Assembly (NCBI GenBank): GCA_031081675.1
Contig: JAVHLZ010000024.1
Location: forward strand, 1 to 36,240
DNA from: Armatimonadota bacterium
GTDB lineage: Bacteria; Sysuimicrobiota; Sysuimicrobiia; Sysuimicrobiales; Kaftiobacteriaceae
DNA length: 36,240 nt
Direction: 5' to 3'
Shown: piece after piece, positions 1-36,240 of the stretch
Position numbering within the stretch: the stretch's first letter is position 1
Layout of the letters: the number at the start of each line of letters is the position of its first letter
Translations under genes and position numbers: made by a program
The notes under the pieces: model-generated
The model's input: only the letters and a program-made list of their open reading frames with translations
Database searches by the model: none
Told to the model about the DNA's origin: nothing

Positions 1-2
1 GG

Positions 3-1553
3 CTAGCGGCGGATGCGGATCCGCAGGGTGTGGTAGCCGGTGGCGCCGTCGGGGAGGGGCGGAGACTCCCGGGCCGCCTGGAGGACGCCCGTGCCGTCGG
101 TGGCCCGCACCTTCAGCACGTACTCGCCGGGGCCGGCCGGAGTCCACACCGCGGCCCACAGGACCCAGGTAAACGGGCCCAGGGGCGGCGCGGTCTCGGC
201 CTGCTGCCAGGTCCGCCCCCCGTCGGTGCTGTACTCCACCTTCCGGATGCCGCGGTCTCCGGCGTAGGCCACCCCGCCCAGGCCGACCTCTCCCGCGGGC
301 AGGCTGCTGCGGGTGGGGGTGGTGAACTTGGACATGGTCTTGACCACGGCTTCGTCGCTCCACCCCGACGCCTCCCAGTAGCCCCGGAAGTCGTAGTTGA
401 CCACCTCGATCCGGGTGATCCACTTGGGGTTTTTCATCCCGAACAGGCCCGGGACCAGCAGGCGCACCGGGAAGCCGTGGCGGGGCGGCAGGGGCTCCCC
501 GTTCATCTCATAGGCCAGCAGGGTGGTGGGGTTGAGCGCGTCGGCGATGGGCAGCGACTCCGTGTAGCCGTCGGCGCAGCGGAAGGCCACCTTCACCGCC
601 GTGGGGGCCGGGCCGCCGGCCAGCATCAGCACGTCCCGCAGGCGCGCCCCTTTCCATGCCGCGTTGCTGATGAGGTCGCCCCCGACCTCGTTGCTGATGC
701 ACTCCAGGGTCTGGTACTGCTGGACGGCCGGCAGGGCCCGCAGCTCGTCGTAGGTGAGCTTCACCGTCCGCCCCACCAGGCCCGTGACCTCCAGGGACCA
801 CCGGCGCGCGTCCAGGACGGGGTCAAGGCCGGGCGGGTTCTTGCTGACGACGTAAAACTGGCCGGTCGGGGTGATCTCCGGCGGTAACCCGGTGACCCTG
901 GCGAACGCGTTGAGGGTGGCGGCCCAGACCTTCTTCCACCGTCCCCGCAGCCACTGGGCCCCGCCGGTCCCCAGGGCCGAGGCCAGCAGCGCCATCATCC
1001 CGCGGGCCAGCAGGTGGCGGCGGGTGATGCTGCAGGAACCCCCGCTCACCGGCCGCAGCCGGGCGCGGCGCCGGCGCAGCAGGATCCGCAGCGCGACGGC
1101 GTACGGCACCGCGAAGACACCTCCGTAGCCCGCCAGGGCCAGGCCCACGGTGAGGCCGGGACGACCGTCCACCCCCTGGGCCTCCAGGCGGGCGGCCAGG
1201 TGCGACGTCGCCGGGGACCAGGCCAGCAGCGCCAGGAGGCCGCTTGCGGACAGCCATGCCGCCGCCAGTGCCCGCGCGGGGCCGGAGGTCCACCGGGCAA
1301 TGAGCGCGCCCAGGCCCCCCAGGCCCAGGCTGAGGGCCGCCAGCATCGCCCAGAAGGCCGCCGGCTTGGCGGCGAACTTCAGGGTGCCCAGCAGCAGGGA
1401 GAACAGCGGCATCGGGACCAGCCTCAGCCAGCGGTCCCACAGCGCCAGGGCCACGGCGGGGATGCCCCCGGTGAACAGGCCCCCGGCCACCGCCGCCGCG
1501 GCGAGGACGCCCCCCGCCAGGCCCGCCACAACAGCCGGCCACAGCCCAACCAT
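3..1553 (-). CDS. Membrane-anchored sulfite-oxidase-family molybdopterin oxidoreductase
   Basis: This 516-aa protein has four or so hydrophobic helices in the first ~165 residues. A cytoplasmic Arg-rich stretch follows, then an RR-containing hydrophobic segment (SITRRHLLARGMMALL) that resembles an internal Tat-like or membrane anchor. Next comes an oxidoreductase molybdopterin-binding domain (about residues 230-390). The likely molybdenum-ligand cysteine is in TLECISNEVGGDL. The C-terminus has an Ig-like Mo-co dimerisation domain with the typical VEYSTDGGRTW signature. The catalytic domain probably faces the periplasm; the substrate is unknown, since family members act on sulfite or on protein methionine sulfoxide. 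It follows a second member of the same superfamily and the nuo genes. A TATACT box lies 9 nt before the ATG, so it may have its own near-leaderless transcript. Family assignment is firm; the physiological role is not. Confidence 0.88.
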   Translation of the reverse strand: MVGLWPAVVAGLAGGVLAAAAVAGGLFTGGIPAVALALWDRWLRLVPMPLFSLLLGTLKFAAKPAAFWAMLAALSLGLGGLGALIARWTSGPARALAAAWLSASGLLALLAWSPATSHLAARLEAQGVDGRPGLTVGLALAGYGGVFAVPYAVALRILLRRRRARLRPVSGGSCSITRRHLLARGMMALLASALGTGGAQWLRGRWKKVWAATLNAFARVTGLPPEITPTGQFYVVSKNPPGLDPVLDARRWSLEVTGLVGRTVKLTYDELRALPAVQQYQTLECISNEVGGDLISNAAWKGARLRDVLMLAGGPAPTAVKVAFRCADGYTESLPIADALNPTTLLAYEMNGEPLPPRHGFPVRLLVPGLFGMKNPKWITRIEVVNYDFRGYWEASGWSDEAVVKTMSKFTTPTRSSLPAGEVGLGGVAYAGDRGIRKVEYSTDGGRTWQQAETAPPLGPFTWVLWAAVWTPAGPGEYVLKVRATDGTGVLQAARESPPLPDGATGYHTLRIRIRR

Positions 1554-1769
1554 AGTGCCACAAGTATACCTCCCCCGCCGTCACGGACACGTGTCGGGGG
1601 ACAGTCCCCGGAGGCCGGCGGTGACAGTCCCCCCGGGCGGGGGAATCTCCGCTCGCCCGGGGGGAACGACCAGATGGAGGCTTCCGCGCTCCGGTGGGCA
1701 GACGCCTGGGGACTGTCCCCGGGTGCGGGTGGGGACTGTCCCCGAGCTAGCCCTGGGAAGTCATTTTTT
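1554..1769. repeat. Intergenic GGGGAC(A/T)GTCCCC palindromic repeats
   Basis: Three copies of the 13-mer GGGGAC(A/T)GTCCCC lie at 1597-1609, 1708-1720 and 1731-1743; the first is in the opposite orientation (central A instead of T). A degenerate copy starts at 1621. Between them, 1629-1639 and 1654-1664 form a perfect 11-bp inverted repeat (CCCCCCGGGCG and its complement, 14-nt loop). The arrangement resembles REP/BIME-type extragenic palindromes. It separates the two molybdopterin oxidoreductase genes. No transposase is seen nearby. Confidence 0.7.
1563..1568 (-). promoter_or_regulatory. Candidate -10 box TATACT, near-leaderless
   Basis: On the minus strand the sequence reads GAGGTATACT, then 9 nt, then the ATG at 1553. 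With the usual -10 to +1 spacing the transcript would begin only about 3 nt before the start codon. No -35 box is evident. The same GAGGTATA context precedes the NtrC-type gene at 29413. Confidence 0.4.
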
Positions 1770-2402
1770 TCAGTCTGCCGAGTAGCGTTCTTCTTTCCAG
1801 GGGTCGGCGTGGTTGTGGTAGCCGTTGCGCTCCCAGAAGCCGGGGCGATCCTGAGCCATCAGCTCCAGGCCCCGCACCCACTTGGCGCTCTTCCAGAAGT
1901 ACAGGCGGGGCACGACCAGGCGCAGGGGCCACCCGTGTTCGGGGGTGAGGTCGGCGCCGTCCGCGCGGTATGCCAGCAGGGCGTCGGGGGCGCGCAGGTA
2001 CCCCAGGGGCAGGTTGGTCTCGTACCCCTGCTCCGCGTGCACCATCACGAACTTCGCCTCGGGGAGCGGGCCGGCCAGGTCCAGCACCGTCGCCACCGGC
2101 ACGCCCTCGAACTCCACGTCCAGCTTGCTCCACGCCGTCACGCAGTGGATGTCACACCGCAGGCGCACCGACGGCAGGGCCCGCACCTCGGGATACGTCA
2201 GGCGCACCGGGGTCCGCACCAGCCCCCAGACGCGGAAGTCCCACCGCTCGGGGTCGAAGCGAGGGACGCTGCCGGTGTGAAGGACCGGCCACTTCTCGGT
2301 CCGGTACTGCCCGGGGGGGAGGCGGGGACGGTCGGGATCCGCTGTCCGGGACCCGGGGTCCGGCGGTCGGTGTGCGGGACGCGGAGACCAGGGGTTGGAC
2401 AT
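1770..2402 (-). CDS. Soluble sulfite-oxidase-like molybdopterin oxidoreductase
   Basis: A compact, about 210-aa protein consisting almost wholly of the oxidoreductase molybdopterin-binding fold. The likely molybdenum-ligating cysteine is in DIHCVTAWS, which matches the C-x-T-x-W-S pattern of the bacterial/archaeal sulfite-oxidase-like family (YedY-related). There is no signal peptide or membrane segment and no heme or C-terminal dimerisation domain, so it is the minimal form of the family. The ATG at 2402 lies 16 nt after the nuoC stop. An in-frame GTG at 2426 that overlaps the end of nuoC is an alternative start; neither has a strong Shine-Dalgarno site. Close coupling to nuoC suggests cotranscription with the complex I genes. 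The substrate cannot be told from sequence. Confidence 0.85.
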   Translation of the reverse strand: MSNPWSPRPAHRPPDPGSRTADPDRPRLPPGQYRTEKWPVLHTGSVPRFDPERWDFRVWGLVRTPVRLTYPEVRALPSVRLRCDIHCVTAWSKLDVEFEGVPVATVLDLAGPLPEAKFVMVHAEQGYETNLPLGYLRAPDALLAYRADGADLTPEHGWPLRLVVPRLYFWKSAKWVRGLELMAQDRPGFWERNGYHNHADPWKEERYSAD

Positions 2403-2418
2403 GCCCGTGCCGCGCGGG

Positions 2419-3072
2419 TCAGGCACGCTCGCCCAGGCCCAGGCCCTCGGCGTCCTTCTGGCGCTCGCGGGCGATCTCGACCAGCCAGGGTGGGTCCTGG
2501 TAGACGTAGTCCTTGCGCAGGGGGTGGCCGATCCAGTCGTCGGTCATCATGATGCGCCGCAGGTTGGGATGGCCTTCGAAAATGACCCCCAGCAGATCGT
2601 AGGCCTCCCGCTCGTGCCAGTTGGCACCGTCCCAGATCCCCGTCACCGAGGGCACCCGGGGGTCGTCGCGGGGCACGCGCACCTTCAGGGCCAGCTCCTC
2701 CCGCGTGCGGTGCGAGTACAGGTGGTAGAGAACCTCCATCTCGCCGCGCTCGGGCCAGTCGATGGCGCTCACAAACGACAGGTACGTCAGCCCGAATTCG
2801 GGGTCGGTGGCCAGGACGCGGCAGACGTCCAGCAGGCTGTCCCGCGGCACGTACACTCCGGGGGTCAGGTACCGGGGCGGCTGCTCGTGGGCCGGACGGC
2901 GGGCCGGAACGGCGGGACGCTCGGGCGCCGGCGCGGCTCCGCCCTCGTCCGCGCCCCGGCCCTCGGCGGCGGGCCCCGGCGCCCTTACGCCGGGTTCCGG
3001 CTGGTCCGGCCGCGGGAACAGTTCGACCTGGGGGAAGCGGGCCTTCAGGCGCTCCGCCAGTTCCCAGCTCAT
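2419..3072 (-). CDS. nuoC: NADH-quinone oxidoreductase subunit C
   Basis: A 217-aa 30-kDa-type complex I subunit of the peripheral Q-module, which contacts NuoB and NuoD. The conserved block is intact: LYHLYSHRTREELALKVRVP, then the WHEREAYDLLGVIFEGHPNL signature, then DDWIGHPLRKDY (about residues 115-200). The N-terminal ~70 residues are a low-complexity Ala/Pro/Glu-rich insertion before the domain, longer than in typical NuoC. The start ATG has a strong GAGGAGGT Shine-Dalgarno and lies 3 nt after the nuoI stop, so the two are translationally adjacent. Its position after nuoI, instead of between nuoB and nuoD, is unusual. Confidence 0.95.
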   Translation of the reverse strand: MSWELAERLKARFPQVELFPRPDQPEPGVRAPGPAAEGRGADEGGAAPAPERPAVPARRPAHEQPPRYLTPGVYVPRDSLLDVCRVLATDPEFGLTYLSFVSAIDWPERGEMEVLYHLYSHRTREELALKVRVPRDDPRVPSVTGIWDGANWHEREAYDLLGVIFEGHPNLRRIMMTDDWIGHPLRKDYVYQDPPWLVEIARERQKDAEGLGLGERA

Positions 3073-3075
3073 CGT

Positions 3076-3570
3076 CTACCTCCTCACCTTCACCACGCCG
3101 GTGGCGATGGGCTCCTTGGGCGCCGCCCGGTGGAGGTCCTCCAGGGTGTACAGGAGGCGGGCCCGGTTGTAGGTGCTGGCCTCGTAGTGAGGGACGAACA
3201 CGATGGCCTCGGTGGGACACACCTCCACGCACAGCCCGCAGTAGCAGCACTTGTCCATCTCGATGTCAAAGCGGGTGAGAACACGGTCCTTGCCCTTGCC
3301 CGTGGCCTCGATGTGGATGCACCGGTCCGGGCACACCCGCTCGCACTGGAAGCAGATGATGCAGCGGTCGTTGTCGGTCTCCGGGTCGATGGGCAGGGCC
3401 AGCAGCCCGTGCCAGCGGGGAGAGACGTTGACCTTCTGCACGGGATACGGCACCGTGACCTTGCGCTCCACCAGGGTCCGCCACGTCGCCCGCAGGCCCA
3501 CCACCAGCCCCCGGGCCCCCTCCCACGCCAGGGTGGCCAGGTTCTTCCGACCGTTGCTCTGCACGCTCAT
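3076..3570 (-). CDS. nuoI: NADH-quinone oxidoreductase subunit I (2x[4Fe-4S])
   Basis: This 164-aa ferredoxin-like subunit carries two [4Fe-4S] motifs: C70-x2-C73-x2-C76-x3-C80 (CIICFQCERVCP) and C108-x2-C111-x2-C114-x3-C118 (CCYCGLCVEVCP). In complex I these clusters pass electrons toward NuoB. The N-terminal ~50 residues include the usual amphipathic anchor region. I chose the ATG at 3570 because GAGGGG lies 6 nt upstream of it; a GTG two codons earlier is possible but too close to that site. A 112-nt non-coding stretch separates it from nuoD, where nuoH would often be found; nuoH is absent. Confidence 0.94.
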   Translation of the reverse strand: MSVQSNGRKNLATLAWEGARGLVVGLRATWRTLVERKVTVPYPVQKVNVSPRWHGLLALPIDPETDNDRCIICFQCERVCPDRCIHIEATGKGKDRVLTRFDIEMDKCCYCGLCVEVCPTEAIVFVPHYEASTYNRARLLYTLEDLHRAAPKEPIATGVVKVRR

Positions 3571-3682
3571 CGGCACCCCTCAGGACACGGGCCGGCGGAG
3601 CGTCCGCGGGGCGGACCCATGACCCGGGACCGCGCATGGGCATCCACGCGGCCACGCTCCTCCGGTCCCACGCGCCACCTCT

Positions 3683-4786
3683 TCAGCGGTCCACGTCCGA
3701 CAGCACGATGTCGATGCTGCCCAGGATCGCGATGACGTCGGCCACCTTCCACCCGCGCATCATCTCCGTCAGGGCGTACAGGTTGCTGAAGGCCGGGGCG
3801 CGGATCTTCACCCGGTAGGGTCGCTCCCCGCCGTCGCTGACCAGGTAGATGCCCAGGTCTCCCCGGGGCGACTCGGTGCGGGCATAGACCTCGCCCTTGG
3901 GCAGCCGCAGCGTCACGGCCACCTTGGAGCGGATCTCCCCCGCCGGCATCTGCTCCAGGCACTGCCGGATGATGCGGACGCTCTGGCGCATCTCCTCCAT
4001 GCGCACCAGGTAGCGGGCGTAGCAGTCGCCCTCGGTGCGCACGGGGATGTCGAACTGCACCCGGTCGTACACCTCGTACGGGTGGGCCTGGCGCACGTCA
4101 TAGGCGAGCCCCGACGCCCGCGCCACCGGACCCGACGCGCCCATGGCGATGGCCCGCTCCCGGGGCAGCACCCCCACCCCCTGGGTGCGGGCCACGAAGA
4201 TGGGGTTGCCGGTGAGCAGCTCGTCGTACTCGGGCAGCCGGTCCAGCAGGTAGTCGCAGAACTCGGCGCAGCGGTCGGTCCACCCCTCGGGCAGATCGTC
4301 GTACACCCCGCCGATACGGAAGTACACGTGGTGGAGGCGTCCGCCGGTGGCGGACTCGAACAGGTCCATGATCCGCTCGCGCTCCCGCATGCACCACAGA
4401 AAGGCCGTGAAGGCTCCCAGATCGATGCCAAAGGTCCCCAGCCACAGCAGGTGGCTGCTGATGCGCTGCAACTCCAGCATGATGGTGCGGATGTAGCGGG
4501 CCCGCTCGGGGACGTCGATGCGGCCCAGGCGCTCCACCGCCAGCACCCACACCTCCTCGTTGGCCATCGCCGCCAGGTAGTCCATCCCCCGGTCCACCAG
4601 GGCGATGTTCTGGAGGTAGGTGCGGTGCTCCATCATCTTCTCCACCGAGGAGTGCAGGTAGCCGATGTCGGGCTGCACGTCCACGATGTTCTCGCCGTCG
4701 AGGGTCACCACCATCCGCAGCACCCCGTGGGTGCTGGGATGCTGGGGCCCCATGTTGAGCATCAGCTCTTCGGTGTGCAGCGGCAT
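3683..4786 (-). CDS. nuoD: NADH-quinone oxidoreductase subunit D
   Basis: A 367-aa 49-kDa-type subunit that, with NuoB, forms the quinone-binding site. It opens with the diagnostic LNMGPQHPSTHGVLR and contains IGYLHSSVEKMMEHRTY, SSHLLWLGTFGIDLGA and the C-terminal ILGSIDIVLSDVDR. It lacks the CxxC pairs of [NiFe]-hydrogenase large subunits, so it is a true NuoD. The ATG lies 2 nt after the nuoB stop, with AGAGGT just upstream. Length is slightly shorter than the ~400 aa common in proteobacteria but normal for stand-alone NuoD. Confidence 0.96.
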   Translation of the reverse strand: MPLHTEELMLNMGPQHPSTHGVLRMVVTLDGENIVDVQPDIGYLHSSVEKMMEHRTYLQNIALVDRGMDYLAAMANEEVWVLAVERLGRIDVPERARYIRTIMLELQRISSHLLWLGTFGIDLGAFTAFLWCMRERERIMDLFESATGGRLHHVYFRIGGVYDDLPEGWTDRCAEFCDYLLDRLPEYDELLTGNPIFVARTQGVGVLPRERAIAMGASGPVARASGLAYDVRQAHPYEVYDRVQFDIPVRTEGDCYARYLVRMEEMRQSVRIIRQCLEQMPAGEIRSKVAVTLRLPKGEVYARTESPRGDLGIYLVSDGGERPYRVKIRAPAFSNLYALTEMMRGWKVADVIAILGSIDIVLSDVDR

Positions 4787-4788
4787 GG

Positions 4789-5361
<573 letters not shown>

Positions 5362-5497
5362 GTGTGTCCCTCCCTGCGCACGAGCACCGTCTGTCACTAC
5401 GGCGCGCCTCGCGGACCTTCCTGCGCGCCGGACGCAGGACTGGGCGCGGCCTGCCGTTCCCGAATCCCTGAAATCCGGATTCCGTCCGCCGGCATCC

Positions 5498-7372
5498 TCA
5501 CCTGCGACCGGACGCGGCCCCCCGCGCCCCGACCAGCGCCCGGACGGCATCGGCGATGTGCCGGGCGCTGATCCCGGCGGCGTCCAGCAGCTCGTCGGGC
5601 GTCCCCGACCCCGGCATCCCGCGCACGCCCAGCACCCGCACCGGCGGCAGGGGGTCCCCCGCCTCCGCCAGCGCCGCCAGGACCGCCTCCCCCAGGCCGC
5701 CTTCGGGCCAGTGGTCCTCCGCCGTCACCACCGCGCCGGTCTCCCGGGCCGCCTGTCGGATCGTGGCGGCGTCCAGGGGCTTGACCGAGTAGGCGTCAAT
5801 CACCCGGACCGCAATTCCCTCCTCGGCCAGCCGGTCGGCCGCCCGCAGGGCCTCGTGCACGGTGATCCCCGCCGCCACCACGGTGACGGCATCCCGCTCG
5901 GAGCGGCGGACCACGCAGCTCCCCCCCACGGGGAAGCGGCGCCCGGGCGGGTAGATCACCGGCGTCTTCTCCCGGGTGGTGCGCAGGTAGACGATGCCCG
6001 GACGGTCCACCATCTCCGCCACCAGGGCGGCGGTCTGGTTGGCGTCGCACGGGTACAGGACGGTGCTGCCGCCCACGGCCCGCATCATGGCCAGGTCCTC
6101 CAGGCCCATCTGGGACGGCCCGTCCCACCCGATGGACACCCCGGCGTGGGAGCCCACCAGCCGGATGCTGGCCCGGGACACGGCGGCCATGCGGATGAAG
6201 TCATAGGCCCGCGTCAGGAACGCCGCAAAGGAGGACGCGAACGGCGCGTACCCCCGGACCTGCAGCCCCACCGCCGCCGCCACCATCTGCTGCTCGGCGA
6301 TGAACATCTCGAAGTAGCGGTCGGGATAGGCGCGGGCGAAGTCCTCGGCGTAGGTGGAGTTGTTCACCTCGCCGTCCAGGACCACCACCTCGGGCCGGGC
6401 GGCGCCCACCGCCACCAGCGCGTCGCCGTAGGCGCGCCGGGTGGCCACCAGGTCGCCCACCCGGTACGCCGGGAGCTGGAGCGGAGCGGCCGGCGGGCGG
6501 GGAGCCGGCGTCAGGGACGGCGGCCGGGACACCTCCACCACCAGATGCCGCTCGCCTCCCAGGTCGGCGACGGCCTGTTGGGCCACCTCCCGGGGCAGGG
6601 CTCTGCCGTGCCATCCCTCGGCGTCCTCCACGGCCGCCACGCCGCGGCCCTTCCGGGTGCGGGCCAGGATCATGGTGGGTACGTCGCCACCGGCGGACGC
6701 GGCCGCCTGGGCAAAGGCCCGGTCAATCTCCTCCAGGTTGTGGCCGTCGATCTCCAGGGCCTGCCACCCGAAGGCCCGGGCGCGCCGGGCATAGGCGGAC
6801 GTATCCCACCCCCACATGGTGGGCCCCCGCTGGCCCAGCCGGTTGACGTCCACGATGCAGATCAGGTTGCCCAGGCGGTAGTACGCGGCGTGCTCCACCG
6901 CCTCCCACACCGCCCCTTCGGCCATCTCGCTGTCCCCGCACAGGACCCAGATCCGGGACGGCACCCGGTCCAGGTAGCGGGCGGCAAGGGCCATCCCCAC
7001 CCCGATGGCCAGCCCCTGCCCCAGCGACCCGGTGGCCACCTCCACCCAGGGCAGGGCCGGGGTGGGGTGTCCCTCCAGGCGGCTGCCGAACCGGCGCAGG
7101 GTCAGCAGCTCCTGATCCGTCAGGGCGCCGGCGGCCTTCCACATGGCGTACAGCAGCGGCGCCGCATGCCCCTTGGAGAACACCAGGTGGTCGCGGGCCG
7201 GGTGGCGCGGGTCGTGGACGTCGTACCGCAGGTACCCGGCCAGCAGGACCGCCATCAGGTCGGCCGCCGACAGGCACGAGGTGGGATGGCCGGAGCCGGC
7301 CTCGGTGGTGGCCCGGATGCTGTCCACCCGCAGCTGCGCCGCCAGCTCCTGCCACAGCTGGTCTCGGGTCAT
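5498..7372 (-). CDS. tkt: Transketolase
   Basis: A full-length 624-aa thiamine-diphosphate enzyme that moves two-carbon ketol units in the pentose phosphate (or Calvin) pathway. The N-terminal TPP-binding half has [43 protein letters not shown] and the [13 protein letters not shown]...NRLGQ metal/diphosphate region. The central pyrimidine-binding domain (about residues 315-485) has [18 protein letters not shown] and the C-terminal domain follows. The ATG has GGGAGG about 7 nt upstream. The 67-nt gap after sufU contains a 7-bp inverted repeat (7386-7392 with 7429-7435), so cotranscription with suf is possible but not certain. Confidence 0.95.
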
Positions 7373-7439
7373 GGGGTCCTCCCGACAGGGAAGCCGGAGG
7401 AGGGAGGAGGGACGAGGGATCGGCGGAGTTCCCTGGCCC

Positions 7440-7922
7440 TCATGTCTCCGTGGTCGTCCGGGCGGTGACGGCGCCCCGGCCCGCCGCGTACTCGTCCATC
7501 CCCTGCTCCAGAGCCACCCACGCAAGGGTGGCGCACTTGATTCTCACCGGAAACTTGCGCACGCCCTGCAGGGCCACCAGGTCGCCCAGTTCCTCCTCCG
7601 AGACGGGCTCGCCGTGCATCATGCCCCTGAAACGGGCCACCAGGGCGCGGGCCTGGGCGAGGGTCTTGCCCTTGATCTGCTCGGTCATCATCGACGCCGA
7701 GGCCTGGCTGATGGAACAGCCCCGGCCGGTGAACCGGGCATCGGCCACCGTGTCACCCGAGAGCTTCACGTAGATGGCCAGCTCATCCCCGCACAGGGGA
7801 TTGGCCCCCTCCACCCTGATGTCGGGGTCGGGCAGCTCTCCGCGGTTGCGCGGATGGCTGTAGTGGTCCAGGATGACCTCGCGGTACAGATCGTCCAGGC
7901 CCATGGGTCTCCCGGTGAGCAT
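7440..7922 (-). CDS. sufU: SufU-type Fe-S assembly / sulfur-acceptor protein
   Basis: This 160-aa IscU-fold protein accepts sulfur from SufS. Active-site and zinc ligands are visible: C44 and D46 in NPLCGDEL, C69 in GRGCSISQAS, and C130 in KCATLAW. The insertion between the last two cysteines and the Gram-positive-like KCATLAW pattern place it with SufU rather than IscU. The ATG at 7922 has AGGAG 7 nt upstream; an ATG six codons later is less well supported. It is the last gene of the suf run, 99 nt after sufS. Confidence 0.93.
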   Translation of the reverse strand: MLTGRPMGLDDLYREVILDHYSHPRNRGELPDPDIRVEGANPLCGDELAIYVKLSGDTVADARFTGRGCSISQASASMMTEQIKGKTLAQARALVARFRGMMHGEPVSEEELGDLVALQGVRKFPVRIKCATLAWVALEQGMDEYAAGRGAVTARTTTET

Positions 7923-8021
7923 ACCACACTCCTGCCCGCGCGGCACTCGGGTCCGCACCGCATGCCCGCCGGGTGCCCCGCGCTCGAGCCGCGCGAACCG
8001 CCGGGGGAGGGCGACGCGGTC

Positions 8022-9260
8022 TCAGGCCGGGGCCGGGCGGGGCGCGAACAGGTGCCGCACCGCGTGGAGGCCCCGGACCAGGGCGTCGATGTCGGATTCG
8101 GTGTTGTAGAGGTAGACGCTGGCCCGCACCGTGGCCGGCACGCCCAGGCGCCGGTGCAGGGGCTGGGCGCAGTGGTGCCCGGCGCGGACCGCGATCCCCT
8201 CCTGGTCGAGAACCTGGGCCACGTCGTGGGGGTGCGCCACGTCCATCCAGAAGGCCACGGCCCCGCCCCGCACGTTCATCTCCCGGGGGCCGTACACGGT
8301 GATCCCGGGCACCTCGGCCAGGCGGTCCAGGGCGTAGGCCACCAGGCGCCGTTCGTGTTCCCGGATGGCCTCCATGCCGATGCGCTGCAGGTAGTCGATG
8401 GCCTCAGCCCACACGATGCAGTCGGCGATGTTGGGGGTGCCGGCTTCAAACTTGTGGGGCGGGTCCTTGAAGGTGGACTTCTCCAGCTGCACCAGGAGGA
8501 TCATCTCCCCGCCCCCGTGGAAGGGCGGCATGGACTCCAGCAGCTCGTAGCGCGCCCACAGGGCCCCCGCGCCGGTGGGGCCGCACATCTTGTGGGCCGA
8601 CAGGGCGTAAAAGTCCACCCCCAGCTCGGCCACGTTCACCGGCATGTGGGGGGCGGCCTGGGCGCCGTCCACCAGGACCCGGGCCCCCACCGCGCGGGCT
8701 CGGGCGGCGATTTCCCGGATGGGGTTGATGGTGCCGAGGACGTTGGACTGGTGGGTGACCGCCACCAGGCGGGTGCGCTCCCCCAGCAGCCGGTCGTAGG
8801 CGTCCAGGTCCAGCAGACCCTGGCCGTCGAAGGGCACGAAGCGCAGCACGGCCCCGGTCTGCTCGGCCACCAGCTGCCAGGGGACCAGGTTGCTGTGGTG
8901 CTCCATCTCGGTGAGGATGATCTCGTCGCCCGGGCGCAGGGTGGCGCGCGCCCAGGTATACGCCACCAGGTTGATGGCCTCGGTGGTGCCCCGGGTGAAC
9001 ACCACCTCTTCCGGCCGCGGCGCCCCGATGAACGCCGCCACGGCGGCGCGGGCCTGCTCGTACCGGCGGGTCGCCTCCTCGGCCAGGGCGTAGATCCCGC
9101 GGTGGACGTTGGCGTTGTACTCGGTGTAGTAGCGCACCAGGGCGTCCAGGACCTGCCGGGGCTTCTGGGAGGTGGCGGCGCTGTCCAGGTACACCAGGGG
9201 TTTGCCGTGGACCCGCCGCGCCAGGATGGGAAAGTCGGCCCGGACCGTCTCGGGCACCAT
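8022..9260 (-). CDS. sufS: SufS cysteine desulfurase
   Basis: A 412-aa PLP-dependent class V aminotransferase-fold enzyme that extracts sulfur from cysteine. It shows the N-terminal YLDSAATSQKP motif, the TRGTTEAINLVA cofactor site, the HHSN motif, K224 for PLP in SAHKMCGPTG, and the persulfide-carrying C364 in AVRAGHHCAQPL, typical of group II (SufS/CsdA) enzymes. The ATG at 9260 has GGGAGG 8 nt upstream. It lies 26 nt after the Rieske gene and supplies SufU, which follows it. Confidence 0.96.
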   Translation of the reverse strand: MVPETVRADFPILARRVHGKPLVYLDSAATSQKPRQVLDALVRYYTEYNANVHRGIYALAEEATRRYEQARAAVAAFIGAPRPEEVVFTRGTTEAINLVAYTWARATLRPGDEIILTEMEHHSNLVPWQLVAEQTGAVLRFVPFDGQGLLDLDAYDRLLGERTRLVAVTHQSNVLGTINPIREIAARARAVGARVLVDGAQAAPHMPVNVAELGVDFYALSAHKMCGPTGAGALWARYELLESMPPFHGGGEMILLVQLEKSTFKDPPHKFEAGTPNIADCIVWAEAIDYLQRIGMEAIREHERRLVAYALDRLAEVPGITVYGPREMNVRGGAVAFWMDVAHPHDVAQVLDQEGIAVRAGHHCAQPLHRRLGVPATVRASVYLYNTESDIDALVRGLHAVRHLFAPRPAPA

Positions 9261-9286
9261 CGGCCACGCCTCCCGTGTGCGGTCCC

Positions 9287-9643
9287 TCAGGTCTTGTGGG
9301 GCATCCCGCGGCCCCGCCGGGGGACCGGCTGCACACAGACCTGCCCGTCGGCCACCTGGACCGGATACGTGTTGACCGGGATCACGGCCGGCAGGGACAG
9401 CACGCGCCCGGTGGGCAGGTGAAACCGCGACCCGTGCCGCGGACACGCCACGATGTCGCCGTACAGGGCCCCGCTGGCCAGCGACGCCTCCTCGTGGGTG
9501 CAGGTGTCGTCGATGGCGTAGTACGTCCCGCCCACGTTGAAGACCGCGATGCGCCGGCCCTCCAGCGTCACCACCCGGGCCGTGCCCGGGGGAATCTCGT
9601 CCACGGCCGCCACGGGCACGAATTCCGACGTCGCCCCGGTCAT
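9287..9643 (-). CDS. Rieske-type [2Fe-2S] ferredoxin in suf operon
   Basis: A 118-aa soluble protein made of one Rieske fold. Ligands are C48 and H50 (CTHEEASL) and C67 and H70 (CPRHGSRF), with 16 residues between H50 and C67, as in NirD/biphenyl-dioxygenase-type ferredoxins. It has no signal peptide or membrane anchor. Its ATG overlaps the sufD stop codon (ATGA), so translation is coupled to SufD. Rieske-like ferredoxins next to suf genes recur in several lineages and may donate electrons for cluster assembly, but that role is inference. Confidence 0.93.
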   Translation of the reverse strand: MTGATSEFVPVAAVDEIPPGTARVVTLEGRRIAVFNVGGTYYAIDDTCTHEEASLASGALYGDIVACPRHGSRFHLPTGRVLSLPAVIPVNTYPVQVADGQVCVQPVPRRGRGMPHKT

Positions 9644-10959
9644 GTCGCCATCTTGGCGCCGATCCGCTCGGCCAGCAGATCCCGCACCGGCGCCAGGGGC
9701 ACCCGGTCCAGCACCTCGGCGAAGAACCCCTCTACCACCATGCGCACCGCCTGGGAGCGGGTCAAGCCCCGGCTCATGAGGTAGAACAGGTGGTCCTCGC
9801 TGAGCCGGCTGGTGGCCGAGCCGTGGGTGCAGCGCAGGTCGTTGGCCATGATCTCCAGATTGGGGATGCTGTCGGCCTTGGCCCCCTCGCTGAGGATGAG
9901 GTTCCGGTTGGCCTGGAAGGCGTTGGTTTTCTGCGCCCCGTAGTGGACCCGGATCAGCCCCGAGAAGATGCTGTGGGCGCGGTCCCGCACGGCGTTCTTG
10001 AACAGGAGGTCGGAGAGGGTATGGGGTGCCCGGTGCTCCTGGAGGGTGCGGATGTCCACGTGCTGCCCGTCGTCCCCGAACACCACCCCCAGCATCTCCG
10101 CGCTGGCCCCCGGCCCCGCCAGGATCGACTCCACCCGCATCTTGAGGACCCGTCCCCCCAGGGCCGCCTGCAGGGTGTGCAGGGTGCTGTCCCGGCCCAG
10201 GACCGCCCGCAGGATCCCGACCTCGCGGACATGGGGACCGGCCACGTGCAGCGTCACCAGCCGCACCTGGGCGCCGTCGCCCAGGATGACCTCGGCGACC
10301 GGCAGGGCCAGGGCGGCCCACTCGCCCGCCCCGGACCCGGTGGCGGCCATCACGGTCACCCGGCTGCCCCGCCCCGCCACCACCAGAAGGTGGGGGGCCA
10401 GGGCCAGGCGGTCGCCGTCGATCCACGTCGCCACCAGGACGGGCTCGGCGACCTCGACGCCGTCGGGGACGACCAGCGCGGGGCCTCCGGTCCGGGCGGC
10501 GGCGTGGAGGGCGGTCACGTAGCCCTCCTGGGGGCGGACGGCCTCGGTCATGAGCCACCGGCGCACCAGGTCGGCGTGGGCGTGCGCGGCCGCGGACAGG
10601 TCGGCGGCGACGACCCCCCGGGCGGCCAGATCGGGGGACAGGTCCGCGCGCACGAGACGGCTGTTGCGGTACACCAGCACGGCAGCCGGCGACGGCCACC
10701 GGCCCAGCACGTCCTCCAGGGCGGCGGGGAGAGGGCCGGAGGGCTCGGGTCCGCCCAGGTGCAGACCGTCCAGGGACAGGATCCCCGGATCGGTGCGCCG
10801 CCACTCCTCGTCGGTGGGCGACGGAGGCGGGAGGCTCCCCAGAAGGTCCCAGGCCGCCAGCCGCGCCTCCCGCAGCCAGGCGGGCTCGTCCAGGCGCGCC
10901 GCCAGCGACAGGATGGCGTCGCGCGCGACAGGGATGACCGGCGTCGTCCTCTCGCCCAT
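9640..10959 (-). CDS. sufD: SufD, Fe-S scaffold complex subunit
   Basis: A 439-aa SufB/SufD-family beta-helix protein that pairs with SufB and the SufC ATPase. The conserved C-terminal half is clear: QTKNAFQANRNLILSEGAKADSIPNLEI matches the family pattern (seen around residues 325-355), followed by [23 protein letters not shown]. The N-terminal third is divergent, as usual for SufD. The ATG begins 1 nt after the sufB stop and has only a weak ribosome site, which suggests translational coupling. It ends by overlapping the Rieske gene. Confidence 0.94.
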   Translation of the reverse strand: MGERTTPVIPVARDAILSLAARLDEPAWLREARLAAWDLLGSLPPPSPTDEEWRRTDPGILSLDGLHLGGPEPSGPLPAALEDVLGRWPSPAAVLVYRNSRLVRADLSPDLAARGVVAADLSAAAHAHADLVRRWLMTEAVRPQEGYVTALHAAARTGGPALVVPDGVEVAEPVLVATWIDGDRLALAPHLLVVAGRGSRVTVMAATGSGAGEWAALALPVAEVILGDGAQVRLVTLHVAGPHVREVGILRAVLGRDSTLHTLQAALGGRVLKMRVESILAGPGASAEMLGVVFGDDGQHVDIRTLQEHRAPHTLSDLLFKNAVRDRAHSIFSGLIRVHYGAQKTNAFQANRNLILSEGAKADSIPNLEIMANDLRCTHGSATSRLSEDHLFYLMSRGLTRSQAVRMVVEGFFAEVLDRVPLAPVRDLLAERIGAKMAT

Positions 10960-10960
10960 C

Positions 10961-12367
<1,407 letters not shown>

Positions 12368-12384
12368 CGGCTCCCTCCCCCGGT

Positions 12385-13215
12385 TCAGTGGGCGACCCAG
12401 AACACCTTGCCAGCCCGGCGGACGGCGCCCGAGGTGGCCACTTCAGCGGCCACCACGTCCACCTGGGCCTTGATCCCCTCGTACCCGGCCTGCTCCAGCT
12501 CGTCGGCCAATTCGGGGCCGCCCGAGACCACGATGCGCCCGTCAAACATCACGTGGACCTGGGACGGCCGGATGTACTGGAGGATCCGGGAGTAGTGGGT
12601 GATCACCAGGATCCCCAGGTGCCCCCGGGCCTGCTCGAACATCCGGCTCACCCCTTCGGCCACCACCTTCACCGAGTCGATGTCCAGCCCCGAGTCGGTC
12701 TCGTCCAGGATGGCAATCTCGGGCTCCAGCAGGGCCATCTGCAGGATCTCGGCCCGCTTCTTCTCGCCCCCGCTGAACCCCTCGTTCACGTAGCGGGCGA
12801 CGATGTCGGGCTCGATCCGCAGGTCCTGGAGTTTCTGGCGCAGCAGTTTCTGAAACTCCCCCACCGGCATCAACTCCTTCTGGTACCCCCGGCGGGCGGA
12901 GACGGCGGTGCGCAGGAAGCTGCTCATGGTCACGCCGGGAATGGCCACCGGGTACTGGAAGGCGATGAACAGGCCCTTGCGGGCCCGTTCGTCGGGCGGC
13001 ATCGCCAGCAGGTCCTCACCCTTGAACAGCACTTCCCCGCGCACCACCTGGTAGAAGGGGTTGCCCATCAGGACGTTGGCCAGGGTGGACTTGCCCGACC
13101 CGTTGGGCCCCATCAGGGCGTGAATCTCGCCCCGGTTGAGGCTCAGCGTCACCCCCTTGAGGATCACCTTGTCCTCCACCTGCACGGTCAGATCCCGGAT
13201 CTCCAGGTCAGCCAT
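12385..13215 (-). CDS. sufC: SufC, Fe-S assembly ATPase
   Basis: A 276-aa ABC-type ATPase that energises the SufBCD scaffold. Walker A is GPNGSGKS (residues 36-43), the signature is FSGGEKKR, and Walker B is [13 protein letters not shown], the SufC-typical form; the H-loop is VITHYSRIL. The ATG at 13215 has GGAGG 5-6 nt upstream. The gene is about 25 residues longer at the C-terminus than E. coli SufC ([14 protein letters not shown] tail). It is the first gene of the suf operon. Confidence 0.97.
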
Positions 13216-13269
13216 GGCCCCTCCGGACTCACGCGATTCTCGACTGTTTCGCTCAACAACTCCAGGCCC

Positions 13270-13298
13270 ATTCTGGCATGAGGGGGAGGACGTGTCAA
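13270..13298 (-). promoter_or_regulatory. Sigma-70-type promoter of the suf operon
   Basis: On the minus strand TTGACA (13293-13298) is followed by exactly 17 nt and CAGAAT (13270-13275). The -35 is a perfect consensus and overlaps the stop codon of the upstream deaminase gene. Transcription would begin near 13263, giving a ~48-nt leader before sufC that is distinctly AT-richer than its surroundings. Confidence 0.65.
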
Positions 13299-14344
13299 GA
13301 AAGCCCCGTGCGGGCATCGGAGGCCAGGGCGGCCCCCAGCGACGACTCGATCTCCGCCACCAGACCCGCGCGCTCGGCGGGCGGGAGAAAGGCGGCACGG
13401 GCGGCCTGCAGGATCAGGCCCGCCACGCCCTCCGGCCCCAACCGGCACGCGGAGGCCACCAGGGCCAGCTCGCGGGAGATGTCCGTGCCCAGCAGCAGGG
13501 GATCGTCGCTGCTCACCGTCACCGGCACGCCGGCCGCCAGCAGGCGGCCCACCGGGTGGGACGACGGCGAGGCGCACAGTCCCAGGGCGATGTTGCTGGT
13601 GGGGCAGACCTCCAGGGTCACCTGCCGCTCGCGCAACAGCTCCAGCAGGTCGGGGTCCTCGGCAGCGCGGATCCCGTGGCCGATGCGGTGGGCCCCCAGC
13701 TGGTAGACGGCGGTCCAGACGCTGGCCGGGCCGGAGAACTCGCCGGCGTGCACGGTGATCCCCAGCCCGCCGTCCCGCGCCACATCCATGGCCCGGGCGA
13801 ACAGCGCCGGGGGAAAGTTCTCCTCGTCGCCGGCGAGGTCCACCCCCACCACCCCACAGTCCCGGCACGCGAGGGCCTCCCGCACCCGGCGCACCGCCTC
13901 CTCCGGACCCCGCTCGCGGACCACGGTCACCACGATGCCGCACCGGACGCCCGTCTCCGCGGCCGCCCGCTGCCGCGCCCGGGCCATGGCCTCCAGCATG
14001 GGCCGGATCCCCAGCCGCTCAAAGCCGCGCCGCCCCCCCACCCGCACCTCCAGGTACCGGACGTGGTGGGCGGCCGCCTCCCGGAGCAGCTCCGCCGTGA
14101 TGGCCTCGATGTTCTCGGCGGTGTACAGCTCGTCGGGAATTCCCGCCCGGCTGAGGTGGCGGATCCTGCGCAGCCGATCGTACCCGGAAAAGCGCGCGGG
14201 ATCCGCCACCAGGGCCGCCGCCGGCCGGCCGGCCTCCCCGGATCGGCGGGCGAGGCGGCGCAGCCTCAGCGACGTCTCCAGGTGAAGGTGGAGCTCGACC
14301 TTGGGAAGCTGACGGATGACGTCGGTGGTAGCCGGATCTGTCAC
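13295..14344 (-). CDS. Adenosine deaminase-family metal-dependent hydrolase
   Basis: A 349-aa TIM-barrel deaminase. Zinc ligands and catalytic motifs are visible: H19-x-H21 in KVELHLHLETSL, HAGE, the HRIGHGIRA loop with its catalytic His, LEVCPTSN, and the C-terminal VSSDDPLL. This set fits adenosine deaminase, adenine deaminase and 6-aminodeoxyfutalosine deaminase (menaquinone pathway); the HLHLE and LEVCPTSN forms leave the substrate open. I chose the GTG at 14344 because the TATAAT at 14373-14378 would start transcription about 22 nt before it, and an upstream in-frame ATG at 14373 lies within that box. It ends in the suf promoter. Confidence 0.88.
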   Translation of the reverse strand: MTDPATTDVIRQLPKVELHLHLETSLRLRRLARRSGEAGRPAAALVADPARFSGYDRLRRIRHLSRAGIPDELYTAENIEAITAELLREAAAHHVRYLEVRVGGRRGFERLGIRPMLEAMARARQRAAAETGVRCGIVVTVVRERGPEEAVRRVREALACRDCGVVGVDLAGDEENFPPALFARAMDVARDGGLGITVHAGEFSGPASVWTAVYQLGAHRIGHGIRAAEDPDLLELLRERQVTLEVCPTSNIALGLCASPSSHPVGRLLAAGVPVTVSSDDPLLLGTDISRELALVASACRLGPEGVAGLILQAARAAFLPPAERAGLVAEIESSLGAALASDARTGLS

Positions 14345-14372
14345 ACCATGCCGCCCTGGACGTGGTGGGCAC

Positions 14373-14378
14373 ATTATA
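14373..14378 (-). promoter_or_regulatory. TATAAT -10 box of the deaminase gene
   Basis: A perfect TATAAT on the minus strand lies 28 nt before the GTG at 14344. No -35 consensus is seen; the upstream 45 nt are pure pyrimidine on this strand. In DNA of this GC content the perfect hexamer is unlikely by chance. Confidence 0.5.
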
Positions 14379-14422
14379 AGAAAGGGAAGAGGGAAGAAGG
14401 AAGAGGGAAGAGGGAAGAAGGA
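14378..14422 (+). repeat. 45-nt homopurine tract, AGAGGGAAG units
   Basis: The plus strand is uninterrupted A/G for 45 nt, built of imperfect GGGAAGA / GGAAGAGGG tandem units. It lies between the TATAAT of the deaminase gene and the end of the 63-aa gene, and is a simple-sequence, potentially triplex-forming tract. Confidence 0.75.
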
Positions 14423-14430
14423 TGGGCCCT

Positions 14431-14622
14431 CTACAGACGGAGGATCTCCTGGACGCGGCGCTCCAGGGCGTCCAGCGCCTCCCGCAGGCGCGCGTGGTCG
14501 GCGGCCTGCTCGGGGGTAAGGGGTTCGACGGCTGTCTCGTCCAGCACCCGCCGCAGCGTCTGCAGGTGTGCCCGGACCCGGTCCACCAGATCGGGGGCGG
14601 ACGAACCCACCGGTGTCGTCAT
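14431..14622 (-). CDS. Small helical hypothetical protein (63 aa)
   Basis: I do not recognise this protein. It is 63 aa, strongly helical, rich in Leu, Arg, Glu and Ala with heptad-like spacing (VRAHLQTLRRVLDE and LREALDALERRVQEIL), so a short coiled-coil or helical hairpin is likely. It has no cysteine, signal peptide or membrane segment. The ATG at 14622 has GGAG 6 nt upstream; a GTG at 14637 is an alternative. It is transcribed away from the E1alpha gene, and the ~100-nt divergent region between them is AT-rich around 14640-14656. Confidence 0.6.
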   Translation of the reverse strand: MTTPVGSSAPDLVDRVRAHLQTLRRVLDETAVEPLTPEQAADHARLREALDALERRVQEILRL

Positions 14623-14720
14623 CTTGGTCTCCACCACCCCGTATGATAATATTAGTGCCGTTACGTGCCACGCTATCCTGTTGTCGTCCCGGAGACCTGC
14701 CCTGACGGGTGATCTGCGCC

Positions 14721-15767
14721 ATGGCTGACGCGCCGCGCGCCGAGGGGCCGCGCCCGACCCGGACGGTACCTGCTCGGGCGGCCGACCGCGAAGAGCTCGC
14801 GGAGGCGGTCGAGTGGTACGCCCGGATGGTCCTGGCCCGGCGGTTCGAGGATGAGGCCGAGCGCCAGTTCCGCCGGGGACGCATCGGCGGCTACCTCCAT
14901 CTGTACAGCGGGCAGGAGGCGGTGGCGGCGGGGTTTCTCAGCGTCCTGCGGGACGACGATATTTTCTTCACCGGCTATCGGGACCACGCCCACGCCCTGT
15001 TCCGGGGGGCCTCCCCCGGAGCCGTGATGGCCGAGCTGTTCGGGAAGACCACGGGGCTGGCCAAGGGCAAGGGAGGGTCCATGCACCTGTTTGACGTGGC
15101 CCGGGGGTTTTACGGCGGCTACGGCATCGTGGGCGGCCACATCCCCCTGGCCACCGGCGCCGCCTACGCCCTGCGCTACCGCGGGACCGACCGGGTCTGC
15201 CTGTGCTTTTTGGGGGACGGGGCCATGAACAGCGGGGCCTTCCACGAGCCCCTGAACATGGCCGGCCTGTGGGGGCGCGAGGGGCTCTGCCCCATCGTCT
15301 ACATCGTGGAGAACAACCAGTATGCCATGGGCACGTCGGTGGAGCGGTCCTCGGCGGTCACGGATCTCGCCAGCCGGTTCGCCGCGTACGCCATTGAGGC
15401 TGAGCGGGCGGACGGGATGGACTTCCTCGGCGTGCGGCGCCTGGCGCAGCGGGTCGTGGCCCGGGTGCGCGAGAGCGGCCGCCCCTACGCGGTGGAGATG
15501 CTGACCTACCGGTTTGCCGGGCACGGCGCGGCCGACCTGTTCCAGCCCTACCGCACCAAGGAGGAAGTGGCGCAGGCGCGTCAGCGGGACCCGATCCTGC
15601 TCCTCGAGCAGCGCCTGCGGTCGGCGGGGCTGCTGGACGACGCGGCGGTCCGGCGCATCCACGACGAGGCCGAGCGGGAGGTCCTGGAGGCCGTGCGCTT
15701 CGCCGAGAACAGTCCGGCCCCTCCCCCGGAGGAGCTCTACACGGACGTCTACGGAGGGCCATGGTAA
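14721..15767 (+). CDS. pdhA: 2-oxoacid (pyruvate) dehydrogenase E1 alpha subunit
   Basis: A 348-aa TPP-dependent E1alpha. The thiamine-diphosphate motif starts at GDGAMNSGAFHEPLNMA (G165-D166-G167) and ends with ENNQYAMGT (N198-N199). YRDHAHALFRG and KGKGGSMHLFD mark the family. It forms the alpha2beta2 E1 with the next gene and decarboxylates a 2-oxoacid onto the E2 lipoyl group. Pyruvate is the most likely substrate; acetoin or branched-chain 2-oxoacids cannot be excluded. I prefer the ATG at 14721 (GGTGAT 8-9 nt upstream) to the GTG at 14709. Confidence 0.92.
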   Translation: MADAPRAEGPRPTRTVPARAADREELAEAVEWYARMVLARRFEDEAERQFRRGRIGGYLHLYSGQEAVAAGFLSVLRDDDIFFTGYRDHAHALFRGASPGAVMAELFGKTTGLAKGKGGSMHLFDVARGFYGGYGIVGGHIPLATGAAYALRYRGTDRVCLCFLGDGAMNSGAFHEPLNMAGLWGREGLCPIVYIVENNQYAMGTSVERSSAVTDLASRFAAYAIEAERADGMDFLGVRRLAQRVVARVRESGRPYAVEMLTYRFAGHGAADLFQPYRTKEEVAQARQRDPILLLEQRLRSAGLLDDAAVRRIHDEAEREVLEAVRFAENSPAPPPEELYTDVYGGPW

Positions 15768-15887
15768 GCAGGGGGCGGTGAAACGACCGATTCGCCCCCC
15801 GTTTCACCGATTCGACGGTTCAACGACTCAACGATTGACGGTATCAACCCGTCCGATTCTCATGCGTCCCCTCTCGCGGGTGCGGCG
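15768..15887 (+). repeat. Structured 120-nt spacer inside the PDH operon
   Basis: A perfect 10-bp inverted repeat, CGGTGAAACG (15776-15785) with its complement (15800-15809), contains the first of two direct 9-nt copies of ACCGATTCG (15786-15794, 15806-15814). Several TCAACGA-like units follow. No T-tract follows the hairpin, so it is not a simple terminator. It may be a mobile or repetitive linker or an RNA-processing site; function is unknown. Confidence 0.5.
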
Positions 15888-16871
15888 ATGGCCGAACTGA
15901 CCTACCGCGACGCCCTGCGCTCCACCCTCATCGAGGAGATGGACCGCGACCCGTCGGTCGTCCTCCTGGGGGAGGACATCGGCGTCTACCAGGGCACCTT
16001 CCGGGTGACCGCCGACCTGCTGTCCCGCTACGGCCCCCGGCGGGTCATCGACACCCCCATCTCCGAGCTCGGCTTCGTCGGCGCCGCGATCGGCATGGCG
16101 ATGCTGGGCCTGCGGCCGGTGGTGGAGGTCATGACCTGGAACTTCTCCCTGCTGGCCATGGACCAGATCGTCAACAACGCGGCCAAGGTGCGGTACTTCT
16201 CCGGCGGCCAGGTGGACGTGCCGCTGGTCATCCGGGGCCCCAACGGCGCCGGCGTGCAGCTGTCGGCCCAGCACTCCCAGAGCCTGGAGGCCACCTACGC
16301 CCACTTCCCGGGCCTGTACGTGGTCGCACCCGCCACCCCGGCTGACGCCCGGGGGCTGCTGCGCACCGCCATCCGCGGGCGGGATCCGGTCATCTTCCTG
16401 GAAAACGCCGCCCTGTACGGCATCAAGGGGGAGGTCCCCGACGATCCGGAGTTCGCCCTGCCCTTCGGGAAGGCGGAGGTGGTCCGGCCGGGACGGGATG
16501 TCACCGTGGTGGCCTACAGCCGCATGCTGCACCTGGCCCTGGCGGCCGCCGACCACCTGGCCCGGGACGGGGTGGAGGCCGAGGTGATCAACCTGCGGAC
16601 GCTGCGGCCTCTGGACGCCGCCACCCTGGCCGAGTCGGTCTCCCGCACCCACCGGGCGGTGGTGGTCCAGGAGCAGTGGAAGCCCTTCGGCGCCGCCGCC
16701 GAGATCGCCATGCGGATCTACGAGGAGGCCTTCGACGAGCTGGACGCCCCCATCGAGCGGGTCACCGGCGCGGACGTGCCGATGCCCTATGCGCGCACCC
16801 TGGAGCTGCTGGCCCTGCCCGCCGAGGATGACATCGTCCGCGCCGTGCGGCGGGCGCTGGGGCGGGAGTGA
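15888..16871 (+). CDS. pdhB: 2-oxoacid (pyruvate) dehydrogenase E1 beta subunit
   Basis: A 327-aa E1beta, full length. Family markers are LLGEDIGVYQGTFRVT, RVIDTPISELGFVGAAIGMA, the AKVRYFSGGQVDVPLVIRGP segment, QHSQSLEATYAHFPGLYVV, and the C-terminal VVVQEQWKPFGAAAEIA. It supplies part of the TPP pocket together with the alpha subunit. The ATG follows a spacer with inverted and direct repeats and has only a weak GGGTGCGG ribosome site. The E2 gene begins 77 nt later. Confidence 0.95.
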   Translation: MAELTYRDALRSTLIEEMDRDPSVVLLGEDIGVYQGTFRVTADLLSRYGPRRVIDTPISELGFVGAAIGMAMLGLRPVVEVMTWNFSLLAMDQIVNNAAKVRYFSGGQVDVPLVIRGPNGAGVQLSAQHSQSLEATYAHFPGLYVVAPATPADARGLLRTAIRGRDPVIFLENAALYGIKGEVPDDPEFALPFGKAEVVRPGRDVTVVAYSRMLHLALAAADHLARDGVEAEVINLRTLRPLDAATLAESVSRTHRAVVVQEQWKPFGAAAEIAMRIYEEAFDELDAPIERVTGADVPMPYARTLELLALPAEDDIVRAVRRALGRE

Positions 16872-16948
16872 AAGTTGGAGGTGGAAGGTACAGAGGTCGG
16901 GCCTGTGTGCGTGACGCTGTCAACCTCTGAGGGTCGCGGGAGCCTGCG

Positions 16949-18157
16949 ATGGCCGAAGTGATCATGCCCAAGATGGGCGACGCCATGACCGAGGGGCGGA
17001 TCGTCCGCTGGAAGAAGCGGCCCGGGGAGCCGGTCGCCCGGGGAGACCCCCTGGCCGAGATCGAAACCGACAAGGTCAACGTGGACATCGAGGCCGAGGA
17101 GGCCGGCGTCCTGCTCCAGATCCTGGTGGAGGAAGGCCAGTCGGCGCCGGTGGGCGCGCCCATCGCCATCATCGGCGCCGCCGGAGAGGAGATTCCAACC
17201 GCCGCCGCCCGCCCCTCCCCCCCGGCGGCCGCGCCGGCCCCCGCCCCCGCACCGGCGGCGCCGTCCCCTGCCCCTCCCGTCCCCGCGGGTGCCAGGGCGG
17301 AGCGGGTGAAAGCGTCCCCGCTGGCCCGCAAGCTGGCCGAGGAGCACGGCATCGACCTGACGCAGGTCCGCGGCACCGGCCCCGGGGGACGGATCACGCG
17401 GGAGGATGTGGAAGCCGCCATCGCCGCCGCGGCCCGACCGGCCGCCCCGGCGCCCGCCGCCGACTACGAGGTCCTGCCCCTGACCCGCATCCGCCAGACC
17501 ATCGCCCGGCGGATGACCGAGAGCACGCAGCAGGCGCCCCACTTCTACATCACCATGGAGGTGGTGATGGATGAGGCGCTGCGGCTGCGCCAGCATCTCA
17601 ACCAGGCCCTGGGCGCCACCCCGCCGGTGTCGGTGAACGACTTGGTGCTGAAGGCCGTGGCCCTGGCGCTGCGGGCGCACCCCGCCCTCAACAGCGCCCT
17701 GGTGGAGGGGGCGATCCGGCGGTACCGGCGGGTGAACCTGGCCGTCGCGGTGGCGCTGCCCGAGGGGCTGATCGCGCCGGTGGTGCATGACTGCGACCGG
17801 CTGTCGCTGACCGAGATCGCGGCGCGGACCACCGAGCTGGGCGAGCGGGCGCGCAGCGGGCGCCTGCGCCCCGAGGACTACGAGGGCGGCACCTTCACCG
17901 TGAGCAACCTGGGCATGTTCGGCGACGTGGACAGCTTCGCGGCCATCATCAACCCGCCCCACGCCGGCATCCTGGCCGTGGGCCGGGCGCTGCCCCGCCC
18001 GGTGGTGCGGGACGGCCAGATCGTCCCGGCCACCACCATGAAGGTCACCCTCTCGGCCGACCACCGGGTGACCGACGGCGCGGAGGCCGCCCGGTTCCTG
18101 GCCGAGGTCAAGAGGCTGCTGGAAAATCCCCTGCTGCTGGTGCTCGACAGACGTTGA
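16949..18157 (+). CDS. pdhC: 2-oxoacid dehydrogenase E2 (dihydrolipoyl acyltransferase)
   Basis: A 402-aa E2 with one lipoyl domain (residues 1-76, lipoyl-lysine K42 in ETDKVNVDIE), an Ala/Pro linker (about 84-112), a peripheral subunit-binding domain (SPLARKLAEEHGIDL...GRITREDVEAA, about 117-152), and a C-terminal catalytic domain (about 172-402). Catalytic H372 and D376 are present in SADHRVTDGAEAA. TVSNLGMFGDVDSFAAIINPP is the family hallmark. No E3 (dihydrolipoamide dehydrogenase) gene follows, so E3 must be encoded elsewhere. The stop codon lies inside the stem of the operon terminator. Confidence 0.95.
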   Translation: MAEVIMPKMGDAMTEGRIVRWKKRPGEPVARGDPLAEIETDKVNVDIEAEEAGVLLQILVEEGQSAPVGAPIAIIGAAGEEIPTAAARPSPPAAAPAPAPAPAAPSPAPPVPAGARAERVKASPLARKLAEEHGIDLTQVRGTGPGGRITREDVEAAIAAAARPAAPAPAADYEVLPLTRIRQTIARRMTESTQQAPHFYITMEVVMDEALRLRQHLNQALGATPPVSVNDLVLKAVALALRAHPALNSALVEGAIRRYRRVNLAVAVALPEGLIAPVVHDCDRLSLTEIAARTTELGERARSGRLRPEDYEGGTFTVSNLGMFGDVDSFAAIINPPHAGILAVGRALPRPVVRDGQIVPATTMKVTLSADHRVTDGAEAARFLAEVKRLLENPLLLVLDRR

Positions 18158-18216
18158 GGGTTGAAGGTCCAAGGTTACAACCTTCAATCTCCCACCTTCA
18201 ACCTTCAACGCTTTTT
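18152..18216 (+). terminator. Intrinsic terminator of the PDH operon
   Basis: The arms 18152-18168 and 18194-18210 form a 17-bp stem with one G-U pair; a smaller AAGGTT/AACCTT hairpin sits in the loop, and TTTTT follows at 18212-18216. The stem is made of TTGAAGG/CCTTCAA units (18161, 18181, 18195, 18202) and includes the E2 stop codon TGA. Confidence 0.75.
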
Positions 18217-18491
18217 CATGCAAGGTGCTCCCGGATCAGACGCTCCGCCTGCGCCACGATCGTCCCCCAGTCCGCCCCCGGGGCGCGGGTGAGGGTGATG
18301 AAGTCGTTGAGGATGAAGACCTGGACGACGCCGGGGATGGCCAGCAGGGACGCGGCCAGGGGCGACGCGGCGGCATCCTCGGCGGTCCGGTACGTCTGGC
18401 TGCGCCCCTCGGTGAGGCGCCGGTTGACCACAAACTTCAGCGCGTTGACATTGGGCGTGGGCTGGACGTCGACGGTCAGGGGGTCAGCCAC
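18216..18491 (-). CDS. Nfu/NifU N-terminal-domain protein
   Basis: A 91-aa stand-alone Nfu N-terminal domain: VQPTPNVNALKFVVNRRL, a central AASPLAASLLAIPGVVQVF, and LNDFITLTRAPGADWGTIV match the domain found before the thioredoxin-like NifU C-terminal domain in mitochondrial and bacterial Nfu. The CxxC-bearing C-terminal domain is absent, and the protein has no cysteine, so it cannot by itself hold a cluster. I chose the GTG at 18491 with GGGAGG upstream. It converges on the PDH operon; its stop codon overlaps the terminator T-run. Role in Fe-S handling is inference. Confidence 0.85.
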   Translation of the reverse strand: MADPLTVDVQPTPNVNALKFVVNRRLTEGRSQTYRTAEDAAASPLAASLLAIPGVVQVFILNDFITLTRAPGADWGTIVAQAERLIREHLA

Positions 18492-18589
18492 GGGCACTCG
18501 CCTCCCGACGGTGTCGGCCGGCGGGCACCGGCCTGCCGGTCCGGCCTCCACGGTACCGCACGCCGGCGGAAGCGGCAAGCGCACGCCCG

Positions 18590-20989
18590 TCAGGGAAAGG
18601 TCTTCTTGATGATGGGGAGAGCCGTCCGCACGGCCAGGACGACGGAGGCTTCCGCACCCGGCACGGCCGTCACCTCCACGGCGGGACCGGCGGCCAGACC
18701 GGCGGGCAGGCTCTGGGAGTCCACCGCCACCTGGTAGCCGCCCGGGAGCAGGCCGTCAAAGGCGAAGGCGCCTCCGGGTCCGGTGGTGCGCGTCAGCCCG
18801 CCGGGCAGGAGCGTCACCACGACGCCCTCCAGGCCGCGTTCCCCCGGGTCCGGCAGGCCGTTGTCGTTGTCGTCCAGGAACACCCGCCCGCTGACCGACG
18901 CCGCGGGGCGCAGGGGAAAGGCCGCCGCCGCGCGCCCGCCGGTCCGCACCGACACCCGCTGCTCGGCGACCGCGGCCACCAGGCCGGCCGGCACCGTGGC
19001 GTCGTCCACCGCGACCATGTGGTCGCCGTCGGGCACGCCGGAGACGGCGGCCCGCCCCGCGCCGTCCGTCCGGGCGGCGCTGCGGCCGTCCACCCGGACC
19101 ACCACTCCGGCCACGCCCGGCTCGTCCGGCCCGCGCAGGCCGTCGCCGTCGACGTCCACGAATGCCTCGACCTCCACCGCCCCGACCCGGGGCACCCCGT
19201 ACAGGTGCACCGGCACCCCGTACTGCAGGGTCACGTAGGGTGTCGGCCCGGCGGAAGTTCCCCACCGCACCCCCGCGCCCGCGGTGAGGGCCGCGCCGGT
19301 GTGCAGCAGCCGCGACACTCCCGCCTCCAGCCACGTGTCCTCCGCCCCGGTCACGACAGACCACGTGCGCCGGGCCCGCGCCACCAGGTCGTCGCCTGCG
19401 GCCAGCCGGATCCCGGTGCTCAGCGCCAGGGACCAGCTCTCGGCGGACCCGAACGACCGGCTGACCTCCACCCAGGTCGGCACCCCCGCGGGAGGCTGGA
19501 TTCCCGCCCGCAGGGCCACGGTGGTGGTCTGCGCGAGGAAGCCCGTCAGCCGGTCCTCGCTGAGGACGTGGCTGGCCCCCGCAACCAGCCCCACCCGCCC
19601 CCACGTCCACGCCAGCGACCCCGCCGCGCTCACCGTCCGGGTCCAGACTCCCGGGGCGATGTCGTCGGTGAGGCGGACTTCCCCGGTAGCGGTGGAGCCG
19701 ACCGCGGGCGTGTAGGTGGCCAGGACCGCGTAGGACAGCCGGTCGGGCAGCCCCGAGGGCGCGCCGCTCAGCGCCGCGGCGTGGCCCAGCAGCAGCAGGC
19801 GGTCGGAGGGGCGGTAGGCCAGCTCCAGCAGGGGGCCGGAGCGCCCGCTGAACAGGGAGGCGTTGCCCAGGGCCGGATACGCAGCGTCCAGCCACAGGTA
19901 GCTGAGGACACCGGACAGGTGCGGCCCGGACCGCGCCACTCCCACCCGCCAGGCGGCGCCGGACGCCGTCCCCGCCGTCCCCACGGCGTACTCGCCGAAG
20001 ACCTCCCACTCGGCCCACCCGCGGCCGGCCCGGAGCCGGCTCACCAGGGCGCCTGTGGACGGGTCGCTGAAGATCGCCAGCCCCATCGTCCCCGGCCAGG
20101 AGGGACGCGCCTCGGCCACCATGCCGTAGACCGCCCCGCCGGACGGCAGGCCGCCGGCGACGACGGCGGAGTGGACGGGTCCCAGGGGCCCCTCGTACAG
20201 CGCCCCGGTCAGCTGCTGCTGGTACAGGGTCAGGGGGGAGTCGTGAAAGGTGACCGTGCCCACCGTCAGCAATGAAGTCGGCCCGCGCAGGCGCACGGTC
20301 CCGGTCGTCTGCAGCGACCCGCTGCGGGCGGACATGACGACGGTCCCCTCGACCCGCGATTCGCCCTCCCCGGTGGAGAACCGCACCGTGGAGACAGCCG
20401 ACGCCTCCGGAGCGCCCACCGCGACCCCCAGGCTGATATAGCCGGAGGCCACCAGGGGGGGAGCGTCCTGGGGGGTGAACTCGGGCGTGAAGGGGGGCAC
20501 AGGCGGCGCCGGCGGTGCCGCAGGGGCGGGCCTCTCCACCTGCTCGACCCGCACGGACCGGGAGGTGGTGATCCGCAGGACCTGCGCCTGAGGGTCCCAC
20601 ACCGCCAGGACGTCAAACAGGGCTTCCACCATCTCGAGGGGGACCAGGAAGACACCGTTCACCACGCGGGCGGGCGAGGACGCCAGGGCCCACACCAACT
20701 CTGCCGACCAGACCTCGCGCCGGCCGGACCGCAGCACGAAGACGGCGCCGTCAGGCCGCCGCACGGTCACTGTCTGCCCGTCCACCTCCAGCTCCGCGCC
20801 GAACGTCCGGGCCAGGGGGCGCAGGGGAAGGTAGAGGACCCCGTCCAGCACCGCCGGAGGCGGCGACAGCGCCACGGGGAGGTCGTTCACCTCCACGCGG
20901 ACGGGAACGACCGCGGCGGAAGACGCGGGGCCGCCCACAGCGGTGACGCCCGCTGCGGCCAGCACCGTCAGGGCCGCCCACCGCGCCAC
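18590..20989 (-). CDS. Usher-like outer-membrane beta-barrel protein with stalk and SdrB-like domains
   Basis: A 799-aa secreted protein with a signal peptide (about residues 1-26), then a copper-amine-oxidase-N/stalk-type domain (about 31-140, LPLRPLARTFGAELEVDG), then a Pro-rich linker (about 153-178). A ~420-residue stretch of alternating beta strands with Tyr/Trp-rich turns follows, as in outer-membrane barrels or ushers. At the C-terminus are two SdrD-B/Cna-B-like repeats (about 603-692 and 694-799) with VDVDGDGLRGPDEPG and FLDDNDNGLPDPGERG calcium-type loops. The start is a GTG with GGGGAG 5 nt upstream. It follows chaperone-like and subunit-like genes at short spacing, which suggests a translocation or anchoring role. 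I do not recognise an exact family; usher activity is inference. Confidence 0.7.
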   Translation of the reverse strand: MARWAALTVLAAAGVTAVGGPASSAAVVPVRVEVNDLPVALSPPPAVLDGVLYLPLRPLARTFGAELEVDGQTVTVRRPDGAVFVLRSGRREVWSAELVWALASSPARVVNGVFLVPLEMVEALFDVLAVWDPQAQVLRITTSRSVRVEQVERPAPAAPPAPPVPPFTPEFTPQDAPPLVASGYISLGVAVGAPEASAVSTVRFSTGEGESRVEGTVVMSARSGSLQTTGTVRLRGPTSLLTVGTVTFHDSPLTLYQQQLTGALYEGPLGPVHSAVVAGGLPSGGAVYGMVAEARPSWPGTMGLAIFSDPSTGALVSRLRAGRGWAEWEVFGEYAVGTAGTASGAAWRVGVARSGPHLSGVLSYLWLDAAYPALGNASLFSGRSGPLLELAYRPSDRLLLLGHAAALSGAPSGLPDRLSYAVLATYTPAVGSTATGEVRLTDDIAPGVWTRTVSAAGSLAWTWGRVGLVAGASHVLSEDRLTGFLAQTTTVALRAGIQPPAGVPTWVEVSRSFGSAESWSLALSTGIRLAAGDDLVARARRTWSVVTGAEDTWLEAGVSRLLHTGAALTAGAGVRWGTSAGPTPYVTLQYGVPVHLYGVPRVGAVEVEAFVDVDGDGLRGPDEPGVAGVVVRVDGRSAARTDGAGRAAVSGVPDGDHMVAVDDATVPAGLVAAVAEQRVSVRTGGRAAAAFPLRPAASVSGRVFLDDNDNGLPDPGERGLEGVVVTLLPGGLTRTTGPGGAFAFDGLLPGGYQVAVDSQSLPAGLAAGPAVEVTAVPGAEASVVLAVRTALPIIKKTFP

Positions 20990-21002
20990 AGGCTCTCCCC
21001 GG

Positions 21003-21833
21003 TCAGGGGCCGCGGACCTGCAGACCGGTCTCCCCGGCCAGCAGCGCCGCGCCGCCGTAGTCCAGCACCGCCCGGACCGTGTACGCCCCCGGCGTGAGGG
21101 GAGTCGCCCACGTGGCCCGGAACTCCCGTGCCCCTCCCGGCAGGACCACCACGTCGGGCAGGACCACCTTGCCCGTCTGGTGGCCGGACGCGTCGAGGAG
21201 AACCACAAACCCCTGCACCCGCACGTGCACGTTCCCGGTATTTCTGAACAGCAGCCGCACCTCGGCGCCTGGAGGGCGCGCGACGGCCACCATCGACTGG
21301 ATGTCGGCGGAGACCAGCTCGGTCCCCCGCACCCGCACCAGCAGCCGGGAGGCCAGTTTGGGCACGACCACCGAGACCGTGCCGGTCACGCCGGTGGTCT
21401 GCAGCACCGGCGTGGGCGCCACCACCACAGCGCCGTAGCGGCCGCCACGGGCGTCGGGGGGCACGGTCACCGTCACCCGCACCGGCAGGGCGCGGTCGGG
21501 GTCCACGTCGAACTCCGCCGGCAGGACGCGGGTGAAGGAGGCCAGCGACCAGGCGGTGCTGCCCGGCCGCAGCACGTCCATGGTGCCGCTGGGGCGGATG
21601 GCGATGTCCTCCACGGACGCCCGAAAGCGCACCCGCCGGCCGGAGCGGTTGTAGACCACCACGATGCCGGTCGCGGTGCCGGCGGGGGCGGGGGCGAGTT
21701 CCACCTCCGGGGGACTGAGGCCGAAGGACAGGGGCTGGGCCTGGCCGGCCGCCGCCGCCGATACCAGGGCCAGGGCCGCGGCGGCCGCCGCGGCCCTGGG
21801 CAGAGTCCGTGGACGCCGGGGGGATCGCGTCAC
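21003..21833 (-). CDS. Secreted Ig-like chaperone-like protein
   Basis: A 276-aa protein with a signal peptide (Arg-rich start, Ala-rich core, about residues 1-32). Two beta-sandwich domains follow with the pattern PPEVELAPAPAGTATGIVVVYNRS and TVPPDARGGRYGAVVVAP. This pattern recurs in DUF916-type and pilus-chaperone-like periplasmic proteins. The C-terminal domain has LLFRNTGNVHVRVQG and ends in TPGAYTVRAVLDYGG. There is no C-terminal membrane helix, unlike Gram-positive DUF916 proteins. The GTG start has GGGAG 9 nt upstream, and the gene lies between the subunit-like gene (22-nt gap) and the barrel gene (13-nt gap). Chaperone function is inferred from fold pattern and position. Confidence 0.65.
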   Translation of the reverse strand: MTRSPRRPRTLPRAAAAAAALALVSAAAAGQAQPLSFGLSPPEVELAPAPAGTATGIVVVYNRSGRRVRFRASVEDIAIRPSGTMDVLRPGSTAWSLASFTRVLPAEFDVDPDRALPVRVTVTVPPDARGGRYGAVVVAPTPVLQTTGVTGTVSVVVPKLASRLLVRVRGTELVSADIQSMVAVARPPGAEVRLLFRNTGNVHVRVQGFVVLLDASGHQTGKVVLPDVVVLPGGAREFRATWATPLTPGAYTVRAVLDYGGAALLAGETGLQVRGP

Positions 21834-21855
21834 ACGCCGTCACTCCCTGTGAGCA

Positions 21856-22344
21856 TCAGGGCTGCACGCCCAGGTACTCCACGACGATGGTGTACGTCCC
21901 GGGGCTGTCCTGCCAGTCGATGCACTGCTGGTAGTCCACCGTCACATCCCGGTTGCCGGTCTTGGGCTGGTTTGTAAGGAAGAGATTGGCGTACGTGCTG
22001 GTGATGTCGGTGAACACCAGCACATCCCCGCCTTTGTACTGCAGCGGGTTCACCAGTTCGGTGCCTGAGCCGTCTTTGGCCTTCCCGTTGGGGTAGGTGA
22101 CCGGCTCCGACCGGATCTGCAGGTTCCAGGGCCTGTTGCTCTTGACGTTGACGGTGGTGGGCACGGTCCCGCAGGCTCCCGGGTCCGTGCTGGCAATCGA
22201 CGCCGACGCCGGGACCGTGACGTCGATGCGCGAGCCGGCGGCCACCGTCACCGTCTGGCTGCCGGAGGAGGCCCCGTAGCCGGCTCCGGCGGCGGCCACC
22301 ATGACGGCGGAGGCGAGGACGATCCTGATCAGTGCGGCTTTCAT
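21856..22344 (-). CDS. Secreted fibre-subunit-like protein
   Basis: A 162-aa protein with a clear signal peptide (MKAALIRIVLASAVMVAAAGAG, cleavage near residue 25). One beta-sandwich-like domain follows, starting VTVAAGSRIDVTVPA and ending with a GTYTIVVEYLG strand, as in spore-coat-U/Csu-type pilins and WxL-like proteins. Two cysteines (PGACGT and QQCID) could form one disulfide. The ATG has AAGGGG upstream. As first gene of the three-gene cluster it is the probable exported subunit. It is transcribed from an exact sigma-54 promoter at 22418-22432 with a palindrome just upstream. Fibre formation is inference. Confidence 0.65.
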   Translation of the reverse strand: MKAALIRIVLASAVMVAAAGAGYGASSGSQTVTVAAGSRIDVTVPASASIASTDPGACGTVPTTVNVKSNRPWNLQIRSEPVTYPNGKAKDGSGTELVNPLQYKGGDVLVFTDITSTYANLFLTNQPKTGNRDVTVDYQQCIDWQDSPGTYTIVVEYLGVQP

Positions 22345-22417
22345 TTCCAGCACCCCTTCCGTTCTAAGGAGAGTCACCCGCGCATGGTGCGGGCGGCTGA
22401 CGCCGTCCTCTGCATCA

Positions 22418-22432
22418 GCAAGATGCGTGCCA
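22418..22432 (-). promoter_or_regulatory. Sigma-54 promoter of the fibre-like cluster
   Basis: On the minus strand the sequence is TGGCACG-CATC-TTGCT, an exact match to the -24/-12 consensus with correct GG-to-GC spacing. Transcription would start near 22406, giving a ~61-nt leader to the ATG at 22344. Confidence 0.85.
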
Positions 22433-22443
22433 GACCGCTGGAG

Positions 22444-22469
22444 GTGTGCCCGCACACGTGCCCGCACAC
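22444..22469. promoter_or_regulatory. Palindromic activator-site candidate upstream of the sigma-54 promoter
   Basis: GTGCCCGCACAC is repeated in tandem (22446-22457, 22458-22469). The first copy with its flank is a perfect 6-2-6 palindrome GTGTGC-CC-GCACAC (22444-22457); the second is a partial palindrome. The sites lie 12-37 bp upstream of the -24 element, closer than most NtrC-type enhancer sites, so a repressor site is also possible. Confidence 0.5.
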
Positions 22470-22612
22470 CCCATCGCACTCCGGTGGAGCGTTCGCGGAA
22501 CATGTACCCGCGGGGCGGAACGGGTAGACGGGATCCCCCTCCGGGACCTTCCGGGAAGGATACGGGAGGCACAGGCCGCCCGTCGGCGATTTCTGCGATG
22601 ACGTGCAGGCCG

Positions 22613-23059
22613 TCAGGCCGCGTCGGGGTGTGCCCCGGTCGGAGGCGGCGGGGCGGCGGGCAGGTCTGCGCCGGAGGAGGTCTCGGGGGAAGGGCGGACG
22701 CCGAACTCTTCCCGCACCGCCCGGGCCAGGGCGTCGTGGTGGCGTAGCAGGGCCAGCCGCAGGGCGCCGGCCGAGGCCGCCGGGCCCACCAGAACGGCCA
22801 CCGCCGGCCCCGCGGGGGAAAGGACGACGGCGCGGGTTCCGTAGAGGATCGTCAGAGCCTCGACGGGTCCGAACCCGCCGCTGTCGCCCAGCCGCTCGCC
22901 GACCATGAGCCCGCTGGCGGCGTAGGCCGCCAGGGTCTCGGGGTCCACCTGGGGGTCGCCCGCGGTGTCGAGGACCAGGCCGTCCCCGGAGGACACCACG
23001 ACCCCCAGGGCGCCCGCGGCGCGCTTGATGTCCCACAGAATGGCGGAGAGCTTCTCCAT
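22613..23059 (-). CDS. Roadblock/LC7 domain protein (MglB-like)
   Basis: A 148-aa protein whose first ~115 residues match the Roadblock/LC7 fold: ILWDIKRAAGALGVVVSSGDGLVLD opens the domain and LTILYGTRAVVLSPAGPAVAVLVGP forms the central strands. The tail (about 118-148) is Pro/Ala-rich and probably disordered. Roadblock proteins in bacteria regulate small Ras-like GTPases such as MglA in polarity and motility; no GTPase gene is in the window. It lies 30 nt after fliA with only a weak ribosome site. A CCTTCC/GGAAGG hairpin at 22547-22559 may end the transcript. Confidence 0.82.
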   Translation of the reverse strand: MEKLSAILWDIKRAAGALGVVVSSGDGLVLDTAGDPQVDPETLAAYAASGLMVGERLGDSGGFGPVEALTILYGTRAVVLSPAGPAVAVLVGPAASAGALRLALLRHHDALARAVREEFGVRPSPETSSGADLPAAPPPPTGAHPDAA

Positions 23060-23089
23060 GTCGATCGGGCGGTCCGACGGCGCGCGCGG

Positions 23090-23881
23090 TCAGGCCACGA
23101 TCGGGCGCCCGGGGAGCGGGGCGGGCGCTCCGTCCATCCAGGACCGCAGGGCCAGGTGCGTCCGCAGCATGCCCAGCGCCTCCGCGCGCATCTGGCTGAC
23201 CCGGGATTCGGTCACCCCCAGCACGCGGCCGATCTCCGCCAGGGTCAGGCCCTCGCAGTAGTACAGCCCTACCACCAGCTTGTGCCGCGCCGGCAGGGCC
23301 TGGATGGCCCGCCACAGGGTCCGGTCCCTCTCCTGCCGCTCCATGCGGGCCAGAGTGTCGCCCCAGACGTCCCGGATCACACTGTCGGGCAGTTGGTCGG
23401 AGGAGGCGATCTCTTCCAGGGACAGCACCTGCCCGGCCGCGGCGTCGGCCCGGATGCGCTCCACCGCCGCCTCCTCCCACCCCGTGGCCGCGACCACTTC
23501 CCGCCCGGTGGGGGGCCGGCCCAGGGAGCGGGCCAGCGTCCTCGCCTGGGCCTGCAGGCGGTGGACGTGGCGGCGGGCCACCCGGGGGAGCAGGTCGAGG
23601 GTGCGCAGGTAGTCGTACATCGCTCCGCGGATGCGCAGCCGGGCGAACGCCTCAAACGGGATCCCCCGGTCGGGGTCGAACCGGTCGATGGCTTCCAGCA
23701 GGCCGATCATCCCGTAGCCTTCCAGGTCCTCGCTCTTCACCGACGCGGGCATCCGGACCGCCATCTGGCGCGCCAGCGCGCGCACCAGAGGCAGGTAGGC
23801 CAGCGCCAGCCGCTCCCGCAGATCCGGAGAGCGCCCGGAGCGAAACCGGCTCCACAGTTCCGACGTCGTCCCGTCCGCCAC
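23090..23881 (-). CDS. fliA: FliA/WhiG-family sigma factor (sigma-28)
   Basis: A 263-aa sigma-70-family factor of the FliA/WhiG group. Region 2 has VKSEDLEGYGMIGLLEAIDRFDP and FAPR-like FEAFARLRIRGAMYDYLR. Region 3 has RPPTGREVVAATGW and region 4 ends in LTLAEIGRVLGVTESRVSQM. The GTG start lies 3 nt after the stop of the GAF gene, with GAGGTG about 10 nt upstream. FliA directs late flagellar or chemotaxis genes in most bacteria; with FlaG- and FlgN-like genes nearby a motility role is plausible, though no flagellar structural gene is present here. Confidence 0.92.
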   Translation of the reverse strand: MADGTTSELWSRFRSGRSPDLRERLALAYLPLVRALARQMAVRMPASVKSEDLEGYGMIGLLEAIDRFDPDRGIPFEAFARLRIRGAMYDYLRTLDLLPRVARRHVHRLQAQARTLARSLGRPPTGREVVAATGWEEAAVERIRADAAAGQVLSLEEIASSDQLPDSVIRDVWGDTLARMERQERDRTLWRAIQALPARHKLVVGLYYCEGLTLAEIGRVLGVTESRVSQMRAEALGMLRTHLALRSWMDGAPAPLPGRPIVA

Positions 23882-23884
23882 GGC

Positions 23885-24916
23885 CTACGTCACCTCGGCC
23901 AGCGCCCGCTCCGCCCGGGACAGCAGGACCTCCGGGGTCGCCTCGCCGTCGCCCGAGGCCGTGCCCAGCCACAGGCGGCCCCCGGGCCCGAGGACGCTCT
24001 CCACGGCATTGCGGGCGAGGCGTCGCACGATGGCGGCAGCCCGCTCGCCGCCGATGCCGGCCAGCAGCAGGGCAAACCGTCCCTCCTCCAGGCGGGCGAT
24101 GACATCGCAGGACCGCACGGCATCCTGCACCCAGCGGCTGAAGGCCTGCAGGCGCTCGGCCCGGTCCTGCCCCTCGCCGGGGTCCACGTCCAGCAGAGCC
24201 ACCGCGAACCGGGTCGCGTGGGTGCGGGCCCGGTGGGTCTCCTCCTCCACCCGGGCCAGGAAGTGGTGGCGGTTGGACAGGCCCGTCTTGGGGTCCAGGT
24301 ACAGGAGTTCCCGGATCCGCGCCTGCCGCCGCACGCGCGCCAGGGTCTGGCCGAACACCTCCGCCAGACGTCCCAGGCGGGCGAACTCCTCCTCGGAAAA
24401 CGTCCGGTCGGTGCGGGCCAGGGCCACCACGCCCGCCACCACGCCGTCGTGCACCAGGGGAAACGCCAGGAAGGCGCGCAGCGCCTCATCGCCGAACGAC
24501 GGGCGGCCGTCCCGGGCGCGCGGCGATGGAATCACCACCGGGCGCCCTTCCTGCGCCACCCACCCGGACAGGCCGGGACCGCGGGCGAACCGCACCTGCT
24601 CGGCCAGTTCCACCCGGATGCCCCGGACGGCCACGGGCCGCAGCCGCCCCGAGGTCCACTCGGCCACGTACAGGGTCCCGTGGTCGAAGGGCACGGCGCG
24701 GGACACCAGGTCCAGAAAGCGGTGGTACCCGACGCCCAGCGGCAGTTCCTCTTCCGCCAGCCGGGCGCACTCCAGGCGGACCACCATCTCCTCGGCCTCG
24801 GCCGCCAGTTCCTGGGAATGGCCGTTTTCCACCGCCGTCGCCCCGGAGGGCCGGGTCGCTTTGCGGGATGAGGCCGGCCTGCGCGCCGGTCCGCCGCGCC
24901 GTGTGCTCTCCGCCAT
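23885..24916 (-). CDS. GAF domain protein with degenerate GGDEF domain
   Basis: A 343-aa cytoplasmic protein with a basic, probably disordered N-terminus (1-35), a GAF domain (about 55-195; GPGLSGWVAQEGRPVVI, FLAFPLVHDGVVAGVVAL), then a GGDEF-type fold (about 203-343). The entry motif DPKTGLSNRHHFL is conserved, but the catalytic GGDEF is replaced by EEGRF (277-281) and the metal-binding Asp pattern is altered (LLDVDPGEGQD). Diguanylate cyclase activity is therefore unlikely; GTP/c-di-GMP sensing or a scaffold role is possible. The ATG has AGGGAG 8 nt upstream, and a near-exact sigma-54 promoter lies 45 nt before that. It ends 3 nt before fliA, with which it is surely cotranscribed. Confidence 0.85.
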   Translation of the reverse strand: MAESTRRGGPARRPASSRKATRPSGATAVENGHSQELAAEAEEMVVRLECARLAEEELPLGVGYHRFLDLVSRAVPFDHGTLYVAEWTSGRLRPVAVRGIRVELAEQVRFARGPGLSGWVAQEGRPVVIPSPRARDGRPSFGDEALRAFLAFPLVHDGVVAGVVALARTDRTFSEEEFARLGRLAEVFGQTLARVRRQARIRELLYLDPKTGLSNRHHFLARVEEETHRARTHATRFAVALLDVDPGEGQDRAERLQAFSRWVQDAVRSCDVIARLEEGRFALLLAGIGGERAAAIVRRLARNAVESVLGPGGRLWLGTASGDGEATPEVLLSRAERALAEVT

Positions 24917-24972
24917 CGTCGCCACTCCCTCTCGCAGCCGCCTGCGCGCGGCCGCTCCGGTGCGAAACGAGA

Positions 24973-24987
24973 GCAAGGCGCGTGCCG
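24973..24987 (-). promoter_or_regulatory. Sigma-54 promoter upstream of the GAF-fliA genes
   Basis: Minus strand CGGCACG-CGCC-TTGCT matches the -24/-12 consensus apart from C for the first T; GG-to-GC spacing is correct. The start would be near 24961, about 45 nt before the ATG at 24916. A GGGGAC/GTCCCC inverted repeat (25037-25042, 25053-25058) lies between it and the rpoN stop. Confidence 0.7.
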
Positions 24988-25110
24988 TCCGGGCGGCGCG
25001 GGGTCTCCCAGCCCCCGGGATCGGGAGGGAGAAAGCGGGGACAGCAGGGAGAGTCCCCTGCGCGAGGGGGCACGGCGGGCGGGACCCGGGGCCCGCGCCC
25101 GGACCCGGTC

Positions 25111-26472
25111 TCAGCGGATGCCGGCGGGACGGCCGCGGGCGGTGGACGGCGGGATGTGCATCTCCTCGCGGTACTTGGTCACCGTCCGGCGGGCGATGCG
25201 GATCCCCTCGGCCCCCAGGCGGCGCGCAATCTCCTCGTCGGTCAGGGGTCGGGTTTCGGACGCGATCAGGCTGCGGATGCGCTCCTTGATGGGCAGTGAC
25301 TGGTCGAAAAAGACCTCGAAGCTCACCACCTGGCCGCCGGGGAGCTGGGCGAACTTCCCGTCCAGCGCCCGACTGACGGTGGACTCGCTGATCCCCAGCT
25401 CCGCCGCCACCATGGCCTTGGTGAGGGGCCGCAGGTGGCCGGGGCCGCGCTCCAGGAACTCCCACTGGGCGCGCACGATGGCCTGCACGATGCTGGCAAA
25501 GGTCCAGTTGCGGCGCTGCAGGGCCTCGATGAACATCTTGGCCCGGCTCACGTAGTCCCGCACGTGCTCCCGGGAGCGGTCCGAGTAGGCTGCCGACGCC
25601 CGGCGCATCTGCCGGCGCAGGTCCTCGTAGAAGGCGTTGACCCGGAGGGCGAAGGCGTCCTGGCGGACCAGCTCCACCGCCCATCCCTCATCGGTGCGGC
25701 GGATGATCACATCGGGACGGGCTACCTCCGCCGGGCGGGTGCGGCCGCCGTCCTGCTCGTTGCGGAATCTCTCGCCGGGATAGGGGTAGCAGGTGGACCG
25801 CACCAGCTCGTGGGCTTCGCGGACCTGGGCCGCGGTCACCCCCAGGTCCCGGGCGATCTTCTCGAAACGGTGGGCGGCCAGGTCGGCCAGGTGGGAGGCG
25901 ACAATCTGCTGGGCCAAGCGGTTGGCCGGGGAGGGCTCCTGGACCCGCAACTGCAGCAGCAGGCACTCCTCGACGTTCCGGGCGCCCACCCCCACGGGCT
26001 CGAAGCGCTGGATGCGCGCCAGGACCGCCTCCACCTCCTCCACCTCGACGTTCAACTCCTGGGCCACCTGAGCCGGGGTGGCCTCCAGGTAGCCGTTGTC
26101 GTTGATGTAGCCGATCAGCCGTTCGCCGATGGCGTGGTCCCGCGCCGACAGTCCCTGGGCCTGCAGAACCATCAGCAGGTGCTCCTGCAGGGATACGGGG
26201 GCGACCACCCGGGCAAACGGATCGTCGTCGCCGTCGTCGGGGGTCCACTCGGTGAGGGACGGCCCGAGCTCGTCGGGGCCGGGCAGGTCCGCCGGCGCCT
26301 GCTCATCCAGCTCCAGGGCGGGGTTTTCGGCCAGCTCCTGCTCGATCCGCGCCAGGAGCTGGTTGATGGGCAGCACCAGCAGGGAGTTGACCAGCATGAG
26401 CTTGGGCACCATGCGCTGGTGCAGCGCGGGCGTGACGCCGACGGTGGCCTGCAGGCGGGGCTCGGCGGACAC
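25111..26472 (-). CDS. rpoN: RNA polymerase sigma-54 factor
   Basis: A 453-aa sigma-54. The N-terminal activator-interacting region has LMLVNSLLVLPINQLLARI and ELAENPALE. An acidic linker (about 55-85) and the core-binding region follow. The C-terminal DNA-binding domain has the HTH GISESTVSRALDGKFAQLP and the RpoN box ARRTVTKYREEMHIPP near the end. The GTG start lies 14 nt after the HD-GYP stop, with GAGAGG just upstream. Its presence beside an NtrC-type activator and five local -24/-12 promoters suggests that this locus is a main sigma-54 regulon of the organism. Confidence 0.97.
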   Translation of the reverse strand: MSAEPRLQATVGVTPALHQRMVPKLMLVNSLLVLPINQLLARIEQELAENPALELDEQAPADLPGPDELGPSLTEWTPDDGDDDPFARVVAPVSLQEHLLMVLQAQGLSARDHAIGERLIGYINDNGYLEATPAQVAQELNVEVEEVEAVLARIQRFEPVGVGARNVEECLLLQLRVQEPSPANRLAQQIVASHLADLAAHRFEKIARDLGVTAAQVREAHELVRSTCYPYPGERFRNEQDGGRTRPAEVARPDVIIRRTDEGWAVELVRQDAFALRVNAFYEDLRRQMRRASAAYSDRSREHVRDYVSRAKMFIEALQRRNWTFASIVQAIVRAQWEFLERGPGHLRPLTKAMVAAELGISESTVSRALDGKFAQLPGGQVVSFEVFFDQSLPIKERIRSLIASETRPLTDEEIARRLGAEGIRIARRTVTKYREEMHIPPSTARGRPAGIR

Positions 26473-26486
26473 TGACCTCTCCCCCC

Positions 26487-27944
26487 TTACCTCTCCCCCT
26501 CCCCGGCCACCGGCGCTGCCTCTGCCAGCACGAGGGGGGCCAGTTCGCCCGCCCGCAGGCAGGCCAGCAGGGCGTCCAGGACCTGGGGGTCGAACTGGGT
26601 GCCCCGGCCGCGCTCCAGTTCCTGGAGGGCCTGGGCCAGCGGCAGGGCGGCCCGGTACGCCCGGGTACTGGTCATGCTCTCCAGGGCGTCGGCGCCGGCC
26701 AGGATGCGGGCCTCCAGGGGGATCTGGTCTCCCCGCAGCCCCAGCGGGTAGCCGGTGCCGTCGAACCGCTCGTGGTGGAACAGCACCGCCTCCACCACCC
26801 GCGGCGGAAAGTCGGCCATGGCCAGGATCTTGGCGCCCATGAGGGTGTGGGTCTTCATCCAGTCATATTCCTCGGGCGTGAGCTCCGTAGGCTTGCGCAG
26901 GATGGCGTCGCCGATGCCGATCTTGCCGATGTCGTGGAGCAGCGCGGCGATCTTCAGGTCCTCCAGCCGGTCGGCGGGCAGGCCCAGCCGGGCCCCCATG
27001 GCCACCGCGTACTGGGCCAGCCGGTCCGAGTGGCCCCGGGTGGGCTGGTCCCGCAGGTCCACGGTGGCGGCCAGGGCGTAGACGGTCTTCCAGTAGGACC
27101 GCCGCAGCCGGTGGAACAGGCGGATGTTCTCGATGGCGATGGCTCCCTGGGCGGCGATGACCCGCAGGATGTCCCTGTCCACCGCGCCAAACGGCTCGGA
27201 CCGGGAGGCGGTGAGGATGCCGACCACGCTTCCGGCCACCTGCAGGGGCGCCGACAGGGTGCGGCCGTCGTCATCGGGGGCAGGCGCCGCCGCGGCCAGC
27301 AGGTCCTCGGCGGACAGGCGTACCGAGGACGACGCGGCGCCGTCGCCCTGCACGGTGGTCGGGCCGGCGGGGCCGGCGGTGGAGGTGGTGACCAGCACCT
27401 CCGAGCCGCCGTCTTCCAGGCACACCAGGGAGACCGCATCGGCCTCCAGCTCGTGCAGGACGGTCTCGGTGATGACCCGGAACAGGCGCGCTGGCTCCAC
27501 GTCGCCCGGCCGGGCGCTGCGGAGGTCCAGCAGGGGCTGCAGCGCCCGCAGCCGCGCGTTGCGCCGGAAGTACAGGCCCTTGCGCAGGCCCTCTTCCACC
27601 GTCCGCCGGAGGTCGTCGGGGGTGAACGGCTTCATCAGGAAACCGCTCACGCCCAGCTTGACCGTCTCCAGCAGGCTGTCCAACTCGCTGAAGCCGGTCA
27701 TGACCACCACCGAGACTTCCGGGTGATCGGCCACGATCCGCCGGGCGGCGTCCAGCCCGCTCATGCCCGGCATGCGGATGTCGGTGAGCAGCAGGTCGGG
27801 AGGGTCGTCCCGGGCGGCCTCCACCGCCGCTGGGCCGTCGGCCACCGCGCGGACGCGGTAGGTCCGCCCGAGGACGCGCGCGCAGAGGTCGCGGATCGCG
27901 TCCTCATCGTCCACCACCAGGATGCTGGCCGGCTGCGCGTCCAT
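26487..27944 (-). CDS. REC-GAF-HD-GYP response regulator (c-di-GMP phosphodiesterase-type)
   Basis: A 485-aa response regulator: receiver domain (1-120; phospho-acceptor D55 in LLLTDIRMPGMSG, K in MKPFTPDDL), a GAF-like domain (about 150-285), and a C-terminal HD-GYP domain (about 300-470). HD-GYP residues are intact: HDIGKIGIG, HTLMGAKIL, and HHERFDGTGYP with the GYP motif, so it probably hydrolyses c-di-GMP. Its receiver shares the string IRDLCARVL with the stand-alone receiver at 33164-33559, which hints at shared phosphorylation. The ATG has GGAGGTGG upstream and an exact sigma-54 promoter ~25 nt before that. rpoN follows directly. Confidence 0.93.
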   Translation of the reverse strand: MDAQPASILVVDDEDAIRDLCARVLGRTYRVRAVADGPAAVEAARDDPPDLLLTDIRMPGMSGLDAARRIVADHPEVSVVVMTGFSELDSLLETVKLGVSGFLMKPFTPDDLRRTVEEGLRKGLYFRRNARLRALQPLLDLRSARPGDVEPARLFRVITETVLHELEADAVSLVCLEDGGSEVLVTTSTAGPAGPTTVQGDGAASSSVRLSAEDLLAAAAPAPDDDGRTLSAPLQVAGSVVGILTASRSEPFGAVDRDILRVIAAQGAIAIENIRLFHRLRRSYWKTVYALAATVDLRDQPTRGHSDRLAQYAVAMGARLGLPADRLEDLKIAALLHDIGKIGIGDAILRKPTELTPEEYDWMKTHTLMGAKILAMADFPPRVVEAVLFHHERFDGTGYPLGLRGDQIPLEARILAGADALESMTSTRAYRAALPLAQALQELERGRGTQFDPQVLDALLACLRAGELAPLVLAEAAPVAGEGER

Positions 27945-27980
27945 CGCCCACCTCCGCCCGTCCGGGGGGAGGACACCGGA

Positions 27981-27995
27981 GCAATTTTCGTGCCA
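27981..27995 (-). promoter_or_regulatory. Sigma-54 promoter of the HD-GYP-rpoN genes
   Basis: Minus strand TGGCACG-AAAA-TTGCT is an exact -24/-12 match. Transcription would begin near 27969, ~25 nt before the ATG at 27944. rpoN is the next gene, so sigma-54 may activate its own synthesis. Confidence 0.85.
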
Positions 27996-28033
27996 CGGCG
28001 TGCCGCCCCCTGCGGCCGGTTCGGATGGGCAGG

Positions 28034-29413
28034 TCAGCCGGCTTCGGCGCTCAGGTGGTGGTCGCGGATCTTGCTGTCCAGGACGGCGCGATCGATCTCC
28101 AGGACCCGGGCGGCCTCATCGAGATTCCACCCCGTCATCTTCAGAACGGCGTGGATGTGGCGCCGCTCGGCCTCGGCCAGGGACAGCGCGCGGGGGAAGC
28201 GGGTGCCGTGCTGGGACTGCTCGTCCAGCCAGATGTCATCGGCTCCGATGACCTCGCTGGTGGCCAGGATGACCACCCGCTGGATGGTGTACTCCAGCTC
28301 CCGGACGTTGCCCGGCCAGTCGTGGTCCCGCAGTTTCTTGAGGGCTGCCGGGGTGAACCCCTTGATCCGCTTGCCGAAGGCCACGGCGTACTTGTTGAGG
28401 AAGTGGTAGGCCAGGGGCTGGATGTCCTCCCGGCGCTCCCGCAGAGGAGGCAGCTCGATGGGCATCACCGCCAGCCGGTAGTACAGGTCCTCCCGGAACT
28501 GCCCCTCGGCAATGGCCTTCCGCAGGTCCTTGTTGGTGGCGGCGATGACCCGGGCGTTCACGTCAATGGGGCGACTCCCCCCCACCCGCTCGATCACCCG
28601 CTCCTGCAGGACGCGCAGCAACTTCACCTGCATCGCCGGGCTCATGTCGCCGATTTCGTCGAGGAAAATGGTGCCGTCCTGCGCGCGCTCGAAGCGCCCG
28701 ATCCGGCTGCTCACAGCGCTGGTGAATGCGCCCTTCTCGTGCCCGAACAGCTCGGTCTCCAACAACGTCTCGGGGATCGCGCCGCAGTTGACCACCACGA
28801 AGGGCCCGTGGGCCCGCGGGCTCTGCGAGTGGATGGACCGGGCCAGCAGTTCCTTGCCGGTGCCCGTTTCCCCATAGATGAGGACGGTGGCATCGGTGGG
28901 CGCCACCGCCGCCGCCAGCCGGAGGACTTCCCGCATGCGCGGGGAGTTGCCCACGATGCCCTCGAACTTGAAGGTGCGGACCAGCTCCTGCTGGAGGGCA
29001 CGGTTCTGCCGCAGGAGGCGGGCGCGCTCCAGGGCCTTGTGCACCACGATCATGAGTTCCTCGGGCCGGAAGGGCTTGGCCACATAGTGGTAGGCGCCCA
29101 GCTTGATGGCCTGGATGGCGGTATCGATGGTGGAAAACGCCGTGATGACGATGACCAGGGCTTCGGGGTCGTGCTCCATCATCGCCCGCAGGACGCTCAT
29201 GCCATCGATCTTGGGCAATTTGAGGTCCAGCACGACGAGGTCGAAGCGGCCGGACCGGAACCGGTCCAGCCCCTCCTGGCCGTCCACGGCGGTCTCCACC
29301 GAATAGCCCTCGTCCCGCAGGATCTTGGCCAGCAGGGTCCGCAGGTGCTCCTCGTCGTCAACGACGAGGATGGAGATGTCGGGGGGCTGCGAGGAGTCGG
29401 CGGCGAGCGTCAT
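28034..29413 (-). CDS. NtrC-family sigma-54-dependent response regulator
   Basis: A 459-aa activator: receiver (about 14-125; D63 in [14 protein letters not shown] in KPFRPEEL), AAA+ domain (about 150-385) with Walker A GETGTGKE, the sigma-54-contacting loop GAFTSA (consensus GAFTGA), Walker [12 protein letters not shown] and R-finger region FREDLYYRL, then a Fis-type HTH ([26 protein letters not shown]...). It opens sigma-54 promoters by ATP hydrolysis and is the likely activator of the five -24/-12 sites here. No cognate kinase is adjacent; the histidine kinase at 31215 is the nearest. The ATG is preceded by TATAAT at only 8 nt and has no clear Shine-Dalgarno, so the mRNA may be leaderless. 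Confidence 0.95.
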
Positions 29414-29421
29414 CCGGGGCC

Positions 29422-29427
29422 ATTATA
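29422..29427 (-). promoter_or_regulatory. TATAAT -10 box, near-leaderless ntrC-type mRNA
   Basis: Minus strand GAGGTATAAT is followed by 8 nt and the ATG at 29413, so transcription would start about 2 nt before the start codon. No -35 match is seen. GC-rich hairpins at 29467-29479 and 29480-29492 lie upstream and may end the flaG transcript. Confidence 0.5.
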
Positions 29428-29574
29428 CCTCGGCCCCGCGCGCCCTAGACGCCGCACGACAGACGTCCCCGCCGCGGGGGCCGGCGCGGCCGGCGTCGCA
29501 GCGTCCCCCCTGAGGTTCGCCTGCACCCGATTCCGCGCCGGGTCCGCCGGCGGCGGGGACTGGGCGTTCGACGT

Positions 29575-29898
29575 CTACCGGTGGCCGCGTCCCGGGGAGC
29601 GCATCAGCGCCGCCGGGGGAACGTCCCGCACCGGATGTCCGGTGCGCGGGTCGCGCACCCGGATGACGGGCTGGCGGGTGGCCTCGTCCACCTCGAGGGT
29701 GATCGCCAGGACACCCGCGCGGTCCGCGCGTGCGGCGCCGGGGGCGGCCTCCCCCGGGTCCTCTGCCCTGCCGGGAAGGCGGCCGGTCAGCGCCCGGCGC
29801 GCCCGCTCCATCAGGGCCACCAGCTCCGCGGGGACATCCGGCCCGACTCCGGTTGTGGCCGACGCCCCGGCGTGCGCGGACGGTGTGTCCGGTGCCAT
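29575..29898 (-). CDS. FlaG-like protein
   Basis: A 107-aa protein with a variable Ala/Pro-rich N-terminus and a conserved C-terminal ~45 residues: LAITLEVDEATRQPVIRVRDPRTGHPVRDVPPAALM matches the FlaG pattern (F-x-V-x-E-x-T-x-x-x-x-V-x-V-x-D-x-x-T-G-E-V-I-R-x-I-P). FlaG genes usually lie in flagellar operons and affect filament length. I chose the ATG at 29898 with GAGG 8 nt upstream; an ATG two codons earlier is too close to it. It begins 10 nt after the FlgN-like gene and shares its sigma-54 promoter. Confidence 0.75.
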   Translation of the reverse strand: MAPDTPSAHAGASATTGVGPDVPAELVALMERARRALTGRLPGRAEDPGEAAPGAARADRAGVLAITLEVDEATRQPVIRVRDPRTGHPVRDVPPAALMRSPGRGHR

Positions 29899-29908
29899 CA
29901 CCATCGCC

Positions 29909-30265
29909 TCAATTCAGCCGGGCAGACCGGGCGGCGCGGTCCGGGGATGGCACCAGGTGGCTCAGCCATGCTCCCTGACCCGCCCGCTCCACCTCGGCCA
30001 GAAGGCGCACCAGGGCCCCCATCTCCCGCCGCAGCCGGGATGCTCCGGGCCCGCCGGTTCCGACGCCAGCCAGCCGGCTGCGCTGGCGCTCCAGGTCCCG
30101 CACGGCCACGATGCACGCCGCCTCGGCCACCGCCAGGTCGGCCGCTTCCGCGTACTTCCCCTGGCGCAGAAGCAGGTGGCGCTGGCGCGCCAGGCGCACC
30201 AGCTCCCGGTGTACGGCCACCTCCTGCTCCAGAATCCTTCGCAGATCGTCGCTTCCTGTCGCCAC
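29909..30265 (-). CDS. FlgN-like helical protein (putative flagellar chaperone)
   Basis: A 118-aa almost all-helical protein: LRRILEQEVAVHRELVRLARQR, then a KYAEAADLAVAEAACIVAVRDLERQRSRL hairpin. This layout is typical of FlgN, the export chaperone for hook-associated proteins FlgK/FlgL; sequence similarity is weak, so other helical proteins are possible. The GTG at 30265 is preceded by GGGGTG. The frame stays open further upstream, but the sigma-54 promoter at 30316-30330 places the transcript start near 30304 and excludes most of that extension. It is followed by the FlaG-like gene. Confidence 0.6.
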   Translation of the reverse strand: MATGSDDLRRILEQEVAVHRELVRLARQRHLLLRQGKYAEAADLAVAEAACIVAVRDLERQRSRLAGVGTGGPGASRLRREMGALVRLLAEVERAGQGAWLSHLVPSPDRAARSARLN

Positions 30266-30315
30266 AGCGCACCCCGATTGATCGCCCCGCGGGAGATGCC
30301 CCGCCGGCACTGGAA

Positions 30316-30330
30316 GCAACCGCTGTGCCA
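30316..30330 (-). promoter_or_regulatory. Sigma-54 promoter of the FlgN-like/FlaG-like genes
   Basis: Minus strand TGGCAC-AGCGG-TTGCT matches the -24/-12 consensus with correct spacing. Start near 30304, ~39 nt before the GTG at 30265. The palindrome TGTC-G-GACA at 30341-30349 lies 11 bp upstream. Confidence 0.8.
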
Positions 30331-30467
30331 CAGGGTGGTCTGTCGGACACTTAACTTTGTGGACCCGGTGACGATACACCAGTATGGGGAGTAGCCCGAA
30401 CACTCCAGGGCGTCGCCGCGACGTCCAAACAATGGTACGAACGCCGACGGCGGCGCGGCGGAGCCGA

Positions 30468-30496
30468 TTGACAGTGGTGGGAGGCTGTGGTACAGT
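30468..30496 (+). promoter_or_regulatory. Sigma-70 promoter of GATWE peptide 1
   Basis: A perfect TTGACA (30468-30473), a 17-nt spacer and TACAGT (30491-30496). The start would be near 30503, giving a ~97-nt leader. Confidence 0.75.
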
Positions 30497-30504
30497 CAGC
30501 GCGC

Positions 30505-30595
30505 CGTCTGCCGGAGACCGGGTTCATCCGTGCGTGCTGGCCTCGATGTGTCAGCCCGGCGCGGACCCGCGTCTATCCTCAGACGTAGGGGAGTG
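30505..30595 (+). other. Foldable leader RNA of GATWE peptide 1
   Basis: Three nested stems are possible: CGTCTG (30505-30510) with CAGACG (30580-30585); CGGGTTC (30519-30525) with GGACCCG (30563-30569, one G-U); and GCTGG (30536-30540) with TCAGC (30551-30555). The outer stem ends just before the AGGGGAG ribosome site, so folding could influence translation. It matches no riboswitch class that I know. Confidence 0.4.
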
Positions 30596-30599
30596 AGCC

Positions 30600-30743
30600 A
30601 TGAAGAAGGTCCTGGCTGCGATTGTGTTCCTGCTCCTGATGGCCGTCGGCACCTCCGTGTCGTGGGGAGGCGCCACCTGGGAGGGCGCCACGTGGGAGGG
30701 CGCGACCTGGGAAGGGTTTGACGCCTTCGGCGTGTGGGAGTAG
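30600..30743 (+). CDS. Secreted GATWE-repeat peptide 1 (47 aa)
   Basis: A tiny gene encoding 47 aa. Residues 1-21 form a textbook signal peptide (MKKVLAAIVFLLLMAVGTSVS), with Ser at -3/-1 of a site before WGG. The mature ~26-residue part is three tandem GATWE units (GATWEGATWEGATWE) followed by GFDAFGVWE. It holds five Trp, four Glu and no Lys, Arg or Cys. The ATG has GGGGAG 7 nt upstream and a sigma-70 promoter about 100 nt before it; an intrinsic terminator follows. A paralogue with the same signal/repeat/GVWE plan lies 218 nt downstream. I do not recognise the family. Trp-containing five-residue repeats occur at the C-termini of some S8 peptidases, but no peptidase domain is here. Secretion is well supported; function is unknown. 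Confidence 0.85.
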   Translation: MKKVLAAIVFLLLMAVGTSVSWGGATWEGATWEGATWEGFDAFGVWE

Positions 30744-30770
30744 GCGCCGGCGGCATCCGGCCGGTGGTGC

Positions 30771-30825
30771 GGCGGGGGAAGGCAGCTTCCCCCGCCGTTG
30801 CTTTTGGGGGCTTTTGGCCCCCCCA
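30771..30825 (+). terminator. Intrinsic terminator after GATWE peptide 1
   Basis: GGCGGGGGAA (30771-30780) pairs perfectly with 30787-30796 around a 6-nt loop, followed by TTTT at 30802-30805. A second hairpin, GGGGGC/GCCCCC (from 30806), follows immediately and overlaps a second TTTT. Together they should insulate the second peptide gene. Confidence 0.75.
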
Positions 30826-30858
30826 CCTGGGGCATAAGCCTCTGCGGGCGAGGCCGGG

Positions 30859-30895
30859 GCGTCCCCCACACAGAGATTCGCTCCAGCGGGGACGC
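30859..30895. promoter_or_regulatory. Inverted repeat just upstream of sigma-54 promoter
   Basis: GCGTCCCC (30859-30866) and GGGGACGC (30888-30895) form a perfect 8-bp inverted repeat with a 21-nt interval, ending 2 nt before the -24 element. It may be an activator-binding element or a hairpin; CACAG/CTGTG (30869-30873, 30895-30899) could pair across it. Confidence 0.35.
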
Positions 30896-30897
30896 TG

Positions 30898-30912
30898 TGG
30901 CACGGAAATTGC
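30898..30912 (+). promoter_or_regulatory. Sigma-54 promoter of GATWE peptide 2 and kinase
   Basis: Plus strand TGGCACG-GAAA-TTGCT is an exact -24/-12 match. Start near 30924, ~38 nt before the ATG at 30962. The kinase and receiver genes follow on the same strand without an obvious terminator. Confidence 0.85.
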
Positions 30913-30961
30913 TCCATCTAGGCCAGCAGAAGGAGTTCCGCCCGATGGGGAGGGAGAGAAG

Positions 30962-31111
30962 ATGCGCAGGTGGATCGTGGCTGTCCTGATGGCCGTGGCG
31001 GTCGTGTGCGCCGCCTCGTCGGTGTCCTGGGGGCGGGGAGCCACCTGGGAGGGAGCGACCTGGGAAGGTGCCACCTGGAAGTCGGGAGCGTCCGTCGGGG
31101 TGTGGGAGTAG
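30962..31111 (+). CDS. Secreted GATWE-repeat peptide 2 (49 aa)
   Basis: A 49-aa paralogue of peptide 1. The signal peptide is MRRWIVAVLMAVAVVCAASS, with the same SVSWG junction. The mature part is WGRGATWEGATWEGATWK, then SGASVGVWE, so the three-repeat core and the GVWE end are conserved while the residues between them differ. Codons of the repeats differ from those of peptide 1, which argues for selection on the protein. AGGGAG lies 8 nt before the ATG. An open frame extends upstream to 30734 but contains the terminator and promoter elements, so I reject it. Expression is from a sigma-54 promoter, unlike peptide 1. The histidine kinase starts 103 nt downstream. Signal, structural or RiPP-like roles are all possible. 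Confidence 0.85.
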   Translation: MRRWIVAVLMAVAVVCAASSVSWGRGATWEGATWEGATWKSGASVGVWE

Positions 31112-31214
31112 TCGGCCAGACCCTGCCGAAGGTCGTCACGGTCACGCAGGCCAGCCCGGCGCCCGCCTCAGGTCGGCGGGCCCGGGCTGAGCCGCGTCTG
31201 GCTGGAGCCGGCCG

Positions 31215-33167
31215 ATGAGACATCTGCCTGTGCCGGCGCGCCTGTACGTCGGGGGGGTGATCGCCGCCGGGGCCGCCCTGGCCCTGGTCGTCCCCCGGCT
31301 GCCGGGAGCCGCCCCGCGCCTGGATCCCGCATTCGGCATCTTCGTGGTGGCGGCGCTGCTCACGCAACTGGTGGGCGTGCGCGTCATCATGCCGGGCCGG
31401 GAGGGGATGGCCTGGTCGCTGATCGACGCCGTCATCGTCGCCACCATCCTGCTGTTCCCTCCCGGCAACATCGTGGTCCTGGTCCTGATCACGTTCACCG
31501 CCTACTGGATCAAGCGGCGGGAACTGCCCTGGTACCAGGGGGCATTCAACATCGCCCAGCACGTCCTGTCGGTGTGCGCCGCGGAGGCGGTGTGGCTGCT
31601 GGCGCGCCCCGCCGACGGCGGCGGCGCGCTGGCCCTGCGCTGGTACGCGGGGGCGTTTGCGGCCGGCGGGACGTTCTACCTGGTCAACGGTGCCCTGGTC
31701 ACCCTGGCCATCGCCCTGGCTGCCGGCCGCCCGCCGCTGCAGGTGGGGGTGATCTCCCGCCACAGCTTCTACCGGGAGATGGTCCTGGTCTGGATGGGCG
31801 CCGTGGTGGCCGACTTCTGGCTGGTCAATCCGTGGCGGACCGTCCTGCTGGCCCTCCCCCTGGCGGGCCTGTCCAAGATGCTGCGGATCCAGATCGAGGA
31901 CGCCGAGCGCATCCGCCGCAGCCAGCAGGATGCGGAAGCCCGCGCCCAGCAGCTGGCCAGCCTCAACGAGCTGGCCCAGGCCCTCACCAGCAGCCTGGAC
32001 CTGGACCAGGTCTACCAGGCCCTGTACGCCCAGGTCCGCAAGATTCCCGGAGTGGACGTCGTCGGCGTCGGGGTGCTGGACGCCGCCACCCAGCGCCTGG
32101 AGTTCGGGCTGTGGCGCACCGCGGATCGCGCCTTCTCCCCCTACAGCCGCAGCGCCGCCGACTCGCCGTTCCGCGAGCTGCTCGCGATCCGCGGACCGCA
32201 GGTCTACCGTCGGCCTGAGGACGAGGACCGGATCCGCCAGCTGGCGTGGTACGGGCCACTGCTGCAGGACGCGGTGGTGGTGGTCATCCCCCTGGCGGTG
32301 GGCGAGCGGGTCGTGGGGCTGGTGATTGTGGGCGCCCGGCAGGACCTGACTCCTCCGGACGTGGACCTGCTGTCCACCATGGCCAGTCAGGCGGCGGTGG
32401 CCATGGAGAAGGCGCAGCTGTTCGCCAACCTGCAGCGGCAGATGGCCATGCTGGAGCAGACCCAGTTCCAGCTCATGCAGTCGGCCAAACTGGCCACCAT
32501 CGGCGAGCTGGCGGCCTTCGTGGCTCACGAGATCAACAACCCCCTGACCAGCGTCCTGGGCTACGCCTCCCTGATCCTCAGCGAGACGCCCCCCGAGGAC
32601 CCCCGCCGGGCCGACCTGGAGGTCATCGAAAAGGAGGCCCTGCGGGCGAGGGCCATCGTGCGGGACCTGCTGGGCTACGCCCGCCAGACCGACGCCGCCA
32701 TGGAGCAGACCCATGTCAACGACGCCATCCAGGCGGTCCTGCCCCTGATCCGCCGGCGGGCCGAGTCCCAGAACGTGCAGATCGCAGCCCGGCTGGACCC
32801 GGACGTCCCTCCCATTCTGGGCGATGTCAACCAGCTCAAGCAGGTCTTCATCAACATCCTCAACAATGCCATCGACGCCATGCCCCACGGCGGCCAGGTG
32901 GAGATCATCACCCGCCAGGTGAGCGGGAACGGCAGCGGTCCCCAGGTGGAGATCACGTTCCAGGACACGGGGGTCGGCATCCCGCCCGAGAAGCTGGACC
33001 GTATCTTCGACCCCTTCTTCACCACCAAGGAGAACGGCAAGGGCACCGGGCTGGGGCTGCCCATCAGCAAGAGGATCGTGGAGCGCCACGGGGGCACCAT
33101 CGCCGTGGACAGCACCCTGGGACAGGGCACGCGGTTCACCATCTACCTGCCGGTGGCCGCGCCGTGA
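31215..33167 (+). CDS. Multi-pass membrane GAF histidine kinase
   Basis: A 650-aa sensor kinase. Residues 1-222 contain about six or seven hydrophobic segments with short loops, a membrane-embedded input region without a large extracellular domain. A short coiled coil (about 222-262), a GAF domain (about 255-400), a HisKA domain with phospho-acceptor H438 (FVAHEINNPLTSVLGY) and an HATPase domain (N box INILNNAIDAM, DTGVGIPPEK, GTGLGLPIS) follow. This input type is compatible with sensing a small, membrane-near ligand, as for peptide-sensing AgrC/ComD kinases, but those have a different kinase family. The ATG has GGAG 8 nt upstream. The stop codon overlaps the receiver gene start (GTGA). Confidence 0.93.
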   Translation: MRHLPVPARLYVGGVIAAGAALALVVPRLPGAAPRLDPAFGIFVVAALLTQLVGVRVIMPGREGMAWSLIDAVIVATILLFPPGNIVVLVLITFTAYWIKRRELPWYQGAFNIAQHVLSVCAAEAVWLLARPADGGGALALRWYAGAFAAGGTFYLVNGALVTLAIALAAGRPPLQVGVISRHSFYREMVLVWMGAVVADFWLVNPWRTVLLALPLAGLSKMLRIQIEDAERIRRSQQDAEARAQQLASLNELAQALTSSLDLDQVYQALYAQVRKIPGVDVVGVGVLDAATQRLEFGLWRTADRAFSPYSRSAADSPFRELLAIRGPQVYRRPEDEDRIRQLAWYGPLLQDAVVVVIPLAVGERVVGLVIVGARQDLTPPDVDLLSTMASQAAVAMEKAQLFANLQRQMAMLEQTQFQLMQSAKLATIGELAAFVAHEINNPLTSVLGYASLILSETPPEDPRRADLEVIEKEALRARAIVRDLLGYARQTDAAMEQTHVNDAIQAVLPLIRRRAESQNVQIAARLDPDVPPILGDVNQLKQVFINILNNAIDAMPHGGQVEIITRQVSGNGSGPQVEITFQDTGVGIPPEKLDRIFDPFFTTKENGKGTGLGLPISKRIVERHGGTIAVDSTLGQGTRFTIYLPVAAP

Positions 33168-33559
33168 CCCAGACCGCCCTCCCGCAGGTGCGCGCCGCCC
33201 GGATCCTCGTCATCGACGACGAGGCCCCCATCCGCGACCTGTGCGCCCGCGTCCTCGCCCGCGCGGGCTACCAAGTGACCAGCGCCGGCAGCGGCGAGGA
33301 AGGCCTGGCCCGCCTGGGCGAGGAACCCGTGGACCTGATCGTCACCGACATCCGCATGCCCGGGCTGTCGGGGCTGGACGTCCTCGAGCGCGCCAAGGCG
33401 GCCTTCCCCGGCGTGCGGGTCATCCTGATCACCGGGTTCGGCACGCCCCAGACCCTGGCCCGGGCCGAGCAGGCGGGAGCCGACCGGATCCTCACCAAGC
33501 CCTTCAATCCCGCCGAGCTGGTGGCGGCGGTGCGCGAGATCCTCGCCCCGGCCGGGTGA
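33164..33559 (+). CDS. Stand-alone receiver-domain response regulator
   Basis: A 131-aa protein made of one receiver domain: acidic pocket DDE near residues 18-20, phospho-acceptor D62 in LIVTDIRMPGLSG, Thr in ILITGFG, Lys in LTKPFNPAEL. There is no output domain. Its GTG start overlaps the kinase stop codon, so it is surely its partner. It resembles the receiver of the HD-GYP regulator (IRDLCARVL and TDIRMPG-SGLD shared). It may relay phosphate or act by protein contact, in CheY/Spo0F style. Confidence 0.93.
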   Translation: MTQTALPQVRAARILVIDDEAPIRDLCARVLARAGYQVTSAGSGEEGLARLGEEPVDLIVTDIRMPGLSGLDVLERAKAAFPGVRVILITGFGTPQTLARAEQAGADRILTKPFNPAELVAAVREILAPAG

Positions 33560-33606
33560 GCGTCCCCGCCCCGGACACCCCCACCCGACTGTAGTACCAT
33601 GGAGGC

Positions 33607-34497
33607 GTGACGGCGTTTGCCGCGTTGCGCGATTTCTTCTCCCGGGAACGGGAGGTGGCTGCCGTCTACCTCTACGGCACCTACGCCGATGAGCGCACCT
33701 GGCCCGACAGCGATATCGAGATCGCCCTGCTGTTCCCCGAGCCCGCCGACGAGCAGGCCATCGACGACTACCTGGAACGCCTGGCCGGCGCCAATCCCCT
33801 GCAGGACGCGCCGGGCATCCTGATGCCCTTCGCGCTCAACACCCACGTCCTGCCGGTCATCTACGAGATCCTGGCCAGCGCCCACCCGCTGGTGGTGCAC
33901 GATCCCGCGGCGGTGCGCGCGTTTGCGGCCCGCGCCGGGGCGCGGGTGGAACAGGAGCGGGCCGCAATGCTCCAGGACGCCCGGGACGCCATCGTTCAGG
34001 CCCGGGCCCTGGGCGCCACCGACGCGGCGCCGCGCCTGGCCCGGCCCGCCCGCCCGCTGGATCCCCTGCGCATCGGGTGGCGGCTGGCCCGGATCCTCAC
34101 CGCGGCCGCAGTCCTGGAGCCGGCGACGCGGGATGCCGGAGAGGCCGGCGAGGATCCCGACCAGCTGGGACACATCATCGGGTGGTTCAGCAACGCCGCG
34201 GGAGCCGCCACCGGCATCGCCAAGGCCGCGCTCAGCCTGTGGGAGATCCCGCGGCCCAGCCGGCGCTGGCAGGTGTTCCTGCCCCTGGCGGATGCCGGGG
34301 CAATCACCACCGAACTGGCCCTGCAGCTGGGGGCGGTGGTGGAGGCGCGATGGCAGCTGCTGACCCGGAGCGGGCTGGCGGACCCGGAGCGTATCGCCGC
34401 CTCCGTCCGGGCCGCGTTGGCGCCCCTGCTGACCTTTGCCCGGCTGGCGGCCTGGTACTGCGACCTGCCCGGAGGCTCTGAGCAGCGGGTGCACTGA
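33607..34497 (+). CDS. MNT-type nucleotidyltransferase domain protein
   Basis: A 296-aa protein. The N-terminal ~140 residues are a minimal-nucleotidyltransferase fold: LYGTYADERTWPDSDIEIALLF fits the GSxA-x(7-9)-SD-x-(D/E) signature, with Glu in place of the second usual Asp, followed by FALNTHVLPVIYEILASAHPLVV. The C-terminal ~150 residues are helical (RIGWRLARILTAAAVLEP...HIIGWFSNAAGAATGIAKAALSLWE) and could be a fused helical partner domain; I see no R-x4-6-H HEPN motif, so a classical MntA/HepT toxin-antitoxin fusion is not supported. The GTG start has GGAGG too close upstream to be a good ribosome site, so the start is uncertain. It follows the receiver gene by 47 nt. Confidence 0.7.
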   Translation: MTAFAALRDFFSREREVAAVYLYGTYADERTWPDSDIEIALLFPEPADEQAIDDYLERLAGANPLQDAPGILMPFALNTHVLPVIYEILASAHPLVVHDPAAVRAFAARAGARVEQERAAMLQDARDAIVQARALGATDAAPRLARPARPLDPLRIGWRLARILTAAAVLEPATRDAGEAGEDPDQLGHIIGWFSNAAGAATGIAKAALSLWEIPRPSRRWQVFLPLADAGAITTELALQLGAVVEARWQLLTRSGLADPERIAASVRAALAPLLTFARLAAWYCDLPGGSEQRVH

Positions 34498-34498
34498 C

Positions 34499-34516
34499 AG
34501 CCCGGCCTGCGGGGCT
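34499..34516. terminator. Possible bidirectional hairpin between convergent genes
   Basis: AGCCC (34499-34503) and GGGCT (34512-34516) form a short GC-rich stem just after the nucleotidyltransferase stop, in the 41-nt gap before the convergent LuxR-HTH gene. No T-tract is present, so this is a weak candidate. Confidence 0.25.
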
Positions 34517-34538
34517 CACGCCGCCGCGATCCACCGCG

Positions 34539-34925
34539 TCAGCGCTCCAGCGTCAGAACCCCGTCCTCGAGCAGCCGCGCGACCATGGCGGCGCGGGACC
34601 CGACTCCCAGGCGGTGGTAGATCCGGCGCAGATGCGTGGCCACCGTCCACGCGCTGATGGAGAGGGCCGCGGCAATCGCCTTGGTCGGCAGGCCCCGGGC
34701 CACCAATGCCGCGATCTGCCGCTCGCGGGGGCTGAGGGTGACGCCCGCCGGGGCGGGCGTGATCCGCGAGAGGACGTACCGCGACCCGTCCACCTCCACC
34801 TCGCACAGGACTTCCACCGTCCCCCCGCCCGCCCGCACTTTTCGGAGGGGACGATCCGGGGCCAGCGGGACCAGCGACCGCACCCGCCGGGGCAGATCGT
34901 CCACCGCAGGTCCGCGGCCTGCCAT
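34539..34925 (-). CDS. LuxR-type HTH protein
   Basis: A 128-aa protein. The C-terminal ~65 residues are a LuxR/GerE HTH: LSPRERQIAALVARGLPTKAIAAALSISAWTVATHLRRIYHRLGV is close to the family pattern. The N-terminal ~60 residues contain a short beta-rich segment (VEVLCEVEVDGSRYVLSRI) of unknown role and no receiver domain. The start ATG overlaps the stop codon of the XRE-TPR gene (TGATG) and has GGGAGG 8 nt upstream, so the two are translationally coupled. It probably binds DNA downstream of the XRE-TPR sensor in one regulatory unit. Confidence 0.88.
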   Translation of the reverse strand: MAGRGPAVDDLPRRVRSLVPLAPDRPLRKVRAGGGTVEVLCEVEVDGSRYVLSRITPAPAGVTLSPRERQIAALVARGLPTKAIAAALSISAWTVATHLRRIYHRLGVGSRAAMVARLLEDGVLTLER

Positions 34926-36217
34926 CACCGCGCCTCCCGGCGCTCCCGGGCCGCCGGAGCCGGTCCTTGAAAGGCGCGGGCGAACCACTCGGCGGCCTGT
35001 TCGCGCCGCCCATCCCGCATCAGGACAAAGCCCAGGTCGCGGCAGATCCGGCGATACTCGCCGTCCATCTGGAGTCTTGCGAACGCCTCCGCGGCCTCCT
35101 GGTAGCGGCGGACCGCCTCCTCCACCTGGCCCTGCGCGGCCAGGGCGTCCGCCTCGGCGGCCAGCGCTCTCGCCTGTTCGGCGGGATCGTCCATCCGGGC
35201 GGCCAGGTCCCGGGCTTCCGCCGCGGATCGGCGGGCGGCCTCGGGCTCGCCCGCCCGGGCGTGCAGGCGGGCCAGCTCCACCAGGGTCTGCGCCACCCCC
35301 TCATCGTCCCCGCTCTGCCGGGCCAGGCGCAGGCTGTCCTCCAGGGCCGCCCGGGCCCGCTCCAGGTGCCCCTGCTCCAGCAGCAGCATCCCCACGCTCC
35401 GCCGCACCGCGCCCAGCAGGCGGACGTTCTCGTGCAGGGTGAACAGGTGGGCAGCCCGGTCCAGATAGTCCCGCGCCTGCTCGAAGTTCTGCTGCCGCTC
35501 GCAGGCGATGCCCAGGTTGAAGTACAGCAGTCCCAGATGGTACGGGTCGGCCGCCGGGTCCAGCACATCGGCGGCCTGGCGGAAGAACTCCTCAGCCTGG
35601 ACGGGCAGCCCCAGTTCCAGATAGGCCCGGCCAAGGTTGGCCAGAAGCTTGCCGTACACGTCGGTCCGGGTGTGGCCGGATCGCCGCAGGGTGTCCACAG
35701 CCCCCTGCAGGATCTCCCGGGCGAGGGCGAACCGGCGGGCCCGCAGCGCCGCGAACCCCAGGGCGTTGGCCGCGGCCGCCATCAGGTCCACGTCGCCCAG
35801 CGCCTCGGCCAGGGTCGCGGCCTTGCGGAGGTGGCGGGCGGCCTCCCGGAACCGCCGCAGGCCGGCGTACGCCTGACCCACTCCCAGGGCCCGGCGCGCC
35901 CGCAGGGCCGCGGACTCGAGCGACCTTTCCGGAATCCGGGCCAGGACGTCCCGCGCCTCGGCGAAGCGGTGCTGGCGCAGCAAGCCCTCTCCCAGGCGCA
36001 CCTGTAGCTCGACCGCCTCGGCGGGGTCGTCGTCCAGCAGTGCCCGCACCGGAACTCCCAGGCGTCGCGCCAGCACCCGCAACGTCTTCAGGGACGGCCG
36101 CACCCGGTCGTGCTCCACCATGCTGATCAGGCTCACCGACAGGGTGCCTCCCGCGAGGTCCCGCAGGGTCATCCCCCGCCGCCGGCGCGCCTCCCGGATC
36201 CTCTGCCCCAGGCTCAC
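34925..36217 (-). CDS. XRE-HTH / TPR regulator
   Basis: A 430-aa protein: N-terminal XRE-type HTH (about 1-62; LGQRIREARRRRGMTLRDLAG...SLISMVEHDRVRPSLKTL) followed by a long array of tetratricopeptide-like helical hairpins (about 70-420), with repeats such as ALGVGQAYAGLRRFREAARHL and LLYFNLGIACERQQNFEQARDYL. This HTH-TPR layout is that of RRNPP-type intracellular peptide receptors (Rgg, PlcR, AimR) and of many sporulation or stress regulators; ligand binding is not shown. The GTG start has GGAGG about 8 nt upstream. The upstream region runs out of the window 23 nt later. Confidence 0.9.
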   Translation of the reverse strand: MSLGQRIREARRRRGMTLRDLAGGTLSVSLISMVEHDRVRPSLKTLRVLARRLGVPVRALLDDDPAEAVELQVRLGEGLLRQHRFAEARDVLARIPERSLESAALRARRALGVGQAYAGLRRFREAARHLRKAATLAEALGDVDLMAAAANALGFAALRARRFALAREILQGAVDTLRRSGHTRTDVYGKLLANLGRAYLELGLPVQAEEFFRQAADVLDPAADPYHLGLLYFNLGIACERQQNFEQARDYLDRAAHLFTLHENVRLLGAVRRSVGMLLLEQGHLERARAALEDSLRLARQSGDDEGVAQTLVELARLHARAGEPEAARRSAAEARDLAARMDDPAEQARALAAEADALAAQGQVEEAVRRYQEAAEAFARLQMDGEYRRICRDLGFVLMRDGRREQAAEWFARAFQGPAPAARERREAR

Positions 36218-36240
36218 TCCGCCCTCCGGTCCGTCCCCCC

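Follow-up and report, generated by a model that had tools for sequence, protein, structure and literature searches.

What is the role of two tiny genes, each encoding a signal peptide followed by Trp-containing repeats, that lie in tandem directly upstream of a membrane histidine kinase and a stand-alone receiver? The window analyzed here, a stretch of DNA of 36,240 nucleotides, carries these four genes on its plus strand. The first-pass annotation had described this layout, and both the build of the small products (47 and 49 aa) and their position upstream of a multi-pass kinase and receiver were borne out:

30600..30743, plus strand: peptide gene 1, 47 aa; signal peptide, SVSWG, three GATWE units and GFDAFGVWE
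30962..31111, plus strand: peptide gene 2, 49 aa; signal peptide, SVSWG, GATWE/GATWE/GATWK and GVWE
31215..33167, plus strand: histidine kinase; multi-helix membrane domain (about residues 1-225), GAF, HisKA and HATPase_c
33164..33559, plus strand: stand-alone receiver, its start overlapping the kinase stop by 4 nt

The product of gene 1 reads MKKVLAAIVFLLLMAVGTSVSWG-GATWEGATWEGATWEGFDAFGVWE and that of gene 2 ends ...SSVSWG-RGATWEGATWEGATWKSGASVGVWE. Together with the kinase, these Trp-repeat peptides look like a previously undescribed peptide signaling system. We put even chances on the reading that they form a peptide-kinase signaling cassette set within a sigma54/sigma28 regulatory island, where a secreted or cell-surface peptide would signal to the kinase inside a sigma54-driven feedback loop.

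Kinase orthologues occur in seven further genomes of the same family (phylum Sysuimicrobiota/CSP1-3), from uncultured soil and sediment bacteria, and the diverged peptides of these relatives were located through them; an exact GATWE-GATWE DNA pattern was too narrow a search key and matched only its own genome. All eight genomes with the kinase bear one to three peptide genes, always directly upstream (17 peptides in total), and the synteny of the gene cluster is kept across them. A profile built from the 17 peptides found no match in the order's remaining 35 genomes or in 248 wider genomes, and the genus g3 lacks the peptides, the kinase, the NtrC-type activator and the NTase, all four together. 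Peptide gene and neighboring membrane kinase are thus inherited together (8/8 versus 0/35), although this co-occurrence reflects few independent events because all eight genomes belong to one family. Among the 17 homologous ORFs dN/dS is ~0.14-0.25, with purifying selection both between orthologues and between paralogues. Since these ORFs recur at the same place in eight genomes under such constraint, they are not chance frames, and both small genes are genuine coding sequences under selection. The first-pass annotation had considered that most relatives might carry the kinase without a peptide gene, or that the repeats might evolve without selection (Ka/Ks near 1); neither is the case.

The family-wide plan comprises a signal peptide, an invariant SVSWG, xTWE units and a C-terminal Trp (mostly WE), with W46 near the C-terminus invariant. 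GATWE, named earlier as the repeat, is correct for the window genome and, by an exact-pattern DNA search in relatives, peculiar to it, whereas the repeat core shared across the family is TWE preceded by Ala or Val. Relative to the end of SVSWG, Ser at -3 and Gly at -1 are found in 17/17 peptides, a pattern that suggests signal peptidase cleavage after SVSWG; the mature part would have only 22-33 residues. The five Trp residues previously assigned to each mature peptide would apply only if SVSWG is retained; cleavage after it would leave four. Neither window peptide matched Pfam at E<=1, the ComX family (PF05952) included, and searches against PDB and NCBIfam returned weak matches only (best E 0.006), which we read as signal-peptide resemblance. 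An Rfam search over 146 kb, covering the window and relatives, gave no match. No known family fits the Trp-repeat peptides, as the first reading had supposed.

The control elements around the peptide genes point to a different mode of expression for each copy:

30371..30377, plus strand: sigma28-like -10 element upstream of peptide gene 1, a consensus match with putative function
30468..30496, plus strand: sigma70-type promoter of peptide gene 1, TTGACA-N17-TACAGT (1 found; shuffles mean 0.0)
30515..30577, plus strand: 5' leader of peptide gene 1 with a conserved dyad, AGACC ... G(G/C)GTCTATC
30769..30798, plus strand: intrinsic terminator, 25 nt past the copy 1 stop
30898..30913, plus strand: sigma54 -24/-12 promoter of peptide gene 2, TGGCACGGAAATTGCT

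A sigma70-type element like that of peptide gene 1 is found in 8/8 genomes. The sigma28-like -10 is ACGATAC in the window genome, the weakest match, and CCGATAG in the other seven, and TTAACTTT at 30351-30358 lies at about the -35 position relative to it. The leader stem is nearly invariant, with no compensatory pairs and z-scores of -0.4 to -1.8, so an RNA structure is only putative. The terminator follows copy 1 in 7/7 genomes with at least two copies, and none was found behind later copies, before the kinase-receiver pair. In 9/9 second or third copies the top-scoring sigma54 box lies 44-51 nt before the ATG. Exact sigma54 boxes number five in 2.29 Mb, three of them on the 36-kb contig beside rpoN, and the reversed pattern gave none in the window genome. 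These promoters and terminators are sequence matches; their arrangement and the clustering of exact boxes beside rpoN speak for the signaling reading. Transcription from the -24/-12 boxes would depend on sigma54 and an activator, and the promoter of peptide gene 2 probably also serves the kinase-receiver pair. A regulator encoded within the cluster appears to account for part of the switching of the peptide genes.

That regulator belongs to a minus-strand neighborhood with both alternative sigma factors:

28034..29413, minus strand: NtrC/AtoC-type sigma54 activator; receiver, AAA with GAFTSA loop, HTH_8
26487..27944, minus strand: receiver-GAF-HD-GYP regulator
27980..27995, minus strand: sigma54 box upstream of the HD-GYP gene, TGGCACGAAAATTGCT
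25111..26472, minus strand: RpoN (sigma54)
23090..23881, minus strand: FliA/WhiG-type sigma28, above the NCBIfam cut-off
22613..23059, minus strand: roadblock/LC7 (MglB-like) protein
29909..30403, minus strand: FlgN-like protein, scoring under the Pfam cut-off; the true start is probably at about 30349 or a lower coordinate
29575..29904, minus strand: FlaG-like protein, a very weak match
22417..22432, minus strand: sigma54 box upstream of the secreted-protein operon, TGGCACGCATCTTGCT
21856..22344, minus strand: small secreted protein whose gene opens a three-gene surface-protein operon

The activator, of the enhancer-binding type with a sigma54 interaction domain, is encoded beside the cassette and is 77-80% identical in the seven relatives. 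The surface-protein operon (18590-22344) is found in 4/8 genomes; we do not claim it as a chaperone-usher pilus, its matches being mixed and its subunit model (pLDDT 63) too poor. FlgN, FlaG and sigma28 raised the prospect of a working flagellar operon, which is ruled out by the absence of flagellin and FlhA from 10/10 genomes of the family. This absence agrees with published work in which Sysuimicrobiaceae and Thermofontiviventaceae alone are reported to have the flagellar core genes (PMC11604079). The sigma54/NtrC/FliA cluster (22.6-30.4 kb) belongs to the same story and fell outside the coordinates of the first-pass annotation.

The kinase is of the HisKA class (PF00512, not PF07730) with a multi-helix N-terminus, and the model of its membrane domain most resembles ECF S-components, which are vitamin binders, in a weak match (E 0.07) that speaks against the signaling reading. 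Its core is nearest to AtoS, and the activator is nearest to AtoC. This likeness to a known type of kinase-sigma54 activator pair counts for the signaling reading, and the sigma54 boxes on nearby genes are a further shared trait. The locus departs from AtoS/AtoC- and NtrB/NtrC-type systems in that peptide genes split kinase from activator, the kinase has a stand-alone receiver as its partner, and a sigma54 promoter stands on a peptide gene.

We hypothesize that peptide 1, a free-standing, terminator-closed unit, would provide basal output from the sigma70-type promoter, perhaps boosted by sigma28. Its signal peptide would direct export through Sec. The acidic Trp-repeat peptide, either displayed or cleaved (probably at SVSWG or just ahead of it), would engage the multi-helix membrane domain of the adjoining kinase. 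The kinase might then change how far its coupled receiver is phosphorylated, and likewise the neighboring NtrC-type activator, which it would reach either itself or by way of the receiver. Together with sigma54, the activator would drive peptide 2 and, where present, peptide 3; its further targets would be the HD-GYP gene, probably the kinase-receiver pair and, in a subset of genomes, the secreted surface-protein operon. The resulting feedback loop, whose sign and output we infer, would switch non-flagellated cells between surface or c-di-GMP states.

Copies within a genome are alike in the part that would meet the kinase. Mature parts share 88% identity within a genome versus 55% between genomes, whereas signal peptides share 55% in both comparisons, and the homogenization is confined to mature parts (0.88 versus 0.55; 0/10,000 permutations). 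Such a pattern is expected if all copies in one cell must fit one partner. Synonymous sites are likewise homogenized in several genomes, and gene conversion can homogenize copies without receptor selection. The homogenization, the copy-2 sigma54 promoter, the copy-1 terminator and the rpoN-NtrC-FliA island were all absent from the first reading.

Other roles for the peptides must be weighed against these data. They may be surface material, forming a coat or an assembly on the cell under shared control with the secreted-protein operon, with the kinase either monitoring the layer or being a mere neighbor. Repeats, tandem copies and sigma54 control shared with that operon are consistent with a structural role, flagellar-type regulators usually drive surface structures, and the location near sigma54 and surface-protein genes fits it too. 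A mature part of merely 22-33 residues is short for this purpose, however, and the peptide gene adjoins the kinase rather than the operon, which is present in 4/8 genomes versus 8/8 for peptide and kinase together; we consider this role rather unlikely. Slightly less probable in our view is a membrane-held regulator like MgrB or SafA, in which the signal peptide could act as an uncleaved anchor, its helix staying in the membrane while the Trp-repeat tail contacts the kinase of the same cell from outside; the peptide would then set feedback gain and not be a diffusible signal. The size equals that of MgrB (47 aa; PMC8404706), a single hydrophobic segment follows N-terminal lysines or arginines, the tail would lie outside, and the peptide is linked to a sensor kinase, as in the PhoQ regulators, and probably to its regulon. 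Against this, the hydrophobic segment is short, the Ser/Gly pattern fits a signal peptidase site, and the membrane parts vary while the tails are kept alike, the opposite of what a membrane-docking helix predicts. Tandem copies beside the kinase gene, Trp/Glu repeats and the lack of a Cys pair also set these peptides apart from MgrB and SafA. The SafA tail is active by itself when supplied from outside (PMC8404706).

A RiPP precursor, Trp-modified before export (for example prenylated, as in ComX), would account for a conserved Trp near the C-terminus and a kinase nearby, yet a Sec-type signal peptide stands where the RiPP leader would be, and the cluster genes scanned yielded no maturation enzyme, whether a prenyltransferase, a radical SAM protein or another. 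The first-pass annotation had offered a surface or RiPP-like role as its main alternative; lacking a modifying enzyme among the genes examined, the RiPP half is unsupported and very improbable, and the surface half keeps some standing. Trp attenuation is barely credible: several Trp codons do precede a terminator 25 nt past the copy 1 stop, but the signal peptide, SVSWG and the Glu/Thr positions are conserved at the amino-acid level, no terminator stands behind the later copies, a separate sigma54 promoter serves the next gene, and no Trp-synthesis gene occurs among the downstream genes scanned. The peptide-receptor module proposed at first is better supported than before, because of the 8/8 co-occurrence, the Ka/Ks far below 1 and the lack of a named family, while contact between ligand and receptor remains predicted.

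Peptide-to-kinase signaling is known mainly from Firmicutes. In the ComQXPA system of Bacillus, as here, a single strand carries a short peptide gene and, immediately after it, a multi-TM histidine kinase and a response regulator; a Trp lies near the peptide C-terminus, and the peptide is diverse between strains and species (PMC4008528), another likeness to the Trp-repeat peptides. The present locus differs in its Sec-type signal peptide, Trp repeats and one to three copies, in a GAF-containing PF00512 kinase where ComP is PF07730, and in a stand-alone receiver as regulator and sigma54 promoters; the genes scanned around the peptides include no ComQ isoprenyl transferase (PF00348). If the signaling reading is true, peptide signaling extends to a new lineage with new control logic, in which later peptide copies and the kinase are apparently sigma54-controlled. 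We advance only tentatively the fuller proposal of a new peptide-signaling class: tandem Sec-exported Trp-repeat peptides, one copy with a housekeeping-type promoter and later ones sigma54-driven, received by a membrane kinase that signals on to an NtrC-type activator, on a flagellar-type island in a lineage without flagellin or FlhA. The phylum is uncultured and can be abundant in soil (PMC11604079). As the peptides are short and synthesizable, a direct test of the receptor hypothesis would not require culturing the organism.

The signaling reading, if true, would also show a possible use of a flagellar-type sigma hierarchy in cells without flagella. Chlamydia is likewise non-flagellated. It keeps sigma54, sigma28 and an AtoC-like activator, and its sigma54 and sigma28 regulons control late developmental genes, the portions of the reports drawn on here mentioning no secreted repeat peptide (PMC10597470, PMC7482065).

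The two tiny open reading frames described by the first-pass annotation, and the kinase and receiver genes that follow them, are all present at the positions claimed:

30600-30743, + strand, peptide gene 1 (copy 1), an open reading frame where the annotation had put it
30962-31111, + strand, peptide gene 2 (copy 2), likewise an open reading frame at the annotated place
31215-33167, + strand, kinase, downstream of both peptide genes
33164-33559, + strand, receiver, whose start overlaps the kinase stop

The peptides also fall in no named family, as had been supposed: neither window peptide has a Pfam match at E<=1, and the best NCBIfam match among the 17 family peptides searched was E 0.006 for one member only, which we treated as chance. 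The exact DNA pattern for GATWEGATW has its sole site in the window genome at the peptide locus and none in 60 relatives.

Seven clear orthologues of the kinase N-terminus (52-67% identity) were recovered, all from the window genome's own family, beyond which the best match falls to 25% identity. Upstream of each orthologue lie one to three short open reading frames with a signal peptide (assigned by eye, -3/-1 rule), SVSWG and xTWE units, and the co-occurrence of peptide and kinase that the annotation had proposed to check is thus found in 8/8 genomes. These eight draft genomes of one bacterial family hold 17 peptides (1, 2, 2, 2, 2, 2, 3 and 3 copies per genome), which share as invariant columns M1, SVSWG, an E, a TW and the last Trp. 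The profile built from them matched only the 17 themselves at E<1e-16 in 43 genomes of the order (next match E 0.0075), and a wider search of 291 genomes returned the same eight genomes and no more. G002 and G005, the two members of the family that lack the kinase, have no peptide, no Pol-beta-type nucleotidyltransferase (NTase) and no match to the neighbouring NtrC-type AAA activator; the module therefore seems to have been gained or lost together, with the reservation that the G005 contig stops inside rpoN. The single peptide of G008 resembles the front of copy 1 joined to the back of copy 2, which looks like a fusion, with assembly collapse as a possible alternative. By their contig titles the relatives are MAGs of 'Terrabacteria group bacterium ANGP1' and 'Armatimonadetes bacterium', from samples whose names suggest soil or sediment, and we take them to belong to CSP1-3/Sysuimicrobiota. 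This placement rests in part on PMC11604079.

Pooled dN/dS for the mature part was 0.25 between orthologues and 0.14 between paralogues, not near 1, as selection on the repeats would require, and 0.19-0.23 for the signal. The mature parts of window copies 1 and 2 differ at 72% of synonymous and 6% of nonsynonymous sites, and on this sequence comparison we read the pair as an old duplication maintained by selection. In several other genomes (e.g. G003, G004, G006 and two G009 copies) mature-part pS between copies is low, 0.11-0.22, whereas signal-part pS is 0.39-0.68, which points to gene conversion limited to the mature part. The mature parts show an identity of 0.88 inside a genome versus 0.55 between genomes, and the signal parts 0.55 in both cases; 0/10,000 permutations matched the mature difference, a guide and not a strict P value because the compared pairs share descent.

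The copies differ in their predicted control, all promoters being consensus matches. A TTGAC-type promoter precedes copy 1 in 8/8 genomes (TTGACA-N17-TACAGT in the window), and CCGATAG, which corresponds to the sigma28 -10 region, lies 28-107 nt further upstream in seven (ACGATAC at the window equivalent). In 7/7 genomes with at least two copies, copy 1 alone is followed by an intrinsic terminator. The best sigma54 box lies 44-51 nt before the ATG in 9/9 later copies; at most 3/2000 shuffles score as well in eight of these, and 57/2000 for the second copy of G007. The stretch from the last copy to the kinase showed no terminator, and transcription from the sigma54 promoter therefore probably extends through kinase and receiver. 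The strict box TGGYACGNNNNTTGCT has five sites in the 2.29-Mb window genome (the reversed control pattern has none), three of them strict pattern matches within the 36-kb window:

30898, + strand, strict sigma54 box
27980, - strand, strict sigma54 box
22417, - strand, strict sigma54 box

By our own binomial estimate, the chance of 3/5 boxes in 1.6% of the genome is about 4e-5. The leader of peptide gene 1 (30515-30577) carries a conserved dyad, AGACC...GTCTATC, whose spacing differs greatly between genera; it has no Rfam match, and no compensatory changes backing a fold were found.

The simplest account is that a secreted or surface peptide signal is sensed by the adjacent kinase: an exported, cleaved peptide would bind the kinase, leading to phosphotransfer and an output, with sigma54 feedback. 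What the analysis establishes are the genes, their family, linkage and selection, and the promoter and terminator matches; the steps from export to output are inferred. An AlphaFold2 model of the kinase membrane domain, built from 8 sequences with a pLDDT of 76, shows about eight helices and in the PDB comes closest to ECF S-components (TmRibU; TM 0.45/0.61, E 0.07), a likeness that would fit an outward-open ligand pocket and that we take as a lead only. Two serious rivals to the sensed signal are that the peptide acts as a membrane-held regulator or that it is a surface peptide. The window kinase has one GAF domain and 650 aa; the seven orthologues have 764-766 aa and an additional GAF-like stretch.

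On the minus strand the neighbours are weakly matched FlgN-like and FlaG-like genes, an NtrC/AtoC-type activator, an HD-GYP regulator, RpoN, a GGDEF-like protein, a FliA-type sigma factor and a roadblock protein, beyond which four genomes carry a three-gene secreted-protein operon. Within contig reach the eight genomes share gene order and strand, the one exception being an inverted NTase gene in some. None of the ten genomes of the family has flagellin or FlhA; other families of the order do have them. Several genomes from other families have NTase, NtrC-type activator and RpoN adjoining one another, with peptides and kinase orthologue absent, which suggests that a sigma54 core was there first and that the peptide-kinase cassette was later inserted next to it.

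The window NTase (33607-34497) is of Pol-beta type with a weak HepT-like C-terminus, and in several families of the order its homologues (loci L133, L135, L137 and L138) likewise adjoin the genes for the NtrC-type activator and RpoN. The GGDEF-domain protein (23885-25684, - strand) reads EEGRF at the expected GGDEF motif and may for this reason be a degenerate cyclase serving as sensor or scaffold. In the peptide-less G005, a FliA homologue (locus L136, G005:C264, 1319-1825) keeps regions 2 and 4 in frame, with about 60 codons between them apparently lost. The window operon of secreted or surface proteins (18590-22344, - strand) places three genes behind an exact sigma54 box: a small beta-rich protein and an Ig-like protein, for which no family was found, and a large Cu-amine-oxidase-N + SdrD_B protein.

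Follow-up and report, generated by a model that had tools for sequence, protein, structure and literature searches.

Results

The window analyzed here is one whole contig (C24) of 36,240 nucleotides; this 36-kb contig makes up 1.6% of the 2.29-Mb, 97.8% complete genome to which it belongs (G000). On its forward strand lie two short peptide genes (peptide 1, 30600-30743, 47 amino acids; peptide 2, 30962-31111, 49 amino acids), a sensor kinase gene (31215-33167) and, adjoining the latter, a gene for a single-domain response regulator (33164-33559). The opposite strand carries an island of genes encoding a FlgN-like protein, a FlaG-like protein, a sigma-54 activator (28034-29413), a receiver-GAF-HD-GYP protein, RpoN (sigma-54; 25111-26472), a GAF-GGDEF protein, a sigma-28 factor of the FliA/WhiG family (23090-23881), and a roadblock protein.

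The two peptides are paralogues (53% identity), as an earlier note on this DNA had proposed, and they share one design: basic residues at the start, then a hydrophobic segment, the invariant motif SVSWG, and A-T-W-E-G repeats that finish in G-V-W-E. In peptide 1 the signal-like N terminus is combined with WGGATWEGATWEGATWEGFDAFGVWE. Both the signal-like segment and the SVSWG motif are conserved across the family, for which Pfam and NCBIfam returned no match and solved structures gave a best PDB profile match at an E value of 0.026. We defined the mature part by a cut at SVS-W, a cleavage site read from the sequence by eye; so delimited, it would span 24 to 35 residues, with 4 to 5 tryptophans and a net charge of -1 to -7. 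The Trp repeats mostly follow W-E-x-x-T with a period of 5, and a period of 8 occurs in one relative (G006).

To place the locus, we compared 43 genomes of the phylum, 10 from the family of the window and 33 from outside it. A profile built from the 2 peptides, and then from 17, found the peptide family in 8 of the 43, comprising 8/10 genomes within the family and 0/33 beyond; the restriction to one family is thus a statement about these 43 phylum genomes. The 17 peptide genes are distributed as two copies each in G000, G001, G004, G007, and G008, three copies in G005 and G006, and a single copy in G009. An orthologue of the kinase (E ≤ 1e-100) occurs in precisely the same eight genomes, and in these the peptide genes and the kinase gene are always adjacent. 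Neither peptides nor kinase were found in G002 and G003, which belong to the family of the window and are assembled in 180 and 270 contigs. A kinase-based scan of the genome contigs yielded 80 loci, from which loci L032 to L037 were used. With one peptide as the query, a plasmid search returned no match, nor did a search of viral contigs for the peptide. No description of the peptide or of the island was found in the literature searched, and "not in print" holds within that search.

The earlier note assigned the two genes to different sigma factors. Upstream of peptide 1 we found a sigma-70-type promoter on the forward strand (30468-30496; TTGACA-17-TACAGT, 10/12 against TTGACA/TATAAT at a spacing of 16 to 18, with an extended -10), the sole match on either strand of 29500-32500 (shuffle mean, 0.2). 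In 8/8 genomes the first copy is preceded by a sigma-70 match of 8 to 10 out of 12, which starts at -88 to -144 and bears a TGTGN extended -10. Taken singly these matches are mostly weak, being equalled in 0 to 24 of 200 shuffles, so that their support comes from the conserved place and the TGTGN element. At the same first copies the sigma-54 score is at chance level (7 to 8 out of 12 in 8/8 genomes).

Peptide 1 may have a second promoter. The consensus for sigma-28 promoters is TAAAGTTT-N11-GCCGATAA, with GCCGATAG as the -10 element, and GCCGATAG or a close form of it lies upstream of the sigma-70 site in first copies. In the window a sigma-28 (FliA/WhiG)-like site on the forward strand (30351-30377; TTAACTTT-N11-GACGATAC) agrees with 12/16 consensus positions (2/200 shuffles); 90 bases separate its end from the sigma-70 hexamer downstream. 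Scored against this general consensus, G000, G001, G007, G008, and G009 reach 12 to 14 out of 16 (0 to 5 of 200 shuffles), and the scores of 9, 10, and 11 in G004, G005, and G006 (124, 53, and 23 of 200 shuffles) are not convincing; the site is convincing in three of four genera. A strict pattern run over 10 genomes matched twice, at the window site and at the orthologous site of G001, and its reversed control also matched twice, elsewhere. Because these two sites served to define the pattern, the scan shows their uniqueness and is not an independent discovery. Between the sigma-28-like and sigma-70 sites, an unoriented AACANNGGTACGAAC element (30428-30442), read by eye in 4/8 genomes (G000, G004, G005, and G006), may be an activator-binding site. 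It lies ~100 bases upstream of a divergent sigma-54 site (30315-30330), a plausible position for such a role.

The 5' leader of peptide 1 contains an element, aligned over eight genomes, of the form GRAGACC ... G(G/C)GTCTATC (30513-30577, forward strand). All eight genomes have the pair, the spacer varying widely in length (about 6 to 60 bases), and the consensus stem has 7 pairs, of which AGACC/GGTCT is almost invariant and one pair is broken in G000. Across the eight genomes no pair changes on both sides, so covariation neither supports nor refutes the stem; six leaders folded individually had z scores of -0.1 to -2.2, and an Rfam search of 29800-31800 gave no match at E ≤ 1. Beyond the gene, the terminator that had been claimed for peptide 1 is present on the forward strand (30769-30825) as a 13-pair stem (30769-30798) followed by TTGCTTTT, with a second hairpin extending to about 30825. 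The stretch holding both hairpins (30741-30830) folds with a z score of -3.1. The number of terminators in 29500-32500, one against 0.4 in shuffles, does not by itself exceed chance; a GC-rich, terminator-like hairpin lies 3' of the first copy in 7/7 multicopy genomes, with z scores of -2.9 to -4.4 and differing stem sequences.

Peptide 2 is preceded by the exact sigma-54 promoter that had been reported for it (30898-30913, forward strand; TGGCACG-GAAA-TTGCT, 12/12, with the GG-N10-GC spacing of -24/-12 elements). All last copies in the multicopy genomes (7/7) have a sigma-54 site of 11 to 12 out of 12 at -60 to -67, a score reached in 0/200 dinucleotide shuffles each. Sigma-54 scores for the two middle copies are 9 and 10 (14 and 3 of 200 shuffles), and one last copy (P3 of G006) additionally has a 9/12 sigma-70 match (7/200 shuffles). 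Loose counting is unconvincing: when two mismatches are allowed, sigma-54 matches are about as frequent in shuffles (4.4) as in the window (5). The exact form is convincing: TGGCAC-N5-TTGCW has seven sites genome-wide, four of them in this contig, and the reversed-pattern control has none. With sigma-54 at the last copy and a hairpin and sigma-70 at the first copy in the relatives, the arrangement is a conserved property of the locus, and the proposed split into a basal and a conditional gene is well supported at the DNA level, being kept in 7/7 multicopy genomes.

The further claim that peptide 2 runs into the kinase genes needs qualification. The kinase gene lies downstream, and read-through into it is likely, but possibly attenuated, given the strong GC-rich hairpin between the two genes (31154-31187, forward strand), which has no T run in the window. 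The intergenic stretch folds with a z score of -4.1 in the window and of -0.7 to -6.0 over the eight genomes.

The single peptide gene of G009 (locus L034, 7175-7321) has no sigma-54 site. It looks like the upstream half of copy 1 fused to the downstream flank of copy 2, a recombinant reading suggested by downstream bases that resemble those of copy 2 in G008. An assembly collapse is also possible.

Within a genome, the first and last copies are far more alike in their mature parts than in their signal parts (identity, 0.87 versus 0.56 over seven genomes, split at SVSW). Between genera, mature parts are 0.51 to 0.52 identical and signal parts 0.58 to 0.60, and within a genus the signal parts of first copies are 0.85 identical. 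At the codon level, identical mature codons number 27/29 in G004, 23/25 in P1/P2 of G006, 23/26 in G008, and 20/26 in G007, with fewer in G001 (15/23) and in P1/P3 of G005 (15/24). In the signal parts of the same copy pairs, only 5 to 10 of 16 to 22 codons are identical. The window genome uses different codons for 9/19 identical mature residues. Gene conversion of the mature segment would produce such a pattern, with an older event in G000. Because the homogenization is largely at the codon level in several genomes, it is no proof of selection on a signal; its consequence is a nearly uniform peptide from genes under different control.

The sensor kinase combines an S-component-like membrane domain with GAF, HisKA (PF00512, 7.1e-14), and HATPase_c (2.3e-32) domains; HATPase_c_5 fell under its cutoff. 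Its frame is 658 amino acids in the window versus 770 to 813 in relatives. The best NCBIfam resemblance of its catalytic part is AtoS, and that of the receiver-AAA-Fis activator, which is AtoC/NtrC-like, is AtoC, both far under the curated cutoffs. This activator is the genome's only strong sigma-54 activator, with 248.8 bits to PF00158 against 20 to 51 for the other five matches. Kinase and activator are putative partners. No processing or export gene was recognized among the neighbors scanned beside the kinase and the peptides.

AlphaFold2, run on seven orthologues of the sensor, predicts eight long helices (pLDDT 77). Foldseek returned nothing at E ≤ 0.001. On VIA-align realignment, ranks 1 to 9 were all ECF S-component entries (Z, 7.7 to 13.0) and the next row scored 6.6; two of the nine are titled transition metal transporter (Z, 12.8 to 13.0), followed by CbiM (11.8), RibU (11.3), PanT (10.1), and ThiT (9.8). 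Subject to the caution due to helical bundles, the modeled domain looks like an S-component fold. No peptide receptor was among the matches of the fold search, an absence that carries no evidential weight. Sensor kinases with an S-component fold are known, and the named-ligand examples in the account of PMC11109136 sense pyruvate. With this fold and pyruvate as the named ligand, peptide sensing by the kinase becomes less likely, yet possible.

The island holds the genome's only RpoN, and its FliA/WhiG-family factor scores 223 bits against TIGR02479 (cutoff, 190). The FlgN-like (E, 2.2e-5) and FlaG-like (0.014) assignments are both under the cutoff; FlgN-like frames could be read by eye in all six relatives examined for them (G001, G004, G005, G007, G008, and G009). 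Of ten intervals scanned for domains in the island, five (25691-26248, 22377-23480, 20971-21843, 18759-20600, and the long form of 21859-22572) were judged to be in a wrong frame or too long, and for two of these the correct frames were scanned as well. From the activator to the roadblock gene, the order is kept in relatives as far as their contigs extend.

Further sigma-54 sites lie on the reverse strand of the island. The site before the FlgN-like gene (30315-30330) recurs at 11 to 12 out of 12 in G006, G007, and G008 and is weaker in L034 and L035, and the site before the HD-GYP/RpoN run (27980-27995) has a counterpart at the matching place in G001, G004, G005, G006, G008, and G009. A sigma-54-like site (24972-24987; 11/12) precedes the GAF-GGDEF gene, 124 bases past the RpoN stop, and recurs at 11 to 12 out of 12 between the same two genes in G001, G004, G007, G008, and G009. 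The GGDEF cyclic di-GMP enzyme thus probably has its own sigma-54 promoter; since its frame as listed overlaps RpoN and the site lies past the RpoN stop, the gene probably starts later. The fourth site (22417-22432) precedes an operon of exported-protein genes (21856-22344 and 21003-21833) and is likewise present in G007 and G008.

This operon spans 18590-22344 on the reverse strand and encodes a 162-amino-acid exported protein, a 276-amino-acid protein, and a large SdrD_B/amine-oxidase-domain protein. It has no meaningful Pfam name and could be a surface fiber system. A chaperone-usher-like fiber was considered and found unsupported, the single-sequence model of the putative chaperone (21006-21833) having a pLDDT of 40.5. 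Exported-protein genes occur in the island of G005, G007, and G008 and were not found in the 3.4 kb past the roadblock gene of G004.

On the other side, an HTH-TPR regulator gene (34925-36217, reverse strand) and a gene for a LuxR-type HTH protein (34539-34925) lie beside the island in 5/7 kinase-bearing relatives as well as in G000; the contig ends in G005, and the HTH-TPR gene was not found in the G001 stretch. By architecture only, the HTH-TPR protein is a candidate cytoplasmic peptide receptor; no RRNPP structure was among its sequence matches. A nucleotidyltransferase (33607-34497) with weak, under-cutoff MntA/HepT-like matches is also kept beside the island, and the same kind of gene occurs near NtrC-RpoN genes in G034, G039, and G042.

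A flagellar apparatus does not accompany this sigma factor set, as flagellin and FlhA were each found in 0/10 genomes of the family. Flagellin is present in 8 of the 43 phylum genomes, all from other families, in agreement with PMC11604079, which reports that two of five families have flagellar genes. The best local matches of the window's RpoN to copies from other families that accompany an NtrC-type gene and a nucleotidyltransferase give 54% identity for G034, 50% for G039, and 48% for G042; a further G039 copy, whose contig carries flagellin, gives 43%. G041 has flagellin too, on a contig different from that of its sole RpoN, and this RpoN (51% identity) has an activator and an HD-GYP gene nearby. 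On the question of whether the island is a relic of a flagellar cluster, the evidence is mixed.

Discussion

The arrangement described above is best explained, with a probability that we put at roughly 45%, as a two-speed source of one exported Trp-repeat peptide, the inducible gene of which sits in a positive loop with the kinase and the activator. Under this explanation, the housekeeping polymerase would give a basal, monocistronic transcript of peptide 1 that ends at the terminator, with the local sigma-28 factor perhaps raising its level. Peptide 2 would stay silent until the sigma-54 activator of the island is switched on, and its transcript would also carry the kinase and the receiver protein, probably attenuated by the hairpin. 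The kinase would most likely phosphorylate the adjacent AtoC-like activator, closing a positive loop on peptide 2 and on the kinase itself, and the activator would also turn on the HD-GYP/RpoN run, the GGDEF gene, the FlgN-like gene, and the exported-protein operon. Both peptide genes would deliver nearly the same mature product outside the inner membrane, where it would most likely serve as a signal or co-ligand read by the kinase/activator system.

The earlier note had seen in the pair a logic suited to feedback. In favor of this, the sole RpoN and the sole strong activator lie in the same island, together with an AtoS-/AtoC-like pair (below the curated cutoffs). The picture that it drew was incomplete, copy 1 having a possible second, sigma-28-like promoter. 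The two mature products are also nearly identical, which points to two rates of one product rather than to two different peptides. Against the two-speed explanation stand the single-domain receiver next to the kinase, which is an alternative kinase partner, and the likeness of the membrane domain to a small-molecule-binding S-component fold rather than to a known peptide receptor. So do the lack of a recognized processing or export gene among the neighbors scanned, the single copy of G009, which lacks a sigma-54 site, and the genomes G002 and G003, which lack peptides and kinase.

Several other explanations merit weighing against it. The strongest, a serious though somewhat less probable rival, is that the peptides are structural, an acidic Trp-repeat material of the cell surface or matrix, produced constantly in small amounts and abundantly once the sigma-54 regulon, with its exported proteins and cyclic di-GMP enzymes, is on; the several copies would serve dosage. 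Two to three tandem copies with homogenized mature parts, simple Trp repeats of negative net charge, the additional sigma-54 site before the exported-protein operon, and the HD-GYP and GGDEF enzymes of the island would all fit such a material. Its closest constant partner is, however, a sensor kinase and not an assembly gene, and the exported-protein genes are absent from the G004 stretch examined, have no family name, and gave a poor model in the one case modeled. We favor a signal over surface material, and only slightly.

It is improbable that the short genes are regulatory leaders, that is, a Trp-codon attenuator or a secretion-arrest peptide with no function outside the cell. The hairpins after first and last copies, the repeated Trp codons, and the hydrophobic N terminus recall such leaders, but copy 1 has promoters of its own and a terminator at its end, the signal-like segment and SVSWG are conserved, and the same mature part stands behind different promoters. 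A precursor of an antimicrobial or modified (RiPP-like) peptide, as a small gene with a Trp-rich repeated core and paralogues might suggest, is a shade less probable again, in that no modification, protease, exporter, or immunity gene was recognized among the neighbors scanned and the peptides match neither NCBIfam nor Pfam. Least credible of all is that GC-rich DNA produced the promoter matches by chance. The weak single sigma-70 matches of several relatives and the shuffle-level count of the two-mismatch pattern would allow it; a sigma-54 site at -60 to -67 of the last copy in every multicopy genome, and never at the first copy, speaks against it.

No library searched here names the peptide family. 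As for the wiring, it is a variation on known themes. Genes of the phr type have an extra promoter for an alternative sigma factor. The Rap-Phr and other RRNPP(A) systems of Bacillota, as described in PMC11343458, rely on short pro-peptides that are exported, and duplication has in some cases given rise to several pheromones. Small, predicted-exported pro-peptides are likewise found here, with the HTH-TPR gene about 4 kb off. The adjacent constant partner is, however, a membrane kinase, which separates the peptides from that gene; the mature part is 24 to 35 residues long if cut at SVS-W, and the phylum is other than Bacillota. Peptide receptors of the AgrC/ComD type have an HPK10-type catalytic part instead of HisKA, and by that usual definition the window kinase, with its HisKA-type part, falls outside the group. 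Its membrane domain resembles in fold those of the 5TMR/LytS-type and KinB kinases as PMC11109136 presents them, but PF07694 was not among its Pfam matches up to an E value of 0.1, and it couples the domain to GAF, HisKA, and an AtoS-like catalytic part. In NCBIfam, the two-component systems AtoS-AtoC, ZraS-ZraR, and NtrB-NtrC, which drive sigma-54 promoters, rank among those that kinase and activator resemble best, below the curated cutoffs; here, in contrast, the two genes belong to divergent units with the peptide genes between them. The co-occurrence in one island of RpoN, a receiver-AAA-Fis activator, FliA, and weak FlgN-/FlaG-like genes is reminiscent of flagellar sigma-54/sigma-28 cascades, from which the family differs in the 0/10 counts for flagellin and FlhA.

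A bolder version of the signal interpretation is that the locus encodes a new extracellular signaling system of an uncultured lineage, in which a secreted Trp-repeat peptide acts through an S-component-fold kinase on a sigma-54 amplifier of its own, and this amplifier runs a sigma-54/sigma-28 cascade devoted to a surface program instead of a flagellum. In such a system, gene conversion would preserve near identity of the peptide across two or three genes under different control. We regard this version as unlikely as a whole.

Sigma factors of the flagellar type have stayed side by side here in a lineage that has neither flagellin nor FlhA, and the locus supplies a definite peptide that can be tested, in a phylum with no signaling system described in the literature searched. 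If the two-speed explanation is true, the locus would also be a clear-cut natural example in which a basal gene and an inducible gene, the latter tied to a sensor kinase, supply a single secreted product.
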